64,000 nt of DNA, from NCBI RefSeq assembly GCF_013778305.1, contig NZ_JACEIC010000002.1:623708-687707 (forward strand), in the 5' to 3' direction. Within the stretch, counting starts at the first letter, position 1, and the number at the start of each line of letters is the position of its first letter. The translations under genes and the position numbers were made by a program. Positions 1-64,000 of this stretch are shown here, piece after piece. The notes beneath the pieces are model-generated. The model did not search any database, was not told the DNA's origin, and saw nothing but the letters and a program-made list of their open reading frames with translations. This DNA comes from Nocardioides agri. GTDB lineage: Bacteria; Actinomycetota; Actinomycetes; Propionibacteriales; Nocardioidaceae.

Positions 1-893
1 CCGAGCGGCACCGCCAGCGCGTGCGTCACCTCGAGCGCGGCCAGCTCCCGATGCACCTCGTCAGGCAGCTCCGGCGACTCGCCGACGGTCAGGACGAGCG
101 CACGCTGCTCGTTCCACAAGGTCGGCGCGAGGTCGTGCGCGAGGTCGACGAGCGAGCCGGAGAGCTCGAGCCGGTCGCCGCCGCCGGTGCGGGCGTAGCC
201 GACTCCCGACTGGCCCAGCAGCTGGATCCAGGAGCCCCCGGCTCCGAAACCCTCAACGAGCGGCTGCCGCGTGTGCCGCAGCACCGCCGCCAGCGAGGCG
301 TGGGCCGGCATCGAGGCGCTGCGGACCAGGCGTCGCGCGGCCTCGGCATGGGCGACCTGCTGCACCAGCGCCTCGCGCTCGTACGTCGTCAGGAGGGCGC
401 GCTCGGCCTGCGCGGCGTACCGCTCCAGCAGGCGGCGCTGCCGGGTGTCCGGTCGCCGGCCGTCGGACGGGCGGTCGACCGAGAGGATGCCGACGACGGC
501 GCCGTCGTCGTTGGTGAGCACGGCCAGGAGGCCGTCGGCCGGCCGCCACGCGTCGGCGTGGTCGGTCGGCACCTGCTCGACCTCGACCCAGCGCCCCTCG
601 AGCCCGGCGATCGCCTCGGCCGTGACGAACCGCAGCCGCTCGCCCCAGGCCTCGGCCCGGCTGAGGATGGGCTCGATCACGGAGACCGGGTCGCTCTCCT
701 CGACGTACTCGCGATGCTCCTCCGGACCGGTGTAGGCCAGCGTGACGAGCCGGTCGCCGATGACGACCGACAGCGCGGCCACCTCGAACCCGACCATCTC
801 CGCCACCGACTCCACCATCAGCTGCAGCACGGCGCGCGCCGAGGAGTCCGACCAGGCCTGCTGGTCGGACGTGCTGGCTCCGTCTGGCACCAC
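1..893 (-). CDS. GAF-domain protein, C-terminus outside the window
   Basis: The minus-strand frame is open from a GTG pair at 893/890 to the left edge, so the 3' end is missing. The visible part of about 297 residues begins VPDGASTSDQQ and continues with an alpha/beta sensory region typical of GAF domains (AVLQLMVESVAEMVG, then GVVVGILSVDRPSDGRR-like strands near residue 140). Such domains usually precede a helix-turn-helix or phosphatase module, which is not visible here. The codon pattern is strongly GC3, and competing frames are interrupted or compositionally poor. A TAGGTT hexamer ends 7 nt before GTG 893, which would fit a leaderless transcript. The gene lacks the shared AT-rich element of the neighbouring catabolic genes, so it may be unrelated to them. 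Effector and output are unknown. Confidence 0.6.
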   Translation of the reverse strand, partial: MVPDGASTSDQQAWSDSSARAVLQLMVESVAEMVGFEVAALSVVIGDRLVTLAYTGPEEHREYVEESDPVSVIEPILSRAEAWGERLRFVTAEAIAGLEGRWVEVEQVPTDHADAWRPADGLLAVLTNDDGAVVGILSVDRPSDGRRPDTRQRRLLERYAAQAERALLTTYEREALVQQVAHAEAARRLVRSASMPAHASLAAVLRHTRQPLVEGFGAGGSWIQLLGQSGVGYARTGGGDRLELSGSLVDLAHDLAPTLWNEQRALVLTVGESPELPDEVHRELAALEVTHALAVPL

Positions 894-1182
894 GGTCCGC
901 AACCTATGTCATCGGGATTGGGATGCCGGACATATCGGCACCCCGTCGCGTGGGCTGAGGTGCGCGTGGAGAGACCTCGAGCTCGGGCTATGGCGGTGGC
1001 CTGTGGTTGGCCGCCTGCAGGCAGCAAAGCGGGCAGGGGCAGCTTCCACCGGCGGACGTCGAGCGGAGTTCTCGATCCACCAGGTGAATCAGAATCTCCG
1101 CCGGAACATCCGCGCGCCCGACCGCAGGTCGGCGTCCTCCCGACAGGCGCCGAACAAATGGCGCCCGGGAGGACGGCGACAC
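894..1182. other. Intergenic region without a gene
   Basis: No frame here has a credible start, ribosome site and codon pattern. The overlapping open frames are compositional shadows. It holds the presumed promoter of the leftward GAF gene (around 900-945, with a short inverted repeat TGCCG...CGGCA at about 923-939) and the terminator hairpin of the flavoprotein gene at 1136-1172. Confidence 0.6.
1136..1172 (-). terminator. Hairpin after the flavoprotein gene
   Basis: CCTCCCG at 1136-1142 pairs with CGGGAGG at 1166-1172, and GGCGCC at 1146-1151 pairs with GGCGCC at 1160-1165, leaving an 8-nt loop. It lies just downstream of the stop codon at 1183. There is no clear U tract, as is common in high-GC actinomycetes. 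Confidence 0.55.
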
Positions 1183-2598
1183 TCACCCAGCAGAGCGACC
1201 CAGCCGCGCGCCCAGCAACCGGCCGAGGGTGAGGGCGGGCGTGAGCAGCATGCCGGAGCAGAAGCTGTTGCCGCAGGTGGCGCCGGCGCCGATGACCTCG
1301 CCGACGGCGTACAGGCCGGGGATGGTCGAGCCGGACACCGAGCGGACGGCGCAGGTGGCGTCGATGTCGAGGCCCTGGAAGGTGACGAGCGTGATCGCGT
1401 GGTTGCGGATCGCGTAGAAGGGTGGTGTGGCGATCGGCGAGGGCAGGTGGCGGCGGCCGTGCTCCGGGTCGGTCTGGGCGGAGACGAACGCGTTGTAGCG
1501 GGAGACGGTCGACACGAGACCGGGCGTGGAGATGCCGGCGAGGGCGGCGAGCTCGGCCAGGGTCGGGGCGGCGTGCACACCCGGGCGGGCGTTGGCCATC
1601 GCGCGGACCTCGTCGGGCTCGCGACCGACGACCATCGCGGCCGGGCCGACGGCGGCAGCGAGTGCGGCGTCGTCGAAGACGGTCCAGAACGTCTGGTCGG
1701 GGATGCCGACGAGCGCGCGCTCCTTGGCGTCGATGGAGGGCTCGTCCTCGGCGACCCAGCGGCGGCCGTCGCGGTCGACGTAGATCTCGACCGGTGGGCG
1801 CTCGGAGGTGAGGACCTGCCGGTCGGCCCAGTTCGCCCGCATCGGCGACGCCGGATCGGGGAGCCCTCCGAACGACGGGAGGTGGGTGCCGGCGCCCTGC
1901 AGCGCGGCGCCGACCGACTGGCCGAGCAGCAGCCCGTCACCCGTGGAGGTGCGGGCTGCGGCGGAGACCAGCGGGGCACCCTCGAGCTCGGCGAAGAGCT
2001 CGGGCTCCGCGCCGTACCCGCCCGTCGCGAGTACGACGGACGGCGCGCGGAGCTCGACCTCGGCCCCGTCGCGATAGACCTCGACCCCGACGACGACGCC
2101 CCCGTCGAGCACCAGGCCGGTGACCGGCGTCCGGGTCCACACCTCGACCGACGAGTCGTCCAGCGCCGACTCCAGGACCGCGAGGATCGAGGCGCCCTCG
2201 TCGGTGCCGTAGTAGGTGCGCGCGGTGCGGTAGGGCTCGTGGCCGTGCACGATGCGGGGCGTCTCGGCCGCGAACGCGAAGCCGCGCGCGGCCAGCCACT
2301 CGATCGTGTCCGGCGCGTGGGCGGCGACGAGCGCGATCAGGTCGTCGCGGGCAGTGCCGCGGCTGATCCGCCGGATGTCGTCGAGGTGGGCCTCGGGCGA
2401 GTCCTCGATCCCCCGCTCACGCTGCCGCGTCGTGCCGCCCGCGGCGAGGTGGCCGCCGCTCAGGTGCAGGGTGCCGCCGATCCGGTCGTCCTTCTCCACG
2501 ACCAGCACCCGGGCGCCGAGCGAGGCGGCCTCCAGCGCGACGCTGAGGCCGGCCGGGCCGGCACCGACGACGAGGACGTCGTACTCCCACGACAGCAC
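1183..2598 (-). CDS. FAD-dependent oxidoreductase, fumarate reductase/KstD-like
   Basis: This 471-residue flavoprotein belongs to the FAD_binding_2 family (fumarate reductase, 3-ketosteroid dehydrogenase and relatives). These enzymes remove or add hydrogens across a carbon-carbon bond next to a carbonyl. The dinucleotide-binding motif VVGAGPAGLS is at residues 10-19 and the GG doublet of the FAD fold follows near 41. LATGGYG is near 190, and a C-terminal FAD-closing segment LYAVGEVIGAGATCGNS is present. Translation starts at GTG 2598, only 6 nt from the AT-rich palindrome at 2604-2617, so the mRNA is probably leaderless. It is divergent from the CoA-transferase operon and shares its promoter region. 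The substrate is unknown; reduction or desaturation of a pathway intermediate is likely. Confidence 0.85.
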   Translation of the reverse strand: MLSWEYDVLVVGAGPAGLSVALEAASLGARVLVVEKDDRIGGTLHLSGGHLAAGGTTRQRERGIEDSPEAHLDDIRRISRGTARDDLIALVAAHAPDTIEWLAARGFAFAAETPRIVHGHEPYRTARTYYGTDEGASILAVLESALDDSSVEVWTRTPVTGLVLDGGVVVGVEVYRDGAEVELRAPSVVLATGGYGAEPELFAELEGAPLVSAAARTSTGDGLLLGQSVGAALQGAGTHLPSFGGLPDPASPMRANWADRQVLTSERPPVEIYVDRDGRRWVAEDEPSIDAKERALVGIPDQTFWTVFDDAALAAAVGPAAMVVGREPDEVRAMANARPGVHAAPTLAELAALAGISTPGLVSTVSRYNAFVSAQTDPEHGRRHLPSPIATPPFYAIRNHAITLVTFQGLDIDATCAVRSVSGSTIPGLYAVGEVIGAGATCGNSFCSGMLLTPALTLGRLLGARLGRSAG

Positions 2599-2603
2599 CT
2601 CTA

Positions 2604-2617
2604 GATCATATATGATC
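2604..2617. promoter_or_regulatory. Perfect AT-rich palindrome, divergent leaderless promoter
   Basis: GATCATATATGATC is a perfect 14-bp palindrome between two divergent genes. Each strand contains a TATGAT -10-like hexamer (2611-2616 on plus, 2610-2605 on minus). The hexamers are followed by only 8 nt before ATG 2625 and 6 nt before GTG 2598. It is the most symmetrical of ten related elements in the window and could be both promoter and operator. Confidence 0.7.
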
Positions 2618-2624
2618 GCTGGCG

Positions 2625-3833
2625 ATGTCCTCCTCCACCGCGAACCACGGCCCCCTCTCCGGCCTCCGGGTCGTCGATGCCTCGACGATCCTCGCCGGAC
2701 CGCTGGCCTGCCAGATCCTCGGCGACTTCGGCGCCGAGGTGATCAAGGTCGAGCACCCGAAGGCCGGCGACGGGATGCGGGGCCACGGCCCGTCCGTCGA
2801 CGGCACGCCGATCTGGTGGTCGGAGATCAGCCGCAACAAGCGCACGGTCGCGCTCAGCCTCTCCAGCCCGGAGGGCGCCGAGGTCCTCCGGCGCCTGGTC
2901 GCCACCGCCGACGTGCTGGTGGAGAACTTCCGCCCCGGCACCCTGGAGCGCTGGGGCCTCTCCCCCGAGCACCTCCTCGAGCTCAACCCGCGCCTGGTGG
3001 TCGCGCGCATCACCGGGTTCGGCCAGACCGGCCCGTACGCCGCGCGCGCGGGCTTCGGCACGCTCGCCGAGGCGATGAGCGGCTTCGCGCACCTCACCGG
3101 GCAGGCCGACGGCCCGCCGACGCTGCCGGCGTTCGGCCTCGCCGACTCCATCGCCGGCATCGCCGCGAGCTCGGCGATCTCGATGGCGCTCTACGAGCGT
3201 GAGCGCAGCGGCACGGGCCAGGTCATCGACCTCAGCCTGCTCGAGCCGATCATGGCCGCGGTCGGCCCCGGCCCGTCCGTCTACGGCCTCACCGGCCAGG
3301 TCGGCCAGCGGCACGGCAACCGCTCCACCAACAACAGCCCGCGCAACGCCTACGAGACCGAGGACGGCCACTGGGTCGCGATCTCGACCAGCGCCCAGGC
3401 GATCGCCGAGCGGGTGCTGACCCTGGTGGGGCACCCCGAGGTGATCGACGAGCCGTGGTTCGCGTCCGGGCACACCCGGGCACAGCACGCCGACCAGCTC
3501 GACGGGTACGTCGGCGACTGGATCGGCGAGCGCACCCGCGCCGAGGTGGTCGCGGCGTTCACCGAGGCCGGCGCCGCCGTCGCCCCCGTCTACAGCGCGC
3601 AGGACCTCGTCGAGGACGAGCACGTCCGGGCGACGCAGATGCTCACGCCGGTCGACGACCCGGCGCTCGGCGAGGTGCTGCAGCACAACGTGATGTGGCG
3701 GATGTCCGAGACCCCGGGCGGGATCCGCTTCCCCGGCCGCGCGATCGGCGCCGACACCGACGCGGTGCTCACGGAGCTCGGCCTCTCCCCCGACGACATC
3801 AGCAAGCTCCGCGAGGAGGAAGTGATCCGATGA
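2625..3833 (+). CDS. CaiB/BaiF family III CoA-transferase
   Basis: This 402-residue protein is a family III acyl-CoA transferase, which moves CoA between carboxylic acids through an aspartyl-CoA thioester intermediate. The N-terminal DASTILAGPLACQILGDFGA and EVIKVEHP are the usual nucleotide-binding opening. The catalytic Asp is expected in FGLADSIAG, near residue 170. RNNSPRNAY and a C-terminal R-x-P-A-P-like segment complete the fold. ATG 2625 is chosen because it directly follows the palindromic promoter. The stop overlaps the next start (ATGA), so it heads a four-gene operon with the cyclase, MmgE/PrpD and imidase genes. A plausible role is activation of a dicarboxylic or hydroxy-acid intermediate made by those enzymes. 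Two more CoA-transferases of this family lie in the window. Confidence 0.9.
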   Translation: MSSSTANHGPLSGLRVVDASTILAGPLACQILGDFGAEVIKVEHPKAGDGMRGHGPSVDGTPIWWSEISRNKRTVALSLSSPEGAEVLRRLVATADVLVENFRPGTLERWGLSPEHLLELNPRLVVARITGFGQTGPYAARAGFGTLAEAMSGFAHLTGQADGPPTLPAFGLADSIAGIAASSAISMALYERERSGTGQVIDLSLLEPIMAAVGPGPSVYGLTGQVGQRHGNRSTNNSPRNAYETEDGHWVAISTSAQAIAERVLTLVGHPEVIDEPWFASGHTRAQHADQLDGYVGDWIGERTRAEVVAAFTEAGAAVAPVYSAQDLVEDEHVRATQMLTPVDDPALGEVLQHNVMWRMSETPGGIRFPGRAIGADTDAVLTELGLSPDDISKLREEEVIR

Positions 3834-4624
3834 CCACCCAGGCCCTCCTCGACGCCGTCGCCGGCGGCGTCCGCGTCGTCGACCTCGGCCGCCGCCTGAC
3901 GGTCGGGATGCCGCAGTCGCCCAACCACCCGGCGTACTGGCACGCCCACCCGCGCCGCCACGGCGACATGGTGCGCGCCGACGGCGGCTCGGCGGCCAAC
4001 GACATGATCTCGATGGGCACCCACGTCGGCACCCACATCGACGCGCTCTCCCACGTCTCCCAGGACGGCCGGATGCACGACGGGCTCGGCATGGTCGAGC
4101 TCGGCGTCCACACGATCGAGCCCATGGTCCGGCGCGGCGTGCTGCTCGACGTGCCCGAGACGCTGGGGGTCGAGCGGCTCGAGGCCGGCCAGGAGGTCAC
4201 CGTCGCCGACCTCGAGGCGACCCTGGAGAAGCAGAGCATCGCGATCGGCGCCGGCGACGTCGTGCTCGTCCGCTCGGGCTGGGGCCAGCACTTCGACGCC
4301 GGCGACGGGGACACCTTCCGCGGCCTGAGCACCGGCGTGCCCGGTGTCGGCGAGGCCGGCGCGACCTGGCTCGCGGCCCGGAGCGTGCACGCCGTCGGCG
4401 CCGACACCATCGCGTTCGAGCGGCTCGCCCCGGGCGCCGGCCACGGCCTGCTGCCCGCCCACCGGGTGCTGCTCGTGGAGCACGGCATCTACATCGTGGA
4501 GACGATGGCGCTGGAGGAGCTGGCCGCCGCCGGGATCCACGAGTTCGTCTTCGTGCTCTCGCCGCTGCCGCTCTTCGGCGCCACCGGCTCCCCCGTCCGC
4601 CCGCTCGCCGTGGTGGGCAGATGA
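3830..4624 (+). CDS. Cyclase-family metal-dependent hydrolase
   Basis: This 264-residue member of the cyclase family (kynurenine formamidase and isatin hydrolase type) hydrolyses amide or cyclic-amide bonds using a divalent metal. The signature HVGTHIDALSH (about residues 65-75) supplies the metal-binding His and Asp residues. FERLAPGAGHGLLPAHRVLL, with a second His and a following Glu in VEHGIYIVE, matches the C-terminal part of the site. The start overlaps the CoA-transferase stop and the stop overlaps the next start, both as ATGA. Next to an imidase, it may open a lactam or cleave an N-formyl or carbamoyl group. A lactam-opening step on a pyrrole-derived ring is an inference. Confidence 0.85.
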   Translation: MTTQALLDAVAGGVRVVDLGRRLTVGMPQSPNHPAYWHAHPRRHGDMVRADGGSAANDMISMGTHVGTHIDALSHVSQDGRMHDGLGMVELGVHTIEPMVRRGVLLDVPETLGVERLEAGQEVTVADLEATLEKQSIAIGAGDVVLVRSGWGQHFDAGDGDTFRGLSTGVPGVGEAGATWLAARSVHAVGADTIAFERLAPGAGHGLLPAHRVLLVEHGIYIVETMALEELAAAGIHEFVFVLSPLPLFGATGSPVRPLAVVGR

Positions 4625-6024
4625 GCACGCTCGCCGAGCAGCTCGGCGACTTCGCGACCGAGAGCGCGAAGAACGGCGTCCCCGACGACGTCGCCGCGTC
4701 GGTCCAGCAGCGGGTCCTCGACGTCCTCGGCCTGTGCGTCGCGGCCCACCGGCTGCCGACCAGCGCCGCCGCGGTCGCGCACGTGCTCGACCAGGGCGGT
4801 CACCAGCAGGCGACCGCCGTCGGCCTGACGACGAAGGTGACCGCCGCCCAGGCGGCCTTCGCCAACGGCGTGCTCGCCCACTCCCTCGACTACGACGACA
4901 CCCACCTGCCGTCGGTGCTGCACCCGAGCGCCAGCGTCGTGCCGGCCGCGCTCGCCGCGGCCGAGCACGTCGGCGCCACCGGCGAGCAGGTCGTGCGCGC
5001 CATCGCGGTCGGGCTGGAGGTCGCCGTACGCCTCGGCATGGCGGGGTACGACGAGCAGCTCGGCAACTCGGTCTTCTTCGAGCACGGCCAGCACGCCACG
5101 TCGATCACCGGCGCGATGGGCTCCGCGGTCGCCGCGTCGCTGCTCTACGGCAGCGACCCCGTCCACGCGCTCGGCCTGACGGCCTCGATGGCGTCGGGCG
5201 TCATCGAGGCCAACCGCACCGGCGGCACCGTCAAGCGCCTGCACTGCGGCCTCGCGGCGCAGGCCGGCGTGACCGCCGCCCAGCTCGTGGGCCGCGGCTT
5301 CACCGGCCCGCCGACCGTGCTCGAGGGCCGCTTCGGCTTCTTCGAGGCGTGGCTGCACGGCCAGTTCTTCCCGACGGCCGTCACCGACGGCCTCGGCACC
5401 GCGTGGTCGGTACCCGGCATCTTCTTCAAGCCCTACCCGGCCAACCACTTCACCCACACCACGGTCGATGCCGGACGCGCCTTCCGCGAGCGCGGCGTCA
5501 CGCCGGAGCAGGTCGCGTCGGTCGTCGTCGGCGTGGCCGGCGCGACCGCGCGCACGATCGGCGAGCCGATCGAGGTGAAGCGGGCGCCCGAGACCGGCTA
5601 CCAGGCCCAGTTCTCGGGACCGTTCGCCTTCGCCGCCGGGCTGCTCGGCGGTGGCGGCCTCGGCACCGGCCTGGACGACTACACCGACGCGCTCGCCCAG
5701 GACGCGGGCCGTCGAGCCCTGATGGCGAAGGTCGCCGTCGTCGCCGATGCCGAGTGCGACGCGATCTATCCCTTCCAGTTCCCGGCGGTGGTCACCCTCA
5801 CCACGACCGCGGGAGACGTGCTCGTCGAGAAGGTGCTGACCAACCGCGGCGGGCCCGCCCGGCCACTGAGCGACGACGAGCTCACCACCAAGTTCCGCGA
5901 CAACGTCGCCGGCCGGCTCGACGACGCCGCCGCGGACGCCGTACGGCGGGCCGCTGCCGACCTGCGCCACGCCGCCGACGTCACCACCCTGCTGTCCCCG
6001 TTGAGCAAGGAGTTCCGCGCATGA
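4621..6024 (+). CDS. MmgE/PrpD family protein
   Basis: This 467-residue protein is in the 2-methylcitrate dehydratase / cis-aconitate decarboxylase family. Members dehydrate, hydrate or decarboxylate branched tricarboxylic acids without an iron-sulfur cluster. The family signature HSLDYDDTHLPSVLHPSA is near residues 90-107, GTVKRLHCGLAAQAG is near 200, and the substrate-binding FFKPYPANHFTH is near 270. It is translationally coupled on both sides. A second, more distant member is at 17298-18623. In this operon it could add or remove water from an alkylated maleate- or citrate-type acid. The exact substrate cannot be read from sequence. Confidence 0.88.
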   Translation: MSTLAEQLGDFATESAKNGVPDDVAASVQQRVLDVLGLCVAAHRLPTSAAAVAHVLDQGGHQQATAVGLTTKVTAAQAAFANGVLAHSLDYDDTHLPSVLHPSASVVPAALAAAEHVGATGEQVVRAIAVGLEVAVRLGMAGYDEQLGNSVFFEHGQHATSITGAMGSAVAASLLYGSDPVHALGLTASMASGVIEANRTGGTVKRLHCGLAAQAGVTAAQLVGRGFTGPPTVLEGRFGFFEAWLHGQFFPTAVTDGLGTAWSVPGIFFKPYPANHFTHTTVDAGRAFRERGVTPEQVASVVVGVAGATARTIGEPIEVKRAPETGYQAQFSGPFAFAAGLLGGGGLGTGLDDYTDALAQDAGRRALMAKVAVVADAECDAIYPFQFPAVVTLTTTAGDVLVEKVLTNRGGPARPLSDDELTTKFRDNVAGRLDDAAADAVRRAAADLRHAADVTTLLSPLSKEFRA

Positions 6025-7487
6025 GCGACCTCGACCTGATCATCACCAACGTCTCGGTCGTCGTGCCGGGAGAGGCAGAGCCGCAACCCCTGGACATCGG
6101 CGTGAAGGCCGGCCGCATCGCGCGGCTCGAGGCCGACCTCGACCCGGCCGTCGCCGAGCAGGTCGTCGACGCCGGCGGCAAGGTGGCGTTCCCGGGCGTC
6201 GTCGACGCCCACCAGCACTGGGGCATCTACAACCCGCTGTCCGAGGACGCGGTCAGCGAGAGCCGCGCGTCCGCCCAGGGCGGCGTGACGACGGCGCTGA
6301 CCTACATGCGCACCGGGCAGTACTACCTCAACAAGGGCGGACCGTACGCCGAGTTCTTCCCCGAGGTGCTCGAGCTGACCGACGGCCGCGCGCACGTCGA
6401 CTACGCCTTCCACCTCGCGCCGATGAGCCAGGGGCACATCGCGGAGATCCCGGACCTCGTCGCCGAGCACGGCGTCACGTCGTTCAAGATCTTCATGTTC
6501 TACGGCGGCCACGGCCTGCACGGCCGCAGCACCGACCAGAGCTCCTTCCTGATGACCCCCGAGGGCGAGCGCTACGACTACGCGCACTTCGAGTTCGTGA
6601 TGCGCGGCGTCCAGGAGGCGCGCCAGAAGTTCCCGGAGATCGCCGACCAGATCTCGCTGTCGCTCCACTGCGAGACCGCCGAGATCATGACGGCGTACAC
6701 GAAGCTCGTCGAGGAGGACGGCACGCTGACCGGGCTGCCGGCCTACTCCGCCTCGCGGCCCCCGCACTCCGAGGGCCTCGCCGTCACCATCGCGGCGTAC
6801 CTCGCGCACGAGACCGAGCTGCCGACGATCAACCTGCTGCACCTCACCTCGCGCAAGGCCGTCGAGGCGGCGCTGCTGATGGCGGACGCGTTCCCGCACA
6901 TCGACTTCCGGCGCGAGGTCACCGTCGGGCACCTGCTCGCCGACTGCGACACCGCGCACGGCGTCGGCGGCAAGGTGAACCCGCCGCTGCGGCCGCGCGA
7001 GGACGTCGAGGCGCTGTGGTCCTACCTCATCGACGGCAAGATCGACTGGGTCGTCTCCGACCACGCCTGCTGCAAGGAGGAGCTGAAGTTCGGCGAGCCC
7101 CAGGACGACGTGTTCCTGGCCAAGTCCGGCTTCGGCGGCGCGGAGTACCTCCTCGCCGGCATGGTCTCCGAGGGCTCGCGCCGCGGCGTCCCGCTGGGCC
7201 GGATCGCCGAGCTCACCGCGACCAACCCCGCGCGCCGCTACGGCCTCGGCGCCTCGAAGGGCTCGCTCGAGCTCGGCAAGGACGCCGACATCGCGCTCGT
7301 CGACACCACCGTCACCTGGACCGTGCGCGCCGAGGACTCCGAGTCGACCCAGGAGTACACGCCCTTCGAGGGCGCCGAGCTCACCGCGAAGGTCACGGAC
7401 ACGTTCGTCCGCGGCCACCGGGTGATGACCGACGGCGTGGTCGGCGGCGAGCCCGTCGGCCGCTACCTGCGCCGCCCGACTGCCTGA
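6021..7487 (+). CDS. Dihydropyrimidinase/imidase-like amidohydrolase
   Basis: This 488-residue amidohydrolase belongs to the hydantoinase/dihydropyrimidinase/allantoinase group, which opens cyclic imides, hydantoins and dihydropyrimidines. The binuclear metal site is visible as DAHQH at 62-66 and the carboxylatable lysine in SFKIFMF (K156). Further ligands are the His of SLHCET near 230, the His of LLHLTSRKA near 275 and the Asp of VVSDHACC near 350. The length matches the family. It is the last gene of the operon, overlapping the preceding stop. Imidases of this group hydrolyse maleimides and succinimides, so an attractive role is opening alkyl-maleimides released from a tetrapyrrole. Hydantoinase activity on another substrate is the main alternative. 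Confidence 0.87.
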   Translation: MSDLDLIITNVSVVVPGEAEPQPLDIGVKAGRIARLEADLDPAVAEQVVDAGGKVAFPGVVDAHQHWGIYNPLSEDAVSESRASAQGGVTTALTYMRTGQYYLNKGGPYAEFFPEVLELTDGRAHVDYAFHLAPMSQGHIAEIPDLVAEHGVTSFKIFMFYGGHGLHGRSTDQSSFLMTPEGERYDYAHFEFVMRGVQEARQKFPEIADQISLSLHCETAEIMTAYTKLVEEDGTLTGLPAYSASRPPHSEGLAVTIAAYLAHETELPTINLLHLTSRKAVEAALLMADAFPHIDFRREVTVGHLLADCDTAHGVGGKVNPPLRPREDVEALWSYLIDGKIDWVVSDHACCKEELKFGEPQDDVFLAKSGFGGAEYLLAGMVSEGSRRGVPLGRIAELTATNPARRYGLGASKGSLELGKDADIALVDTTVTWTVRAEDSESTQEYTPFEGAELTAKVTDTFVRGHRVMTDGVVGGEPVGRYLRRPTA

Positions 7488-7573
7488 CCGCCGTCAGCCA
7501 GTCCCCCGTGCGACGCGTCGCCGGTCGGCCCACTGCACACCGGCCGGCGGCGCGTCATCCAGCCTCGTCGTTC

Positions 7574-7640
7574 ACCGTCGAGTGACGCGGTTTGGCCCTC
7601 AGAACCCCATCCTGGGGGCCAATCCACGTCACTCGACGGT
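7574..7640. repeat. Nested inverted repeat between convergent genes
   Basis: ACCGTCGAGTGACG at 7574-7587 is a perfect inverted match to CGTCACTCGACGGT at 7627-7640. The stems continue inward with few mismatches (GGTTTGGCCC against GGGCCAATCC). The right arm overlaps the last codons and stop of the VOC gene. It may act as a bidirectional terminator. The loop side shares the string GCGGTTTGGCCCTCA, with two differences, with the element at 58501-58590, so these may be copies of one small intergenic family. Confidence 0.6.
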
Positions 7641-8528
7641 CTCGACGACGAGGTGCACGATCTGGTGCGGCGAGGTCACCACGGCCGCGCAGGTCGCCCC
7701 GAACGGCGCCAGGTCGACCTCGACCGGCTCCGCGGCCGACGCGCCCGGATGGGCGAGGGCGCGACGGCGTACGGCGTCCAGGTCGGTCGTCGTGACCACG
7801 ACGCCGACCAGCCCGCGCCGGTCGAGCCCGCCGCGGCCCAGCAGCGAGCCGCCCGCCGACGCGGGCAGGCCGTAGTCGACGAGGTTGAGGTAGGGCTGGT
7901 CGCGGGCCGGACCGACCGTCGACGACCGCACCCGCAGCCGCTCGGCGGAGCCGACCATGGCACTGAAGGACGGGTCGTCGAAGGAGTACTCGTAGACGAC
8001 GTCCCAGCCGAGGACGTCCGCACAGAAGGCGAGCGACGGCGCCGCGTCGCCGAGGGGCAGCGAGATGCTGCACACCTCGCTCACGATCCGGTCGCGCACC
8101 TGCGCGAAGCCGGTGAAGAAGTCGCGTGGCCCGCTGAGCAGCGCGGTCACCGTGCCGTCCGGGCCGGCCAGGTGCGCCTCGCGGAATGAGCCCTCGGCCA
8201 GCTCGTAGGCCGCCTCCGACGCCTCGACCTCGTAGCCCAGGCCGCGGGCGTGCGCGACGGCGGCGTCGAGGTCGGGCGCATAGAAGTCGACGACCCGGAG
8301 CGCGTCGCGGTCGAGGCGGGTCGCCTCGTCGCGCACGGCATACGCCGGCGGCGGGTCGGTCCGCAGCACCAGGGCGCCGGCCCACACGCCCGGCGTCCGC
8401 AGCGCGACGACCTCACCACCGAGCGCCGAGGTGCGCCCGGCCTCGACCATGCCGAACACCGCGGCCAGCCGGGCGACGTGCTCGGCGAGGACCGAGGTCG
8501 AGAAGAGTGGTCCGAAGAGACGCGGCAC
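7629..8528 (-). CDS. VOC-family protein with two glyoxalase-fold modules
   Basis: This 299-residue protein has two beta-alpha-beta-beta-beta modules of the vicinal oxygen chelate fold. One covers about residues 1-130 and the other about 145-270. The second contains SISLPLGDAAPSLAFCADVLGW and HIVHLVVE-like strands. Some VOC proteins are extradiol dioxygenases, others isomerases, lyases or binding proteins. A full His/His/Glu metal triad is not obvious to me, so catalysis is not assured. GTG 8528 directly abuts the AT-rich element, consistent with a leaderless transcript divergent from the reductase at 8546. The substrate is unknown. Confidence 0.7.
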   Translation of the reverse strand: MPRLFGPLFSTSVLAEHVARLAAVFGMVEAGRTSALGGEVVALRTPGVWAGALVLRTDPPPAYAVRDEATRLDRDALRVVDFYAPDLDAAVAHARGLGYEVEASEAAYELAEGSFREAHLAGPDGTVTALLSGPRDFFTGFAQVRDRIVSEVCSISLPLGDAAPSLAFCADVLGWDVVYEYSFDDPSFSAMVGSAERLRVRSSTVGPARDQPYLNLVDYGLPASAGGSLLGRGGLDRRGLVGVVVTTTDLDAVRRRALAHPGASAAEPVEVDLAPFGATCAAVVTSPHQIVHLVVETVE

Positions 8529-8540
8529 GTATATATCATC
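8529..8540. promoter_or_regulatory. AT-rich shared element, divergent promoter
   Basis: The minus strand reads GATGATATATACGT into GTG 8528. The plus strand offers TATCAT at 8534-8539, six nt before ATG 8546. Both genes would be leaderless or nearly so. It matches the common core found at nine other promoters. Confidence 0.6.
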
Positions 8541-8545
8541 GCATC

Positions 8546-9550
8546 ATGACCGTCGTCGGCGCCGCCGTCCCGTCCATCGCGCTCGCCCGGGTCCCGGACG
8601 GCGCACCGCGGCCGGAGGACTTCGTACTCGTCGACCTGCCCCGCGAGGAGGTCGCCGACGGCCAGGTGCGGGTGCGCGTGCTCACGCTGTCGCTCGACCC
8701 CTACCAGCGCTCGACACTCGGTGGCCGCCACCTCGGGGACGCCCCGGTGGGGCCCGGCGGGCTGGTGCCGGGTCGCGCGGTCGGCGAGGTCGTCGAGTCG
8801 CGCTCCCCCGAGGTGGCGGTCGGGTCCACCGTGCTGGCCGAGACCGGCTGGCGGGCCGAGGCGGTGGTGCCGGCCACGGCCGTCGTCCCGGTCGTGGTGC
8901 CGCCCGGCGTCCCTCTCTCCGCCGCGCTCGGCGCCCTGGGCATGCCGGGCCTCACGGCGTACGCCGCCCACGAGCGGCACCTGCGGCCGCAGGCCGGCGC
9001 GACCGTCGTGGTCGGGGCGGGCACCGGCGGCGTGGGCGCGGTCGCCGGACAGCTGGCCCGGCTCGCCGGCGCTCGCGCGGTCGCCGTCGTCGGGTCCGAG
9101 GAGAAGGCGGCGATCGCCACCGATCGGCTCGGGTACGACGAGGCGGTGCTGCGCGGACCCGGCCTCGACGGCGCACTGGCCGAGGCCTGCCCGGACGGCA
9201 TCGACGGCTACCTGCACCTCGGCGACCAGGCCACGCTCGACGTGGTGATGGAGCGGCTGGCCGTCGGCGCGCGGGTCTCGCTGTGCGGGCTGATGGACCA
9301 GTACAACGGCGCCGCCCCGACCCGGCTGCGCGCGGGAGCGGTGATGGCGGCCCGTGCCGAGGTCCACGGGATGGTCGTCCACGACCACCACGACCTGGCA
9401 CTCGATCACGCGACCCGGGTCGCCGCCCTGCTCGCCTCGGGCGAGCTCGTGACGGTCGAGGACCGGTGCACCGGCCTGGCCGACGCACCTGCGGCGTTCG
9501 CCCGGCTGATGAGCGGGACGAACGTCGGCAAGGTGCTCGTCGACCTCTGA
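8546..9550 (+). CDS. Zinc-free MDR-family NADP-dependent oxidoreductase
   Basis: This 334-residue medium-chain reductase resembles NADPH-dependent 2-alkenal/curcumin-type double-bond reductases. N-terminal LSLDPYQRSTL is the family hallmark. GMPGLTAYAAHERHLRPQAGATVVVGAG holds the nucleotide-binding GAGTGGVG near residue 155. No catalytic zinc cysteines are seen. ATG 8546 was chosen because it follows a -10-like TATCAT by 6 nt and the fold begins there; longer upstream frames run antisense through the VOC gene. It probably reduces an enone or enal in the shared catabolic regulon. The substrate is unknown. Confidence 0.82.
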   Translation: MTVVGAAVPSIALARVPDGAPRPEDFVLVDLPREEVADGQVRVRVLTLSLDPYQRSTLGGRHLGDAPVGPGGLVPGRAVGEVVESRSPEVAVGSTVLAETGWRAEAVVPATAVVPVVVPPGVPLSAALGALGMPGLTAYAAHERHLRPQAGATVVVGAGTGGVGAVAGQLARLAGARAVAVVGSEEKAAIATDRLGYDEAVLRGPGLDGALAEACPDGIDGYLHLGDQATLDVVMERLAVGARVSLCGLMDQYNGAAPTRLRAGAVMAARAEVHGMVVHDHHDLALDHATRVAALLASGELVTVEDRCTGLADAPAAFARLMSGTNVGKVLVDL

Positions 9551-9571
9551 CCTGGCTCCCCCGGGCTGCGC

Positions 9572-9619
9572 GCAGCACAGCGCCCCGGCCCTCCTGCCGG
9601 AGGACCGGGGCGCTGCTGC
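9572..9619. terminator. Bidirectional hairpin between convergent genes
   Basis: AGCGCCCCGG at 9579-9588 pairs with CCGGGGCGCT at 9605-9614. GCAGC at 9572-9576 pairs with GCTGC at 9615-9619, and an inner CTCC/GGAG extends the stem. It lies between the reductase stop at 9550 and the secreted-protein stop at 9632. Confidence 0.75.
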
Positions 9620-9631
9620 GTGATCAGGCGA

Positions 9632-11086
9632 TCAGCAGACCGCGGCCTTGGCGGCCGCGGCGGCCGCGACCGCCGCCTTCGCCGACTTCAGCGCCTTGGC
9701 GGACTTGGCCGCCCTCGACTTCGCAGCCTTGAGCGCCTTCTTGGCCTTGGCGATCTTCGCCTTGTTCTTCGACTTCGCGGCCTTCTTGGCGGCAGCGGTG
9801 GCCTTCTTGACCGCCGCCTTCGCCTTCTTGTCCGCGGAGGTCGCCTTGGTCAGCGCCGCCGTGGCCGTGGCCAGGTCGGCCGTGGCCGGGGCACACGCCG
9901 GGTTGACGATGGTGACGGCCTGGGCGCCCGAGGTCGAGCCCGCGTAGGAGAGCGCATTGGTCGGCACGAAGGTCGCCGTGTAGCTGTGCGCACCGATCGC
10001 GACGTTCGCCAGGTCCAGCTTGGCCGCACCGGCGGCGAGCGTGACCTTTCCGAGGGAGGTCGCGCCGTCCTTGAACTCGACGGTGCCGGCCACGGCCGGG
10101 GTCACAGCCGCCGCGAGCTTGACCGCGTTGCCGGTCGCCGTCGCCGTCAGCGCCGTGGTGGTCGCCGCCGGGGCGGCCGTCGGCACGCAGTTGATGACGT
10201 TGTCAGCGCCCATCGCGGTGATCGTGATCGTCGCACCCGTGATGTCGATGGCGTCGGGAGCGAGGATCGACCCGGACCGCGTACCGGTCAGGGCCGGGAA
10301 CGTGAACTGGGAGTTGCCGGGCTTCGGGGTCGCGTACGTCTCCGAGCCGGTCAGCGTCACCGGGGTCGAGGCAGCCGCCGCGGGCGCCGCGGCCGGCGTG
10401 GCGACGTTCGCCTGGAGGTCCACCTTCAACGTGGAGACGGTGACGAAGGCCGGCATGCCCGGCGCGAAGGTCCTCGCGAGGTTGCCGGCCAGCTTCGAGC
10501 CGTGGGCGTTCACGCTGAGCTCGGCGGGGTAGGCGATGCCGAAGTCCTGGAAGACGCAGGTCAGACCCTGGGTGTCGGTCACGGTCTTGGCCGGGATCGC
10601 GGTGCAGGTCATGTTCTGCGGGATGGGCGTGGCGGCCGGGTTGGTCTTCACCCACATCGTCACGGCGACCGTGCTGATGCTGAAGCTCCCGAGGTCGGCG
10701 GTCGCCGTGCGGGTGCCCGCGACGGTCGGCAGCGTGATCGGCGGGTTGCCGGTCCGCGTCGCCGCGTAGGTCGTGCTCCCGGTGAGGGAGACGGCGTCGC
10801 CGTCGACGGTCGCGTTGACGGTGGCGTCGGCGCCGACCACGGTGAGGAACGTCGGCATGCCGGTCGGCGGGATGTCACTGAGGGTCGCCGAGACGGCGGT
10901 GCCGTCGACGGTGAGCGCGACCTGGGCGGGGTACTGGATGGTGAAGGTGCTGAACGCACACGCCATCGGCACGGTCACCGTGTTGCTGGTGGGCGCGGCC
11001 TGAGCCGGCGCCATGGACGCGGGGGCTACGAGAGCTCCTGCCGCGACAGCGCCGGCGACCAGGCCGGAAAGCTTGCGAAAACGCAT
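9632..11086 (-). CDS. Secreted beta-domain protein with histone H1-like Lys/Ala tail
   Basis: This 484-residue exported protein starts at ATG 11086 behind the ribosome site GAGGAGGAACTT. The signal peptide MRFRKLSGLVAGAVAAGALV ends at AQA. Two related domains of about 150 residues follow, each opening with a Cys-x-F then a YPA motif and a later GMP-x-F turn (for example FTIQYPAQ and FGIAYPAE). A bacterial Ig-like module (VEFKDGATSLGKVTL) precedes the last 85 residues. That tail is almost entirely Lys and Ala, resembles histone H1 or heparin-binding adhesin tails, and ends in Cys. It could bind anionic wall polymers or surfaces. No LPXTG is present. The YP domains are related to those in the LPXTG proteins at 24168 and 36370. 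Function is unknown. Confidence 0.8.
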   Translation of the reverse strand: MRFRKLSGLVAGAVAAGALVAPASMAPAQAAPTSNTVTVPMACAFSTFTIQYPAQVALTVDGTAVSATLSDIPPTGMPTFLTVVGADATVNATVDGDAVSLTGSTTYAATRTGNPPITLPTVAGTRTATADLGSFSISTVAVTMWVKTNPAATPIPQNMTCTAIPAKTVTDTQGLTCVFQDFGIAYPAELSVNAHGSKLAGNLARTFAPGMPAFVTVSTLKVDLQANVATPAAAPAAAASTPVTLTGSETYATPKPGNSQFTFPALTGTRSGSILAPDAIDITGATITITAMGADNVINCVPTAAPAATTTALTATATGNAVKLAAAVTPAVAGTVEFKDGATSLGKVTLAAGAAKLDLANVAIGAHSYTATFVPTNALSYAGSTSGAQAVTIVNPACAPATADLATATAALTKATSADKKAKAAVKKATAAAKKAAKSKNKAKIAKAKKALKAAKSRAAKSAKALKSAKAAVAAAAAAKAAVC

Positions 11087-11140
11087 GAAGTTCCTCCTCG
11101 GACGGCCCCACCCCCAACGGTGTGGCCTGCATCTCATCGC

Positions 11141-11154
11141 GAGAATATACGATA
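11141..11154 (-). promoter_or_regulatory. AT-rich shared element upstream of the secreted protein
   Basis: On the minus strand this reads TATCGTATATTCTC, nearly identical to the elements at 31066 and 57611. TATATT would be the -10, giving a leader of about 50 nt that contains the ribosome site. Flanking GAATA...TATTC makes a wider imperfect palindrome. Confidence 0.6.
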
Positions 11155-11245
11155 TGTATTCGACCACCAGAGATTTCGCGAAACCCACAGGGACACGTTC
11201 AGGTCTCGATCTCGTCATCGGCGGGTCAATGGAGCCGCTCGGCGC

Positions 11246-12043
11246 TCAGAGGCCGTAGCGGGCGAGCTTGTCCTCCTTGCCGCCCTTCATGAACTTCCTC
11301 ATCATCCGGCCGGTGGTGAGCCAGGCGATCTCGTCGCCGTTCTTGGTCGAGGCGAGCATCCGGTCGACGAGGTACGGCGCGACGTCGTCCACGTGGTCGC
11401 TGAGGATGTTGACCATCTTGCGCTGACTCTGGACCGACTCGGGGCTGGTCGCGGCCTCGCGCAGCCAGCCGTCGGTGATGAGGATGCCCGGGCGGACCTG
11501 CCCGACGCGCACCGACGTGCCCTCGACCTCCTTGACCAGCGCCTTGGTGAACATGTCGAGGCCGCGCTTGGTCGAGGAGTAGACGCCCATGCCGGGGCGG
11601 ACGGAGCCGTCGCTGCCGCCGCCGAGGACGTTGAAGACCTGGCCACCGCCTCCCGCGCTCATGCCGCGCACGGCGACCTGCGCGCCGTTGATCGTGCCGA
11701 CCATGTTGGTCGACACCATCGTGGCGACCTCGTCGGGCGTCGTCTCGACGATGGTGCGCATCGTGTAGGCGACGCCGGCGTTGTTGATCCAGAGGTCGAC
11801 CGAGCCGAGCTCGGCGACGCCGAGGTCCCAGAGCGCCTGCACCTCGGCCGCGTCGGAGACGTCGGCCGGTCGGCCGACGACGCGGGCACCGGCGGTCGCC
11901 GCGGGCTGGAGCCTCCCGACCGCCTCGTCGACGGCCTCGTGCGTGCGGCCCGAGACGACGACGTGGTGGCCGCGTGACAGCAGCTCGCGCGCGAGCGCGA
12001 AGCCGATGCCCTTGGTGCTGCCAGTGACGACTGCGTTGGTCAT
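11246..12043 (-). CDS. SDR family reductase, NOL/NYC1-like
   Basis: This 265-residue short-chain dehydrogenase has TGSTKGIG at 7-14, NNAG at 87-90 and the catalytic pair Y155/K159 in YSSTK. The segment FNVLGGGSDGSVRPGMGVY (137-155) resembles plant chlorophyll b reductase (NOL/NYC1) in the region before the active Tyr, where I recall an FN-x-x-GAGSDG string. A C-terminal stretch NILSDHVDDVAPYLVDRML also fits the plant NVLAEPAEVVAEYLV region. It is the last gene of the 14-gene operon, 18 nt after the CitE-like gene. A paralogue is at 44325-45140. A role in reducing a tetrapyrrole substituent is inferred, not shown. Confidence 0.8.
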   Translation of the reverse strand: MTNAVVTGSTKGIGFALARELLSRGHHVVVSGRTHEAVDEAVGRLQPAATAGARVVGRPADVSDAAEVQALWDLGVAELGSVDLWINNAGVAYTMRTIVETTPDEVATMVSTNMVGTINGAQVAVRGMSAGGGGQVFNVLGGGSDGSVRPGMGVYSSTKRGLDMFTKALVKEVEGTSVRVGQVRPGILITDGWLREAATSPESVQSQRKMVNILSDHVDDVAPYLVDRMLASTKNGDEIAWLTTGRMMRKFMKGGKEDKLARYGL

Positions 12044-12061
12044 GCGTGTTCTCCTCGGATC

Positions 12062-12910
12062 TCAGCGGGCACGGGCGATGACGAGGCGGGCCTGGCGGAT
12101 GACGGCCTCGTCGACGAAGTGGCCGTCGTCGTCGACGGCGACGCCGGCACCGGCGAACTCCCACCGGCCGATCAACCGCTGGGCGGCCTCGACCTCGTCG
12201 GTCGACGGCGTGAAGACCTCGTTGGCGATCGCGACCTGCGCCGGGTGGATGCAGGCGCGGCCGACGAAGCCGAGCCGCGCGAGCTCGACGGTCGAGGCGC
12301 GGAAGGCGTCCAGGTCGCGGAAGTTCGTGGACACCGGGGCGATCGGCGGCTTGATGCCGGAGGCGGCGGACGCGAACACGACGTGCGACCGGGAGTAGAG
12401 CAGCTCCCGCTCGTCGGGGCCTGCGGTGATGCCGACGTCGGCGCGCAGGTCGGCCTCGCCGATCTGCAGCCGCTGCACGCGCGGGGCGCGCGCCAGCTCG
12501 CCGGCCCGCAGCACGGCGCGCGCGCTCTCGAGCAGCGGTACGACGCCCGCGGTCGACCCGAGCGAGGCCAGCAGCCGGTCGAGGTCGAGCAGCTCGTCGA
12601 CGGTCTCGGTCTTGGCGAGCATGAAGCCGGTCAACGCAGGCGCTCCCGCGACCGCGCGGACGTCGGCCTCACGGAGGGCGCCGGCGTTCACCCGGACCCA
12701 GACGCCGACGTTGTCCAGGACCGGCAGGTCGTGCAGCCAGACCCGGGCGATGTCTCGCGCCCGGTCCTTGTCGCGCGGGGCGACGGCGTCCTCGAGGTCG
12801 ATGATGATCTCGTCGGCACCTCGCTCCAGGATCCGCTCGAGCTTGTCGTCGGCGTCGCCGGGCACGTAGAGCGCCGAGCGCGCCAGGAAGCTCCTCAGGT
12901 CAACCGACAC
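12062..12910 (-). CDS. HpcH/HpaI or CitE-like acyl-CoA lyase
   Basis: This 282-residue TIM-barrel protein is in the citrate lyase beta / malyl-CoA lyase family. These enzymes split a beta-hydroxyacyl-CoA into acetyl- or propionyl-CoA and an oxo acid. Hallmarks are SALYVPG at 12-18, IIIDLEDAV near 35-43, WVRVNAG near 70 and MLAKTETVDEL near 98. LLESARAV, QIGEADLRADVG and GRACIHPAQV (near 218) follow. GTG 12910 overlaps the upstream acyl-CoA dehydrogenase stop by 11 nt. Together with CoA-transferases and MmgE/PrpD proteins it is well placed to cleave a citramalyl-CoA-like intermediate to pyruvate and an acyl-CoA. The substrate is inferred. Confidence 0.87.
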   Translation of the reverse strand: MSVDLRSFLARSALYVPGDADDKLERILERGADEIIIDLEDAVAPRDKDRARDIARVWLHDLPVLDNVGVWVRVNAGALREADVRAVAGAPALTGFMLAKTETVDELLDLDRLLASLGSTAGVVPLLESARAVLRAGELARAPRVQRLQIGEADLRADVGITAGPDERELLYSRSHVVFASAASGIKPPIAPVSTNFRDLDAFRASTVELARLGFVGRACIHPAQVAIANEVFTPSTDEVEAAQRLIGRWEFAGAGVAVDDDGHFVDEAVIRQARLVIARAR

Positions 12911-14066
12911 GGGTCTCTCCCTTGATCAGCGACTTCGCGACGACCGTGCGAAGGATGTCGTTGGTGCCCTCACCGATGCTCATCAGGATCGAGTCGCGGT
13001 AGAGCCGCTCGACCTCGAACTCGGTGGAGTAGCCGTAGCCGCCGTGCACCTTCATCGAGTCGATGGCGGCCTGCAGCGCGACCTCCGAGCAGAAGATCTT
13101 GGCCATGCCCGTCGCCCCGTCCGCGCGCCCGTCGCGTACGGCGTCCGCGGCCCAGTAGGCCATCAACCGGGCGGCCTGCACCTGGGTGCCGAGCTCGCCG
13201 AGCTTGAGCTGGATCGCCTGGAAGTCCGCGATCGGCCTCCCGAAGGCCTTGCGCTGCTGGGCGTAGGCCAGCGCCTCGTCGTGGGCGCGCTGCGCGATGC
13301 CGACCGAGCGGGCCGCGATGTTGACCCGGCCCCACTCCAGCGCCGACAGCACCTGCTGCATGCCGCGGCCCTCGACGCCACCGACCAGCTGCGCGACCGG
13401 GACGCGGACGTCGGTCAGCGAGATCTCGCAGGACTCGGTGCCCTTGTAGCCGAGCTTCGGGATGTCCTTGGTGACCTCGTAGCCGGGGGTGTCCGCCTCG
13501 ATCAGCAGCACGCTCATGCCCTTATGGGCGGGCGACGCCGACGGGTCGGTCTTGACGAGCACCGGCAGCGGGTCGGCGTACCGGGCGTTGGTGATCCACA
13601 TCTTCGCGCCGTTGACGACGTAGCAGTCCGTGTCGGGGTCGAGCCGGGCCGTGGTGCGGATCCCCTGGAGGTCGGTGCCGGCGTCGGGCTCGGTGAGGCC
13701 GATGCCGGTGCGCCGCTCTCCGGTCGCCAGCTCGGGGAGGTAGCGGTCCTTCTGGTCCTGGGTGCCGTGCATCGCGATCAGGCGGCACGCCAGCGAGTGG
13801 CTGCCGAGGATGCCGGCGATGCCCATCCAGCCCCGGGCGATCTCCTCGAAGACCAGGGCGAAGGAGACCGGGTCGAGGTCGAGCCCGCCGTACTCCTCGG
13901 GGACCGTGATGCCGAAGAGCCCCATGTCCTTCATGCCGTCGACGATCTCGGTCGGGTAGCGGCCGGACTGCTCCCAGTCGCGCGCGACCGGGACGATCTC
14001 CTTGTCGACGAACGTGCGCAGCAGCGCCTTGAACTCGCGCTGGTCCTCGTCGAGCTCGAACCTCAT
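12900..14066 (-). CDS. Acyl-CoA dehydrogenase
   Basis: This 388-residue acyl-CoA dehydrogenase introduces an alpha,beta double bond into an acyl-CoA, passing electrons from FAD to ETF. It shows MGLFGITVPEEYGGL near 55, the flavin-binding IGLTEPDAGTDLQGI near 125 and WITNARYAD near 160. The C-terminal VHGGYGYSTEFEVERLYRD is near 345, with the usual catalytic Glu in STEFEVE-type position. ATG 14066 overlaps the DUF35 gene stop (ATGA), and the longer frame upstream is antisense to nothing useful and poor in homology. It is part of the beta-oxidation-like set with MaoC proteins and thiolase. Confidence 0.9.
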   Translation of the reverse strand: MRFELDEDQREFKALLRTFVDKEIVPVARDWEQSGRYPTEIVDGMKDMGLFGITVPEEYGGLDLDPVSFALVFEEIARGWMGIAGILGSHSLACRLIAMHGTQDQKDRYLPELATGERRTGIGLTEPDAGTDLQGIRTTARLDPDTDCYVVNGAKMWITNARYADPLPVLVKTDPSASPAHKGMSVLLIEADTPGYEVTKDIPKLGYKGTESCEISLTDVRVPVAQLVGGVEGRGMQQVLSALEWGRVNIAARSVGIAQRAHDEALAYAQQRKAFGRPIADFQAIQLKLGELGTQVQAARLMAYWAADAVRDGRADGATGMAKIFCSEVALQAAIDSMKVHGGYGYSTEFEVERLYRDSILMSIGEGTNDILRTVVAKSLIKGETRVG

Positions 14067-14476
14067 GGTGTCTCCTCGTCCGGTCGTGCTGGTGTGAACA
14101 CGGGCAGCGCGCGACCGTCGGGCAGGTCGACCCAGCCGACGGTCACGGCGTCGCCGATCGCCGGCTCGGCCATCAGCCGGGTCAGCAGGACCGGGCCCTC
14201 GGCGAGGCGCACCCGCGCGACGACGTACGGCGTCGCGACGTCGGGCCGCGGCGCGCGGTGGACCACGGTGTAGGTGTCGACGGTGGCGGCGCCGCTGGCC
14301 TCCACCAGCGTGAGCGCGTCGGTGCGGCCGCAGCCGGTGCAGACCGCGCGCGGCGGGTGCTGGCGGTGGCCGCAGCCGCACGTCTGCACCGTGAGCCGGT
14401 GCTCGCGGGTGGCGTCCCACCACTCGCCGGTCATCTCGTCGGCCGGTGGCACCTCGCCAGGCGTGAACCAGGTCAT
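14063..14476 (-). CDS. DUF35 zinc-ribbon/OB-fold partner of thiolase
   Basis: This 137-residue protein has a zinc ribbon, CGCG at about 33-36 and CTGCG at about 46-50, followed by an OB fold (TYTVVHRAPRPDVATPYVVARVRL). DUF35 proteins bind SCP-x-type thiolases or aldolases; the steroid ChsH2-Ltp2 retro-aldolase is the best known pair. Here it is coupled by overlaps to the thiolase-like gene (14473) and to the acyl-CoA dehydrogenase. It probably forms a complex with the thiolase-like protein. Confidence 0.85.
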   Translation of the reverse strand: MTWFTPGEVPPADEMTGEWWDATREHRLTVQTCGCGHRQHPPRAVCTGCGRTDALTLVEASGAATVDTYTVVHRAPRPDVATPYVVARVRLAEGPVLLTRLMAEPAIGDAVTVGWVDLPDGRALPVFTPARPDEETP

Positions 14477-15621
14477 CGGGCCACCCCCAGCACGACGGTG
14501 GCGTGGGTGGAGAGGATGCCGCCGGTGCCGTGCGCGACCGCGACCTCGGCCCCGCGCACCTGCCGCCTGCCGCAGTCACCGCGCAGCTGTCGCACGGCCT
14601 CGACGAGCAGCAGCACGCCGTACTGGCCGGGATGGCAGTAGGACAGGCCGCCGCCGGTGGTGTTGAGCGGCAGTGCGCCGCCGGGCCGCGTGCGGCCGTC
14701 GGCGATGAGGTCCAGGGCCTCGCCGGGGCCGCAGAACCCGAGCCCCTCGAGCGACAGCGCGGCGGTGATCGTGAACGAGTCGTAGACCTCCACGACGTCG
14801 ACGTCGGCGGCCGTGATGCCCGCGCGCCGGTAGGCGTCGGCCGCCGAGCCGGCGGCGCCGGGGACGGTCAGGTCGGGGACGGTCGTGAACGACGTGTGGG
14901 TGGTGCGCTCGCCGTAGCCGAGCACCTCGACGGGCGTACGACGCAGGTCGCGGGCGCGCTCGAGGGAGGTGAGGACCACCGCTCCCCCGCCGTCGGTGAC
15001 CAGGCAGCAGTCGGCGACGGTCAGCGGGCTGGAGACCATCGGTGCGCCGACGACGTCGGCGGCCGTGATCCGGCCGGCGTCGTGGCGGAACGCCTCGGGG
15101 TTGAGCAGCGCCCACTCGCGGGCCGCGACCGCGACCTCGGCGAGCTGCTCGCGGGTGCCGCCGTAGCGGTGCAGGTAGGCCTGCGCGGCCATGCCGTAGT
15201 AGGACGCGGGGTAGAGCGGGTCGTAGGGCTCCTCGAACTGCGCCTCCGGCACCCACGCCTCGAAGACGCCCCCCAGCCGCCGGGTGCGCGCCGAGCGCTG
15301 GTTGGACGCGAACGAGATCACGACCACCGACGCCTGCCCGTCGCGGATCGCCTGGGCGGCACGGGCGACGAACATCTCGAAGGCGCTGCCGCCCGCGAAC
15401 GTCGAGTCCGTCCAGGTGGGCACGATCCCGAAGTGGTCGGCGAGCTGGGTGGCGGAGAAGCGGGAGACGCCGGTCGTCGCGATGCCGTCGACGTCGGCGA
15501 GCGTCAGGCCCGCGTCCGAGAGCGCCCGGGTGACCGCCTGGGTCTGGAGACCCAGGGTCGAGAGGCCGGTCGACCCCAGGTCCGACTCGGCCGCCCCCAC
15601 GATCGCGACACCGGTGCTCAC
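14473..15621 (-). CDS. SCP-x-type thiolase-like protein without nucleophilic Cys
   Basis: This 382-residue thiolase-fold protein starts at GTG 15621, overlapping the MaoC gene stop. The region where thiolases carry the acyl-accepting cysteine reads STFAGGSAFEMF (73-84), so Ala occupies the Cys position. Later motifs EVYDSFTIT, NTTGGGLSYCHPGQYG and HGTGGI match the SCP-x/Ltp group. Loss of that cysteine, together with an adjacent DUF35 partner, resembles steroid aldolase Ltp2, which performs a retro-aldol side-chain cleavage rather than thiolysis. I infer a retro-aldolase that trims a short acyl side chain, perhaps a propionate. True thiolase activity seems unlikely. Confidence 0.85.
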   Translation of the reverse strand: MSTGVAIVGAAESDLGSTGLSTLGLQTQAVTRALSDAGLTLADVDGIATTGVSRFSATQLADHFGIVPTWTDSTFAGGSAFEMFVARAAQAIRDGQASVVVISFASNQRSARTRRLGGVFEAWVPEAQFEEPYDPLYPASYYGMAAQAYLHRYGGTREQLAEVAVAAREWALLNPEAFRHDAGRITAADVVGAPMVSSPLTVADCCLVTDGGGAVVLTSLERARDLRRTPVEVLGYGERTTHTSFTTVPDLTVPGAAGSAADAYRRAGITAADVDVVEVYDSFTITAALSLEGLGFCGPGEALDLIADGRTRPGGALPLNTTGGGLSYCHPGQYGVLLLVEAVRQLRGDCGRRQVRGAEVAVAHGTGGILSTHATVVLGVAR

Positions 15622-15998
15622 GGGCGGCGCACCTCGGCGGCGGCGGGTGCCACGGCGACCCGGGCCCGCTCGCCCACGACCTCGACACCGCACTCGATCG
15701 AGACCAGGTCGCCGTCGGTGCCGACGACGCGACCGGTGCAGCGCACGGTCTCGCCGGCGTGGACGAGGCTCTTGAAGCGGAAGGACAGCGCGGTCAGCTC
15801 GGCGCCGGGGCCGGCCCAGTCGAGCACCATCTCGGCGAGCAGCGCGCCGAAGAGCTGGCCGTCGACGACCGGCGCCGGCAGGCCCCGCTCGGCCAGCCAG
15901 GCGCTGTCGTAGTGCAGGCGGTGCCAGTCCCAGGTGGCGCCGGCGTAGGCGACCATGTCGGGGAGCTCGATGGTCCGCTCGAGGGAGAGCCCGGTCAT
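15618..15998 (-). CDS. MaoC-like hot-dog dehydratase (small subunit)
   Basis: This 126-residue protein has a single MaoC hot-dog fold. The hydratase-type segment WDWHRLHYDSAWLAERGLPAPVVDG (from about residue 23) holds the expected catalytic Asp/His region. It overlaps the thiolase start by GTGA and the next MaoC-like gene by ATGA. Such short paired MaoC proteins form heterodimeric enoyl-CoA hydratases, as ChsH1/ChsH2 do in steroid degradation. It probably hydrates the enoyl-CoA made by the acyl-CoA dehydrogenase. Confidence 0.82.
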   Translation of the reverse strand: MTGLSLERTIELPDMVAYAGATWDWHRLHYDSAWLAERGLPAPVVDGQLFGALLAEMVLDWAGPGAELTALSFRFKSLVHAGETVRCTGRVVGTDGDLVSIECGVEVVGERARVAVAPAAAEVRRP

Positions 15999-16459
15999 CG
16001 GGCGACCTCCACGTAGATGAGCGTCTCCTCGTTCTCGACCAGCAGGTCGCCGGCCTGGTTGGTGTAGGTCGCCAGCGACGTCACGACGACCATCCCGGCG
16101 CCCGAGCCCGTGGTGCGCTCGGCGACGTCGGTGACCGTCCACGTCGCGGTGACCACGTCGTCGGGCCGCACCGGCTGGTGGAAGCGGTAGGAGTTGCCGC
16201 CGCGGACCTCGCGGGTGCCCGGGATGTGGAGGTGCCAGCCGTGGCCGGCGTACCCGTTCTCGTCGCGCGGGAGGCCGGTGAACTGGTTGGTCTCGCACAC
16301 CAGCGTCGGCGGCGCGACGTCGCCGGCGAGGTGGCGCGGGTCGTCGTCGCCGGTGGCCAGCGCGAAGTAGCGGATCGACGCGCGGCCGAGCGGCTCCGGA
16401 GCGGTGTAGGTGCGCGAGCGCCCCACCAGGGCACGCACCTCGTCGGTCAGGAGAGTCAC
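15995..16459 (-). CDS. FAS1-like/MaoC dehydratase partner
   Basis: This 154-residue hot-dog protein is of the N-terminal MaoC type. RASIRYFALATGDDDPRHLAGDVAPPTLVCETNQF (split motif from about residue 26) resembles the substrate-binding half of heterodimeric dehydratases. HIPGTREVRGGNSYRFHQPVRPDDVV covers the hot helix entry. GTG 16459 overlaps the RidA-like stop. With the 126-residue neighbour it likely makes a two-subunit hydratase. Function is assigned by family and context. Confidence 0.8.
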   Translation of the reverse strand: MTLLTDEVRALVGRSRTYTAPEPLGRASIRYFALATGDDDPRHLAGDVAPPTLVCETNQFTGLPRDENGYAGHGWHLHIPGTREVRGGNSYRFHQPVRPDDVVTATWTVTDVAERTTGSGAGMVVVTSLATYTNQAGDLLVENEETLIYVEVAR

Positions 16460-17301
16460 ACCAGCACCGCCGTCGGGAAGACCTCGAAGAGGAACTCCGG
16501 CCGCAGCAGACCCGCGCACCCGGCCACCGACGCCTTCGCCCGGGGGAAGAGGCCCTCGCGCACCGCGCCGATCGCCGGCCCGTCGCCGCCGGGGCAGATG
16601 TACTCGAGGACGTGCGCGAGCCGGTCGGGCGAGGCGCCGACCTCGTCGAGGACGAGCTGGATCGCGGCGTACGTCGCCTCGGCCTGCGCGACCGAGTCGT
16701 CGGGGTGGAGCGCCTCCTGGGTCTCCATGTCGAGCGCCGCGAAGCCGCTCATGTAGAGCGTGTCACCGGCGAGCACGCCCGGCATGTAGGTGAGCGTGTC
16801 GTAGCGCGACCAGCCGGGGTTGACGTTCTTCAGCGGCAGCCGCGAGGCGGTCACGTCCAGCGCGACCAGCTGCCCGGGCCGGTGCAGCCGCGACATCAGG
16901 ATGCCGCCGGCGCCGGGGAAGACGCCGTCGCCACCCAGGCGCTCCTTGCGCTCGCGGTGCGTGCGCCGGTAGACGTCGCGGGTCTCGGGGGTGCTGTAGT
17001 CGAACGTCGTGACCGCGTTGGCGAGCGAGAGCCCGAGCGCGCCGAGCCGGCGGGCGGCCTCGTCGAGGCACCACGCGTACTGGCCCACGAAGTCGCCCTC
17101 GTGCACCACCTCGCCGCTCTCGTCGACCGGGATCACGGTCGGCAGCACGACCGCGCCCTCGCCGACCGGCGGGGCGCCGGTCTCGGCGCGGTACGGCGCG
17201 CCGCCGGGCAGCGACTCGACCACGACCGTGGTGACGTCGCCCTCGGCGGTGCGCAGCTCGTCGTAGCGCTCGAGGGCGTCGACGGCGATGTACTCGATCA
17301 T
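16456..17301 (-). CDS. RidA/YjgF-family protein, two-domain
   Basis: This 281-residue protein appears to contain two RidA-like modules. The N-terminal half includes WCLDEAARRLGALGLSLANAVTTFDY. The C-terminal half includes LAGDTLYMSGFAALD and AEATYAAIQLVLDEVGASPDRLAHVLEYI. RidA proteins hydrolyse reactive enamine or imine intermediates, or bind small ligands. ATG 17301 has a good ribosome site (AGGAGAG). Placement inside a beta-oxidation-like operon with nitrogen-ring enzymes nearby suggests it removes an imine product, but that is inference. Confidence 0.8.
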   Translation of the reverse strand: MIEYIAVDALERYDELRTAEGDVTTVVVESLPGGAPYRAETGAPPVGEGAVVLPTVIPVDESGEVVHEGDFVGQYAWCLDEAARRLGALGLSLANAVTTFDYSTPETRDVYRRTHRERKERLGGDGVFPGAGGILMSRLHRPGQLVALDVTASRLPLKNVNPGWSRYDTLTYMPGVLAGDTLYMSGFAALDMETQEALHPDDSVAQAEATYAAIQLVLDEVGASPDRLAHVLEYICPGGDGPAIGAVREGLFPRAKASVAGCAGLLRPEFLFEVFPTAVLV

Positions 17302-18623
17302 GCATCTCTCCTGGCGAGGCGGTCGGCGACCGTGATCAGCGAGGGCAGGTCCAGCGCGTCGACCGCCGCCGCGAGCGCGGCCGCGGCGGCGGGGCCGCCG
17401 ACGTTGCCGGCGAGCTTGGCGTCCAGGGCGGCGCCGGCGCTGCGGTCGACGTGGCCCGCGAGCGTGCGGCCGTCGGCGAGGGTGACGGCGACCCGGCTCG
17501 GCGCGTCCGCGGCGACCCGCGGGTCGGGCACCTCGGTCACCCGGACCCGGGCGGCGAGGGCGCGGACGGCGGGGCGGGCGAGCGACTCCGGCGCGTAGGT
17601 GTCCGCGGTGACCTCACCGTCGATGAGCAGCGCGGCCAGGCTCCACGGCAGCGAGAACTTCGCGTCGTACGCCGTGCGCGGGTCGGTCTTGTCGGGGGTG
17701 CAGACGATCGCGGCGCTGTCGGGGTGCACCTCGACGGCGACCTCGGCGATGGCGGCCGGGTCGACCGGGAGCACCTGGCGCCCCGCGTCGAGCGCGGCGT
17801 GCATGAGCTGGCAGGCCGGGTAGGGCTTGAGCGTGATGTGCGTCGTTTCCCAGCGCGCGCCGAGGTCCGCGGTCACGAGCGCCGGGTCGGCCCGGCCGCC
17901 GGCGAGGGCGGCGTAGAGGCCGCGCTCCCCCTCGAGCACGCTGGCCGGCCCGTCGGCACCGGCCGCCGCGAGCCGCGCGGCGAGGATGCCGGCGTGGGAG
18001 GCGAGGCCGGGGTGGAGCTGCTTGGTCGACGAGCCGGTCGCCAGGAACTCCAGCAGGCCGCCGGCGCTGCTGCCCGCGATGCCGAGCGCGTCGATCGTCG
18101 TGACCTCGTCCAGGCCCATGAGCCGGGCCGACACGAGTGCCGACGAGAACACGCCGCACGCCATGGTCGCGTGCACACCCCGGCCGTGGAACGCGTGCGG
18201 AGCGGCTCCGGCGATCCGGCAGACCGCCTCGAAGCCGACGACGGCCGCGACGAGCGCCTCGTCGGGCGCCGCCCCGACCTCCTCACCGACCGCCAGCAGC
18301 GCCGGGAGCACCACCGCGGTGGCGTGCACGAGGCCGCCGGCGTGGGTGTCGTCGAAGTCGAGAGCGTGCACGAGCGTCCCGGTCGCAAGCGCTGCGGCCG
18401 GTGCGCTGATCTTGAGGCCGCGACCGAGTAGCGTCGCCTGCGGCGGACCGCCGAGCCCGGCTGCCACGGACAGCGCGGGCTCGGCGGCGCCCCTCCGGGC
18501 CGCCGCCACAGCGGTCCCGAGCCCGTCCAGGACATGTCGCCGGGTTGCGGCGACGACCTCATCGGGCAGGCCGTCGCGGCGCAGGCCGAGAGCCCACGCC
18601 GCGAGGTCCGACGCCACGGTCAC
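17298..18623 (-). CDS. MmgE/PrpD family protein, second copy
   Basis: This 441-residue paralogue of the protein at 4621 shows HALDFDDTHAGGLVHAT near residue 82, STKQLHPGLASHAGI near 185 and LKPYPACQLMHAALD near 255, all family signatures. GTG 18623 overlaps the CoA-transferase stop (GTGA). Sequence divergence from the first copy suggests a different substrate. Acting beside CoA-transferase and CitE-like lyase, it may dehydrate or hydrate a branched di- or tricarboxylate. Confidence 0.87.
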   Translation of the reverse strand: MTVASDLAAWALGLRRDGLPDEVVAATRRHVLDGLGTAVAAARRGAAEPALSVAAGLGGPPQATLLGRGLKISAPAAALATGTLVHALDFDDTHAGGLVHATAVVLPALLAVGEEVGAAPDEALVAAVVGFEAVCRIAGAAPHAFHGRGVHATMACGVFSSALVSARLMGLDEVTTIDALGIAGSSAGGLLEFLATGSSTKQLHPGLASHAGILAARLAAAGADGPASVLEGERGLYAALAGGRADPALVTADLGARWETTHITLKPYPACQLMHAALDAGRQVLPVDPAAIAEVAVEVHPDSAAIVCTPDKTDPRTAYDAKFSLPWSLAALLIDGEVTADTYAPESLARPAVRALAARVRVTEVPDPRVAADAPSRVAVTLADGRTLAGHVDRSAGAALDAKLAGNVGGPAAAAALAAAVDALDLPSLITVADRLARRDA

Positions 18624-19822
18624 GGGAGCTCCCCGAAGGCGCCCTGCGCCGACAGGTGCGCGACCGTCGCGTCGTCGTACCCGAGCAGGCCTCCGAGCAG
18701 GCGGTCGGCGTCCTCGTGGCGCAGCGGCGCGCGGCGGTACGTCGGCGGCTCGGAGCCCACCCGCACCGGTGAGGCGACCTGGCGCACGGTGCCGTAGCGC
18801 GGGTGCTCGGTCTCGACGAGCAGGTTGCGGGCGATCGTGTGCGGCTCGGTCATCGCCTCGGCGACGTCGTTGATCTTCGCCGTCGGCACGGCCGCCGCCC
18901 GGAGCGGCTCGACCCACTCGGCCACCGTGCGGGTCGCGAAGATCCCCTCGAGCAGCGGCAGCAGGACGTCCCGGTTGCGGTCGCGGTCGGCGAAGGTCGC
19001 GAACCGCGGGTCCGCGGCCCACTCCGGCCGGTCGATGACGGCGGTCAGCCGCTGCCAGAACTTCTCCTTGGCGCAGCCGACGACCAGCCAGCCGTCCTTG
19101 GCCTCGAACGCCTGGAAGGGCACCAGCGACGGGTGCGCGGAGTGCCGGGTGCGCACCGGCTGGAAGCCGGCGTTGAGGTGCCAGGCGGCCGGATAGGTCA
19201 GCAGGCCCATCGCGGTGTCGTAGAGGCTGACGTCGCAGTCCATGCCCACGCCGTCGCGGCGGGCGGCGTGGATGCCGGCCAGCAACGAGATCGCAGCGAC
19301 GAACCCGCCGCTGTAGTCGACCATCGACAGGCCCGACTTGGTCGGCGGCCCCTCCGGGTCACCGGTGAGGTCCATCCACCCCGCGAGCGCCTGGAGCACG
19401 TAGTCGTAGCCCGGCTCCTTCTGCCGCGGACCGGTCATGCCGAAGCCGGTCAGCGAGCAGCAGACGATCGCCGGGTTGAGGTGCTTGAGGTCGTCGTAGG
19501 TGATGCCGATCTTCGCCGGCACGTCGCCGCGCAGGTTGCTGTAGACAGCGTCGCTGACCGTGACCAGGTCCTCGAAGACCGCTCGCCCGGCCGGGGTGGC
19601 GAGGTCGAGGGAGAGGCTGGACTTGTTGCGGTTGAAGGTCTCGAAGAACAGCGAGTCCTCGCCCTCGGCGTACGGCGGGACGTAGCGGCCGACGTCGCCG
19701 CCGACCCGCGGGTCCTCGATCTTGATCACCTCGGCGCCGAGGTCGGCGAGGTGCACGCTGCCGAACGGCCCGGCGCCGTACTGCTCGACCGCGATGATGC
19801 GGACGTCCTCGAGCGGCCTCAT
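18620..19822 (-). CDS. CaiB/BaiF family III CoA-transferase
   Basis: This 400-residue transferase has the opening VEQYGAGPFGSVHLADLGA and EVIKIEDPRVGGD. The catalytic Asp is expected in LSMVDYSGGF, near residue 167. RHSAHPSLVPFQAFEAKDGW follows. It is coupled to the LLM oxidoreductase upstream and MmgE/PrpD downstream. It probably activates a carboxylic acid intermediate as a CoA ester before the beta-oxidation steps encoded in the same operon. Confidence 0.9.
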   Translation of the reverse strand: MRPLEDVRIIAVEQYGAGPFGSVHLADLGAEVIKIEDPRVGGDVGRYVPPYAEGEDSLFFETFNRNKSSLSLDLATPAGRAVFEDLVTVSDAVYSNLRGDVPAKIGITYDDLKHLNPAIVCCSLTGFGMTGPRQKEPGYDYVLQALAGWMDLTGDPEGPPTKSGLSMVDYSGGFVAAISLLAGIHAARRDGVGMDCDVSLYDTAMGLLTYPAAWHLNAGFQPVRTRHSAHPSLVPFQAFEAKDGWLVVGCAKEKFWQRLTAVIDRPEWAADPRFATFADRDRNRDVLLPLLEGIFATRTVAEWVEPLRAAAVPTAKINDVAEAMTEPHTIARNLLVETEHPRYGTVRQVASPVRVGSEPPTYRRAPLRHEDADRLLGGLLGYDDATVAHLSAQGAFGELP

Positions 19823-20850
19823 CGCGCGCCTCCTGTGAGCTCGGCGATCATCGCGATGACCTCCTTCTGGGCCACCCGGATCTCCGCGGCCGAGAGGCCG
19901 TGGGTGGGCGGCGTGAGCTTGATGGTGTCGGCGACGCCGTCGTAGGCCGCGATCCGCTCTGCGACCTGGTCGCGGGTGCCGGAGAGCGTGAGCGCATCGA
20001 CCATCGCGTCGGAGACGTGGCCGGCCAGCTCGCCCGCCGTGGCCCCGGAGAACGCGTCGATGACCTTCTGCTGGTCGGCGGCGAGCCCGTGGAAGTCGAA
20101 GAAGTCCGCGTAGGTGCGGACCGTCGCGTAGAAGCCGACCATGCCGGCGCTGCGACGGCGCGCGAGGGCCGGGTCGGCGTCGACCGAGCAGCACGACGAG
20201 GTGACGACCTCCACGTCGGCGCGGGTGCGCCCACCGCGTGCGATCCCGGCCTCGATCTCGGGCAGGATCCGCTCCCGCAGGAATGCGGGCGAGGTCAGCT
20301 CGTGCGAGATCCAGCCGTCGGCGATCTCGCCGGCCAGCCGGGTCAGCGCCGGGCCCATCGCGGCCAGGTGGATCGGGATGTCGGTGCGCAGCACCGGGTA
20401 GGGGCGCCGGTAGCCGCGGATCCGCATCGGCTCGCGCTCGCCGTCGAGGTCGATCGGCTCGCCGGTGGTGCAGCCGGCCCAGAAGGCGCGGATGTTGCGC
20501 ACGGTCTCGCGCAGGTGGGTGACCGGCTTGTCCCAGTCGACGTGGTGCCAGTCCACATTGAGCTTCTGGACCCCGCTGCCCAGGCCGAGCACGAACCGGC
20601 CGCCGGCGATCTCGTCGAGGTCGAGCGCCTCGAGCGCCGTGACCATCGGGCTGCGCGGGAAGGCCAGGGCGATCGCGGTTCCGACCCGCGCCGTGCTGGT
20701 CGCCTGGGCGACCGCCGCGGCGCTGACCGGCGCGCTGCGGTGCAGCTCGGGCACCCAGACGGCGTCGGCGCCGGCGGCCTCGGCCGCGCGGGCGGCGTCG
20801 GCGAGCTCGCCGAGCGTCTCGCCCCAGGGACCGTAGGTGAGGCGGAGCAT
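19819..20850 (-). CDS. LLM-class F420-dependent oxidoreductase
   Basis: This 343-residue luciferase-like TIM barrel belongs to the F420-dependent group typical of actinomycetes. TLGELADAARAAEAAGADAVWVPE, STARVGTAIALAFPRSP, LGLGSGVQKLN and IPIHLAAMGPALTRLAGEIADGW are characteristic. ATG 20850 shares its A with the preceding TGA. The cofactor could be F420 or FMN; F420 is more common for this subfamily. It likely performs a hydride transfer on a pathway ketone, aldehyde or double bond. Confidence 0.82.
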   Translation of the reverse strand: MLRLTYGPWGETLGELADAARAAEAAGADAVWVPELHRSAPVSAAAVAQATSTARVGTAIALAFPRSPMVTALEALDLDEIAGGRFVLGLGSGVQKLNVDWHHVDWDKPVTHLRETVRNIRAFWAGCTTGEPIDLDGEREPMRIRGYRRPYPVLRTDIPIHLAAMGPALTRLAGEIADGWISHELTSPAFLRERILPEIEAGIARGGRTRADVEVVTSSCCSVDADPALARRRSAGMVGFYATVRTYADFFDFHGLAADQQKVIDAFSGATAGELAGHVSDAMVDALTLSGTRDQVAERIAAYDGVADTIKLTPPTHGLSAAEIRVAQKEVIAMIAELTGGAR

Positions 20851-21371
20851 CAGTCCTCCAGCGACAGCGGCCGCTCGCCCTCGGGGAAGATCCCCTCGAG
20901 CTGCTCGGCGCCGTGCTTGTAGACGTAGAAGGTGCGCAGGAAGGAGCACACCTCCTTGCCGTCCTGGTTGAGGGTCCGGGTGCGCACGGTGACGATGCCG
21001 GCGTGCGGGCGCGAGGACGACTCGCGCTTCTCCAGCACGATCGACTCGCTGTAGAGCGTGTCGCCGGCGAACACCGGGTGGGTCATCTTGATGTCGTCCC
21101 AGCCCAGGTTGGCGAACGCGTTCTGGGTCAGGTCGGTGACGCTCTGCCCGACGGCGATCGCCACCGTCAGGGTGGAGACGACCAGGGGCTTCTGGAACTC
21201 CGACTTCGCGGCGTACTCCGCGTTGAAGTGCATCTGGTTGGTGTTCATGGTCAGCAGCGAGAACCAGGTGTTGTCCGCCTCGCTGACCGTGCGGCCGAGG
21301 GGATGCTGGTAGATGTCGCCGACGGTGAAGTCCTCGAAGAACCGTCCCTGCCAGCCGGGCTGCTTGCTCAC
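20850..21371 (-). CDS. MaoC-family dehydratase
   Basis: This 173-residue MaoC hydratase resembles mesaconyl-CoA or (R)-specific enoyl-CoA hydratases. FEDFTVGDIYQHPLGRTVSEADNTWF opens the fold. MNTNQMHFNAEYAAKSEFQKPLVVS holds the catalytic Asn/His region. GTG 21371 overlaps the esterase stop. Similarity to mesaconyl-CoA hydratases is notable because mesaconate is a methyl-branched C5 dicarboxylate, which would fit a citraconate-like pathway. That assignment is tentative. Confidence 0.83.
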   Translation of the reverse strand: MSKQPGWQGRFFEDFTVGDIYQHPLGRTVSEADNTWFSLLTMNTNQMHFNAEYAAKSEFQKPLVVSTLTVAIAVGQSVTDLTQNAFANLGWDDIKMTHPVFAGDTLYSESIVLEKRESSSRPHAGIVTVRTRTLNQDGKEVCSFLRTFYVYKHGAEQLEGIFPEGERPLSLED

Positions 21372-22021
21372 GCCGTACCTCTCAGGTCTGCGGACGCCAG
21401 CAGCAGCTGGGCGACCGCCTCGGGCCTGGTCAGCGGGGCGTCGTGGCCGCCGTCGATCCAGGCGTAGGGGGTGCCGCGCTCGTCGAGGCGGCCCCGGGTG
21501 GTGCCGCACGGGTACGCCGGGGGCGTGTCCGTGCAGAAGGCGTAGGTCGTCGCGGCGTCCGGCTCGCCGGGCGAGGCGGGGTCCAGCGACGGGGCGAGCG
21601 GCACCGGGACGAGCCGCTGGTTCATCCAGGCGGCGGTCGCGGCGTCCAGGTCACCGGCGGGCTCGATCTGCCGGGGCGGGATCACGGTCTCGCGCGGCGG
21701 GAGCTGCGGCGGGGAGGCGCCGAGGTCGACCGCGCGCTCGCCGGGGTCGGGCACGGCGGCGTCGACGTACACGATCGCCCGGACGGGCCGCCGCAGCGCC
21801 ACCTCGCGCACGACCACGCCGCCCTGGCTGTGACCGACGAGCACGACGTCGTCCCCGTCGGCGTACGGGAGCACCTCCTCGACCCACCGGTCGAGCGAGG
21901 CCGCGTCGCTGGAGAGTGTCGGCGCGTGCACGTCGTGGCCGGCGGCGCGCAGCAGCGGCGCCACCCGGTCCCAGGCCCAGCCGCCGCGGAACGCCCCGTG
22001 GACGAGGACGAACGTGCTCAC
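21368..22021 (-). CDS. MES/HNL-like alpha/beta hydrolase
   Basis: This 217-residue alpha/beta hydrolase begins TFVLVHGAFRGGWAWDRVAPLLRAAGH in several segments, the pattern of plant methylesterases and hydroxynitrile lyases. The nucleophile elbow is GHSQGG (near residue 60-66). The late His lies in WIDGGHDAPLT. GTG 22021 overlaps the next stop. In plants a MES-family enzyme removes the methyl ester of the chlorophyll isocyclic ring from fluorescent catabolites. A parallel role here is an inference from the surrounding chlorophyll-catabolism-like genes. Confidence 0.8.
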   Translation of the reverse strand: MSTFVLVHGAFRGGWAWDRVAPLLRAAGHDVHAPTLSSDAASLDRWVEEVLPYADGDDVVLVGHSQGGVVVREVALRRPVRAIVYVDAAVPDPGERAVDLGASPPQLPPRETVIPPRQIEPAGDLDAATAAWMNQRLVPVPLAPSLDPASPGEPDAATTYAFCTDTPPAYPCGTTRGRLDERGTPYAWIDGGHDAPLTRPEAVAQLLLASADLRGTA

Positions 22022-22338
22022 GCGGAGTTCCCGGGCTCGTCGAGGACGACCTCGAGGTACTCGCGCGGGTAGGACTCGTAGGGCTGCAGGTGCTCGTACA
22101 TCGCGACCAGGTGGTCCTGGTAGTCGGGGTGCTGGGTGCACTCCTCGTAGGACGCGACCGAGTCGAAGTAGCGCAGGTGCGTGAAGTGGGTCCGGTCCTC
22201 GACGCCGCGCACGAGCCGGCGGCCGCGGTAGCCCGGGTGGTCGCGGAAGAACCGGCCGAACTCCTCGGACAGCGCGACGTACGCCGCCGCGTGCTCCTCG
22301 CCCGGCTTGGTCCATGCCTGGCTCACCACCACGATCAC
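22018..22338 (-). CDS. Small ferredoxin-fold protein (EthD/dimeric barrel-like)
   Basis: This 106-residue protein begins VIVVVSQAWTKPGEE. It contains RDHPGYRGRRLVRGVEDRTHFTHLRYFDSVASYEECTQHPDY in consecutive segments, typical of dimeric alpha/beta barrel monooxygenase-like or EthD proteins. GTG 22338 has a clear AAGGAG site 5 nt upstream. It is first in the 14-gene operon. Relatives include cofactor-free oxygenases and the heme oxygenase IsdG fold, but no diagnostic heme-ligand pattern is clear. Confidence 0.7.
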   Translation of the reverse strand: MIVVVSQAWTKPGEEHAAAYVALSEEFGRFFRDHPGYRGRRLVRGVEDRTHFTHLRYFDSVASYEECTQHPDYQDHLVAMYEHLQPYESYPREYLEVVLDEPGNSA

Positions 22339-22371
22339 GGCCGACTCCTTCCTGGAATGAATGACAACATA

Positions 22372-22382
22372 GATCATATATC
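22372..22382. promoter_or_regulatory. AT-rich shared element, divergent promoter
   Basis: GATCATATATCC on the plus strand provides TATATC about 14 nt before ATG 22397. On the minus strand TATGAT (22378-22373) lies about 35 nt before GTG 22338. One element thus serves the RCCR-like operon and the 14-gene operon. Confidence 0.6.
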
Positions 22383-22396
22383 CGTACCATGCAGGC

Positions 22397-23224
22397 ATGA
22401 CGAGCAGCACACAGACCAAGACCATCCACGAGTTCCTGGCGGACGCTCCGAACGTCGACCGCATGGAGCTCTGGACCGCACTCTGGGGCATCCTCAGCGA
22501 GGCCAAGGACAGGATCACCGCGGAGCTGGACGTGCAGCCGTACCCGTCCGGTGACGGCCTGGACTACTGGACGTCGGAGGACGGCGGCTACGAGGGATCG
22601 CTCAACCCCTACGTCGGCGACCCGGACAACGGCGTGGAGTGGCTCGTGCACTCCTGGATCGGCAACCGCAAGAACTCGATCCTCGACATGAACCTGCAGG
22701 TCTGGCTCGGTCCGCACATCGACGTGCCGCACCTCGTGCTCGTCTTCGGCACCGTGCCCAACGTCTTCCACTTCTCCGACGTGGTCCCGCGCCGCGACCC
22801 GATGGTCGACGTCGACTACCTCAACACCTACTTCGACCCGCAGAACGCGAAGTGGCTCGAGCTGCGCGGCGACGACCGGTTCGTCTGGTCGGTCAGCCAC
22901 GGCACCTACATGCGCGCCTTCAACTCCCCCATCGCGAACTCCTACATGGCCACCTGCTCGGACGCCGAGGCCGTCGAGGTCTTCGGCGCGGCCGTCCGCG
23001 ACCGGGTCGACACCTGGCTGCAGTGGGTCCGTGACGCCACGCCGGTCCCGGTCGAGGAGCGTGCCGCTCTCCGCGAGCGCGACCACCTCGTGCGCCGCTA
23101 CGGCTACACGCTGGACCCGATGAACGAGCTGTCGAAGAGGTTCCTCGGCGCCGAGCGCGTCGACGAGCTCGTCGCGACCCGCGCCGGCCTCGACCAGATC
23201 GCCGCCCTGCAGGCCCGGGCATGA
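22397..23224 (+). CDS. Red chlorophyll catabolite reductase-like protein A
   Basis: This 275-residue protein resembles plant RCC reductase over most of its length, judged from memory of the Arabidopsis sequence. Matching blocks are EWLVHSW (81-87), VPHLVLVF (110-117), SDVVPRRDP (127-135) then DYLNTYFD (140-147), YMRAFNSP (171-178), and a C-terminal LDPMNELSKRFLGAERVDEL (239-258). Plant RCCR reduces the ring-opened chlorophyll product RCC and shares its fold with ferredoxin-dependent bilin reductases. The Asp of DPMNE aligns by eye near the plant catalytic Asp; the plant Glu is not conserved. It is coupled to an epimerase-like gene. A paralogue is at 49073-49888. Confidence 0.75.
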   Translation: MTSSTQTKTIHEFLADAPNVDRMELWTALWGILSEAKDRITAELDVQPYPSGDGLDYWTSEDGGYEGSLNPYVGDPDNGVEWLVHSWIGNRKNSILDMNLQVWLGPHIDVPHLVLVFGTVPNVFHFSDVVPRRDPMVDVDYLNTYFDPQNAKWLELRGDDRFVWSVSHGTYMRAFNSPIANSYMATCSDAEAVEVFGAAVRDRVDTWLQWVRDATPVPVEERAALRERDHLVRRYGYTLDPMNELSKRFLGAERVDELVATRAGLDQIAALQARA

Positions 23225-24084
23225 AGGTGCTCGTGATCGGTGCCGGCCTGGTCGGCACCGAGGTCGGCACCCGGCTGCGCGGACTCGGCCACGAGGTCGC
23301 CGGCACGACGACCACGCCCGGCAAGGTCGAGGCGCTGAGGGAGAGGCTGGACGAGGTGCTGGTGCTGCGCGGCAGCGACCGTGAGGCGGTGGCCGCCGCG
23401 ATCGCCGGCCGCGACGCCGTCGTCATCGCCGCCGGGCCGTCGGCCCAGAAGGCGATGACGCCCGAGGACCGCGCCGCGTCGTACCGGGAGATCCTCGTCG
23501 ACACGGCCGAGTCGGTCGTCGCGGCAGGAGGTGCGCCGTACCTCGTCGCGCTGTCGTCGCTGTCGGTCTACGGCGACGCTGCCGACCACCTCGACGAGGT
23601 CACCGAGGACTCCCCCGTGACCAGCTCGACGGACCCGAGCCCGACGATGTTCCTGGCGATGGAGCGGGTCTACCTGGACGAGGCGGGCGATCGCTCGTGC
23701 GTCTTCCGCTGCGGCGACATCTTCGGCGCCGACGACCCGCCGATCGAGGCCAAGGTGGGCATGGCTCACCAGTACCTCGGTGGCTCGGTGCCGTTCAGCG
23801 GCGAGGCGCTCTTCTACCGCCTGGCGGTCGAGGACGCAGCCGACGCGATCGTGCACGCGCTGGAGACCCGGATCACCGGGCTGCACAACCTGACCCACGC
23901 CGAGGTGCCGCCGACCAACGCGGCCCTCTTCGACGCGATCTCCGCCGCCGTCGGTCAGCCGGCGCTGACCTACCGCGACGAGATCGCGTCCCCGAAGCGG
24001 CCGATCTCGGTCGCGCGGCTCGCCGGCACCGGGTTCGTGGCACAGCGGTCGTACGACGCCGCCACCCTCTCCGCCGCGGGCTGA
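23221..24084 (+). CDS. NAD(P)-binding epimerase-like protein
   Basis: This 287-residue extended SDR-like protein begins MKVLVIGAGLVGTEVG, a Rossmann GxGxxG. It has ALSSLSVYGDAADH near residue 105, FRCGDIFG near 160 and LAVEDAADAIVHAL near 202. The usual YxxxK catalytic pair is not evident; the corresponding area reads TMFLAMERVYL. It may therefore bind NAD(P) with altered chemistry. The start overlaps the RCCR-like stop (ATGA), so the two are probably made together and may act in sequence. Confidence 0.8.
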   Translation: MKVLVIGAGLVGTEVGTRLRGLGHEVAGTTTTPGKVEALRERLDEVLVLRGSDREAVAAAIAGRDAVVIAAGPSAQKAMTPEDRAASYREILVDTAESVVAAGGAPYLVALSSLSVYGDAADHLDEVTEDSPVTSSTDPSPTMFLAMERVYLDEAGDRSCVFRCGDIFGADDPPIEAKVGMAHQYLGGSVPFSGEALFYRLAVEDAADAIVHALETRITGLHNLTHAEVPPTNAALFDAISAAVGQPALTYRDEIASPKRPISVARLAGTGFVAQRSYDAATLSAAG

Positions 24085-24095
24085 GCACACGGCGT

Positions 24096-24141
24096 CCGGC
24101 CCCCTCACGCACCCGCGCAGAACGGGACGTGAGGGGGCCGG
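24096..24141. terminator. Bidirectional terminator hairpin
   Basis: CCGGCCCCCTCACG at 24096-24109 pairs perfectly with CGTGAGGGGGCCGG at 24128-24141 across an 18-nt loop. It lies between the convergent epimerase-like and LPXTG genes. Confidence 0.8.
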
Positions 24142-24167
24142 TCGTCATGCGTGGCGCCCTGCGGACG

Positions 24168-25403
24168 TCAGGCCTTGGGTCGCACCGCCCCGGGCACGAT
24201 CAGCAGCAGCGCGGCACCGAGCAGCGACAGCGCGATGGCCCACAGCGCGATCACGGGCAGGGCGTCGCCGCCACCGGTCTGCGGCAGCCCACCACCGCTG
24301 GTCCCGGACCCCGAGCCGGAGCCGGAGCCGGAGCCGGTCTCGTCGTCGACCGGCTCGGAGCCGACCTTCATCGCGCCCATCGCGACCGCGTCGGTCTGGC
24401 AGTCGGCGTCGATGGCCAGCGCGGCGAAGTTGAACGTGAACCCGGTGACCGACACGTCGACCTCGTCCCCGTCGACCGCGAGCTTGCCCGAGAGCGTCGG
24501 GACCTTCACCGGCGCCTTGGCCGCGGCAACCGCGTGGGTCGTGCCCTCGATGGTCGTCTTCTTCGTGGCCACCACCAGGTCGAGCGTCACGTCCATCTGG
24601 CCGTCGATCGGCACGGGCGAGATCCCGGGCAGGTCGGACATGGTGGCCGACACGGAGAGGTCGTCCTTGGCCTGGGCGCGGGAGCCCGAGACCGTGACCG
24701 TGGCCGGATACTCGAACTTCGTTCCCAGCGGGTTGAGCACGCAGGCGAACTCGACGTCGCCCTCGGCCGGCTCGCCCTTCGACGCGCCGCTCGTGGGGGA
24801 CTTCGACGGCGACGTCGACGGCGAGGCAGACGCGGCGGCGGTCGGCGTAGCCGTAGCGCTCGCGGTCGTGGTCGGCGGCGGCACCGTCGGCGTCGCGCTC
24901 GGCGTCGCCGTCGGCAGCGTGCAGTCGGTGGAGATGCCAGAGACCGTCAGGTTGAGGCTGGTGAACACCGCGGCCAGCGAGGTGAACTCGAAGTCGAGCT
25001 TCCCCGTGAGGTCCGGGACCGGGACCGGCTGTTTCGCACCGGAGTTCGAGACCGGACCCGATCCGTTGAGCGTGGTGGTCACGCCCGCGGAGGTCAGCAC
25101 GATCCTGGACGTGCCCGGGAAGTTCATCATCTTCACCGGCGCGATCCCCGGCATGTCGGAGACCTTCACGGTCACTGTGGCGCCCGCGGGACCGGTCGCC
25201 GAGAAGTCGACCTGCGCCCCCGGCCAGTCGAACGCGTTGCTGCTGGATCCGGGGATGGTCGTCACGCACTTGAGGTCGAGCGTGACCGCCGCCGCCGACG
25301 CGCTGCCGCTGAACGCAGCGACCGTGCCCAAGACGAGGCCGCAGACCGCCAGCACCGCCGCCAGTGGATGGCGGAGCCCCAGAGACAGACCGAGCTTCCT
25401 CAT
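24168..25403 (-). CDS. LPQTG cell-wall-anchored surface protein
   Basis: This 411-residue protein has a signal peptide (MRKLGLSLGLRHPLAAVLAV to ASA). Two related extracellular domains follow, each with a spaced Cys pair and a SDMPGI or SDLPGI turn. The first covers about 38-160; the second covers about 222-345 with ACVLNPLGTKFEYPATV. A Pro/Thr/Ser stalk links them. A (SG)n spacer precedes the sorting signal LPQTG, a hydrophobic helix and the basic tail VRPKA. It should be linked to peptidoglycan by a sortase; two sortase genes lie downstream in the window. It is the last gene of the ABC importer operon and overlaps the preceding gene by one base. The ligand is unknown. Confidence 0.85.
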   Translation of the reverse strand: MRKLGLSLGLRHPLAAVLAVCGLVLGTVAAFSGSASAAAVTLDLKCVTTIPGSSSNAFDWPGAQVDFSATGPAGATVTVKVSDMPGIAPVKMMNFPGTSRIVLTSAGVTTTLNGSGPVSNSGAKQPVPVPDLTGKLDFEFTSLAAVFTSLNLTVSGISTDCTLPTATPSATPTVPPPTTTASATATPTAAASASPSTSPSKSPTSGASKGEPAEGDVEFACVLNPLGTKFEYPATVTVSGSRAQAKDDLSVSATMSDLPGISPVPIDGQMDVTLDLVVATKKTTIEGTTHAVAAAKAPVKVPTLSGKLAVDGDEVDVSVTGFTFNFAALAIDADCQTDAVAMGAMKVGSEPVDDETGSGSGSGSGSGTSGGGLPQTGGGDALPVIALWAIALSLLGAALLLIVPGAVRPKA

Positions 25404-26032
25404 CAGGCGTGCTCCCGGCTGCGGCGACCCGGCACGAGCAGCACCAGGCCGACGCCGGCCGCGAGCAGGGCGCTGGCGCCGAGCAGCAGCACCGGCACCG
25501 AGTCACCGGCGCCGGTCTTCGGCAGCGACGTCGTCTCGGCCGACTCAGTCACCGTGCTCGACGGCTCCGCCGTCGCGGTCTCGCTCGGCTCGGCGGCCGC
25601 CGACCCGAAGGAGATCATGACCTCGTAGGTGTTGGCGTCGACCGTGGCCTGGTCCGTGGCGTTGGGGAGCGGCGCGGCCGCGATCATGCACTGCACCTTG
25701 GTGCAGTCGTGGGCGCCGAACTTCTCCTTCACGACGATCGTGAAGGACGACACGTTGCCCTTCGCATCCGCGTTGCGGAACGTCGCGCCGCCCGCCGTGT
25801 TGCAGTCGGCCGGGCCCTCGTAGCCCTCGACGCACTGGCCGATCGCGATGCTGGCCAGGTTGGGCTCGAAGCCCGACCCGGAGATCGTGATCCGCTGGCC
25901 GTCCGTCAGGTTGTCGCTCGCACTGACCTGGAGCGTGGGCGCCGCGAAGCTCGGGGGCGCCGTCACGACCACCACGAGCAGCGCGGCGACCGCGGCGAGG
26001 CCACGGGACAGCAGGGACACACTTCTCTTCAC
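25403..26032 (-). CDS. LPKTG-anchored protein with neocarzinostatin-like domain
   Basis: I chose GTG 26032 because CTGGAGGAG lies just upstream and it gives a normal signal peptide (VKRSVSLLSRGLAAVAALLV to SFA). ATG 26056, overlapping the ABC gene stop, is the alternative. The mature part is about 110 residues: LTDGQRITISGSGFEP, then IGQCVEGY, ADCNTAGG, DAKGNVSSFTIVV, and HDCTKVQCMIAA. This order of strands and two Cys pairs matches the neocarzinostatin apoprotein family, which binds hydrophobic chromophores. A short stalk leads to LPKTG, a membrane helix and RRSREHA. Being in the importer operon, it may bind a hydrophobic ligand at the wall. That role is inference. Confidence 0.8.
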   Translation of the reverse strand: MKRSVSLLSRGLAAVAALLVVVVTAPPSFAAPTLQVSASDNLTDGQRITISGSGFEPNLASIAIGQCVEGYEGPADCNTAGGATFRNADAKGNVSSFTIVVKEKFGAHDCTKVQCMIAAAPLPNATDQATVDANTYEVMISFGSAAAEPSETATAEPSSTVTESAETTSLPKTGAGDSVPVLLLGASALLAAGVGLVLLVPGRRSREHA

Positions 26033-26052
26033 GTCGATCTCCTCCAGGTTGG

Positions 26053-28917
26053 TCATCGACTCGTCACGGGCTGGATGCGGGTCACCAGCTGTTCGGGGGC
26101 AGGCTCGGCCTCGGGTGTCGCCAGCCGAAGCCCCGAGCGGTGGATGGCGGCCTGGTCGGCGCCGAGGTACGACGTCACGACCGCGGGGTCGGTGCGCACC
26201 TCGTCGGGGGTACCGGTGGCGATGACGCGGCCGAGGTTCATCGCGATCATGCGGTCGGACAGCCGGGACAGCAGCGGCAGGTCGTGCTCGATGACGACCA
26301 TCGTGGTGCCGAGCTCCTCCCGGATCGCGAGCAGCAGGTCACCGAGGGCGTCGCTCTCGCTCTGGGCGATCCCGGCGGACGGCTCGTCGAGCAGCAGCAC
26401 CCGGGGCTCGAGCGTGAGCAGGCAGGCCAGCTCGACGACCCGCCGGGTGCCGGTCGACAGCTCGCCGACCGCGTGCCGGGCGTAGCGGGTGAGTCGCATG
26501 CGTTCGAGCACCTCGTCGGCGGCGTCTGCCTTGTCGCGCTCGGCCGAGCGGACCCCGAGGGCCGAGGTCCACAGCTGGGTGGGCTCCACGCGCTCCTGGG
26601 CGACCATGAGCGTCTCGTGCACGGTGAGCGTCGGGAAGAGCGCGGCGTCCTGGAAGGACCGCACCAGGCCCTCCCGGGCCCGCTGCTCGGGCGTGGCCGT
26701 GGTGATGTCGATGCCGTCGAAGACGATCCGCCCCCGGTCCGGCTTGGTGAAGCCGGCGACGATCTCGAAGCAGGTCGTCTTGCCGGCGCCGTTGGGGCCG
26801 ATGACGCCGAGGATCTCGCCACGGCTGACCTCGAAGCCCACGTGGTCGACGGCCACGACACCGCCGAAACGACGCGAGACGCTGTCGACGGTGAGGATCG
26901 AGCCCTCCCGACCGGACTCCACGGCGACCCGTGGCACCAGGCCCGCGAGCCGCGGCCTCTCGTGCAGCGGCGACGACGTGTGGCCGGTCTCGTCGAGCAC
27001 CACCCCGTGCCGCTCCCGCATCGGGTCGATGCCCGCGCGCCGAGCCAGACCGTCGTACAGCAGGTCGCGGCCGCGTGCGACGACGCCGCCGATGCCGTCC
27101 GGCAGGAAGATCACCACGAGCAGCCACACCACGGCGAGCGCGGCTTGGCCGACCATGCCCATGCCGGTGAAGGCCGGCAGGCCGACGAGCAGCAGCGCGC
27201 CCATCAGTGGACCGAGCGTGACGGTGAGACCGCCGACGACGGTGACCGCGACGACCTCGATGCTCGCGTCGGCAGGGAAGGAGTTGACGGTCAGCTGCGA
27301 CTGGCCGTGACCGATCACGATGCCGCCGAGGCCCGCGAGCGCGCCGGACACGGCGTACAGCTGGATCATCCGCATCCGGTTGGGGACGGTGAAGGCCCGC
27401 GCCGCGTGCTCGTTGTCGCGCAGCGCCTGGATCATCCGGCCGAAGCCGCCGTGCCTCAGGTTGTTGGTCACCCATACGCCGATGCAGAGCATGAGCAGCG
27501 CGAAGAGGTAGTAGTCGACGGCGTACTCGACCGGGTAGCCGAACCACGTCGGCTTCGCCGGGGAGATGCCATCGCCGAGGAAGAGCTCCTGGCGCAGCAG
27601 CCAGGTCGAGGTCGCGAGCGCGAAGGCCAGCGTGGACACGGCCAGGGCGAGGCCCTTGAGCCTCATCGCCGGGATGCCGACGAGCGCGGAGGCCAGCGCC
27701 GCCGAGACCACGCCGCAGAGCAGGCCGAAGAGGAAGCTCTCGGTCGCCTCCGAGACGTGCACGGACGCCGCAGCGGCGATGCCGGCGTAGGCGAACTGCC
27801 CCAGCGACAGCTGGCCCGAGACACCGGTCAGGAGGCCGACGCTGAGCCCCACCAGCGTGTAGCCGGCGACCAGGGTGAGCACGGACGCGGTGTCGTTGCT
27901 GACGGTGTAGGCCAGGCCGACCGCGACGAGGATGCCGACGGCGACGGAGACGCGCGGCAGCCAGACGATGCTGCGCACCGTGCGGTACGACGCGGGCAGC
28001 GGCGGCAGCACGACCCGGCGCCAGCGGCCCTTGTCCTGGCCGGAGCGCCCGAGCTGCGGCTGCCGGAGCAGCGCGACGACGATGATCAGCGCGATCACGA
28101 CGGTGACCAGGTCGCGGGTGTCGGGGTTGGAGAGCAGCAGCTGCTCGACGACGCCGATCCCAAGCGAGGCCGCGATCGCGATCGGGATCGACGTCATCCG
28201 GGCGATGACGGCGCCGGCGAGGCCCTTGAGCAGCAGATCGGGGCCGAGGCCCTCCATGCCGGCGCCGGCGGTCGTCGGGGTCACGAGGATCGCGGAGAAC
28301 GCCGCGACGCCGCCGGCGATCGCCCAGGCCAGCGTGGCCATCCAGCGCGCAGGGATGCCCTCGAGCCTGGCGGTGTCCGGGTCGTCGGCCGCGGCGCGGA
28401 TGGCGATGCCCATCCGGTGGTGCCGCAGGAACCAGCCGAGGCCGGCGAGCAGCACCGGCGCGAGCACGAGCATCGCGACGTACGGCGTGCCGATCGGCAG
28501 CGACTGGATCTCGAAGGTGGGCAGCAGCGTCGGCTCGGGGTAGGTGAAGCCGCTGACGCCGTCGCTGTTGATGACCATCGACATGACGATGATCAGCTGC
28601 GAGAGGCCGAGCGTCGCGATCATGCCGACGAGGCCGGGACGGCCCTCGAGGCGGCGCACGACGACGACCTCGACGAGGCCCGAGAGCAGCGCGGCCACCA
28701 CGATGGCGACGACGAACGAGCCCCAGTAGGGCAGCCCCCAGTCGGCGACGAGGAGCGCGAGCATCGACGCGCCGAAGGCGCCGATCGAGCCGTGCGCGAA
28801 GTTCACGAACCGGCTGGAGCGGTAGACGAGCACCAGTCCGACGGCGAGCAGGCCGTAGGTCAGGCCGGTGAAGAGCCCGATGACCAGCCGGTCGATGCCG
28901 AAGTCGAAGCCGCTCAT
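26053..28917 (-). CDS. Branched-chain-type ABC importer: fused LivH-LivM-LivG
   Basis: This 954-residue protein joins three usual subunits. Residues 1 to about 300 are a LivH-type permease (GLTYGLLAVGLVLVYRSSRFVNFAHG). About 330-640 are a LivM-type permease (LTGVSGQLSLGQFAYAGI and ALRDNEHAARAF). About 674-954 are a LivG-type ATPase with Walker A GPNGAGKTT near 707, signature LSTGTRRVVEL, Walker B VLLLDEPSAG and IEHD. The signature differs from LSGGQ. ATG 28917 overlaps the LivF stop. With LivF and the binding protein it should form a complete HAAT importer for amino acids, amides or organic acids. Fusion of all three is uncommon. The operon promoter has the shared AT-rich element, so the substrate probably feeds this catabolic regulon. 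Confidence 0.92.
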   Translation of the reverse strand: MSGFDFGIDRLVIGLFTGLTYGLLAVGLVLVYRSSRFVNFAHGSIGAFGASMLALLVADWGLPYWGSFVVAIVVAALLSGLVEVVVVRRLEGRPGLVGMIATLGLSQLIIVMSMVINSDGVSGFTYPEPTLLPTFEIQSLPIGTPYVAMLVLAPVLLAGLGWFLRHHRMGIAIRAAADDPDTARLEGIPARWMATLAWAIAGGVAAFSAILVTPTTAGAGMEGLGPDLLLKGLAGAVIARMTSIPIAIAASLGIGVVEQLLLSNPDTRDLVTVVIALIIVVALLRQPQLGRSGQDKGRWRRVVLPPLPASYRTVRSIVWLPRVSVAVGILVAVGLAYTVSNDTASVLTLVAGYTLVGLSVGLLTGVSGQLSLGQFAYAGIAAAASVHVSEATESFLFGLLCGVVSAALASALVGIPAMRLKGLALAVSTLAFALATSTWLLRQELFLGDGISPAKPTWFGYPVEYAVDYYLFALLMLCIGVWVTNNLRHGGFGRMIQALRDNEHAARAFTVPNRMRMIQLYAVSGALAGLGGIVIGHGQSQLTVNSFPADASIEVVAVTVVGGLTVTLGPLMGALLLVGLPAFTGMGMVGQAALAVVWLLVVIFLPDGIGGVVARGRDLLYDGLARRAGIDPMRERHGVVLDETGHTSSPLHERPRLAGLVPRVAVESGREGSILTVDSVSRRFGGVVAVDHVGFEVSRGEILGVIGPNGAGKTTCFEIVAGFTKPDRGRIVFDGIDITTATPEQRAREGLVRSFQDAALFPTLTVHETLMVAQERVEPTQLWTSALGVRSAERDKADAADEVLERMRLTRYARHAVGELSTGTRRVVELACLLTLEPRVLLLDEPSAGIAQSESDALGDLLLAIREELGTTMVVIEHDLPLLSRLSDRMIAMNLGRVIATGTPDEVRTDPAVVTSYLGADQAAIHRSGLRLATPEAEPAPEQLVTRIQPVTSR

Positions 28918-29666
28918 GCCTGCGCCCCCTCGGGGACGGCGTGACCGCCGAGCATCAGGGCGCGGACCCGCTCCGGGTCGGCGGCCAGCTCCGCCGCCGT
29001 GTCCTCCGCGATGATCTCGCCCTTCTCCATCATGTAGACGCGGTCGACGAGCGACAGCGCGACGTTGACCGACTGCTCGACGAGCAGCACCGCGCTCCCT
29101 CGCTCGTTGAGCCGCCGCACGAGCTCCATCAGTCCGCCGACGACGACCGGAGCGAGACCGAGGGAGAACTCGTCGATCACGAGCAGCTTCGGCTCGGCCA
29201 CGATCGCCTTGGCCAGTGCGAGCATCTGTCGCTCGCCACCGGAGAGGTTCGAGGCGGGCTGGTCGCGGCGCGCGTGCAGCCGCGGGAAGACAGCGAGGGC
29301 GGCCTCGACGGCCTCCTTCGTCCACCTCCGGCTGCCGGAGGTGTAGCCGTGCATCGCGAGGTTCTCGGCCACGGTGAGCGACGGGAACGTCGCCTGGCCG
29401 ACGACCTGGCACAGGCCCAGGTCCACGCGCTTGCGGGTCGGCATCCGGGTGACGTCGACACCCCCGAGGTGCACGGAGCCGTCGTCGGGGCGCAGCAGGC
29501 CGCCGATCACCTTGAGCAGCGTGCTCTTGCCGACGCCGTTGGGGCCGAGCAGGGCGACCTTCTCCCCCTGCTCGACCGTGAGGCCGGCGTCGAACAGCAC
29601 CTGGACGGGGCCGTACGACGCGCGGATGCCGGCGCAGGACAGCGCCGCCGTGCCGTCACTCGTCAT
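28914..29666 (-). CDS. Branched-chain-type ABC importer ATPase (LivF-like)
   Basis: This 250-residue ATPase has Walker A GPNGVGKST near residue 40, signature LSGGERQMLALAKAI near 140 and Walker B LLVIDEFSLGLAP. The DEFSLGLAP form is typical of LivF. It is coupled by ATGA to the fused permease/ATPase and overlaps the binding protein gene end by 11 nt. It pairs with the LivG-like domain of the fusion to power import. Confidence 0.92.
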   Translation of the reverse strand: MTSDGTAALSCAGIRASYGPVQVLFDAGLTVEQGEKVALLGPNGVGKSTLLKVIGGLLRPDDGSVHLGGVDVTRMPTRKRVDLGLCQVVGQATFPSLTVAENLAMHGYTSGSRRWTKEAVEAALAVFPRLHARRDQPASNLSGGERQMLALAKAIVAEPKLLVIDEFSLGLAPVVVGGLMELVRRLNERGSAVLLVEQSVNVALSLVDRVYMMEKGEIIAEDTAAELAADPERVRALMLGGHAVPEGAQA

Positions 29667-31059
29667 CGAAGGGCACCTCGGGTCCGTCGTAGACGAAGTT
29701 CCCGAGCGCCTCGTCGAACTTGAGCACGCGGTAGCCGCCGACGGCCGCGCGGCCGCCCCCGCCGAGGGCGTTGCCGGGGCCGGAGGCACTCTGGAAGTCG
29801 CCCCCGTCGCGGTCGACCACCTGCGCCCAGGCGGCCGCATTGAGGTCGCCGTCGATGCCGTCGGCGCCGAGCTTGAGCAGGCGGGCGGCGTCGCAGTAGG
29901 GCAGCGCCACGCGGGCCGACTCGCGGGACTCGAACTCGATGCCCGCGTCGGCGTAGATGCCGAGGCACTCGGTCTCGGCGTCGCCGGTCGGGAGATCGAG
30001 CTGCGAGTCCGGCACGTCCTGCGGCGGGTGGAAGCCGACACCGACCATCCCGTTCATCGTGTCCGCCGGGATCGTCTCCGGGTTGTTCACGAAGAACGAC
30101 GGGTTGTCGAAGCTCGAGATCGCGTAGCGCGGCTTGAAGCCGTCCTGCGAGCCGGCGACGGTCGCGAAGACCGACGCCATCCGGGAGCCGCCCAGGAACA
30201 TCACGCGGTCGATGTCCTTGCTGCGGAAGGTGATCGCGCCCTGCTCGAGTCCCATGAAGAGCGTGCCGGTGTCGGTGGTGTCGACCCACGAGACCTCCGG
30301 CTCGACACCGGCCTCGCGCAGGAGCGGCACGGCGAGGTTCTCGATGGTCTCGCGGTTGACCGGCGAGTCCGCGGCGACGACGCCGACGCCCTCCTCGCCC
30401 TCGAAGAAGCCCTGCTCGGCGAGCACCGTGACGTAGGAGCGCACGAACGCGCCGTACTCCGGGAAGCTGGCGGTCCAGAGGTAGGGCGACTGCTCCTCGA
30501 GGTAGTCGGTGCTCATCGCGTAGAGCGAGGCGTCGAGCACCAGCGTCTGCCGGTCGGTGTAGCAGGGCCGGGCGTTGGTCTGGTACTGCCCGGTCATGAC
30601 GACCGCGAACGCCTGGTCGTCCTGGGTGATCTGGTTGCACAGCTGCTCCTCGGCAGCCGGTGAGTCGTTCTGCGCGTCGTAGAGGCGGAAGACGGCGTCC
30701 ATCTGCTTGCCGCCGAGGCCGCCGTTGTCGTTGACCCAGTCCTCGAGGGCCTGGATCTGCGCCTTCTGGTCACCGACCGACGCGGTCTTGAAGCCGGTGA
30801 ACTTCTTGACCTTGTCGAGGTCCACCGCGACGAAGACGACCTTGACCGTGTCGCCGGTGACGCCCGGACCGGGACCGGCCGCCGCCTGGGTGCCGAGGTC
30901 GCTCGCGGCGCCGGTGTTGCCGCCGGGCATCAAGGTGCCGCAGCCGGCGAGCGCGAGGGTGAGGCCCGCACCGACCGCTCCGACGCGCAGCAGCGCCGAG
31001 CGGTCCCGAGTCCATCTCCTCTGGCTGTGCACGGCTGCTGTCACTCCTTCGGTTGGCAT
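29656..31059 (-). CDS. ABC importer substrate-binding lipoprotein
   Basis: This 467-residue protein has an N-terminal lipoprotein signal ending in the lipobox LALAGC, with the lipidated Cys at residue 40. It is followed by the two-lobed binding fold of the leucine/isoleucine/valine-type family (Peripla_BP_6), for example VKVVFVAVDLDKVKKFTGFK and ALEDWVNDNGGLGGKQM. ATG 31059 lies 7 nt beyond the AT-rich element, so a leaderless mRNA is possible. It heads the importer/LPXTG operon. Family members bind amino acids, aromatic acids, amides or short peptides; ligand identity cannot be read here. Confidence 0.9.
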   Translation of the reverse strand: MPTEGVTAAVHSQRRWTRDRSALLRVGAVGAGLTLALAGCGTLMPGGNTGAASDLGTQAAAGPGPGVTGDTVKVVFVAVDLDKVKKFTGFKTASVGDQKAQIQALEDWVNDNGGLGGKQMDAVFRLYDAQNDSPAAEEQLCNQITQDDQAFAVVMTGQYQTNARPCYTDRQTLVLDASLYAMSTDYLEEQSPYLWTASFPEYGAFVRSYVTVLAEQGFFEGEEGVGVVAADSPVNRETIENLAVPLLREAGVEPEVSWVDTTDTGTLFMGLEQGAITFRSKDIDRVMFLGGSRMASVFATVAGSQDGFKPRYAISSFDNPSFFVNNPETIPADTMNGMVGVGFHPPQDVPDSQLDLPTGDAETECLGIYADAGIEFESRESARVALPYCDAARLLKLGADGIDGDLNAAAWAQVVDRDGGDFQSASGPGNALGGGGRAAVGGYRVLKFDEALGNFVYDGPEVPFDDE

Positions 31060-31065
31060 CTCATA

Positions 31066-31079
31066 GACAATATACGATA
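31066..31079 (-). promoter_or_regulatory. AT-rich shared element of the importer operon
   Basis: The minus strand reads TATCGTATATTGTC, differing from the 11141 element in one position. TATATT (31074-31069) is the likely -10, with the transcript starting near or at ATG 31059. Confidence 0.65.
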
Positions 31080-31090
31080 TTTCCTGTAGG

Positions 31091-33181
31091 TCAGGAGGCT
31101 CGGGGCGCGTTGTCCTCAGCCCGTTTGGACCACCAGGCCTCGGCGGCCGCCAGGTCGACGACCGCCTCGCCCGCCACGGGCTCGTCCGGAGCCCGGCCGG
31201 CGGCCGCGCCCCCGGGAGCGAGCAGCGGGAGCGGGTGCGGGACGACGGGCTTGGGACCGGCCCCGGACCGGTAGCGCCACCAGGCGTCGGCCGCCGAGAG
31301 GTCCACGACCGACTCGCCGCCCGGGAGGCCGAGTGCTGCGGCCCGCGCTCGGCGACGCAGGCCGAGCCGGTGCCGGACGCCGACCGCGAGGAGCGTCAAC
31401 GCCAGCGCGTTGAGCGCGAAGAGCCCCCACGGGAAGGTCGTCCACTCGAGCGCAAACGCCCCGTTCTCGGTCTCGCCGACCTGGCCGACGACGTGGTAGG
31501 TCCCGAACGCCGCCATCGGAAGCGTGACCGGCACGGTGACGACGGCCTGCTCCCCCGGGTCCAGGACGCCGACCTCGGCGTCGACCACCTGCGGCTCGAC
31601 GTCGTCGGAGCGGCCGACGGAGACGCGCACGAGGGGGTTGTCGACCGTCGCGTCCCCGAGGTTCTGCACGATGAAGACGAGGTCGCGCTTCGGCGCGCCG
31701 CCGAACAGCTCCGAGAGCGTGGCCTGCCCGTCGAGGCGGGCCTCGGAGACGGCCAGGTCCTCGACCACCTCCGGGTCGGCCGGGACGGGTACGGCGGGCT
31801 GGTCGACGGGGAGGTCCGGCGGCAGCGGGATGTCCTCGGGCGGGACGACCGGCGTCACCACGCCGCCCGGCGTCACGCCTCCGGCGCCGTCGTCGGTCGG
31901 GACCTCCTCACCGTCGTCGCTCGGGACCTCCTCGCCGTCGCCGTCGACCGGCGTCTCGCCGGCGTCCGGGTCGACCGCCCCGCCGATCGCGCCGGAGACG
32001 AGGTAGACGGCGCCGATGTGCGTCGAGGTGCGCGCCTGGTCGACGATCACCGACCTGGTCGCCCGGTCGGCCACCTCGTACGTCGCGGTGAAGGCGCCGG
32101 CCGCGTCGACCTGGACGCTCACCTGCGGATCCGCGGTCACCGCGCTCGAGCTGTCCGCGCCGGCGTACCCGCGGATCGTGACCGGTCGGGTCGGGTCCCA
32201 GCCGGTACCGGTCAGGGTGACGGACGTGGAGTCGACGCCGAGCTGCTCGGCCGCGACGACGCGCTGCGTGTCGAGCACCGTGAAGTCGGCGGAGGCGCTC
32301 GTCGGGGCGTCGCCGACGCGCAGGGTCGTGGTCGTGAGCGGCGCGTCCATCGGCACCGCGAAGCTGCCGCTGCCGCTGCCGTCGGGGGCGGTCGTGAGGC
32401 TTCCGACGGTCGTGCACGCGCTCGCAGCGTCGCAGAGCTCGACCGTGGCAGGGGCCGAGGACGCCAGCCCGGCCACCTGCACCGAGACGACGTCCACGGG
32501 TCGTGCCGCGTTGCGGACGGCCTGGTCGGCGATCCCGCTGACGGTCAAGGACGCGCCGGCGACGGTCGTCCACGACGCGCTGAGGTCGGTCGGCTCCGGC
32601 TCGGTCGCCGGGTTGCTGCCGCTGGGAACGCCGGAGTCCTGGCCGTTGCAGGCCACCCGCAGACCCGGCGCGTCGAAGTAGACGGCGTCCAGCCGGACGC
32701 CATGGGTACCCGCGGCGCCGACCGGCACCTGCTGGGTGGGCGCCACGAGGTTCGCGACGGGCTCACCACCGGCGACGGCGAACGGGACCGTGACCGGGCT
32801 CGCCAGCGGCGTCCCGTCCACGGAGAGCAGGAGGGACGCCGTGCCGGCGACGTCGACCGGCGCGAGCACCGGCCCCCCCACGATCGTGACCGTGACGGCG
32901 CGCGTGCCGCCGACGGCCGTCGCCCCCGCCGTCTCGAGCAGCACCCCGCCCGTCGCTGGGTCGACGGTCCAGGGCTCGAGCGCGGTCGAGAAGTCGTTGG
33001 CCGGCTCGGCGTCCAGCGGCGTACCGCTCGGGAGGTAGCTCCAGCACCCGCCGCTCGGCGTCACCGCTGCGGCGGCCGCCGCGGACTGGCCGACCAGGCC
33101 GACGCCGTACGCCGCCGCGGACCCCACGAGCAGCAGGGCGAGCGGCCCACGGAGCCGCGTGCTGCGCACCGCCAGCCTCAT
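31091..33181 (-). CDS. Membrane-anchored surface protein with SGGCW domain
   Basis: This 696-residue protein starts at ATG 33181 behind AAAGGGG. After a signal peptide (MRLAVRSTRLRGPLALLLVG to AAA) it has a domain running from PSGGCWSY to VACNGQDSG, shared with two other surface proteins here. Repeated Ig-like regions and an acidic Pro-rich stalk (PDAGETPVDGDGEEVPSDDG) follow. It ends with a transmembrane helix near 585-605 and a cytoplasmic tail of about 90 residues. The tail carries VVDLSAADAWW (625-635) and VVDLAAAEAWW (674-685), a motif also duplicated in the protein at 37767. No LPXTG is present, so it stays in the membrane. Function is unknown. Confidence 0.8.
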   Translation of the reverse strand: MRLAVRSTRLRGPLALLLVGSAAAYGVGLVGQSAAAAAAVTPSGGCWSYLPSGTPLDAEPANDFSTALEPWTVDPATGGVLLETAGATAVGGTRAVTVTIVGGPVLAPVDVAGTASLLLSVDGTPLASPVTVPFAVAGGEPVANLVAPTQQVPVGAAGTHGVRLDAVYFDAPGLRVACNGQDSGVPSGSNPATEPEPTDLSASWTTVAGASLTVSGIADQAVRNAARPVDVVSVQVAGLASSAPATVELCDAASACTTVGSLTTAPDGSGSGSFAVPMDAPLTTTTLRVGDAPTSASADFTVLDTQRVVAAEQLGVDSTSVTLTGTGWDPTRPVTIRGYAGADSSSAVTADPQVSVQVDAAGAFTATYEVADRATRSVIVDQARTSTHIGAVYLVSGAIGGAVDPDAGETPVDGDGEEVPSDDGEEVPTDDGAGGVTPGGVVTPVVPPEDIPLPPDLPVDQPAVPVPADPEVVEDLAVSEARLDGQATLSELFGGAPKRDLVFIVQNLGDATVDNPLVRVSVGRSDDVEPQVVDAEVGVLDPGEQAVVTVPVTLPMAAFGTYHVVGQVGETENGAFALEWTTFPWGLFALNALALTLLAVGVRHRLGLRRRARAAALGLPGGESVVDLSAADAWWRYRSGAGPKPVVPHPLPLLAPGGAAAGRAPDEPVAGEAVVDLAAAEAWWSKRAEDNAPRAS

Positions 33182-33219
33182 CGCACCCCTTTCGAACCTC
33201 ACCCGCCCGACGTTCCGGC

Positions 33220-33230
33220 GATGATATATT
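33220..33230. promoter_or_regulatory. AT-rich shared element, divergent sortase/surface promoter
   Basis: GATGATATATT on plus ends 6 nt before GTG 33237, giving a leaderless sortase mRNA with -10 TATATT. On minus, TATCAT (33226-33221) would start a leader of about 33 nt carrying the ribosome site of the surface-protein gene at 33181. Confidence 0.65.
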
Positions 33231-33236
33231 CCCATT

Positions 33237-33911
33237 GTGCGAAATGGGTGGGGTTCGGCGACACGGCTCACGATCCGGGCGGTGGCCGAGCTGGCCATCA
33301 CCGCCGGCGTCGTGCTGGCCGTCTTCGTCTTCTACCTGCTCGTGTGGACCAACCACCGCACCGAGGCGGCTCAGGCCGACCTCACCGAGGACTTCCGCGC
33401 CGCGCAGGAGACCGGCACGGAGGTCGAGGACCGCTTCGCGCCGCCGGACTCCGGCGAGGGCCTCGGCATCCTGCACATCCCGGAGCTCGGCGAGGACTGG
33501 AGCTGGGTCGTCGTCGAGGGGGTCGGCGACGCGGACCTGGCCCGCGGGCCCGGCCACTTCCCCGGCACCGCGATGCCCGGCAGCATCGGGAACTTCGCCG
33601 TGGCCGGCCACCGGGCCACCCACGGCGAGCCGTTCGCCCACCTCGACCGGCTCGGGGTCGGCGACGACGTGGTGGTCGAGACGGTGGACGGCTGGCTGAC
33701 CTACGAGGTGACCTGGGTGCGAATCCTCTCCCCCAGCGCCACCGAGGTCCTCGAGCCGGTCGCCGGCCACCCGGGAGAGAAGGCGACCCAGCGCACGCTC
33801 ACGCTGGTCACCTGCAACCCCCGATGGAGCTCCACGGAGCGGCTCGTCGTCGGCGCCTCGCTCGTCGAGCGCCGTCCGGCAGACGCCGGCCCGCCGGACG
33901 CCATCGCCTGA
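33237..33911 (+). CDS. Class E-like sortase 1
   Basis: This 224-residue sortase has an N-terminal membrane helix (LTIRAVAELAITAGVVLAVF) and the sortase barrel. Catalytic residues are visible: His125 in VAGHRATHG, Cys193 in LVTCNPRW and Arg202 in STERLVV. TCNPRW and an N-terminal anchor fit actinobacterial class E. It should attach the LPXTG proteins at 24168, 25403 and 36370 to the wall. GTG 33237 is chosen for its distance to the promoter and alignment with sortase 2. A terminator hairpin follows. Confidence 0.9.
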   Translation: MRNGWGSATRLTIRAVAELAITAGVVLAVFVFYLLVWTNHRTEAAQADLTEDFRAAQETGTEVEDRFAPPDSGEGLGILHIPELGEDWSWVVVEGVGDADLARGPGHFPGTAMPGSIGNFAVAGHRATHGEPFAHLDRLGVGDDVVVETVDGWLTYEVTWVRILSPSATEVLEPVAGHPGEKATQRTLTLVTCNPRWSSTERLVVGASLVERRPADAGPPDAIA

Positions 33912-33929
33912 GCGGACCGGACACGCCAC

Positions 33930-33965
33930 GACTCCCACCGCGACCGGGCGGTCGCGATGGGAGTC
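33930..33965. terminator. Hairpin after sortase 1
   Basis: GACTCCCACCGCGACC at 33930-33945 pairs with GGTCGCGATGGGAGTC at 33950-33965 with one mismatch and a 4-nt loop. It lies between convergent sortase and YiaA/B-like genes. Confidence 0.75.
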
Positions 33966-33984
33966 CCGGATGGCCGTCGGGCCG

Positions 33985-34269
33985 TCACGCCACCTCCTTC
34001 CACGGGTCGTGCTCGGCGAGGATCCGGTCGACGCGGGCCTGGTCGAGGCGGGCGAGGACGTGCTGGTCCTCGTGGGCGTCGCGGATGCACTTCGCGAGGC
34101 TGAAGGCGGAGGTCGTGAGGAAGACGGTGCCGAGGGCGAGGAAGGCCTTGGGCCACGGCTCGGCCGGCAGGTAGTAGATCGCGACGAGGATCGCGAAGAG
34201 GGCCAGGCCGAACGCGATGGCGGACTGGGCGTAGAAGGCGGCGGTGTTCTTGGCGTTGGGATTGTCCAT
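33985..34269 (-). CDS. YiaA/YiaB-like two-helix membrane protein
   Basis: This 94-residue protein has two membrane helices (FYAQSAIAFGLALFAILVAI and AFLALGTVFLTTSAFSLAK) and a charged C-terminus. This matches the YiaAB two-helix family. ATG 34269 is the best start, because the longer frame adds an Arg-rich, non-helical extension. It is divergent from the histidine kinase. No shared AT-rich element precedes it, so it is probably outside the catabolic regulon. Function is unknown. Confidence 0.8.
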   Translation of the reverse strand: MDNPNAKNTAAFYAQSAIAFGLALFAILVAIYYLPAEPWPKAFLALGTVFLTTSAFSLAKCIRDAHEDQHVLARLDQARVDRILAEHDPWKEVA

Positions 34270-34353
34270 GCGACGAGCCTCGCCCGGCGGCCCCCGGCGG
34301 CACATCCGCACGGATACTCAGATCCGGCGACTGCCGGTGCCAGACTGCCGCGT

Positions 34354-35478
34354 GTGAGCCCGTCCCCCGCCGCCGTCGCCGTCGAGGACCGGCTCTTCCG
34401 CGCCCTCGCGGTGCTGCGCCTCGTCGTCCTCGCGAACGTCGTCGTGCTGACCGTGGTCCGCTCCGGCGACGTCGAGCGGCCCGCGGCGGCCGCCGCCAGC
34501 CTGGCGGTGATGACGCTGTGGACCGGCTTCGCCATCTGGGCGTACGGCGAGGCGCGGCGGCGTACGCCGGCGCTGCTGGTCGCCGACCTGGCCCTGGCCG
34601 TGGCGCTGCTGCTCGCCACCCCGTGGGTGATGAGGGGCGATGCCGGGAGCCTGCCCGGGTTCTGGGTGATCGGGGCGCTCGTCGCCTGGGCCATCCACTA
34701 CCGCTGGGTCGGCGGGCTGGTCGCGGGTGCGCTGCTGGCCGCGGCCGACCTGGCTCGGCAGGACGTCGACCGCTCCGACTACGGCAACGCGTTCCTGCTG
34801 GTGATCGGCGGCGCGATCCTCGGCTTCATGTGCCAGTCGCTCCAGGAGATGGCGACCGAGCGCGACCAGGCCGAGCGGGCGGCCGCGGTCGCAGCGGAGC
34901 GCGCGCGGCTCGCGCGGGCCGTCCACGACGGGGTGCTCCAGGTGCTGGCCCTCGTCCAGCGGCGGGGCCGCGAGCTGGGCGGCGAGGCCGCCGAGCTCGG
35001 ACGGCTCGCCGGCGAGCAGGAGGGCGAGCTGCGCCGCCTCATCCGGGCCCAGGACGCGGTCGTCGCCGGCGCCGACGACACCGTCGACCTCGGGGCGGCG
35101 CTCGTCCAGCTCGAGAGCCGGCCCGGCGTCACCGTGTCGACCCCGGGGACCCCCGTGGAGCTCTCGGCCGGGACCGCGCGCGAGCTGGTCGCGGCCGCGC
35201 AGGCCTGCCTCGACAACGTGCACCGCCACGTCGGCGAGGACGCACCGGCGTGGGTGCTGCTGCAGGCGTTCCCGGACCGCGTCGAGGTCTCGGTGCGCGA
35301 CGCCGGTCCGGGCATCCCTGCCGGCCGGCTCGACGCCGCGGCCGCCGACGGCCGGCTCGGCGTCGCGGAGTCGATCCGTGGCCGGGTCGCCGACCTCGGC
35401 GGCACCGCCGACCTTGTCACCGGCTCGTTCGGCACCGAGTGGGAGCTCGTCGTGCCGCGGCTAGGGTCCGGGGCATGA
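34354..35478 (+). CDS. MacS-like sensor histidine kinase
   Basis: This 374-residue kinase has about five or six N-terminal membrane helices (residues 20-170, for example LVVLANVVVLTVV and LVIGGAILGFM). A HisKA_3 dimerisation helix holds the phospho-acceptor His in ARAVHDGVLQVLA. A HATPase domain with VRDAGPGIPAG follows. GTG 34354 opens the frame at the first plausible codon. The stop overlaps the response regulator start (ATGA). The signal is unknown, and the promoter lacks the island's AT-rich element. Confidence 0.87.
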   Translation: MSPSPAAVAVEDRLFRALAVLRLVVLANVVVLTVVRSGDVERPAAAAASLAVMTLWTGFAIWAYGEARRRTPALLVADLALAVALLLATPWVMRGDAGSLPGFWVIGALVAWAIHYRWVGGLVAGALLAAADLARQDVDRSDYGNAFLLVIGGAILGFMCQSLQEMATERDQAERAAAVAAERARLARAVHDGVLQVLALVQRRGRELGGEAAELGRLAGEQEGELRRLIRAQDAVVAGADDTVDLGAALVQLESRPGVTVSTPGTPVELSAGTARELVAAAQACLDNVHRHVGEDAPAWVLLQAFPDRVEVSVRDAGPGIPAGRLDAAAADGRLGVAESIRGRVADLGGTADLVTGSFGTEWELVVPRLGSGA

Positions 35479-36119
35479 GCCTGCGCGTGATGGTCGTCGA
35501 CGACCACCCCCTGTGGCGCGACGCCGTCGAGCGCGACCTCGCCGCGGCCGGGCTGGAGGTGGTGGCGGTGGCGGCCACCGGGCGCGAGGCGCTGGCCCGC
35601 TTTCCCGCCGCCCGCCCCGACGTCGTCGTCCTCGACCTCCAGATCCCGGAGCCCGACGGTGTCCAGGTGACCGCGGCGATCGCCCGCCTCGACCCGTCGG
35701 CCCGGGTGCTCATCCTGTCCGCGTCCGGCGAGCAGGCAGACGTGCTGGCAGCGGTGACGGCCGGGGCGACCGGCTACCTCGTGAAGTCCGCGTCGCGCGA
35801 GGAGCTGCTCGACGCCGTACGCCGCACCGCTGCGGGCGACGCCGTCTTCACCCCTGGCTTGGCCGGGCTGGTGCTCGGCGAGTTCCAGCGCCGGTCCGAC
35901 GAGCCGGACCCGGGCGAGGCGCAGCTGACCGACCGCGAGACCGAGGTGCTCAAGCTGGTCGCCAAGGGCCTGTCCTACCGCCAGATCGCCGAGCGCCTGG
36001 TGCTGTCGCACCGCACCGTGCAGAACCACGTGCAGAACACCCTGCGCAAGCTGCAGATGCACAACCGGGTCGAGCTCACCCGCTACGCCCTCGAGCGCGG
36101 GCTGGACGACGACTCCTAG
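35475..36119 (+). CDS. NarL/FixJ-type response regulator
   Basis: This 214-residue regulator has a receiver domain with acidic pocket VVDDH and phospho-acceptor Asp54 in VVVLDLQIPEPDG. The conserved Lys lies in GYLVKSASREELL. The C-terminal LuxR-type helix-turn-helix is LTDRETEVLKLVAKGLSY followed by IAERLVLSHRTVQNHV. It is coupled to the kinase upstream. Its targets are not evident. The last 4 nt overlap convergently with the small gene at 36116. Confidence 0.92.
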   Translation: MSLRVMVVDDHPLWRDAVERDLAAAGLEVVAVAATGREALARFPAARPDVVVLDLQIPEPDGVQVTAAIARLDPSARVLILSASGEQADVLAAVTAGATGYLVKSASREELLDAVRRTAAGDAVFTPGLAGLVLGEFQRRSDEPDPGEAQLTDRETEVLKLVAKGLSYRQIAERLVLSHRTVQNHVQNTLRKLQMHNRVELTRYALERGLDDDS

Positions 36120-36274
36120 TCCCCCACGGTGATCCGGTCGAAGGGCAGCAGCGGCTCGACGGTCGGGAACACCCAGGCGAGCAGCACCCAGAGGACGACG
36201 GCGAGCAGGACGAGCGCCTCGGCCACCTTGAGCCAAACCGGCCCGGGCAGCAGGCGCCACAGAGCGGCGTACAC
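36116..36274 (-). CDS. 52-residue one-helix membrane protein
   Basis: The frame from GTG 36274 encodes VYAALWRLLPGPVWLKVAEA, then a hydrophobic helix, and ends FDRITVGD. It is homologous along its whole length to the protein at 42723-42881 (YxxxWRxLPGP near the start, FPxxEPxLxxxxITxG at the end), and both have exactly 52 residues. Conservation between the two copies is the main evidence that this short frame is real. One copy follows a sortase gene, so a role in sortase function or at the membrane is possible. Confidence 0.75.
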   Translation of the reverse strand: MYAALWRLLPGPVWLKVAEALVLLAVVLWVLLAWVFPTVEPLLPFDRITVGD

Positions 36275-36313
36275 GGAGGCCAGCGTAGGCGGCGGGTCCG
36301 TGGGTGGGAGGAG

Positions 36314-36350
36314 CAGTCCCCCCGCGCCGACAGGTGACGCGGGGGGACTG
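36314..36350. terminator. Terminator hairpin
   Basis: CAGTCCCCCCGCG at 36314-36326 pairs perfectly with CGCGGGGGGACTG at 36338-36350. It lies downstream of the LPHTG surface-protein operon ending at 36370. Confidence 0.8.
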
Positions 36351-36369
36351 CCGTCTGGGGGCCGCCCGG

Positions 36370-37770
36370 CTAGTGCTGACGCCGGTACGGCGTGCGGGCG
36401 GTGAGCAGGGTGCCGGAGCCGATCAGAAGCAGGGCGCCGGCTGCGAGGCCGAGGAACGGGAGCAGGTCCCCCGCGCCCGTGTGCGGCAGGCTGCCCGACC
36501 CGCTGCCGGAGGCCGAGCCGGATCCGCTGCCGGAGCCGCTCCCGGAGCCGGAGCCGCTCGCGTCGTCGGGCTCGGTGCCGACTCGCATCGTGCCGATCGA
36601 GCTCTTCGCCGGCGCGGTGCAGTCCGCACCCACCGACAGGTCGGGGAACTCGAAGCTGAACGACGAGATCTCGATGTCCATCTCGTCCGCGTCGGAGGCC
36701 ACCTCACCGGTGAGGGCGGGGACGGCTACTGGCGCCTTGACCGCCGCCGTCGCGTGGTCCTCCGCGGACAGGGTCGCCTTGGTGCCGTCGGCGACGATCC
36801 CGAGCTCCACCGTCATCTGACCGTCGATCGGCACCGGCGCGATGCCGGGCAGGTCGGACATCGTGGCCGTCAGCGACACCGGGTCGCCTTCGGCCGCCCG
36901 GTAGCCGCTGACCTTCACCTTGGCCGCGTAGTCGAACGGGGTCCCGAGACTGAGCGTGCAGTCGAAGTCGACGGAGCCGCTGGCGGCCTTGCCGCCCCCG
37001 CTCTCCGCCGACGCGGACGCCGTCGGAGACGGCTTCGTCGAGGTGGAGGCGGACGGCGTCTTCGACGGCGTCGCGGAGGCCGTGGGGCTCGCCGACGCGC
37101 TGGCCACCGGCGACGCGCTGGCCGACGACGACGGGCTCGGCGTCACGGGGTCGCCGGCCGCGGTGACCGTCGCGGTCACGTTCGTCGACACCGGGGCCGT
37201 GCGGGGGTTGTTGCCGGCGGCGGTGCCGCCGGTCTGCCCGTTGCAGTCGATCTTGATGGAGAACACCGACGCCAGGAAGGTGACGCCGTCGAACACCACG
37301 TCGTTCGCGCCGGCGATCGCCGGGAAGGTCGCCGTGACGTTGCCGGCCGGCACGCTCGACGCGCCCGCCACCGTGCCGAAGTCCTTGGTCCCGGTGACCG
37401 TCGTGCCGTTGACGTTGAACCGGTAGGTGCCGACCAGCGCCGCCGCCGGTCCGCCGTTCTTGGGTCCCTTGGTCCAGGCGAGCGTGATCGTCACCGTCTC
37501 GTTGGGATGCGGGTTGGTCGGGGTCAGCGTCAGCGTGTAGTCGGTCGCACCGTCCGCCCAGGCGGCGAGGCTGCTGGAGATGTTCGACGAGGCCGCGGGC
37601 GGCTTCGCCAGCGATCCGTCGTACCAGACCCAGCAGCCGCCGGACGGCGCGACGGCCGACGCAGGCGCAGCGAGGAGCAGCGCGCTCGACCCGCCGACCA
37701 GGAGCAACCCGAGCCCGAACGACACGACACCTGCGAGCCGACGGACAGTGGACGCCGTCATCTTCTTCAT
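36370..37770 (-). CDS. LPHTG cell-wall-anchored surface protein
   Basis: This 466-residue protein starts at ATG 37770, overlapping the next stop, with a purine-rich ribosome site. The signal peptide runs from MKKMTASTVRRLAGVVSFGL to ASA. The first domain runs from PSGGCWVWYDG to IDCNGQTGG, about 140 residues, and is shared with the proteins at 31091 and 40130. A Ser/Pro/Thr stalk follows. A second domain contains CTLSLGTPFDYAAKV and SDLPGIAPVP, related to the 24168 protein. A (SG)n spacer precedes LPHTG, a membrane helix and a basic tail. It thus combines both novel domains of this surface system. Ligand is unknown. Confidence 0.85.
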   Translation of the reverse strand: MKKMTASTVRRLAGVVSFGLGLLLVGGSSALLLAAPASAVAPSGGCWVWYDGSLAKPPAASSNISSSLAAWADGATDYTLTLTPTNPHPNETVTITLAWTKGPKNGGPAAALVGTYRFNVNGTTVTGTKDFGTVAGASSVPAGNVTATFPAIAGANDVVFDGVTFLASVFSIKIDCNGQTGGTAAGNNPRTAPVSTNVTATVTAAGDPVTPSPSSSASASPVASASASPTASATPSKTPSASTSTKPSPTASASAESGGGKAASGSVDFDCTLSLGTPFDYAAKVKVSGYRAAEGDPVSLTATMSDLPGIAPVPIDGQMTVELGIVADGTKATLSAEDHATAAVKAPVAVPALTGEVASDADEMDIEISSFSFEFPDLSVGADCTAPAKSSIGTMRVGTEPDDASGSGSGSGSGSGSGSASGSGSGSLPHTGAGDLLPFLGLAAGALLLIGSGTLLTARTPYRRQH

Positions 37771-38996
37771 CGCTTCTCTTTTCCTCGGGAGGCGGAACGG
37801 GCGAACCAGGTGGTGGCGGCGTCGAGGTCGACGACCGCGGGAGCGGCTCCCCCGCCGACGGCGATCGCCTCGGGCACCGCCGCGGCGACGCCGCCCGCTC
37901 CGCGGCGCGCGAGCCAGCGGTCCGCGGCCGCGAGGTCGACGACGGCATCGGTCCCTGCGGGCGGGAACTCGCCGGCGATGCCGAGCAGGGCCGCCAGGTC
38001 GCGGGTCTCCAAGCGCCCCTTGACCCGGCCGAGCATCCGGGACCGGCCGGCGGCCTCCGGGCTGATCAGGAAGCCGCCGACGGCCTCGACGTACACGACG
38101 TCGGGCAGGGGGTACGGCGTGGCCTCCCACCGGTGTCGGGCCGACGCCTGGACGCTGCGGCGGCCGGCGGTCCGGCGCCGCCACAGCCCGGCGAGGACGA
38201 GCGCAAGCCCGACCACGTTGAGCGCGACCAGTGCCCAGGGATAGGTCGTGTACGTCGCGCTGAGCACCGGGCCGTCGCCGGTGGTGGTCGTGGCCGCCAG
38301 GTAGTAGGTGCCGAAGGCGCCGACGGGGAGCTTCGCGTCGACCGACACCTCGGCCGTCTGGAGCGGGTCGATGACGACCTCGGTGGTGGTCAGGCCGGTC
38401 GGCTCGACGTCCGGGCTCTTGCCGGCACCGATCAGGAGCGAGGGGTTCTCGGCCGCTTTGTTGCCCCGGTTGAGGAGCGTGACGACCAACTTGCCGTCCT
38501 GCGCGGCTCCGAAGAGCGGCGCGATGCCCGGGTCCGGCACGAACTGCACCCCGGAGACGACGACCTCGGCCTCCGGCTGCTCCGGCACCGGCGGGGTGCC
38601 GGTCGGGTGACCGGTCACGGTGAACGGCAGGTCGAGTGTCAGCGAGGGGCCGACGTACGACGTGATGCGCACGATGCACGGGCACGGTGCCGGCGGTGTC
38701 CCGACGATCATGTCGAGCCTCAGCCGGCCCTGGGCGTCGGCCGCACCCAGCTGCCCCGCGGACTGGTCGCACGCCGTCGACCCACCCACGCCGAGGTCCC
38801 CGCACACGACGCCCTGGACCTGGGTCAACGCCGGCCAGCCGACGCTCTCGACGGTGACCCTGCTCCCCGGGAGCCCCGTGCCCGGCGTCACGGAGCCAGT
38901 GAGCAGGAGGCTGCCGTCGTCGGCGACCGCGTCTCCCGCATGGAGGCCGAGGGCCGCGACCAGCAGGAGCGCCGCGAACCGGAGCAGCACCCTCAC
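37767..38996 (-). CDS. Membrane-anchored surface protein with VVDL-W tail repeats
   Basis: This 409-residue protein has a signal peptide (MRVLLRFAALLLVAALGLHA), beta-rich extracellular domains with a Cys pair in ITSYV-type strands, and a transmembrane helix (WALVALNVVGLALVLAGLW). A cytoplasmic tail of about 130 residues follows. The tail carries VVDLAAADRW (352-361) and VVDLDAATTW (388-397), the same duplicated motif as the protein at 31091. It is coupled by overlaps to both neighbours (stop/start ATGA at 37767 and 38993). A link between outside binding and a cytoplasmic partner is possible but unproven. Confidence 0.78.
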   Translation of the reverse strand: MRVLLRFAALLLVAALGLHAGDAVADDGSLLLTGSVTPGTGLPGSRVTVESVGWPALTQVQGVVCGDLGVGGSTACDQSAGQLGAADAQGRLRLDMIVGTPPAPCPCIVRITSYVGPSLTLDLPFTVTGHPTGTPPVPEQPEAEVVVSGVQFVPDPGIAPLFGAAQDGKLVVTLLNRGNKAAENPSLLIGAGKSPDVEPTGLTTTEVVIDPLQTAEVSVDAKLPVGAFGTYYLAATTTTGDGPVLSATYTTYPWALVALNVVGLALVLAGLWRRRTAGRRSVQASARHRWEATPYPLPDVVYVEAVGGFLISPEAAGRSRMLGRVKGRLETRDLAALLGIAGEFPPAGTDAVVDLAAADRWLARRGAGGVAAAVPEAIAVGGGAAPAVVDLDAATTWFARSASRGKEKR

Positions 38997-40024
38997 TGCG
39001 GCGTGGGAACCGTGATCACCGGTGCCTGCTCGGCCGCACGCATGCGACGTCGCATCACGGTGCGTCGGCGGTGGACGAGGAAGCCGGCCCCGATGAGGAG
39101 CAGGAGGCCGAGGCCGATCCCCGACCAGGGGGTCAGCCAGGTCGTGTCACTGTCCTTTGCTGTCGCACCCTCGGGAGAGGTCACCACGACCTCGGTCGTG
39201 AGCCGGTCGAACCACCGGATCCCCTCGACCTCGCTGGACAGGCTGACCTGCTGGCCGGGAAGGAGGTCGACGAGCGCGTCACCCTCCACGGTGTCGACCG
39301 CGTGGCCCGCACCCGACACGGTCACGGTCGCGGTGGGCGAGAGTCGGACGTTGCCGGTGTTCTCCACCGTGTACGTCACCATGCCCGTGCCGGACCCGGT
39401 CCACGGCATCGCGCCGCGGTCGGTCTCGAGATGCACGTCACTGACGGCGAGTCCGGGTGTCGTCGGTCCGGAGACCCGCAGGTAGAGCCGCGCACCGACC
39501 GCGCGCTGGATGCCGATGTCGACGCCGCGGGAGTCGTCGGTGCCTTCGATCGCGTTGTTCATCGCGACCAGCGCACCGACGTGGTCTCCGGGCGTGGCGT
39601 TCGTCGGCACCGTCAACGTGAACGGCACGTCGGCCTGGGTGCGCCCTGCGAGCTTGATCCGGCTGACCGGCAGGCGGATCCACGAGCCGACGTCGATCTG
39701 AGGCTCGTCCGCGCCCTTGAGCGCGAAGAACCCGTCCTGGGCGGTGTTGAAGCCGTCAGCGCCGTAGATGGTGAACGTGATCGGCTTGTTCGTCAGGTTC
39801 TGGATCCGCACGCTGTCCTTGAGCTTCGCACCCGGGTCAGCGTCGATGACGAAGTAGCTGCGCGGGGCCGTGCTCGAGGCGGCAGGCGGCGTCGGCGTCA
39901 CGGCCCAGCTGCCGTTGTCGGTGGCGTGTGCGACCGGCGCGGTCCACAGCGTCAGCGCAGCCACCGCACCAGCGGCGAGCAACGCAGCGAGGAGCGGCCG
40001 GACGAGGCGCGACGTGAGGGTCAT
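38993..40024 (-). CDS. DUF916/WxL-interacting-like surface protein
   Basis: This 343-residue protein has a signal peptide (to AHA). It then carries the pattern of DUF916 / WxL-interacting proteins: YFVIDADPGAKLKDSVRIQN, then LTNKPITFTIYGADGF, then VPFTLTVPTNATPGDHVGAL. A C-terminal transmembrane helix (GIGLGLLLLIGAGFLVH) and an Arg-rich tail follow. In Firmicutes these proteins bridge WxL proteins to the cell surface. The gene immediately upstream encodes a WxL-like protein, which supports the assignment. It is coupled to the next gene. Confidence 0.8.
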   Translation of the reverse strand: MTLTSRLVRPLLAALLAAGAVAALTLWTAPVAHATDNGSWAVTPTPPAASSTAPRSYFVIDADPGAKLKDSVRIQNLTNKPITFTIYGADGFNTAQDGFFALKGADEPQIDVGSWIRLPVSRIKLAGRTQADVPFTLTVPTNATPGDHVGALVAMNNAIEGTDDSRGVDIGIQRAVGARLYLRVSGPTTPGLAVSDVHLETDRGAMPWTGSGTGMVTYTVENTGNVRLSPTATVTVSGAGHAVDTVEGDALVDLLPGQQVSLSSEVEGIRWFDRLTTEVVVTSPEGATAKDSDTTWLTPWSGIGLGLLLLIGAGFLVHRRRTVMRRRMRAAEQAPVITVPTPQ

Positions 40025-40070
40025 GCAGAGGTCTCCGAGTCTGGTTGGAGCTGTTGATCGTGACCCGAGA

Positions 40071-40103
40071 CGTCCGGCCGGGCGCTGGGCGCCCGGCCGG
40101 ACG
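40071..40103 (-). terminator. Strong hairpin inside the WxL/DUF916 cluster
   Basis: CGTCCGGCCGGGCGC at 40071-40085 pairs perfectly with GCGCCCGGCCGGACG at 40089-40103 around a 3-nt loop. It follows the WxL-like gene stop (40130) and precedes ATG 40024. No AT-rich promoter lies between, so it may reduce expression of the downstream genes by partial read-through. Confidence 0.75.
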
Positions 40104-40129
40104 GGTGGTGCATCCGGTTCAGGAACCGC

Positions 40130-41851
40130 TCACGAGAGCGTGAGCGTGATGGTCCCGACGTAGCTGCCGGCCTTCTGGTTGGCTCCGACGCTCAGCGACA
40201 GGGCGGCGTCGACCAGGGTGTCGCCACCGCTGGCCCCGTCGGCCCCCAGCGCCGTGGTGGCCACGGAGCAGACCGGCAACGCGGTCGTGGAGTTGGTGAA
40301 GGCACCGGCCGAGCCCGTCGTCACGGTGTCGTCGTTGTTCGTGGCCGACGGAGCGCAGTTCGGCGTCCACGACAGCTTGTCCGGCGTGATCGTCGCCGGG
40401 CCGGTCAGGCCCGAGAACTTGCCGGTCAGCGACCACCCGAGGGCACCGCCGCGGTAGTCCTTGACGGTGACCTGCCGGAGCGCACCGGTGACCGAGTGCG
40501 CCGTTCCGTCGAGCGTGAAGCCCGGCATCAGGATGGTGCCGGAGGCCTTCGACGCGGTCAGGTTGCCGGCCGTGATGTCGAGGTTCATGGTCTGCACGAG
40601 CGAGCAGCTGCCCGTCGTCGCGGAGCCGACCTTGGCGTTGCACGTGTCACCGGAGAAGGTGAACGGCGCGCTGGCGAAGACCGAGACCACCGGCGAGGCC
40701 GAGTGGAGCCGGCTGCCGCCGACGAACGCGGTGGTCGGGTCGACGACCGTGAACGTGCCGTGGATGTGACCGGTGCCGTCAGCGGTGACGTCGATCGTCG
40801 CGTCACCCGTGGGGCCCGGCGGGATCGGCGGCGGAGGCTTGTAGCCACCGACCGTGACGGTCTGGTTGGGGTCCCAGTTGTCTCCGTCGAAGGTGACGAT
40901 GGTGCTTGCGCCGCCACCGCTGATGTTGGTGGTGAAGGTCGGGGCGGCCAGGACCTTGATCGGGGTCAGGCTGACGTCGCCCCCGAGCGTGACCTTGAGC
41001 GCGCGGTCGCCGGTCCCCGGGTTGGAGATCACGGTCAGCGAGCCCGAGCCGGTGCCGTCGCCGGCGACGGTGACGGAGCCCGGCGTGGCGTCGCAGGACG
41101 AGCCGGCCGTGTTGCAGAGCTCGACCGCCGCCGTGCCACCCGAGGTGAAGTTCGAGACGTTGAAGTTGATCGTGTCGCCCTTGCGCGCATAGCCGTTCAC
41201 GACCTGGTTGGTGACCGAGCTGATCGTCGCCGTCGGGCCGGTGGCCGTGAACGACGTCGAGATGTTGGTGTCGAGCGGAGTGGTGGCCGGGTTCACGCCG
41301 CCACTGGGCGCGACCTTGATGCCCGTGCTCTGACCGTTGCACGCGACCCGGGTGGAGAAGGTCGGGATGTCGTAGTAGACCTTCCTCAGCTTGATCGTCT
41401 GGGTGCCGGCACTGGCGATGGCGTACGACCCGGTGATGGTGTCACCCGGGATCGGCGCCGATCCGCCGGCCGAGAACGGCTTGCTGATCGCCGGCAGGTT
41501 GGTGCCGTTGACGGAGAAGTAGTAGTACACGACGCCGCTGGCCGGCGGACCACCGTTGGTCGGGCCCTCGTTGAAGGTGAGCGAGAAGTTGCGGGTGCCG
41601 CCGACCGCGGCGGACCCGCTCGACGTCAGGACGTAGTCAGCCGGACCGGGGTTCGCCCACGGCGCCAGCGTCGACGACGTCTGGCTCGCCGGGAGGGTGT
41701 CCTCGATGTTGGCAGGCGTTGTCGGCGTGTAGACCCAGCAGCCGCCGGTCGGCGTCGTCGCCGACGCTGGCCCGGCTACCGCGACGAGCGCGCCACCGGT
41801 CGCGAGGGTGACGATTGCCGCCCCCGCCAAGAAACGATTCTTGAACCTCAT
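40130..41851 (-). CDS. WxL-like secreted surface protein with SGGCW domain
   Basis: This 573-residue exported protein has a signal peptide (MRFKNRFLAGAAIVTLATGG to ASA). The N-terminal domain runs from PTGGCWVY to RVACNGQSTG. A central set of beta domains follows, with VTVAGDGTGSGSLTV and ATFTTNISGGG-like strands. The C-terminal region has LSWTPNCAPSA and ends AGSYVGTITLTLS, the usual close of WxL domains, which bind peptidoglycan non-covalently. No membrane helix or LPXTG is seen at the C-terminus. The DUF916-like gene downstream fits a WxL partner. A function in binding the substrate surface is inferred. Confidence 0.8.
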   Translation of the reverse strand: MRFKNRFLAGAAIVTLATGGALVAVAGPASATTPTGGCWVYTPTTPANIEDTLPASQTSSTLAPWANPGPADYVLTSSGSAAVGGTRNFSLTFNEGPTNGGPPASGVVYYYFSVNGTNLPAISKPFSAGGSAPIPGDTITGSYAIASAGTQTIKLRKVYYDIPTFSTRVACNGQSTGIKVAPSGGVNPATTPLDTNISTSFTATGPTATISSVTNQVVNGYARKGDTINFNVSNFTSGGTAAVELCNTAGSSCDATPGSVTVAGDGTGSGSLTVISNPGTGDRALKVTLGGDVSLTPIKVLAAPTFTTNISGGGASTIVTFDGDNWDPNQTVTVGGYKPPPPIPPGPTGDATIDVTADGTGHIHGTFTVVDPTTAFVGGSRLHSASPVVSVFASAPFTFSGDTCNAKVGSATTGSCSLVQTMNLDITAGNLTASKASGTILMPGFTLDGTAHSVTGALRQVTVKDYRGGALGWSLTGKFSGLTGPATITPDKLSWTPNCAPSATNNDDTVTTGSAGAFTNSTTALPVCSVATTALGADGASGGDTLVDAALSLSVGANQKAGSYVGTITLTLS

Positions 41852-41978
41852 CTACCCGTTTTCCCCTTTCGGGTATGGCCAGGTCGCGTGCGGCCGGGCC
41901 ATGTGTGAGTTCGCAAGACCTGTCCCTGCGGTGCGCCCATCTGGGTGCGCAGTGACGGAAGATTCCGCCCGTAGATGA

Positions 41979-42001
41979 GATATTGTCAATGATATATTGT
42001 A
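41979..42001. promoter_or_regulatory. Double AT-rich element, divergent sortase 2/WxL promoter
   Basis: GATATTGTC (41979-41987) is followed by AATGATATATTGTA (41988-42001), which looks like a tandem copy of one half of the shared motif. TATATT at 41993-41998 would be the -10 of sortase 2, with a leader of about 38 nt. The WxL-like gene is divergent, with a longer leader of about 125 nt. Confidence 0.6.
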
Positions 42002-42042
42002 AATTCCCTCAAAATTCGTCGGGTGTCTGGACGAGGTGCCGA

Positions 42043-42720
42043 ATGGGGTTGGGCGCGGTAATTCGTGTGGCGACCCGGGTGGTCGCGGAGATCTTCCTGA
42101 CCCTTGGCCTGCTCGTCGTGGCGTTTGTCGTCTACCTGCTCATCTGGAGTGACGTGCAGAGCGCCCACGCGCAGAGCCGGCTGCGGGCGACGTTCGAGGC
42201 CCAGGTCGAGCAGGCACACCGAGTCCACGCCGTCGGTCCTGGGGTCACCACGGTCGTAGCACCCGCGCCCGACACCGGCTCCGCCGTGGGCGTCATGACC
42301 ATCCCCCGTCTCGGCGACGACTGGTCCTGGGTGATGGTCGAGGGGGTCGCCGACGCGGACCTCGCCAAGGGTCCGGGGCACTTCCCCGGCACCGCGATGC
42401 CCGGCCAGCCCGGCAACTTCGCGGTCGCCGGACACCGGGCCACCCACGGGGAGCCGTTCGCCCACCTCGACGGGCTGCGCAGGGGCGACGAGGTTGTCGT
42501 CGAGACCACGACGGACACCTACACCTACGTCGTGGACCGCAGCGAGATCGTCTCCCCCGACCTCGTCTCCGTCCTCGATCCCGTGCCCGGGCAGCCGGAC
42601 GCCCGCCCGAAGCGCGCCCTGCTGACCCTCGTCACCTGCAACCCGCGCTGGGGCTCGAGCGAGCGGCTGATCGTCACCGGCCATCTCCGCGGCCGCGCGA
42701 TCCTCGCCGAGGAGGACTGA
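42043..42720 (+). CDS. Class E-like sortase 2
   Basis: This 225-residue paralogue of sortase 1 has an N-terminal membrane helix (EIFLTLGLLVVAFVVYLLIW). His131 is in VAGHRATHG, Cys199 in LVTCNPRW and Arg208 in SSERLIV. I chose ATG 42043, preceded by GAGGTG, because it aligns with the start of sortase 1; the open frame extends to a TTG at 41983. The 52-residue membrane protein begins 2 nt after its stop. Two near-identical active sites suggest the copies serve different substrates or amounts. Confidence 0.9.
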   Translation: MGLGAVIRVATRVVAEIFLTLGLLVVAFVVYLLIWSDVQSAHAQSRLRATFEAQVEQAHRVHAVGPGVTTVVAPAPDTGSAVGVMTIPRLGDDWSWVMVEGVADADLAKGPGHFPGTAMPGQPGNFAVAGHRATHGEPFAHLDGLRRGDEVVVETTTDTYTYVVDRSEIVSPDLVSVLDPVPGQPDARPKRALLTLVTCNPRWGSSERLIVTGHLRGRAILAEED

Positions 42721-42722
42721 GG

Positions 42723-42881
42723 ATGTACCGCTTCGTCTGGCGACAGCTGCCCGGCCCCCTGCCGGTCCGGATCCTGCTGAGCCTCGCCCTCGGCGTCGCC
42801 GTGCTCGCGGCGCTCTACCTCGTGGTCTTCCCCGCCCTGGAGCCGATCCTCTCCGTCGAGGACATCACGCTCGGCCCGTGA
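42723..42881 (+). CDS. 52-residue one-helix membrane protein, sortase-linked
   Basis: ATG 42723 opens MYRFVWRQLPGPLPVR, a hydrophobic helix, then FPALEPILSVEDITLGP. It is too short for most gene callers but is homologous and equal in length to the protein at 36116-36274. It lies 2 nt after the sortase 2 stop, so it is in the sortase operon. A role in sortase placement is possible. Confidence 0.8.
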   Translation: MYRFVWRQLPGPLPVRILLSLALGVAVLAALYLVVFPALEPILSVEDITLGP

Positions 42882-42901
42882 CGGCGCCGGGCCGGGGCGG
42901 C

Positions 42902-43648
42902 TCAGTGGTCGCGCAGGAGGCTCCCGTAGCCGTGGAGCCTCTCCTCGATGCCGTTGTCGCGCAGCGCCATCCACCAGGTGGCGGCGTTGATCGCGATGAC
43001 CGGCTTGCCGAGCCACCGCTCGGCCTCGTCGGCGAGCTCGGTCATGCACAGGTTGGTGCCGCACTGCACGATCGCGTCGACCTCGGGCCCGTCGACCTCG
43101 ATGATCGCCTCGCGCAGCGTCTGCTCCGACACGTGGGCGATGGAGACCGCCGAGGGGCAGCACAGGCCCTTGACCCTGCCGACCTCGAAGCCGAGCTCGG
43201 TGAAGAACCTGCGGACGTTGGCGTCGCCGATCGGGGTGTACGGCGTCACGACGCCGATCCTCCGCGCGCCGAAGAGCTTCAGCGCGCGCTCGCACGCCTC
43301 GGCACCGGTGGCCACGTCGAGGCCGCCCGAGAGCTCCTTGATCTGCGCCACGAACTGGCGGTTGCCCTCGACCCCGTCCCAGAACGTCTCGGCGCTCATG
43401 CCCATGACCATGTAGTCGGGCTGCATGGTCATGATCCCCTCGACGCAGTCGGCCATCGAGGCGCGGATCTGCTCGAGCAGCGCCTCCATGCCCTCGTCGT
43501 CGCCGATCCGGCCGTCGCGGATCAGGATCCGGCCGTAGTGCGAGGTGACGCCCGGGACCCGCATCATGTCGAACTCGGGCTGGACGATCGTGTTGGTGCT
43601 CGGGGCGATCACGCCGAACTTGCGGCGGTAGCCGAGACGATCGGTCAC
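42902..43648 (-). CDS. Asp/Glu racemase-superfamily, maleate isomerase/AMDase-like
   Basis: This 248-residue protein matches the maleate cis-trans isomerase / arylmalonate decarboxylase group. GVIAPSTNTIVQPEF is near residue 12 and IVQCGTNLCM near 193, with catalytic Cys196. INAATWW is near 225. The first catalytic Cys of maleate isomerases should lie near 82-85, but the segment reads YMVMGMSAET. Only the second Cys is therefore present, as in arylmalonate decarboxylases. GTG 43648 overlaps the membrane-protein stop. It ends the operon of RCCR-like and Rieske genes. Isomerisation or decarboxylation of an alkyl-maleate is a reasonable guess. Confidence 0.82.
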   Translation of the reverse strand: MTDRLGYRRKFGVIAPSTNTIVQPEFDMMRVPGVTSHYGRILIRDGRIGDDEGMEALLEQIRASMADCVEGIMTMQPDYMVMGMSAETFWDGVEGNRQFVAQIKELSGGLDVATGAEACERALKLFGARRIGVVTPYTPIGDANVRRFFTELGFEVGRVKGLCCPSAVSIAHVSEQTLREAIIEVDGPEVDAIVQCGTNLCMTELADEAERWLGKPVIAINAATWWMALRDNGIEERLHGYGSLLRDH

Positions 43649-44325
43649 CGACGTGCTCCTGCGCTGATCGGGGTGGGGGCGTCGGCCGACGTCACCCGCT
43701 TGCGGATCCCGAGGGCGCCGAGCAGGAAGCAGAGCTGGACGAGGGAGTTGGTGGCCTGCTCCAGCCACTGCAGCTCCTCGGACTGGTGCGGTCGTGCGGC
43801 GAGCGGCGGCAGCACCAGCGTGCCGACGATGTAGACCGCGTAGAACACGACGCCCGCCGCGAACCCGTGGCGGCGCGACAGCCGGATCCCGAGGACACCG
43901 ACGAAGACCGCGAAGACGGCGGCGACGATCAGCAGCGGCCAGGTGTCCCCCACCGCGAGCGCGGCGGCACCTCCGGCCACCGGTGCGACGAGGAACGGCC
44001 ACCACGACGCCTGCCGCCCCCGCCAGACGCCGACCAGCGCGCAGGCGATGCCCGCGAACCCGAAGGCCAGGCACGGGAAGAGCAGGTGCTCGAGGACCGG
44101 GTAGTCGCGGCACGGCTCCGCGGCGACCAGGGTCTTCCACAGCGCCTTGCAGAAGCCCCCGAGGGTGACGAGGGCGCCGGCCAGCAGCGCGGGCACGCGG
44201 ACGGCGGGCAGGGCGCGCCCGGCCGCCTGCCCGAGGACCACGGTCCCGGCGCCGGCCAGCAGCACCGGCACGAAGTCCTCGAGCGCCAGCGCGAGGCCGT
44301 ACTCGGTGCACGGGTCGACGGCCAT
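43645..44325 (-). CDS. Polytopic membrane protein of unknown function
   Basis: This 226-residue protein has about six or seven hydrophobic helices (for example FVPVLLAGAGTVVLGQAAG, LLFPCLAFGFAGIACALVGV, GDTWPLLIVAAVFAVFVGVL, GVVFYAVYIVGTLVLPPLA). It has Cys residues near 6, 59 and 71 that are well placed for the outer face. I do not recognise the family. ATG 44325 overlaps the SDR stop, so it is co-translated with the tetrapyrrole-like operon. Transport or anchoring of the pathway at the membrane is possible. Confidence 0.75.
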   Translation of the reverse strand: MAVDPCTEYGLALALEDFVPVLLAGAGTVVLGQAAGRALPAVRVPALLAGALVTLGGFCKALWKTLVAAEPCRDYPVLEHLLFPCLAFGFAGIACALVGVWRGRQASWWPFLVAPVAGGAAALAVGDTWPLLIVAAVFAVFVGVLGIRLSRRHGFAAGVVFYAVYIVGTLVLPPLAARPHQSEELQWLEQATNSLVQLCFLLGALGIRKRVTSADAPTPISAGARR

Positions 44326-45140
44326 CAGGCCGTCGCCTCGGCGAAGATGTCGCGCTTCTTGAAGCCCGCGGTCGCGAACCGGCCGAACGCCTTCGACCTC
44401 GTCAGCCATGCCACCCGGGTGCCGGACCTCTGGGCCCCGAGGACCCCGTCGGCGAGGTAGGGGGTCACGGTCTCGACGCGGTCGCCGAGGATGTTGAAGA
44501 TCTTGCGAGCCTGCTCGAAGGCCTCGGGCTGGCCGTCGTAGTCGTCCACGAGCAGGTCGGTGGCGACGATGCCCGGCGACACGAAGCCGACCTTGACGCT
44601 CGTGCCCCTGGTCTCCTTGACCAGGGACTCGGTCAGGTAGGTCACCGCACGCTTCGAGGCGCCGTAGGTCGCCATGCCGGGCTGCACCTGGCCGGTGGAG
44701 CCGAAGCCCTCCATGTTCCAGATCCAGCCGCCGGCGGGCTGCTGCTGCATCCCGGCCAGCGCGACCACGCACCCGTTGGTGGCGCCGAAGAGGTTGGTGG
44801 CGACCACGTCGGCCACGGTTCCCTCCGCGACCTCGGTCAGGGGACGGCGTGGCGCGGAGATGCCGGCGTTGTTGATCCAGACGTCGACCGCGCCGTACGT
44901 CGCGACGGCGTGGTCCCACAGCGCCTGCACGGACTCGCGCCGGGTGACGTCCGCAGGGACGCCGGTCACCCGCCCCGGCGCCGCGGCGCCGAGCTCGGCC
45001 GCCGCGTCGCGCACGCTCGTGTCCGACCTGCCGCAGATCACCACCCGGCAGCCGCGGGCGAGCATCTCCCTGGCCAGGCCGAGGCCGATGCCCCGGGTGC
45101 CGCCGGTGATGACGACGACCCTGCCGGACGCGGCGCTCAC
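44325..45140 (-). CDS. SDR family reductase, NOL/NYC1-like
   Basis: This 271-residue SDR has ITGGTRGIG at 11-19, NNAG at 90-93 and catalytic Y159/K163 in YGASK. The region WNMEGFGSTG (141-150) then YGASKRAVTYLTESL, and SPGIVATDLLV (188-198), resembles plant NOL, where I recall FNIDGAGSDG, YGATKRSVVHLTKSL and SPGMVTTDLLM. The C-terminal segment NILGDRVETVTPYLADGVL fits as well. Plant NOL reduces the C7 formyl of chlorophyll b. GTG 45140 overlaps the next stop. Chlorophyll b reductase-like activity is inferred from family and neighbours. Confidence 0.82.
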   Translation of the reverse strand: MSAASGRVVVITGGTRGIGLGLAREMLARGCRVVICGRSDTSVRDAAAELGAAAPGRVTGVPADVTRRESVQALWDHAVATYGAVDVWINNAGISAPRRPLTEVAEGTVADVVATNLFGATNGCVVALAGMQQQPAGGWIWNMEGFGSTGQVQPGMATYGASKRAVTYLTESLVKETRGTSVKVGFVSPGIVATDLLVDDYDGQPEAFEQARKIFNILGDRVETVTPYLADGVLGAQRSGTRVAWLTRSKAFGRFATAGFKKRDIFAEATA

Positions 45141-46102
45141 GCGGTCTCCCAGGTCAGCAGGCCGTGCACGAAGTGCGTGGTGGTGTCGCCGCGGAAGAGC
45201 TGCCACACGACGGCGAGCTCGCGGGTGTCGGCGTCGATGAGGACCTCGCGGCCCTTGATCTTCTCGACGCCACGGGCGTCGGGCCCGACCAGGTGCTGGC
45301 TGGTGAAGAGCGCGCGGCCGTACGACGTCGCGTTGCCGAAGACCTCGGGGCCCTCGTACTGGGTGCGAGCACCGTCGCGGACCCGCTCGAAGCCGTAGCT
45401 GCGGTCCAGCGCCCCGGTCCACGTGACCTGCTGGCGGGCCCGGCGCAGCGAGATCGGGTCGTGCTCGATGGTGACCTCGACGGTGCCCAGGTCGCTCTGG
45501 TCGGCGGCGTTGACGAAGAGGGTGCCGGTCCAGGCCCCCTTCTCCTTGGTCGGCAGCACCTGCGGCACCGAGCCGCGCCGCGTCTCCAGGTCGATCCAGT
45601 CGGTGACGAACTGCTGGGTCGCCGGGTTGGTCTCGCTGTCGAACGTGCGCTTGTAGATGCCGTTGAAGACCGCGCAGACCGCCCAGCCGTCGTGCAGGAC
45701 CGAGGAGTAGACCTGGGTCTCGCCGTCGGGCAGCACCTGGTTCCAGGTGCGCAGGTCGGCCTGCCAGCCGGGCGAGTAGTAGTGCGCGTCTACGAACAGT
45801 CCGTAGGGCTGGCCGGTGCCGTAGAAGTCCGGGCCGCAGTAGACCCGGTTCTCGTCGGAGTCGACGATGCCGAAGTCGAACTGCGCACCGAGCTCGAAGC
45901 GGTTGCGGAGCGGGCCGCTGGCCTCCAGGCGGGTGTTCATCCAGTAGCGGGCGACACCGTCCTCGACCACGCTCGCGCGGTCGACCCGCTCGAAGCCGAC
46001 GTGGTTGCCCTGGGCGTCGAAGAGGCCCGGGCGGCCGTGCCACTCCCCCTCGATGCGCTTCTGCCAGGTGCTGGTCTCCACGCCCTCGTCGACGGCGGTC
46101 AT
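45137..46102 (-). CDS. Beta-barrel-like protein of unknown function
   Basis: This 321-residue soluble protein is rich in Trp, Tyr and Gly. It has alternating strands such as WQKRIEGEWHGRPGLFD, ARYWMNTRLEAS, NRVYCGPDFYGT and QVYSSVLHDGWAVCAVFNGI. The pattern suggests a lipocalin- or calycin-like barrel that could bind a hydrophobic ligand. I do not recognise the family with certainty. It is coupled by ATGA overlaps between a bilin-reductase-fold gene and the NOL-like SDR. Ligand carrier or chromophore-handling protein is a speculation from that context. Confidence 0.72.
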   Translation of the reverse strand: MTAVDEGVETSTWQKRIEGEWHGRPGLFDAQGNHVGFERVDRASVVEDGVARYWMNTRLEASGPLRNRFELGAQFDFGIVDSDENRVYCGPDFYGTGQPYGLFVDAHYYSPGWQADLRTWNQVLPDGETQVYSSVLHDGWAVCAVFNGIYKRTFDSETNPATQQFVTDWIDLETRRGSVPQVLPTKEKGAWTGTLFVNAADQSDLGTVEVTIEHDPISLRRARQQVTWTGALDRSYGFERVRDGARTQYEGPEVFGNATSYGRALFTSQHLVGPDARGVEKIKGREVLIDADTRELAVVWQLFRGDTTTHFVHGLLTWETA

Positions 46103-46848
46103 GCGTTCTCCCCCGGGATCGAGTTGTCGAGCAGCAGGCCGCGCACGGCCTCCATCTGCTCGATGCCGATGAGCTGCTCCACCTGGGCCCAGACCTTGTC
46201 GACGTCGGGGCTGAAGATGTTGGCGCGGTTGCGCTCGTCGCGCGCGGCCAGGTCGGTGTCCGCCACGTCGGCGGCGACCTCGGCCGGCACCCCGCCCTCG
46301 ACGAGGGCGAACCAGTGCTCCAGGTAGGCCTTGACCGGCTCGTCGATCGAGCGGAACGCCTCCTCGTCGGCGCGGTGCACCAGCATCCAGGGAGACATCA
46401 TCGCGAACTGGCGCGGGCCGATCGCGGTCTTGGTCAGGCCGGGGCGGCCGGTGACCTCCTCGAACGTCGTGTCCAGCGGCGTGTGCGCCCAGTCCAGGTA
46501 GGCCAGGTGGGTGCCGAGGTCGGCACGCGGGATCAGGTCGAGGTGGAAGGCGTAGGTGCCCTGGCCGAAGACCGAGTCCAACGTGAAGTGCGGGACCGGG
46601 ACGCCGGCCGGTGCGAACGCGAACACCATGTGGCTGTCGAGGCCGATCTGCGGCACCGCGAGGCCGACGTAGACGGCCTTGGCGATCCGGTCGCCGTGGA
46701 AGACCCGCGCCTCGCCGACCTCGCCGAACGGGACGGAGGTGAGCTCGAGCAGCGGGCCGCCGTCGGCGCCGGTCACCTCGGTGAGACCCCCGCGCTCGAC
46801 GATCGTGTCGAGGGTGCCGTGGCACAGGGCTCCGGACAGGCTGGTCAT
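46099..46848 (-). CDS. RCCR/bilin-reductase-fold protein B
   Basis: This 249-residue protein is a more distant member of the RCCR / ferredoxin-dependent bilin reductase group. It shows VPHFTLDSVF at 85-94, FHLDLIPRADL at 101-111, PRQFAMMSP at 145-153 and WFALVEGG near 179-186, in the same order as the two closer RCCR-like proteins. The C-terminal ARDERNRANIFSPDVDKVW is at 202-220. ATG 46848 overlaps the Rieske gene stop. Immediate coupling to a PaO-like oxygenase is the arrangement expected for oxygenase product reduction. Assignment is by motif order, not by a database search. Confidence 0.68.
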   Translation of the reverse strand: MTSLSGALCHGTLDTIVERGGLTEVTGADGGPLLELTSVPFGEVGEARVFHGDRIAKAVYVGLAVPQIGLDSHMVFAFAPAGVPVPHFTLDSVFGQGTYAFHLDLIPRADLGTHLAYLDWAHTPLDTTFEEVTGRPGLTKTAIGPRQFAMMSPWMLVHRADEEAFRSIDEPVKAYLEHWFALVEGGVPAEVAADVADTDLAARDERNRANIFSPDVDKVWAQVEQLIGIEQMEAVRGLLLDNSIPGENA

Positions 46849-48074
46849 CGCTTGATCTCCTCGATCGTGGAGTCGGACGTGGACAGGGAGTCAGTGCGGG
46901 GCACGTCGCCGCGGGCCGTGCGATCGGCGGTCCCGCGCAGCAGCTCCTTGCTGCGGACCTCCTTGAAGTTCCATGCGCTCGCGAGCTCGGGGACCTCCTT
47001 GCGGACCGGCGACGGGATCACCCGCTGCTCGACGCGGGCCGGGCCCTCCCCGACGATCGTGTTGCCCTCGACGCTCCAGCCGGCCTCGATGAGCTCCTGG
47101 CGGCGACGGCGGTAGAGGACGGCGTTGTAGTCGCTCTTGACGTGGAGCTCGTCGGAGAGGTCGAACGGCAGCAGCTCGGGGCGGACGGTGTCGACGATCG
47201 CCTGGTCCTCGTAGAGCACCTTGAAGACGCGACGGCGGGCGTCGCGGTCGGCCCACTTGCCCTTGAAGAACGTGCGCAGCGCGACGAACTTGACCAGCGT
47301 GGTCTCCTCGTCGATCGGCACGTTGACGTCGAAGATCTTGAGCTGGCCCATCGGCGTGGTGACGTCGAGCAGGATCATGTTCGGCAGGTACCAGGTCGTG
47401 GAGACCGGCACCGGCGGACGCTGCTGGAGGTCCTTGGTCTTGTTGGGGTTGAGCATCCCCCAGATGCCCTTGGAGTTCGGCGGGTTGAGCACCACCGACA
47501 CCTTGCAGTGCCACGGCGAGGTCTCGATCTCGAACTCCGGCACCTCCGGCTTCTCCTTGTTGCCGAACACACCGCCGTGCACGAACGGCGTGTGCGCGAC
47601 GTCCACGCCGTTCTCGAGGATCCGCTCGTAGTTGGACTTCCAGAGGAACTCGCCGGTGACGGCGCGGTAGTTCTCGGTGTCGTCGATGTCGGACCAGTCC
47701 GGGATCGGCGGGCGCTCCTCCTCCGGGAGGTCGCCCATGTAGACCCAGACGAACATGTACTTCTCCTGCACCGGGTAGGAGTCGATCCGCGCCTTGCGCG
47801 GGATGCCCTTGTCCGGGTGCGCGGGGATCTTCTGCACCTCGCCGTTCGGCTTGTACTCCCAGCCGTGGTAGGGGCACACGATGCAGTCGCCCTTGATCTC
47901 GCCACTCGACAGCGCCGCGCCACGGTGCACGCAGAGGTCGGACATCGCGACGACCGAGTTGTCGCTGGTCTTGCGGTAGAGCACCAGCTGCTGGCCGAGG
48001 ATCTTGACCTTCTTGGGCTTCCCCGCGACCACGTCATGACTGAATTCGACGGCGTACCAGAAGTTCTTGAACAT
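46845..48074 (-). CDS. Rieske non-heme iron oxygenase, PaO-like
   Basis: This 409-residue oxygenase has a Rieske [2Fe-2S] site, C48-x-H50 in LCVHRGA and C67-x2-H70 in CPYHGWEY. The mononuclear iron motif is D158-x2-H161-x4-H166 in ENGVDVAHTPFVHGG. This combination fits the pheophorbide a oxygenase / vanillate demethylase group. Plant PaO opens the chlorin ring with O2. The plant C-terminal membrane helix is absent. ATG 48074 has an AGGAG site. It lies between chlorophyllase-like and bilin-reductase-fold genes. A reductase partner is not in the immediate operon. Demethylation or hydroxylation of another substrate remains possible. Confidence 0.85.
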   Translation of the reverse strand: MFKNFWYAVEFSHDVVAGKPKKVKILGQQLVLYRKTSDNSVVAMSDLCVHRGAALSSGEIKGDCIVCPYHGWEYKPNGEVQKIPAHPDKGIPRKARIDSYPVQEKYMFVWVYMGDLPEEERPPIPDWSDIDDTENYRAVTGEFLWKSNYERILENGVDVAHTPFVHGGVFGNKEKPEVPEFEIETSPWHCKVSVVLNPPNSKGIWGMLNPNKTKDLQQRPPVPVSTTWYLPNMILLDVTTPMGQLKIFDVNVPIDEETTLVKFVALRTFFKGKWADRDARRRVFKVLYEDQAIVDTVRPELLPFDLSDELHVKSDYNAVLYRRRRQELIEAGWSVEGNTIVGEGPARVEQRVIPSPVRKEVPELASAWNFKEVRSKELLRGTADRTARGDVPRTDSLSTSDSTIEEIKR

Positions 48075-48083
48075 GACTGTCTC

Positions 48084-49073
48084 CTAGCGACGACGGACGT
48101 CGGCGATCTCGGTCGGCGGGTGCTCGGCGATCTGCTCGAGCCGGGACTTGGCATCCGGGCGGTCCGTGAGGTGGGCCGTCAGGAAGGTGGCGACGAGGTC
48201 CCCGAGCACGGCCCGGAGCCGGTCGGGGTCGGCGTCGCTGGGGGTCTCGAGGAAGCCGCGCGCCGTCGAGGGGTCCTCGGGGTGCGCGGCCAGCAGGTGG
48301 CCGGCTCCGGCGAGGTGCACGAGCCACGACTCGGTGGTCTCCGGGAGCGCCTCGCTAAAGGTGCGGGTCACGGGGTCGTGCGCGGGCGAGCTCGGGTCCT
48401 CGCCGTAGCGGATGGCGCTGGCGGCGACGACGCCGTCGTCGGTGCCGGCGACCAGCAGGGTCGGGGCGTCGACGGCGGCGGGCAGCAGCGTGCTGGGCGG
48501 GTAGCCGAGCATCTGCGAGGCCATCGTGTGCGCGCCGTAGGTGACGATCGCGCGGACCTCCGGGAACCACACCGCCCGGGCCGACTGGAGCACGACCGTG
48601 CCGCCCGCCGAGTGCCCGAAGAGCGCGACCTTGTCGAGGTCGAGCAGCCCGGCGAGCTGGCCGGCCTCGTTCAGCGCGGCGACGGCGTCGAGCACCGGTC
48701 GCAGCGCCTGGGTCGTCGGCCGCTCGCCGTAGTGCTCGGGCCCGGCCGCGACCACGTCGACGCCCGGCGTCAGGCCGTACTCGCCGGCGAAGAGCTCACC
48801 GACCCAGTCGTAGCCGACGACGACGAACCCGGCCTCGACCAGCCGGAAGGCCAGCCAGCGGTAGGCCTCGGAGGCGCAGTTGACCCCGGAGACCAGCACC
48901 ACGACCGGGTACGGCGCGCCCGCGGGGTCGGCCGCGAGACGACCGCTCATCCGCTCGACGTCGTCGCGTGCCGGCAGCGCCGGGTAGCGGACGGTGACGT
49001 GGGCGGTGTCGTAGGGCGCCAGCGCCCCGGGGATGCTGACCGCCGTGCGGAGGCTGCGGACCAGCACGCCCAT
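48084..49073 (-). CDS. Chlorophyllase-like alpha/beta hydrolase
   Basis: This 329-residue serine hydrolase has YPVVVLVSGVNCASEAYRWL near 55-74 and AGFVVVGYDWVG near 81-92. The nucleophile elbow is GHSAGG at 153-158 with Ser155, the acid Asp near 212-213 in AGTDDGV and the late His259 in GAGHLL. Spacing and the segment around the elbow recall plant chlorophyllases, which remove phytol. Other dienelactone-hydrolase-type esterases look similar, so this is a weaker assignment. ATG 49073 shares a base with the RCCR-like stop. Context with a PaO-like gene supports an ester-cleaving step. Confidence 0.72.
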   Translation of the reverse strand: MGVLVRSLRTAVSIPGALAPYDTAHVTVRYPALPARDDVERMSGRLAADPAGAPYPVVVLVSGVNCASEAYRWLAFRLVEAGFVVVGYDWVGELFAGEYGLTPGVDVVAAGPEHYGERPTTQALRPVLDAVAALNEAGQLAGLLDLDKVALFGHSAGGTVVLQSARAVWFPEVRAIVTYGAHTMASQMLGYPPSTLLPAAVDAPTLLVAGTDDGVVAASAIRYGEDPSSPAHDPVTRTFSEALPETTESWLVHLAGAGHLLAAHPEDPSTARGFLETPSDADPDRLRAVLGDLVATFLTAHLTDRPDAKSRLEQIAEHPPTEIADVRRR

Positions 49074-49888
49074 CAGGCCCACTCGTGCGCGCGCGCGAGC
49101 TGGCGGTCGCCACCCCAGAGGGCGCGCACCAGCGTGTCGGTCAGGTCCTTGCCGAAGAACCGGTCGCCCATCTCGTTCGCGGGGTCGCGGTCGGCGATGT
49201 TGCGCCGGGTCGCCAGGTCGTCGGCGGCCAGCGCGGCCTGCTCCTCGACCGGCACCCGCTCCGCCTCGTCGACCCAGCGCAGCCAGCGGTCGAGGTGGTC
49301 GGTGGCGAGCTTGGTGACCACGTCGGTGGTGCGGCTGTCGGTCGGCGCTGTGTAGGCGTGCGCCATCGGCGACAGGCTCGCCCGGACGAAGCCGCTGCGG
49401 CTGACGAACGGGGCGAGGAAGTCGTTGTCCTGCTGGACCTGCTCCCACTCCGCGTTGAGCGGGCCGTAGTAGCGGTCGAAGGAGTCGGTGTCGGTGAGCA
49501 GGTTGGAGCGCGGCACGGAGTCGACGAAGATCCAGGCCTGCGGGAACGCGCCCAGCGCCAGGCCGAAGTGCGGCACCTTGACCTGCGGGCCGAGCCAGAT
49601 CGTCAGGTGGATGTTGGCGAAGCCGAGCTTCGCGTTCTCCATGTAGGAGTGCACCATCCAGTCGATCTCCGGGCCGGCGTAGGCGCGGATCCGGCCCGTG
49701 GGGCCGCCGTTCAGCCCTCCGAAGCTCTCGAGCCGCTCGCTGGAGGCGTCCCGGGTGAGCTCGAACCGGTCGGCCACCCTGGCCTTGAGGCCGTCGACCA
49801 GCTCCATCCAGGTCCCGAAGATCTCCGAGATGTCCGTCGTCGGGGCCTCGTCGTAGAACTCCTGCACGGACTTCAGGGTCTGGCTCAT
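49073..49888 (-). CDS. Red chlorophyll catabolite reductase-like protein C
   Basis: This 271-residue paralogue of the protein at 22397 has the clearest match to plant RCCR: DWMVHSYM (76-83), VPHFGLAL (105-112), SVPRSNL (124-130), FVRASLSPMAHAY (167-179) and DPANEMGDRFFGKDL (235-249), then LVRALWGG. In the plant protein I recall FVRSAFSPTAS at the equivalent place and a DLQFPRMFGEE-type C-terminus. ATG 49888 has a GAGGAG site. It is the first gene of the operon holding the chlorophyllase-like and Rieske genes, with the shared AT-rich promoter upstream. Reduction of a linear tetrapyrrole is inferred. Confidence 0.77.
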   Translation of the reverse strand: MSQTLKSVQEFYDEAPTTDISEIFGTWMELVDGLKARVADRFELTRDASSERLESFGGLNGGPTGRIRAYAGPEIDWMVHSYMENAKLGFANIHLTIWLGPQVKVPHFGLALGAFPQAWIFVDSVPRSNLLTDTDSFDRYYGPLNAEWEQVQQDNDFLAPFVSRSGFVRASLSPMAHAYTAPTDSRTTDVVTKLATDHLDRWLRWVDEAERVPVEEQAALAADDLATRRNIADRDPANEMGDRFFGKDLTDTLVRALWGGDRQLARAHEWA

Positions 49889-49928
49889 CGGGCTCCTCGG
49901 AGGACTCGAACGGCGGGGTGTGCGATCA

Positions 49929-49942
49929 GACTATATATGATG
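49929..49942 (-). promoter_or_regulatory. AT-rich shared element of the RCCR/Rieske operon
   Basis: The minus strand reads CATCATATATAGTC. TATAGT (49935-49930) is a likely -10, giving a leader of about 35 nt that includes the ribosome site of the gene at 49888. Confidence 0.65.
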
Positions 49943-49975
49943 TACATAACTTGCCATGGACGGATCTGCCCCCGA

Positions 49976-50016
49976 TTCTGCGGCCTCGCGGCCGAGATTT
50001 CGCACAATCCGCAGAA
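49976..50016 (-). terminator. Weak terminator-like hairpin
   Basis: TTCTGCGG at 49976-49983 pairs with CCGCAGAA at 50009-50016, with a small GGCC/GGCC hairpin inside. It lies after the aldehyde dehydrogenase stop at 50039 and before the next operon promoter. Confidence 0.4.
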
Positions 50017-50038
50017 GTCAGACCGAAAGTCCCGGCCG

Positions 50039-51487
50039 TCAGCCGGGGTACGCCGCCGCGCCCAGGCCCGCTCCCCCGGCCCGGAACGCTCCGGGCGCGT
50101 GGACCACGCACGGCTGGGTGTGCTCGAGCACGCCCTCGTCGCCGTACTCGCGGCCCCAGCCGGAGCGCTTGACCCCACCGAACGGCGCGCGCAGCGCCAT
50201 CCCGGTGCGATTGTGGGTGTTGACGAACGTGAAGCCGGCGTCCAGCCGCGCGGCGACAGAGAACGCCCGCTCCTCGTCGGCCGACCAGACCGAGGCGGCC
50301 AGGCCGAGGTCGCCGGCGTTGGCCCGGGCGACCGCGTCGTCGACCGAGTCGTAGGCGAGCACCGGCAGGCTCGGTCCGAACTGCTCCTCGACCACCAGGC
50401 GGTCGCCGTCGGCCGCGCCGACGACGAGCGTGGGCCGCAGGTAGTAACCGCGGCCGAGGTCGGTCCCCTCGTCGACGTGGCCGAGCACGAACGCCTCGGC
50501 GCCACGTGCGGTCGCGGCGTCGACCAGCCCCTGCACCCGGACCGCGGAGTCGTGGGAGACGACCGGGCCGATCGTGACGCCGTCGCGCAGGGGGTCGCCG
50601 AGCCGGAGCACCCGGTCGGCCGCGGCGCGGTAGGCGTCGACGACCTCGTCATGCCGGCTGCGCGGCACCAGCAGCCGCTTGACCGCCATGCAGACCTGGC
50701 CGGAGGTCGCGAAGGTCGCCATCACCAGGCGGTCCATCGCGTCGGGCCCGAGGTCGGCGTCGTCGAGCAGGATCGCCGCGTCGTTGCCGCCGAGCTCCAT
50801 CAGCGAGGGCGTCAGGCTCTGCCCGGCGAGCGCCGCGAGGGCCCGACCGGCCCGCTCGCCGCCGGTGAACGCGACCCGGTCGACGCCGGGGTGCCCGACC
50901 AGCGCCGTCGCGGCCCCGGCGTCGCCCTGCACGACCTGCACGAGGTGCTCCCCCACCGCGTCGCCCAGCAGCGCGACGACCCGGGCGATCGCGAACGGCG
51001 CCAGCGGCGAGGGCTTGACGACCACGGCGTTGCCGGAGACCAGGGCGGGGCCGAGCTTGAGCGCGGCGAGGATGATCGGGGCGTTCCACGGCGTCACGGC
51101 CGCGACGACGCCGTACGGCCGCCGTCGGACGACCAGGCGGCCGGCCTCGTCGTCGACGACCTCGTCGACCAGCAGCTGCTCGGCGCGGTCGGCCGACCAG
51201 CGCAGCACGGTGACGGCGAAGCCGAGCTCGCCGCGGCAGTCCGGCAGCACCTTGCCGGTCTCGCGGGCCATCAGCACCGCGAGGTCGTCGATCTCGGCGG
51301 CGACCCGGTCCGCGCCGGCGCGCACCGAGGCGCAGCGCTCGGCGAGGTCGGTCGCGGCCCAGGCCCGCTGAGCGGCGCGGGCCAGGACCACGGCGGTGTC
51401 GACGCCCGCGGCGTCCGTGGGCGCGACCGAGCCGACCAGCTCGTCGACGCGCGCGGGGTTCTCCCGCTCGATCATCGCTCCGCTCAT
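50039..51487 (-). CDS. Aldehyde dehydrogenase family protein 1
   Basis: This 482-residue NAD(P)-dependent aldehyde dehydrogenase has VTPWNAPIILAALKLGPAL near 130, the Glu in LMELGGNDAAIL near 232 and catalytic Cys in TSGQVCMAVKRL near 266. APFGGVKRSGWGREYG is near 440. It overlaps the flavin monooxygenase gene. It should oxidise an aldehyde to an acid. It ends the operon that begins with a flavin reductase. Confidence 0.92.
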   Translation of the reverse strand: MSGAMIERENPARVDELVGSVAPTDAAGVDTAVVLARAAQRAWAATDLAERCASVRAGADRVAAEIDDLAVLMARETGKVLPDCRGELGFAVTVLRWSADRAEQLLVDEVVDDEAGRLVVRRRPYGVVAAVTPWNAPIILAALKLGPALVSGNAVVVKPSPLAPFAIARVVALLGDAVGEHLVQVVQGDAGAATALVGHPGVDRVAFTGGERAGRALAALAGQSLTPSLMELGGNDAAILLDDADLGPDAMDRLVMATFATSGQVCMAVKRLLVPRSRHDEVVDAYRAAADRVLRLGDPLRDGVTIGPVVSHDSAVRVQGLVDAATARGAEAFVLGHVDEGTDLGRGYYLRPTLVVGAADGDRLVVEEQFGPSLPVLAYDSVDDAVARANAGDLGLAASVWSADEERAFSVAARLDAGFTFVNTHNRTGMALRAPFGGVKRSGWGREYGDEGVLEHTQPCVVHAPGAFRAGGAGLGAAAYPG

Positions 51488-52686
51488 CGGGGCCGGACAC
51501 CGACCATGTCGACGACCTTGCCGCCACGCAGGGAGTTGATCATCGAGGTGTTGAGGAGGTGCCGGCGCATCCGCTCGCGGTCGGCGGCCAGCTCGCGCAG
51601 CTCGTCGTGGTAGGCCCTGATGGCCGCCGGGTCGTCCTGGCGCAGCTTCTCCCAGTTGTCGTGGGTGATCGTCTTGACGTAGGACAGCGCGACCTGCCGG
51701 CGCGCCTCACAGGCCTCGTCGAGCCGCTCGAGCGAGCCCGTGCCTCGGACCAGCTCGAGCAGCGCCGTGGTCTCGACGTACGCGTCGTGCAGCCCGCTGT
51801 TCATGCCCATGCCGCCGAGCGGGTTGTTGATGTGCGCGGCATCCCCCATCAGCAACAGCCGACCATTGCGAAAGGTGTCGGCCACCCGCTGGTGGACGCG
51901 GTAGAGCGTGGTGTGCAGGACGTCCCAGTCGCGGCCGAGGTCGGCGACGCCCCGCAGCCGCTCCTGCACGCGGGCCGGGTCGCTCTCGACCGCGTCCGGC
52001 GTGTCCGGGTCGGTCGGGAAGAGGATCCGCCAGTGCTCGGGGGTGCGCAGCAGCACCAGCCACTCGGTCGGGTCGAACACGTAGTTGACCGCCGAGATGC
52101 CCGGCAGGATCGACTCGAGGTCCTCGGTCGTCGAGGCGACCAGGAACCGCTCGGGGTAGGTCATCCCCTCGAAGGTGAACCCGGCGGTCTGCCGCACCTG
52201 GGAGTTCGCGCCGTCGGCGCCGAGCACCCAGTCGGCGGTGAACGTGTCGCCGGCCTCCGTCGTCACCGTCGCGCTGGCGCCGTCGGTCTCGGCGCGGACC
52301 ACGCGCTGGCCGAAGTGGACCGTCACGTTGTCCAGGCCCTCGAGCACCTCGAGGATGATCGGGGTCAGCTTCGACTGCTCGAGCTGGACCCGGAACGGGA
52401 AGCGGGTGTCCTCGGAGAGCACGCCGAGGTCGAGGTCGGCGATCGGGCCGGTCCGGCGGTCGCGGTACTGGAACCCGGTCGACACCAGCCCGCGCTCCAT
52501 CAGCGGCTCGAGGACGCCGAGGTCGTCGAGCATCTCCAGGCTCGGCGGGTGGAACGTCGACGCGCGGGACTCGCCGGCCAGCGAGTCGCCGGCCTCCAGG
52601 ACCGTCACCCGGACGCCGCCGCGCGCCATCAGCAGCGCGGCGGTCATGCCGACGGGGCCGGCACCTGCAACAAGGACGTGCGTCAT
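51484..52686 (-). CDS. Class A FAD-dependent monooxygenase
   Basis: This 400-residue aromatic hydroxylase-type flavoprotein has VAGAGPVGMTAALLMARGGV at residues 5-24 and the FAD/NADPH motif DWVLGADGANSQVR near 155. The second FAD motif is RLLLMGDAAHINNPLGGMGMNSG near 270. These match PheA/TfdB and polyketide hydroxylases that insert one oxygen using NAD(P)H. ATG 52686 overlaps the PEP mutase-like gene stop. Its substrate is unknown; an aromatic or pyrrolic ring is plausible. Confidence 0.9.
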   Translation of the reverse strand: MTHVLVAGAGPVGMTAALLMARGGVRVTVLEAGDSLAGESRASTFHPPSLEMLDDLGVLEPLMERGLVSTGFQYRDRRTGPIADLDLGVLSEDTRFPFRVQLEQSKLTPIILEVLEGLDNVTVHFGQRVVRAETDGASATVTTEAGDTFTADWVLGADGANSQVRQTAGFTFEGMTYPERFLVASTTEDLESILPGISAVNYVFDPTEWLVLLRTPEHWRILFPTDPDTPDAVESDPARVQERLRGVADLGRDWDVLHTTLYRVHQRVADTFRNGRLLLMGDAAHINNPLGGMGMNSGLHDAYVETTALLELVRGTGSLERLDEACEARRQVALSYVKTITHDNWEKLRQDDPAAIRAYHDELRELAADRERMRRHLLNTSMINSLRGGKVVDMVGVRPR

Positions 52687-53576
52687 CGGGCGTCTCCTGC
52701 GGCGTACCGCTGCTCGAGGGTCAACAGGTCGGGCAGCCCGACCAGCGTGGTGAGGTCGTCCCAGCCGAGGCGGTCGACCGAGCCGGCGTCGCCGTCGGCC
52801 GCGATCGCGGCGTACACGGCCGCCTGGGCGCGGGCGGCGGCGAGCAGCGCCGAGACCGGGTGGATGACCACCCGGACCCCGAGCTCGCGCAGCGCTGCCT
52901 GGTCGAGCGGGGCCTCGTTGCCCGCGGCCTCGGACCGGTTGACGACGAGGGGCGGGCAGCTGCCGGCCGCTCGGGTGACCCCCTCGACCACCAGAGCCAG
53001 GTCCGGCAGGCCCGCCCCCTCGACGAACACGGCGTCGGCGCCCGCCTCGGCGAACGCGACGCAGCGCTCCGTCGCCGACGCGACGCCCTCGACGCCCAGG
53101 GCGTCGGTGCGTGCGACGACGACGACATCGGTCGCCCCGTCGTGGTGAGCCTCCACGGCCGCGCGCACCCGCGCGGCCGCCTCGGCGACGTCGACGACCT
53201 GCTTGCCGGCCAGGTGGCCGCAGCGCTTGGGGGCGACCTGGTCCTCCAGGTGCAGCCCCGCGATCCCGGCCGCGGCGTACGCCCGGGCGGTCGCCCGTGC
53301 CTGCAGCGCGTTGCCGTAGCCGGTGTCGGCGTCGGCGAGCAGCGGGAGCCCGTCGAGCGCCGGTACGACGGCCCGCGCGACCCGCGCGATGTCGGCCGCG
53401 TGGACGAAGCCGAGGTCGGGCAGACCGAGCTCGACCGCGGACGCGACCGCGCCGGACAGGTGCGCGCCCCGGATCCCGGCCCGCGCCGCGAGACGGGCGC
53501 TCACCGCGTCGTACACGCCCGGGAAGTGGACCAGGTCGGGGCCGGCCAGGATCGCTCTGAGCTGCTGAGCCGTCAT
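52683..53576 (-). CDS. Isocitrate lyase/PEP mutase superfamily protein
   Basis: This 297-residue TIM barrel resembles methylisocitrate lyase and oxaloacetate decarboxylase-like members. LLADADTGYGN near residue 73 and AGLHLEDQVAPKRCGHLAGK near 103 carry the metal-binding Asp and Glu and the catalytic-loop Cys region. The presence of KRCGH suggests lyase activity. It would split or decarboxylate a 2-hydroxy dicarboxylate, giving pyruvate, glyoxylate or succinate. It is coupled to an aldehyde dehydrogenase and a monooxygenase. Confidence 0.87.
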   Translation of the reverse strand: MTAQQLRAILAGPDLVHFPGVYDAVSARLAARAGIRGAHLSGAVASAVELGLPDLGFVHAADIARVARAVVPALDGLPLLADADTGYGNALQARATARAYAAAGIAGLHLEDQVAPKRCGHLAGKQVVDVAEAAARVRAAVEAHHDGATDVVVVARTDALGVEGVASATERCVAFAEAGADAVFVEGAGLPDLALVVEGVTRAAGSCPPLVVNRSEAAGNEAPLDQAALRELGVRVVIHPVSALLAAARAQAAVYAAIAADGDAGSVDRLGWDDLTTLVGLPDLLTLEQRYAAGDAR

Positions 53577-55051
53577 CGGCCGTGCAGCGCCGTCATGCCC
53601 TCGACGCCGACGACGCGGGCGCCGGTGAAGGTGCGGATCGTCTCCACGGTGCCCTCCTCGCCCAGGCCGGAGAGGCCCCAGGCCGGGCGCGGCGTCATCA
53701 GGTGCAGGCTCATGATCGTCGAGCCGTTGACCTTCACCTCGCCGGCACGGACCTGGCGGGCCACCGCCATCGCCCGGTCGGTGTCGGTGCCGACGACATA
53801 GCCCTCGAGCCCGAACGGCGTGCCGTTGGCGAGCGCCACCGCCTCCGCCTCGGTCTCGTAGGTGTGCACGGTGGCGACCGGCCCGAACATCTCCTCCGTG
53901 GCCGCCTCGCCGGGCACGCCGGTGAGCAGTGTCGGAGCCAGGAAGCTGCCGTCGCCGTCCGGGACGGTGGTGCTGGCGTGCGCCGTGCCGCCGGCGGCCT
54001 CGCGGGTCGCGATCTCGTCGCGCAGCCGGGCCGCGTGCGCCGAGTGCACGATCGGACCGAGGTCGGTCTCGGGGTCGAGCGGGTCGCCGACGGTGAGCTT
54101 GCCCAGCCGGTCGAGCGCCAGCGCGAGCACCTCGTCGGCGATCGCGGCCGGGAGGATCAGCCGACCGAGTGCTCGGCACCACTGGCCGTTGAGGGTGGTC
54201 AGCAGGTCCGTCGCGGCCTGGGCGGCGGCCGCCGGATCGGCGTCGGGCATGACGACGAGCGGATTGTTGCCGCCGAGCTCGAGCTGGAGCGCAGTGAAGT
54301 CCTCGGCACACGCGGCCGCGACCGCGCGGCCGCCGAGGGCGCCGCCGGTGAACGAGACCGCGCGCACCCTCCGGTCGCGGACCAGCAGGCCACCGACATG
54401 GGGGCCGCCCTGCACCAGCTGGAACATGCCGGGATGGACGCCGGCCTCGGCGAGCACCCGGCCGACCACGCGGCCGAGCTCGGAGGTGCCGTACGGCGCG
54501 TACTCGCTCGGCTTGAGGATCGTCGGCGCGCCGGCCGCGAGCGCGCTCGCGACCTTGTGGGCGGCCATCGGCGCGGGCGCGTTCCACGGCACCAGGCACA
54601 CGGCCGGGCCGAGCGGCAGGCGGTGCACCTCGACGGCGTTGCCGGCGTCGGAGGTCTGGTCGTCACGCAGCACGCCGGCGCGCAGCATGCCCGCGGCGAG
54701 GTGGAAGGCGCCGGGCACGATCACACCGACGATCGAGGTCTGCCGGACGGGCACGCCGGTCGCGAACGCCTCGAGCCCGGCGATCCGCGGCAGCTCGGCC
54801 TCGAGGGCGGTGCCGACGGCGTCGAGGATCTCTGCGCGGCGCTCGACGTCGAGGGTGAGCCACCCACCGTCGTCGTACGCCGCCTGCGCGGTGGTGAGCG
54901 CGCGCTCGACGTCGGTGTCGCTGGTCGCGGCGGCCGCGCCCAGCGAGGTGCCGCGGTAGGGGTCCTCCAGGACCAGGTCGAGGCGCTCGGTCGGCGCGCT
55001 CCACTCGCCGGCGACGAGCTGGCCCGCCTCGGGAAGCTCGATGTTGGTCAC
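53573..55051 (-). CDS. Aldehyde dehydrogenase family protein 2
   Basis: This 492-residue aldehyde dehydrogenase has VCLVPWNAPAPMAAHKVASAL near 157, LQLELGGNNPLVV near 258 and catalytic Cys in LNGQWCRALGRL near 292. GLSGLGEEG is at the C-terminus. GTG 55051 gives the normal N-terminus for the family with GAGGGAG upstream; longer frames run through the neighbouring gene. It shares the operon with paralogue 1, suggesting two different aldehydes in the route. Confidence 0.91.
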   Translation of the reverse strand: MTNIELPEAGQLVAGEWSAPTERLDLVLEDPYRGTSLGAAAATSDTDVERALTTAQAAYDDGGWLTLDVERRAEILDAVGTALEAELPRIAGLEAFATGVPVRQTSIVGVIVPGAFHLAAGMLRAGVLRDDQTSDAGNAVEVHRLPLGPAVCLVPWNAPAPMAAHKVASALAAGAPTILKPSEYAPYGTSELGRVVGRVLAEAGVHPGMFQLVQGGPHVGGLLVRDRRVRAVSFTGGALGGRAVAAACAEDFTALQLELGGNNPLVVMPDADPAAAAQAATDLLTTLNGQWCRALGRLILPAAIADEVLALALDRLGKLTVGDPLDPETDLGPIVHSAHAARLRDEIATREAAGGTAHASTTVPDGDGSFLAPTLLTGVPGEAATEEMFGPVATVHTYETEAEAVALANGTPFGLEGYVVGTDTDRAMAVARQVRAGEVKVNGSTIMSLHLMTPRPAWGLSGLGEEGTVETIRTFTGARVVGVEGMTALHGR

Positions 55052-55071
55052 GTCGCTCCGCACTCCCTCGC

Positions 55072-56358
55072 CTACTTCTTGAAGCTGTCGGTGGTCGTGA
55101 GACCCGCCCAGCCCTCGTTCTCCACGATCATCTTCGCCAGGTCGAGCTTCCCGCGCTCGGCGGGGAACGCCTGGACCAGGCCCATCGAGGTGTCGCGGAC
55201 GGCCCGCCCGATCGGGTTGCCCATCAGCGCACCGGACGTGCCACACATCTTGAGGGACGCGAGCGCCACCTCGTGAGCGTGCTCGCAGATCGCGCCCTTG
55301 GCGAGCTTCCAGCTCTGCACGACCTCGTTCTTGGGCAGGATCGGCGGGTCGCTGGCCTCCAGCTCGATCTGGCGGCGCAGCCAGAGGTGCGCCTCGGCCA
55401 GATGCTGCTCGCCGTCGCCGATGAGCACCTGGTGCATCGGGCTGGAGGCGATCGGCTTGCCGGTGTCGGCGAACGTCGCGGCCATCGTGCGGCCCATCGC
55501 GTAGTCCCAGACGCCCTGGGCGACGCCGGCGTAGATCGACGCGATCGCGATCTGGTTGCCGACCCAGGAGCCGCGCGACATCGACGTGGCCCGGGTGAAG
55601 GCGCCGGGGACGGCCAGGGACAGGTCGTCGGGGACGAAGCAGTCCTCGAGGACCAGGCCGTTGTTGTCGGAGGCGCGCATGCCAAGGCCGATCCAGGGCG
55701 CACGCGGGCGGGCGCCCTCGGAGTCGCGGGCGACCAGGAAGAGGGTCAGCGCGTCGAGGCCCTCGACGTCCTCGCGGCGGGCGGTGACCAGGTAGTAGTC
55801 GGCCGAGCCGGAGAGGCAGCCGAAGGACTTCTCGCCGTTGAGCAGCCAGCCGCCCTCGGTCCGGGTCGCGGTGGTGCGGATCAGCACGTTGGCGTTGGAG
55901 GCCTTGACCGCCTCGCTGGCGAAGTTGCCGATGGCCTTGCGCTCGGTGCCCATCAGGTGGAGCACCTTCTCGGCGAAGGCACGGACGACCGGCGCCTCCT
56001 CCTCGCCGTACAGCCCGGCGTCCAGCGCCGCCAGCGGCAGCAGGCCGCGCGAGGACGACGAGCAGTGGAAGAAGAAGGCGAGCGCGGTCGAGCCGCACGC
56101 CTTGCCGAGCGTGTACGTCGTGGCCGCGAGGTCGCGCAGCCCGCCGCCGAGTCCGCCGTACTCCTCCGGGACGACGAGGCCGAGCAGGCCCGCGTCGCCG
56201 AGCAGCTTGATGTGCCCCTCGGGCAGCGCACCGGCCTCGTCGGCCGACTCGGCCGCGGCGGCGATCGCCGGCAGCACGGACTCGACCCGCTCGGCACGCC
56301 CGCGCTCGGCGGGCGTGAGGTCCGGGAGGAGGTACTCCGCCGTGAGTTGACCGGTCAT
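55072..56358 (-). CDS. Acyl-CoA dehydrogenase-fold flavin monooxygenase-like protein
   Basis: This 428-residue protein has the acyl-CoA dehydrogenase fold (LLGLVVPEEYGGLGGGLRDL near 60, GWLLNGEKSFGCLSGSADYY near 168). Its C-terminal LKMCGTSGALMGNPIGRAVRD resembles group D monooxygenases such as HsaA and DszC rather than a true dehydrogenase with the GGxGY motif. It overlaps the flavin reductase gene (ATGA), which would supply reduced flavin. I therefore prefer a two-component oxygenase. A dehydrogenase acting on an acyl-CoA is the alternative. Confidence 0.82.
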   Translation of the reverse strand: MTGQLTAEYLLPDLTPAERGRAERVESVLPAIAAAAESADEAGALPEGHIKLLGDAGLLGLVVPEEYGGLGGGLRDLAATTYTLGKACGSTALAFFFHCSSSSRGLLPLAALDAGLYGEEEAPVVRAFAEKVLHLMGTERKAIGNFASEAVKASNANVLIRTTATRTEGGWLLNGEKSFGCLSGSADYYLVTARREDVEGLDALTLFLVARDSEGARPRAPWIGLGMRASDNNGLVLEDCFVPDDLSLAVPGAFTRATSMSRGSWVGNQIAIASIYAGVAQGVWDYAMGRTMAATFADTGKPIASSPMHQVLIGDGEQHLAEAHLWLRRQIELEASDPPILPKNEVVQSWKLAKGAICEHAHEVALASLKMCGTSGALMGNPIGRAVRDTSMGLVQAFPAERGKLDLAKMIVENEGWAGLTTTDSFKK

Positions 56359-57590
56359 CCTGCTGCTCCTACGGGGTTGGTGGGGACGAGTGAGAGACGG
56401 AGGGCGTCGGCCGCCAGGCCGACCTGGGCCGCGTCGGCCGGGGTGTCGACGTCGAGCTCCCCGAGCAGCCGCACGAGGTCCTCGGTGGCGACGGCTCCGT
56501 CGAGGCCGGCGAGAGTGGTGTTGAAGTGGTGGACACCGCTCTTGAGGGCCGTGAGCGCCTTGACCAGACCGAGCCGGTCGCGGTCACCGAGCCGGGCGCG
56601 CAGCGGCACCGGCCGAGCCAGCCCGACGGCGTCCTGCAGCACGGCGCGCACCTGCAGCGGGGTGGCCGCGCCGAGGCTGTCGGACATCCCGATCTCGAGC
56701 ACGCGCGCGGCGGAGAGCGCCACCACCGCGTTGAGCACGGCGTCGCCGTGCTCGATCGCGAACGCGTTGCGGACGATGACCGAGGCGCGGTCGGCCAGCC
56801 CGTCGATGACGGTCAGCACCTGGTCGACCGCGCCGGGCACGCTCGGGTCGACCGGCACCTCGACGACCTCGACACCGAGGCCGAGGGCCCACTCGGCCTG
56901 CTCGCGCGTGGCGACCAGCGCGCTCGACCGGTCGGGCAGCGACGCGACCACCGGCGCGCGGTCGTCCCGCGCCAGGTCCAGCACCCGGACGCGGACGCCG
57001 CTGGCCGCGAGGCCCTCCGCGACCGAGAGCACACCCTCCTCGGAGTGGCCGCGACCGCGCAACGCGGCCACGACTCCCCCGTCGGCGAGGGTCGCCACGT
57101 CGGGCAGCACGTCGGCGAACTGGCCCCAGCCTCGGGAGTGGAAGAGCAGCGGCGCCGTACGCCGCGCCGCGTGTCCGGCGAGGACCTCGCCGACGAAGAT
57201 CGTGTGGTCGCCGCCCGGGTACTCGTGCACCACGCGGCAGTCGAGCCAGCCCAGGGCGGAGTCGAGCAGCGGCGTACCGGTCTCGGCCGTGGTCCAGGAC
57301 TCGCCGGCGAACCGATCCTCGACGCCGGGCACCATGCCGGCGAAGACCCGGGCCACCTCGGCCTGGTCCTTGGCGAGCACGTTGACCCCGAAGACCCCGG
57401 CCGCCGAGATCAGGCCGTGGGAGTAGAGGCGGCGGTCGAGGCAGACCGAGACGAGCGGGGGGTCCAGGCTGACGCTCGAGAACGAGCTGGCGGTCATCCC
57501 GTGCCAGTCGCCGTCCACCAGCGTCGTCACCACGGTGACACCACTGGGCCACTGCGCCATGACGTCGCGAAACGTCGTGGGGTCGACCAT
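56355..57590 (-). CDS. Flavin reductase fused to an HMGL-like barrel
   Basis: This 411-residue protein has an N-terminal flavin reductase (about 1-155): MAQWPSGVTVVTTLVDG, TASSFSSVSLDPPLVSVCLD, GVFGVNVLAKDQ, HTIFVGEV. A C-terminal TIM barrel of the HMG-CoA lyase / isopropylmalate synthase family spans about 170-411: VLEIGMSDSLGAATPLQV, then GVHHFNTTLAGLDG and VATEDLVRLLGEL. The usual HxHD metal site is RLGDRD here, so metal binding may be lost. ATG 57590 follows GGAGAGGAGGG. It heads the operon with a monooxygenase-like partner. The fusion is unusual and the barrel's role is unknown. Confidence 0.82.
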   Translation of the reverse strand: MVDPTTFRDVMAQWPSGVTVVTTLVDGDWHGMTASSFSSVSLDPPLVSVCLDRRLYSHGLISAAGVFGVNVLAKDQAEVARVFAGMVPGVEDRFAGESWTTAETGTPLLDSALGWLDCRVVHEYPGGDHTIFVGEVLAGHAARRTAPLLFHSRGWGQFADVLPDVATLADGGVVAALRGRGHSEEGVLSVAEGLAASGVRVRVLDLARDDRAPVVASLPDRSSALVATREQAEWALGLGVEVVEVPVDPSVPGAVDQVLTVIDGLADRASVIVRNAFAIEHGDAVLNAVVALSAARVLEIGMSDSLGAATPLQVRAVLQDAVGLARPVPLRARLGDRDRLGLVKALTALKSGVHHFNTTLAGLDGAVATEDLVRLLGELDVDTPADAAQVGLAADALRLSLVPTNPVGAAG

Positions 57591-57610
57591 GCACACCCTC
57601 CTCTCCGGTA

Positions 57611-57624
57611 GAGAATATACAATA
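57611..57624 (-). promoter_or_regulatory. AT-rich shared element near the GntR gene
   Basis: The minus strand reads TATTGTATATTCTC, with -10 TATATT for the flavin reductase operon and a leader of about 17 nt. The GntR gene at 57745 lies on the other side, so this site could also give autoregulation. Confidence 0.62.
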
Positions 57625-57744
57625 TCGGATAAGATCTTCGGGCAAGCCATTCCGCACAAATGGCGGGCGACGTGCCACGATTGGCCGCACGAACGAACCG
57701 AGCACGCAACGCCGCCGCTGCGGCTGACGAGGGAGAGAGCCCGC

Positions 57745-58455
57745 ATGGTCCGCACGCGCACCGGAGCGCCCGTCCGCCCGATCGCCCACCTGTCACTGGT
57801 GGACCGGGTCACCGACGAGCTGCACCGCGCGATCCTCAACGGCGACATCCGGCCGGGGGCGGCGGTCTCGATCGTGGAGCTGTGCGAGCAGTTCGACGTC
57901 AGCCACATCCCGGTGCGCGAGGCGCTGCGCCGCCTGGAGAGCGAAGGGCTGGTCAGCCTGCGCCCCGGCCGCTCGGCGCTGGTCGCCTCGCTCAGCCCCG
58001 AGGACCTCTCCGGCATCTATCGGCTGCGCAAGCTGATCGAGGGTGACCTCACGCTGCGCGCGATGCAGAACCTGTCCGAGGAGCGCCTCGAGGCGGCGCA
58101 GGTCGCGCTGGACGAGTACGCCGACGTCGAGCGCGAGCCGGCCTCCCTCGCGGCGGCCCACCACGCCTTCCACTCCGCGCTCCTCGACGACGTGACCGGT
58201 GGCGCCGATCGCCGGGTGCTCGAGATCCTCTGGCACTCGGCCGACCGCTACCTGCATCTGCTCATGGACAACCTCGACAAGGCCCCCGAGACCACCGAGG
58301 CGCGGATCGACGAGCACCGCGCGCTCCTCGACCTCGCCCGGGCCGGCAAGGCTCAGGAGCTGCGCGACGCCTGGGTCGCCCACCTCGAGAGCAGCGAGAC
58401 CGCGCTCATGGCCGCCCTCGAGCGCAGTCCGGAGAACCAGGCCGCCCAGGCCTGA
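57745..58455 (+). CDS. GntR-family transcriptional regulator, FCD subfamily
   Basis: This 236-residue regulator has an N-terminal winged helix (LVDRVTDELHRAILNGDIRPG, then LCEQFDVSHIPVREALRRLE, then EGLVSLRPGRSALVASLS). A C-terminal FCD ligand-binding domain has LIEGDLTLRAM, Asp/His-type metal-binding positions in HHAFHSALL and a late His in EHRALLDLA. ATG 57745 follows AGGGAGAGAG. FCD regulators usually bind short palindromes such as TnGTnnnACnA and respond to organic acids. It is the only such regulator in the window, so it is the best candidate to act on the shared AT-rich elements. That link is inferred. Confidence 0.9.
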   Translation: MVRTRTGAPVRPIAHLSLVDRVTDELHRAILNGDIRPGAAVSIVELCEQFDVSHIPVREALRRLESEGLVSLRPGRSALVASLSPEDLSGIYRLRKLIEGDLTLRAMQNLSEERLEAAQVALDEYADVEREPASLAAAHHAFHSALLDDVTGGADRRVLEILWHSADRYLHLLMDNLDKAPETTEARIDEHRALLDLARAGKAQELRDAWVAHLESSETALMAALERSPENQAAQA

Positions 58456-58500
58456 GGTCCGTCGGCTCGCTGCCCGGCGCGGGGCGGGGCGGGGCGGCGG

Positions 58501-58590
58501 CGTTTCATCAAGGGATGAAGGCCGAGCCGCGCTTCCCGTGGCGAGCTCGCCGAGGGAAGCGCAGTTTGACCCTCATCCCTTGATGAAACG
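58501..58590. repeat. Nested inverted repeat between convergent genes
   Basis: CGTTTCATCAAGGGATGA at 58501-58518 pairs perfectly with TCATCCCTTGATGAAACG at 58573-58590. Inside, GCGCTTCCC (58529-58537) pairs with GGGAAGCGC (58554-58562), and GGCGAGCTCGCC (58540-58551) is a perfect palindrome at the tip. It could act as a terminator, but the nested structure is more elaborate than needed. It shares a GCnGTTTGnCCCTCA string with the 7574 element. Confidence 0.65.
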
Positions 58591-58609
58591 TCCCCACGCC
58601 GAGCCGCAG

Positions 58610-60241
58610 CTAGACCGACGCGACCGGCGCGACGAGGACCCCGGCGAGGTCCCACGGGCGGCCGTCGACGACGTCGGTGCCCTTGCTGACGAACCGATTG
58701 GTGGCGCAGGCCGGGCGGAGGGTGGCGACCTCGACCGGGCCGGTGGCGAGCACCGGGTCGGGGCGGCTGATGATGCCGCGGAACGGGCCGCGGCCCGGCG
58801 CCCACAGGGTGAAGTCGGTGGACAGCGGGTAGAGCGCTCCCCCGCCGTACGGCGTGCGCCGGCTGGCGACCGCGACGTTGACCCGGTTCTCGGCCGCGCG
58901 CTCGAGCAGCAGCGGGTCGAGGTCGGCCGCGGCCTGCACGGTGAACGGCACGGCGACGACGTCGACGTCCTGGAGCGCGGCGAGGCGGAACGTCTCGGGG
59001 TAGAGCGCGTCGTCGCCGACGACGAGCGCGAGCCGACCCCACGGGAGGTCGGCGACCTCGACACCCTTGCCCAGCTCGGTGGACCAGCCGTGACGCGCGC
59101 AGGCGTGCAGCTGCGTCTGGCGCAGCAGGACGCCGGCCGCGGAGAGCACGAGGCCGACGTGCTGGGCGCCGTCGGCGACCGAGGTGGCGACCACCGCTGA
59201 GGAACCGGCGAGCGCAGCGACGATCGCGTCCGGGTCGAGGCCGGTCAGCTCGGGCAGCACGACGAGCGCGGCGCCGGCGTCCAGCGCCGAGGCGAGCAGC
59301 CCGGCCACGTCGTCCCCGTCGGCCGGGCTCACGACCGCGGTCACCAGCTCCTCGGCACCGGCGGGACGCTGCCGCCCTCGCGGCGCCTCGAGGATCGGTC
59401 CGTAGAGGTCGGGGCGGCGCGAGGCCATCACGTCGGTGCCGTCGGGGCGGCGCTTGTCGTCGGCGGCCGCGACCTCGATGTCGGCCACGACCACCGCCTC
59501 GCCGGTGCGCGGCGCGATCGCGACGACGGTGCCGTCGGGCGCCACGATCTGCGCCTCGCCGGCGCCGTGCAGCATCTCCACGGGTACGCCGACGCGCTCG
59601 GCGACCGTGCCGATGCTCCGCTCGGGCACCAGCGGGCCGACCTTGTTGGCGGCGACCACCCAGACGCGGTTCTCCACGGCGCGCACGGGCACGTGCAGCG
59701 ATGCCTCGTCGAGGGCGAAGGAGTTCAGGCTGTTGAGCAGGACCTGCGCGCCGGCGACGCCGAGCAGCCGCGGCGTCTCGTTGATGACGCCGTCCATGCA
59801 GGAGTAGAGGCCGACCCGGCCGAAGGGGACGTCGACGATCGGCGACGGCTCGACGGCGGGGTCGAGGTGGTCGCGCTCGCTGCCCATGAGCACCTGCTTG
59901 TCGGTGACCGCGAGGATCCCGCCCGCCGGCGAGAAGAGGATGTTGCTGCCGGTCGTCCGGCCGTCCTCGCGGGCCAGCGTGCAGTTGGCCATCAGGTGGA
60001 TGCCGTGCTCGCGGGCCTTCGCGGCGAGCGCGGCCACGAACGCGCCGTCGAGGGTCTGCGCCATCCGCCGGGCGTGGTCGCGGTCGTCGTACCAGGAGAC
60101 GTGGTTGCAGAACTCGGGCAGCACCACGACCTCGGCACCCTCGGCCACCGCCCGGTCGGTCATCCGGAGGCAGGTGGCGAGGTTCTCCTCGACGTCCTCC
60201 GTGACCGCGAACTGGACGGCGGCCACACGCACGATCGGCAT
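58610..60241 (-). CDS. Tandem-domain carbon-nitrogen hydrolase, second domain degenerate
   Basis: This 543-residue protein has two nitrilase-superfamily domains. In domain 1 (about 1-275) the Glu-Lys-Cys triad is intact: E43 in VVLPEF, K115 in TDKQVL and C148 in LYSCMDG. In domain 2 (about 300-543) the Glu is present (VVLPELTG), but the Lys region reads RQTQLH and the Cys region reads VVGDDALYPETFR, with Gly where Cys is expected. The second domain is probably catalytically dead and regulatory or structural. I chose ATG 60241; a TTG at 60247 is possible. It hydrolyses an amide, carbamoyl or nitrile group. It is divergent from the MFS gene. Confidence 0.87.
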   Translation of the reverse strand: MPIVRVAAVQFAVTEDVEENLATCLRMTDRAVAEGAEVVVLPEFCNHVSWYDDRDHARRMAQTLDGAFVAALAAKAREHGIHLMANCTLAREDGRTTGSNILFSPAGGILAVTDKQVLMGSERDHLDPAVEPSPIVDVPFGRVGLYSCMDGVINETPRLLGVAGAQVLLNSLNSFALDEASLHVPVRAVENRVWVVAANKVGPLVPERSIGTVAERVGVPVEMLHGAGEAQIVAPDGTVVAIAPRTGEAVVVADIEVAAADDKRRPDGTDVMASRRPDLYGPILEAPRGRQRPAGAEELVTAVVSPADGDDVAGLLASALDAGAALVVLPELTGLDPDAIVAALAGSSAVVATSVADGAQHVGLVLSAAGVLLRQTQLHACARHGWSTELGKGVEVADLPWGRLALVVGDDALYPETFRLAALQDVDVVAVPFTVQAAADLDPLLLERAAENRVNVAVASRRTPYGGGALYPLSTDFTLWAPGRGPFRGIISRPDPVLATGPVEVATLRPACATNRFVSKGTDVVDGRPWDLAGVLVAPVASV

Positions 60242-60249
60242 CCACAACT

Positions 60250-60263
60250 CCCTATATATGATC
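60250..60263. promoter_or_regulatory. AT-rich shared element, nitrilase/MFS divergent promoter
   Basis: Plus reads CCCTATATATGATC, with TATGAT at 60257-60262 and a leader of about 50 nt to ATG 60319. Minus reads GATCATATATAGGG, ending about 8 nt before ATG 60241. Confidence 0.62.
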
Positions 60264-60318
60264 TACGCTTCCCGCACAGCCTCGCACACGCGTCACCCGA
60301 ACGATAGGAGCAGGCCGC

Positions 60319-61674
60319 ATGTCGGAAGCCACCGAACCGGAGATCGCGGAGCAGATCGAGGTGGCGGCCTTCCCCGGCAGGCCCCCTGTCGCCATCGACC
60401 TGACGAAGGCCGCGCCGTTCGGCTGGTGGGCGGCGGCCGTCATCGCGCTGGTCGCCTTCATCGACCGCGTCGAGTACAACCTGGTGGCCGGCGCGCTGCC
60501 CGCGATCCAGGACCACTTCCACTTCAGCGACACCGTCGCCGGCGCCATCCCGACCGCCTCGGCGATCGCCGGCGTCATCCTGCTGCTCCCGGCGGGCCGG
60601 CTCGCCGACCGCGGACGGCGTACGTCGATCGTCGGGCTCGTGGTGCTGGTCTGGGCGCTCTGCTCGGTGCTGAGCGGCGTGGCGACGACGTTCGCGGTCT
60701 TCTTCGTCAGCCGGATCCTGCTCGGCGCCGCGGGCCAGCTCTACAACCCGCCGGCCTCCAGCCTGCTCGCCGACTACTACCCCGGCCAGGCGCGCGGCAA
60801 GGCCTTCGGCCTCGAGCGGGCGGGCTACTACATGGGCCTCCCGGTCGGCGTCGCGCTCGGCGGCGCGCTGGCGCAGGCGGTCGGCTGGCGGTCGGTGTTC
60901 TTCATCGTCGCCGTGCCGGGCCTGCTCGTCGCGCTGCTCGTCTTCACGCTGCGCGAGCCGGTGCGCGGCCTCGGCGACCGCATCGACCGCCTGCGCGGCA
61001 CCACCGGCGACCTCGGGCACGAGGAGACGACGACGCTCACCGCCTCGATGCTCGGCGAGGCCAAGGAGGTGCTGCGGATCGGCTCCCTGCGGGGCGTGAT
61101 CATCAGCCTCTCGATGCTCTACCTGGGCCTCGGCGGCCTCTTCTACTGGCTGCCGACCTTCCTCGAGCGCACCGAGGACCTCGAGTACGACGCGGCGGCC
61201 GGCCTCGCCGGCGGCGTCGGCGGCATGGGCATCGTCATCGGCATCATCCTCGGCAGCAGGATCGGCGACCGCCACCACGGCACCAGGTCGGCCTGGCGGC
61301 TGCGCACCGGCGTCGGCTTCCTCGCGCTCGGCGCGCTGGCCCTCACCGGCTGCGTGCTGCTCCCCGGCCTGCCGATCCGGCTGACGTTGGTCGCCCTGTC
61401 CTGCGTCGGGTTCGCCGGCGCGATCCCCAACCTCACCGCCGCGTCCGCCGACGTCGTCCCGGCCCGTCAGCGCGGCCTGGGCTTCGCGGTGCTGCAGTTC
61501 ATCACCACGCTCGGCGGCGCGGCCGGCCCGCTGATGATCGGCCTGCTGTCGGACGCCGTCGGCTCCCTGCGCATCGCGCTGCTCGCGCTCATCCCGCCGC
61601 TGTTCATCGCGATCGTGGTGCTCCAGCGGACGACCAGGCACTACGACGAGGACGCCCGGCGCGCCGTGCTGTAG
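60319..61674 (+). CDS. MFS transporter, Spinster-like
   Basis: This 451-residue transporter has twelve predicted helices. FIDRVEYNLVAGALPAIQDHFHFSD in consecutive segments near residues 52-76 follows the Spinster-type opening (YIDRxTxAGVLP). GRLADRGRRTS is the MFS A-motif near 93. ATG 60319 follows AGGAG. Spinster proteins move lipids or organic ions; many bacterial relatives import aromatic or organic acids. With the divergent nitrilase it probably imports the pathway substrate or exports a product. Confidence 0.88.
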   Translation: MSEATEPEIAEQIEVAAFPGRPPVAIDLTKAAPFGWWAAAVIALVAFIDRVEYNLVAGALPAIQDHFHFSDTVAGAIPTASAIAGVILLLPAGRLADRGRRTSIVGLVVLVWALCSVLSGVATTFAVFFVSRILLGAAGQLYNPPASSLLADYYPGQARGKAFGLERAGYYMGLPVGVALGGALAQAVGWRSVFFIVAVPGLLVALLVFTLREPVRGLGDRIDRLRGTTGDLGHEETTTLTASMLGEAKEVLRIGSLRGVIISLSMLYLGLGGLFYWLPTFLERTEDLEYDAAAGLAGGVGGMGIVIGIILGSRIGDRHHGTRSAWRLRTGVGFLALGALALTGCVLLPGLPIRLTLVALSCVGFAGAIPNLTAASADVVPARQRGLGFAVLQFITTLGGAAGPLMIGLLSDAVGSLRIALLALIPPLFIAIVVLQRTTRHYDEDARRAVL

Positions 61675-61687
61675 GGCGAGTCGTCGA

Positions 61688-62266
61688 TCAGCCCCAGTGG
61701 TGGACGACCGCCCGGCCGGCGCGGGCGGGGACGACCTCGCCGGCGGGCACGTGCACCCAGTGGCTGTCCGAGGTCCACAGCACGTCGACGTCGACGGGGA
61801 ACGTCTGCGCGGCGAGCTCGTCGTGCACGGCGACCGTGCCCACGAGGTCGGGGTGCGGGCCGCGCTGCTCGCCCGCGACGAGTGGCGAGAGGTACGCCGT
61901 ACCCGCGTCGTCCGCCGCGCCGTCGGTCCAGCCGCCACCGGGGCCGGAGAACCACACGACCGCGCGGGTGTCGTCCTGGACCGAGGTCGCGGAGCGAGTC
62001 GCCCGCGGTTCGATGACGAGGTAGTCGTCGAGCCCCGCGGTCAGCCCGCTGATGCTCAGCGCGCCGCGGAGGACCACCATCTCCTCGCCGGCCGGCTGGT
62101 GGCCGACGGCGTCGCGCTGCCAGCCGGGCGGGAAGGCGACGAGCACCGTGCGGGTCTGCCGCTCGGCGTCGGCGCGCAGCATCACGAGCCGCGCCGGCTC
62201 GTCCGAGCCGGCGATGTGGTGCTCGATCCACGTGAGGTCGGCGGCGTCGAGGTCGACGAGGGTCAT
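61688..62266 (-). CDS. Cupin-like protein
   Basis: This 192-residue protein has a cupin-type motif FPPGWQRDAVGHQPAGEEMVVLRGALSISG near residues 45-75, and a second beta region ends VLWTSDSHWVHVPAGEVVPARAG. A His and Glu are present at plausible metal-binding positions. ATG 62266 has AGGAG upstream and overlaps the isochorismatase stop. Cupins bind small acids or act as dioxygenases or isomerases. The specific role is unknown. Confidence 0.75.
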   Translation of the reverse strand: MTLVDLDAADLTWIEHHIAGSDEPARLVMLRADAERQTRTVLVAFPPGWQRDAVGHQPAGEEMVVLRGALSISGLTAGLDDYLVIEPRATRSATSVQDDTRAVVWFSGPGGGWTDGAADDAGTAYLSPLVAGEQRGPHPDLVGTVAVHDELAAQTFPVDVDVLWTSDSHWVHVPAGEVVPARAGRAVVHHWG

Positions 62267-62871
62267 GAGCTCGCTCCTGTGAGGTGGTCGATGACGGCCT
62301 GCTCCGGCAGCACGTCGGCGTACTTGGCGTCGAGGTCGAGGAGGTTCTGGTCGTGGGTCGCGGCCTCGCGGTCGCCGCAGGCCTCGCGCGCCACGATCGG
62401 CCGGAAGCCGTGCTGCAGCGCGTCGAGCGCGGTCGCGCGCACGCAGCCGCTGGTCGAGAAGCCGAGCACGACGACGGTGTCGACGCGGTTGGCGTTGAGC
62501 GTCGCCGCCAGGCTGGTGCCGAAGAAGCCGGACGCGTACTGCTTGCTCACCACGACCTCGCCCGGCCGCGGGGCCGGCGCGACCGGGAAGGCGGCGTACG
62601 GCGAGCCCTCCTCGAACGCGCTCAGCCCCGGCACCTTGACCGCGAACCAGCCGGCGTCGGCGCCACCGGGCGCGAGCCGCACCGTGGTGAAGACGACCGG
62701 GTGCCCGCCCGCGCGAGCCGCCTCGACGACCCGCTCGGCGCTGGCCCGGGCTGCCTCGAAGCGGCCGCCCGCGTCGGTGAGCGGGCCGCCCTCCAGGTAG
62801 GCCAGGCAGACGTCCACGACGACGACAGCGGGCTTGGAGCCCCAACCGATCCGAGCACCGAAGCCGTCCAT
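62263..62871 (-). CDS. Isochorismatase-family amidohydrolase
   Basis: This 202-residue hydrolase has the cysteine-hydrolase triad: Asp20 in VVVVDVC, Lys110 in VVSKQYASGF and Cys143 in STSGCVRAT. It resembles N-carbamoylsarcosine amidohydrolase and maleamate amidohydrolase. ATG 62871 shares a base with the preceding TGA. Placed with a CoA-transferase and, elsewhere in the window, an imidase and a maleate-isomerase-like protein, it could hydrolyse a maleamate to a maleate. N-carbamoyl hydrolysis is the alternative. Confidence 0.88.
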   Translation of the reverse strand: MDGFGARIGWGSKPAVVVVDVCLAYLEGGPLTDAGGRFEAARASAERVVEAARAGGHPVVFTTVRLAPGGADAGWFAVKVPGLSAFEEGSPYAAFPVAPAPRPGEVVVSKQYASGFFGTSLAATLNANRVDTVVVLGFSTSGCVRATALDALQHGFRPIVAREACGDREAATHDQNLLDLDAKYADVLPEQAVIDHLTGASS

Positions 62872-64000
62872 CAGATGATGCCCGCCTCGCTCAGCTCGGC
62901 GCGGCGCTCGGGCGAGAGACCGAGCAGCTCGCCGTAGACCTGGTCGTTGAACTGGCCCAGGTCGGCGCCGGTCCACCGGATCGAGCCGGGCGTCGCCGAG
63001 AGCTTCGGGACGACGTTCTGCATCTTCAGGGTCCCGAAGGTCTGGTCGGGGACCTGGACGATGGAGTCGCGTGCCTTGAAGTGGGGGTCCGCGAGCATGT
63101 CCGCGGCCTTGTAGATCCGCCCGGCCGGGACGCCGCCGGCGTCCATCAGGTCCAGGAGCTCTGCGGCGTCGATGGTGGCCGTCCACTCCGAGATCAGCTC
63201 GTCGAGGTGGGCCTGGTCCCTGCCGCGGCCGACGTGGGTGGAGTACGCGTGCCCCGGCTCGGACCACTCGGGGTGGCCCATCATCGCGAACAGTCGCGAG
63301 GAGACCGAGTCCTGGTTGGCCGCGATCAGGATGAGCTGGTCGTCCCGGGTGGGGTAGACGTTCGACGGCGCCACGTTGGGCAGGATCGCGCCCGTGCGCT
63401 CGCGCTGGTAGCCGGCCTGGTCCCACTCGGTCACCAGCGACTCCATCATCGCCAGCACGGACTCGTAGATCGAGGCGTCGACGACCTGGCCCTCGCCGGT
63501 GGCGTCGCGGTGGTGCAGCGCCGAGAGCGCCCCCACGGTGGCGTGCATCGCCGCGAGCGAGTCGCCGATCGAGATGCCGGCCCGCGACGGCTGGCGGTCG
63601 GGGTCGCCGAGGATGTAGCGCAGGCCGCCCATGGCCTCGCCGATCGAGCCGTAGCCGGCCCGCGCGGCGTAGGGGCCGGTCTGGCCGTAGCCGGTGACGC
63701 GGACCAGGATGATGCCGGGGTTGACCTCGCGCAGGCGCTCGTAGGAGAGGTTCCACTTCTCGAAGGTCCCGGCCCGGAAGTTCTCGACGATGACGTCGGA
63801 CTTCGCGACCAGCTGGAGGAAGAGCTCCTGGCCCTCCTCCTCGCGCAGGTTGAGCGTGACCGTGCGCTTGTTGCGCCCGACCACCGGCCACCACAGCGAG
63901 GTGCCGTCGGTCCGCCCCCACTGCCGCATGGGGTCACCGGTGCCGGGCGCCTCGACCTTGATCACGTCGGCGCCTTGGTCGGCCATCAGCGTCGCCGCGA
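62871..64000 (-). CDS. CaiB/BaiF family III CoA-transferase, 5' end outside the window
   Basis: The minus-strand frame is open to the right edge and its N-terminus is missing; the visible sequence starts inside the fold at ATLMADQGADVIKVEAPGTGDP. The catalytic Asp is expected in ISIGDSLAAMHA near visible residue 150. The C-terminus is complete. It is coupled to the isochorismatase gene. It is the third family III CoA-transferase in the window, suggesting several acids are activated. Confidence 0.9.
   Translation of the reverse strand, partial: AATLMADQGADVIKVEAPGTGDPMRQWGRTDGTSLWWPVVGRNKRTVTLNLREEEGQELFLQLVAKSDVIVENFRAGTFEKWNLSYERLREVNPGIILVRVTGYGQTGPYAARAGYGSIGEAMGGLRYILGDPDRQPSRAGISIGDSLAAMHATVGALSALHHRDATGEGQVVDASIYESVLAMMESLVTEWDQAGYQRERTGAILPNVAPSNVYPTRDDQLILIAANQDSVSSRLFAMMGHPEWSEPGHAYSTHVGRGRDQAHLDELISEWTATIDAAELLDLMDAGGVPAGRIYKAADMLADPHFKARDSIVQVPDQTFGTLKMQNVVPKLSATPGSIRWTGADLGQFNDQVYGELLGLSPERRAELSEAGII

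Follow-up and report, generated by a model that had tools for sequence, protein, structure and literature searches.

The window, the 64-kb stretch of Nocardioides agri DNA analysed here as a whole, carries on its minus strand an operon that begins with RCCR-A, a protein of the RCC_reductase family. A first-pass annotation had described six overlap-coupled genes. All six were verified at their coordinates, and the operon comprises eight genes in total (42902-49888), because it runs on into the genes of a membrane-type protein and an arylmalonate-decarboxylase/EutA-like protein (Table 1).

The RCCR-A and hydrolase genes overlap by 1 base (TGATG at 49073), and this hydrolase start is internal to a longer listed open reading frame. 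After the Rieske gene, the successive junctions down to 44325 overlap by 4, 4, 4 and 1 bases, and the last two genes (43645-44325, 42902-43648) overlap by 4 bases. The description as overlap-coupled does not hold between the hydrolase and Rieske genes, which are separated by a 9-base gap. The last product of the operon, with 76.2 bits against TIGR02990 (under the cut-off of 318), is a candidate maleate-type isomerase or decarboxylase.

Table 1. Genes and WATATAYNAT sites of the window
Feature	Position	Strand	Evidence
CoA-transferase III, PF04199 cyclase, MmgE/PrpD protein, hydantoinase/allantoinase-like cyclic amidohydrolase	2625..7487	+	TIGR03178 222.2 bits, under cut-off 357.85
WATATAYNAT, between genes 7629 and 8546	8530..8539	+	
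WATATAYNAT, before surface-protein gene 9632	11144..11153	+	
HpcH/HpaI-family C-C lyase close to RipC/Ccl	12062..12910	-	NF038242 165.9 bits, under cut-off 375
Acyl-CoA dehydrogenase, ChsH2-type OB protein, thiolase-like protein, two MaoC-type proteins	12900..16459	-	6/6 relatives
RidA-like protein	16456..17301	-	PF01042 42.8 bits
MmgE/PrpD-family protein	17298..18623	-	PF03972 204 bits
Class III CoA-transferase	18620..19822	-	PF02515 404.2 bits
Luciferase-like flavin monooxygenase	19819..20850	-	PF00296 214.8 bits
MaoC-type hydratase close to RipB/Ich	20850..21371	-	NF038241 204.6 bits, under cut-off 340
RCCR-B, second RCC_reductase-family protein	22397..23224	+	PF06405 51.0 bits
NAD(P)-binding epimerase-like protein coupled to RCCR-B	23221..24084	+	PF01370 50.2 bits
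Neocarzinostatin-fold protein, likely secreted	25403..26056	-	PF00960 57.7 bits
Branched-chain-amino-acid-type ABC importer: fused permease/ATPase, second ATPase, putative substrate-binding protein	26053..30930	-	PF02653, PF00005, PF12399; 6/6 relatives
WATATAYNAT, before ABC importer operon	31069..31078	+	
WATATAYNAT, between surface-protein and sortase genes	33221..33230	-	
Sortase	33282..33911	+	PF04203 111.4 bits; 6/6 relatives
WATATAYNAT, before second sortase gene	41989..41998	-	
Asp/Glu-racemase-superfamily protein (arylmalonate decarboxylase/EutA-like)	42902..43648	-	PF17645 64.9 bits
Membrane-type protein (by composition), no Pfam match	43645..44325	-	
Short-chain dehydrogenase/reductase (SDR)	44325..45140	-	PF00106 146.9 bits
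Tandem-calycin (double lipocalin-like) protein, putative pigment binder	45137..46102	-	Predicted fold
FDBR2, bilin-reductase-fold protein, no Pfam match	46099..46848	-	Predicted fold, profile comparison
Rieske non-heme iron oxygenase, VanA_C type	46845..48074	-	PF00355 87.3, PF19112 84.4 bits
Alpha/beta hydrolase, GHSAG	48084..49073	-	PF12146 35.6 bits (cut-off 27); PF01738 28.9 (cut-off 21)
RCCR-A, RCC_reductase family, first gene of operon	49073..49888	-	PF06405 44.0 bits, cut-off 24.9
WATATAYNAT, 44 bases before RCCR-A; overlaps -10-like hexamer	49932..49941	+	
Aldehyde dehydrogenase 1	50039..51487	-	PF00171 412.9 bits
FAD-dependent monooxygenase (FAD_binding_3)	51484..52686	-	PF01494 198.1 bits
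PEP-mutase/isocitrate-lyase superfamily C-C lyase (PrpB-like)	52683..53576	-	PF13714 127.8 bits; TIGR02317 215.8, under cut-off 354.4
Aldehyde dehydrogenase 2	53573..55051	-	PF00171 341 bits
Acyl-CoA-dehydrogenase-fold flavin enzyme, likely monooxygenase	55072..56358	-	PF02771, PF02770, PF08028
Flavin reductase with C-terminal extension	56355..57590	-	PF01613 157.8 bits
WATATAYNAT, between flavin reductase and GntR genes	57614..57623	+	
GntR/FCD regulator, candidate island regulator	57745..58455	+	PF00392 65.1, PF07729 52.4 bits
Carbon-nitrogen hydrolase (amidase family), long C-terminal extension	58610..60241	-	PF00795 140.6 bits
WATATAYNAT, between CN-hydrolase and MFS genes	60253..60262	+	
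MFS transporter	60319..61674	+	PF07690 192.4 bits
Cupin-like protein	61688..62266	-	PF14499 29.5 bits
Isochorismatase-family hydrolase, candidate amidase	62263..62871	-	PF00857 111.7 bits
Class III CoA-transferase, extends beyond window end	62871..64000	-	PF02515 363.2 bits; reciprocal best hit in 6/6 relatives

Proteins of the RCCR/FDBR superfamily

RCCR-A had been called RCCR-like, and it indeed lies above the Pfam PF06405 gathering score of 24.9, as does RCCR-B (44.0 and 51.0 bits, respectively). RCCR-B matches the Arabidopsis RCCR chains among solved structures (E 0.0012); RCCR-A alone gave no match to any solved RCCR in this comparison. In Arabidopsis RCCR, Glu154, the central acid, and Asp291 have a functional role. 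In our homologue alignments, the column aligned with plant Glu154 is Ala in 71/71 RCCR-A and Val in 8/8 RCCR-B sequences. A C-terminal Asp is invariant in both groups (71/71 RCCR-A, as Asp235; 8/8 RCCR-B) and aligns with plant Asp290, the neighbor of Asp291, with an ambiguity of one column. Since the central acid is absent, RCCR-A and RCCR-B may not be reductases, and we therefore name them relatives of the RCC reductase family, not RCC reductases by activity.

FDBR2 had been noted as a second protein of this fold, correctly so, although a predicted structure and a profile comparison are the sole means of recognising it. The confident predicted model takes the bilin-reductase fold, and profile comparison ties FDBR2 to RCCR-A (97.0%, E 1e-10; calycin controls, 0.3% and 0.1%). 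By these two lines FDBR2 is assigned to the FDBR/RCCR superfamily. Both bilin-reductase active-site acids, located via the profile alignment with RCCR-A and not by superposition, are kept as Asp91 and Asp217 in 44/44 homologues. FDBR2 matches no Pfam family at E 0.01, including Fe_bilin_red and RCC_reductase. Against solved bilin reductases its sequence gave no convincing hit, the best relevant one being at E 1.9, and its profile did not match the one Arabidopsis RCCR fragment compared (0.14%). If the assignment holds, FDBR2 would represent a new subfamily of bilin reductases that no Pfam model covers.

The island contains three RCCR/FDBR-superfamily proteins, two over the Pfam cut-off and one by predicted fold. 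The shared fold by itself does not establish their reaction. The neighboring protein at 45137, described earlier as beta-barrel-like, is a tandem calycin in a confident predicted fold; DUF3598 proteins and chloroplast BFA1 share 11% and 8% identity with it.

Rieske oxygenase, hydrolase and SDR

The Rieske protein holds both iron motifs, as first annotated, with ligands C48/H50/C67/H70 and D158/H161/H166. Among 82 distinct homologues, the Rieske pattern is present with 15-17 spacing residues in 73 and with longer spacing in 7 more, and the mononuclear iron pattern is found in 81. Its nearest solved structures are SxtDIOX, SxtT and NdmA.

PaO is characterized by a C-terminal membrane anchor and a CxxC motif. 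The profiles do not support PaO as the identity of the Rieske protein: its C-terminal domain is VanA_C, and the PaO C-terminal domain PF08417 has no match in the genome (it matches in 2 of 14 control genomes, over the cut-off in 1). The chlorophyllase likeness of the hydrolase fares no better, with 19.0 bits against PF07224 (cut-off 26). The SDR, likened earlier to NOL/NYC1, matches generic short-chain-dehydrogenase families only, both in Pfam and among the best 25 of 222 NCBIfam families. A Staygreen dechelatase profile matched 0/29 genomes, and its controls likewise gave no match.

Conservation and distribution

The same gene set recurs in other genera and phyla, which goes beyond chance. 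RCCR-A, Rieske and FDBR2 genes occur together in 49 of the 53 loci with full flanks, and a homologue of the membrane-type protein in 40. PF06405 is rare elsewhere (2/395 other sampled Actinomycetota genomes; 3/301 genomes of the Chloroflexi sample, its centre included). In Nocardioides the RCCR pair is all-or-none: 18 of 215 genomes carry exactly two convergent copies, 17.1-26.0 kb apart.

As a check starting from RCCR, four genomes identified through PF06405 alone were compared. Two actinobacterial ones have Rieske, FDBR2 and calycin genes adjoining RCCR. In two Chloroflexi genomes, as in the sample centre (G462), CN-hydrolase, FAD monooxygenase and aldehyde dehydrogenase genes adjoin it; in Chloroflexi, the RCCR gene can stand away from the Rieske module.

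A shared motif across the island

All nine genome matches of WATATAYNAT, a motif derived from the window itself, lie inside the window or within 4.5 kb of it, and the reversed control has none. Among 17 congeners that carry the RCCR pair, the motif has 110 matches, of which 85 fall within 40 kb of the pair and 25 elsewhere, compared with 10 matches of the reversed motif across the same genomes. Nine congeners without the pair have one match in all. The motif is operator-like, and the island is predicted to switch on as one unit; the GntR regulator would control it through these sites.

Possible substrate of the island

The operon is the core of a Nocardioides island of ~64 kb that likely serves to take up and fully degrade a linear tetrapyrrole, either a bilin or a chlorophyll-derived phyllobilin, a reading to which we give a probability of roughly 0.6. 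Tetrapyrrole conversion remains the best reading; chlorophyll in particular is only a possible source.

It is rather unlikely that the island serves a different nitrogen heterocycle, or a lactam or imide, with bilin-reductase folds recruited to a new substrate. That RCCR-A and RCCR-B have lost the central acid would fit this, as would the luciferase-fold enzyme, the RidA-like protein and the isochorismatase-family hydrolase, a set known from Rut pyrimidine opening. FDBR2, however, retains both acids and the predicted bilin-reductase fold. A further point in favor of such a substrate is a large catabolic cluster of Nocardioides dedicated to lumichrome, an insoluble heterocycle; it likewise has amidases and a Rieske enzyme and ends in pyruvate and acetoacetate, according to the available text of PMC12746152. 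It differs in its P450, thiamin-dependent decarboxylase, xanthine oxidase, extradiol dioxygenase and a two-subunit Rieske oxygenase that has electron carriers of its own, and that text describes no RCCR-type protein. In Pfam scans of the window's 62 predicted genes none matched a P450, xanthine oxidase or extradiol dioxygenase family, and the scans gave no counterpart of the decarboxylase either.

It is improbable that the island serves the turnover of endogenous heme, reducing and degrading biliverdin formed by a heme oxygenase that is encoded elsewhere in the genome. A heme oxygenase is present (G000:C2:1027783), and 17/18 congeners with the RCCR pair (own genome included) have one, compared with 9/18 without the pair (Fisher p 0.007, kinship ignored; pair-less congeners picked in list order, not randomly). 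It lies, however, ~340 kb outside the window, one RCCR-pair genome (G496) has none, and the importer and surface genes suggest an external substrate.

Equally improbable is a bacterial version of the PaO route of plants, in which the Rieske protein itself would open the pheophorbide or chlorophyllide chlorin ring to give a product that the RCCR proteins reduce. As in the plant PaO/phyllobilin pathway (PaO, RCCR, CLH, NOL/NYC1), a Rieske oxygenase accompanies an RCC_reductase-family protein, here as operon neighbors that stay together in the conserved loci noted above. On the other hand, the Rieske protein is outside the PaO family, with other nearest relatives, no chlorophyllase is found by profile, the central acid of RCCR is replaced, and the island adds a downstream ring-fragment arm. 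From the parallel route first proposed for a chlorophyll-type tetrapyrrole or bilin, the RCCR/bilin-reductase superfamily proteins in a catabolic operon, three in this island, are retained, but the PaO, chlorophyllase and NOL/NYC1 parallels are not; the parallel with the plant genes is confined to RCCR.

A biosynthetic cluster for a modified bilin or pyrrole natural product is very improbable: bilin reductases elsewhere serve chromophore synthesis (PMC10151467, available text), but the island is rich in CoA-transferases, hydratases, C-C lyases, aldehyde dehydrogenases, hydrolases and import genes, and none of the window's 62 predicted genes came up as an assembly-line synthetase or globin when scanned with Pfam.

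The FDBR and pre-PcyA bilin reductases in the same text resemble the island's proteins in fold, in both active-site acids of FDBR2, and in having relatives in non-photosynthetic bacteria. Their clusters typically include heme oxygenase, V4R, Fe-S and globin genes, or a B12-binding protein and a globin, whereas the partners here are Rieske, calycin, SDR and catabolic enzymes; this arrangement is not described there. Our search of the available literature found no description of a bacterial operon consuming linear tetrapyrroles, in agreement with the first-pass annotation, which knew of no described operon of this make-up.

Proposed catabolic scheme

The most far-reaching reading, which we hold at somewhat below even odds, is a dedicated bacterial pathway for the mineralisation of linear tetrapyrroles, spread across Actinomycetota and Chloroflexota. 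Phyllobilins or bilins would be reduced and cleaved by three divergent bilin-reductase-fold enzymes and the Rieske protein, and their fragments degraded via maleimides and alkylmaleates to pyruvate. The steps outlined next belong to the likely reading given above, of uptake and catabolism of a linear tetrapyrrole. Pigment uptake would depend on the ABC importer, the MFS carrier and the sortase-linked surface proteins; in the importer operon, the 29656 protein has no Pfam match, and its substrate-binding role is suggested by gene position. The calycin protein would hold the pigment during stepwise reduction by FDBR2 and the pair of altered RCCR proteins, for which housekeeping ferredoxins would supply the electrons; scans of the window's 62 predicted genes recognised no ferredoxin. 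The alpha/beta hydrolase would take off an ester group, the Rieske and flavin oxygenases cleave the bridges between rings, and the aldehyde dehydrogenases oxidize formyl ends.

Hydantoinase-like, CN-hydrolase and isochorismatase-like enzymes would then open the rings of the lactams or maleimides formed, yielding alkylmaleates. Chlorophyll breakdown has been reported to give hematinic acid and related products; the available text of PMC7318184 finds hematinic acid in leaves, and maleimides were not detected there by the study itself. CoA-transferases, MmgE/PrpD, MaoC/RipB-like proteins and RipC- and PrpB-like lyases would convert alkylmaleates into pyruvate and acyl units. Among NCBIfam families, the 20850 hydratase and the 12062 lyase come closest to RipB and RipC of itaconate degradation, but both proteins are under the equivalog cut-offs. 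Because all NCBIfam scores of the window's fragment arm are under cut-offs, its substrates are guesses.

The plant route ends at linear tetrapyrroles, and much chlorophyll is left in that form. If true, bacterial mineralisation would supply the missing environmental fate of these products, from a pigment made and degraded at a 10^12-kg yearly scale (PMC7318184, available text), and would offer genes, a regulator and an operator for direct tests of phyllobilin or bilin fate in soil. Should the substrate prove to be another, a catabolic regulon conserved this widely, whose three RCCR/FDBR-type proteins include two without the central acid, still represents unexplored superfamily chemistry.

In the fragment arm, the 2625..7487 block is within the island in 6/6 relatives and relocated in two of them. 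A hydantoinase-like gene adjoins the module in 10/80 loci and LeuC/LeuD-type hydratases in 13/80, and the LeuC- and LeuD/DmdB-family genes of the Chloroflexi relatives score above their NCBIfam subfamily cut-offs.

A catabolic island probably under joint control

The catabolic island in Nocardioides agri is real and unusual, and it is widely conserved; we put the probability that it forms a single co-regulated unit at roughly 0.9. An AT-rich word is common to the intergenic sequences of the window. This operator-like word, WATATAYNAT, occurs eight times there against none expected from 100 shuffles, a count that is not an independent test because the word was picked after inspecting the window. 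All eight window sites are intergenic and lie before the RCCR-A operon, the CN-hydrolase/MFS, flavin reductase/GntR, importer and sortase/surface genes, and other genes. At one of the sites, WATATAYNAT shares bases with a -10-like hexamer.

Counts over the whole genome and across species come closer to independent tests than the window count does. The whole 4.79-Mb genome holds nine matches: besides the eight window sites there is a single one, 4.4 kb ahead of the window. The reversed control pattern has none. The RCCR pair (RCCR-A and RCCR-B, two RCC_reductase-family proteins, PF06405) is present in 17 other congeners, where 85 of 110 matches fall within 40 kb of the pair, and the reversed pattern matches 10 times across the same genomes; whole-island synteny was checked in six of the 17. 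Nine congeners lacking the pair have one match in total. Joint control of the island genes is strongly suggested, and the island is very probably one regulon. Inverted repeats occur between converging gene ends at 58455-58610 and 7487-7629 (TTTCATCAAGGGATGA and CGTCGAGTGACG with their complements), which are possibly bidirectional terminators.

The window is largely syntenic in six congeners with these genes (G002, G010, G018, G020, G028, G036). In the span from -5 kb to +65 kb (window coordinates), 45 of 66 predicted genes have a reciprocal best hit in each of the six. The stretch mostly private to the present genome encodes a two-component pair and surface-like proteins, one of them of the WxLIP type. 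It also holds a second sortase gene, which has a WATATAYNAT site to itself. At the left island edge, a GAF-domain gene has reciprocal best hits in two of the six relatives; in phytochromes, domains of this kind can bind bilins.

Positions of island features in window coordinates (from 12062 on, a single number for a gene is its lower coordinate)
Feature	Position	Strand	Remark
AMP-binding enzyme and cupin-like protein	-4401		3/6 relatives; after the ninth WATATAYNAT site
GAF-domain protein (PF01590)	3-830		gene continues to about -933
Left island end	about 1183 or 2625		3/6 or 6/6 relatives
Relocated block	2625-7487		at the opposite island end in G018 and G036
Inverted repeat	7487-7629
RipC/Ccl relative	12062		best NCBIfam relative, under cut-off
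Luciferase-fold monooxygenase and RidA-like protein	16456-20850
RipB/Ich relative	20850		best NCBIfam relative, under cut-off
RCCR-B	22397-23224
Neocarzinostatin-fold protein (PF00960)	25403-26056		adjoins the ABC importer; in six relatives
Private stretch	33985-42881		within the conserved island
Operon end, extended	42902	minus
SDR	44325	minus
Calycin	45137	minus
FDBR2	46099	minus	bilin-reductase fold (predicted fold, profile comparison)
Rieske protein	46845	minus
Hydrolase	48084	minus
RCCR-A	49073-49888	minus
PrpB relative	52683		best NCBIfam relative, under cut-off
GntR/FCD protein	57745		candidate regulator
Inverted repeat	58455-58610
Isochorismatase-family hydrolase	62263-62871
Right island end	64996		HMGL-like gene, 5/6 relatives; slightly past the window

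The core operon and its RCCR proteins

The first-pass annotation described six minus-strand genes, and all six lie where it placed them, closely packed. The operon extends by two more genes, encoding a membrane-type protein and an arylmalonate-decarboxylase (Amdase)/EutA-like protein. The RCCR-like identity proposed for RCCR-A is borne out by the RCC_reductase profile, at 44.0 bits against a cut-off of 24.9; with Fe_bilin_red, RCCR-A scores 24.8 bits, under the cut-off of 31. A genome search with the RCC_reductase profile reveals a second gene, RCCR-B, inside the window too. The RCCR-B sequence matches the Arabidopsis RCCR chains (E 0.0012), and a sequence search with RCCR-A alone gave no match to these chains. 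Of the analogy drawn to plant chlorophyll breakdown, the RCCR part stands by its profile match, while the PaO, chlorophyllase and NOL/NYC1 assignments are wrong or unproven.

We take Glu154 of Arabidopsis RCCR to be an active-site residue. When aligned with the Arabidopsis fragment, 71/71 RCCR-A sequences (the window's own and all 70 distinct of 73 homologues) have Ala in the Glu154 column and 8/8 RCCR-B sequences (the window's own and 7 homologues) have Val there. A C-terminal Asp is invariant in both sets (71/71 and 8/8), and a His occupies the plant Asn column four residues before Glu154 in 68/71 and 8/8. FDBR2 has a central Asp91, a C-terminal Asp217 and His87, the same His as in the RCCR proteins, each in 44/44 sequences (43 homologues used, from the best 120 of 1478). 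On account of the residues at the Glu154, C-terminal Asp and His positions, FDBR2 looks like a conventional reductase by sequence, and RCCR-A and RCCR-B look like altered ones.

Gene content and a proposed pathway

A Pfam scan covered all 62 predicted window genes. Transport and surface functions comprise a branched-chain-type ABC importer, an MFS carrier and sortases. The oxidative genes encode two aldehyde dehydrogenases, an FAD_binding_3 monooxygenase, a luciferase-fold enzyme, and an acyl-CoA-dehydrogenase-fold flavin enzyme with a flavin reductase. There are also a RidA-like protein, a hydantoinase/allantoinase-like amidohydrolase and hydrolases of the CN-hydrolase and isochorismatase families, one of each. 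The set further contains MaoC hydratases, two MmgE/PrpD proteins, three class III CoA-transferases, and a thiolase-like protein accompanied by an OB protein of the ChsH2 type. Two C-C lyases (one PrpB-like, one HpcH-type) and a GntR/FCD regulator are also present.

The presence of three proteins of bilin-reductase type points towards a linear tetrapyrrole as substrate, and much of the remaining gene set looks like one for degrading a branched four-carbon diacid that bears an amide or imide group. Oxidised pyrrole rings of bilins give maleimides and hematinic acid. Since the bilin-reductase-type proteins and the amide/imide-diacid genes fit such rings, we propose a pathway in which the imported substrate would be reduced and then cut oxidatively, after which imides would be hydrolysed and C-C bonds broken to give pyruvate and acyl units; we infer each reaction step from the observed gene content. 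In its accessible text, one study reports that chlorophyll yields hematinic acid in leaves, and it cites finds of maleimides in senescent leaves and in sediments, though no maleimides showed up in its own leaf samples (PMC7318184). Heme oxygenase is found in 17/18 genomes with the RCCR pair versus 9/18 without it, so biliverdin stays in play. On balance, we somewhat favor a linear tetrapyrrole as the substrate of the island.

Two further features touch on the gene content. The luciferase-fold monooxygenase, RidA-like protein and isochorismatase-family hydrolase are reminiscent of the Rut set, which opens pyrimidines with proteins of these three kinds. The neocarzinostatin fold, seen beside the importer, holds an aromatic chromophore in other actinomycetes.

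Distribution across genomes

We find PF06405 in 18 of 215 Nocardioides genomes, counting the present one; each of the 18 has two convergent copies, separated by 17.1-26.0 kb. It was found in none of 21 genomes from other members of the order, in 2/395 other sampled Actinomycetota and in 3/301 genomes of a Chloroflexi sample, whose center, G462, is one of the three.

We scanned named genomes with the calycin alignment (49 sequences used, from the best 120 of 373 homologues). This gave 157 relatives, from which 80 loci were kept, 53 with full flanks; the thresholds for a homologue were a tblastn E of 1e-6 and coverage of 40% of the query. In the full-flank loci of this module of Rieske, FDBR2 and calycin genes, Rieske is present in 53/53 and FDBR2 in 52/53, followed by RCCR-A, the hydrolase and the SDR (49/53 each), the Amdase-like gene (41/53), the membrane protein (40/53) and the CN-hydrolase (37/53). 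RCCR-A, Rieske and FDBR2 occur together in 49/53, the exceptions being L066, L096, L098 and L099. Hosts include Mumia, Actinomadura, Catellatospora, Micromonospora, Streptosporangium, Actinoplanes and Streptomyces, as well as Acidimicrobiales, Anaerolineae and a few proteobacteria.

A check from the RCCR side used the five PF06405 genomes outside Nocardioides. In the two actinobacterial genomes, RCCR adjoins Rieske, FDBR2 and calycin; one of them, G351, is probably the genome of module locus L067. In the three Chloroflexi genomes, RCCR adjoins a CN-hydrolase, an FAD monooxygenase and an aldehyde dehydrogenase, and the Rieske module is absent from the 20 kb read. G462 carries both gene sets, as it was also reached through module locus L066. 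This compact Chloroflexi set (L128-L130), lying apart from the module, suggests two functional sub-modules.

LeuC/LeuD-type hydratases stand beside the module in 13/80 loci, all Chloroflexi, and a hydantoinase-like enzyme in 10/80, namely eight of these thirteen and two others.

The first-pass annotation knew of no described bacterial operon of this kind, and in the open literature searched (titles and abstract beginnings, with subscription papers and preprints outside) none of the papers listed describes one. As far as the accessible text of each source goes, pre-PcyA clusters have partner genes other than those of the present island, Ca. Schekmanbacteria sequences are placed within the RCCR outgroup (both PMC10151467), RCCR homologues are described from land plants and, among bacteria, symbiotic cyanobacteria (PMC2716323), and a Nocardioides lumichrome cluster differs from the present island (PMC12746152).

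We also notice DUF3891-type proteins and an uncharacterised family without a Pfam match (one representative scanned for each) beside the module in 15/80 loci apiece, and a further family of this sort in 14/80. The loci concerned are L066, L069, L070, L081, L084, L086, L094-L097, L099, L100, L102, L104 and L106. L035 and L038, from a record titled Bifidobacterium breve MAG, carry module genes, and the bin has probably been given the wrong label. In L038 there are two genes of the RCCR-A type.
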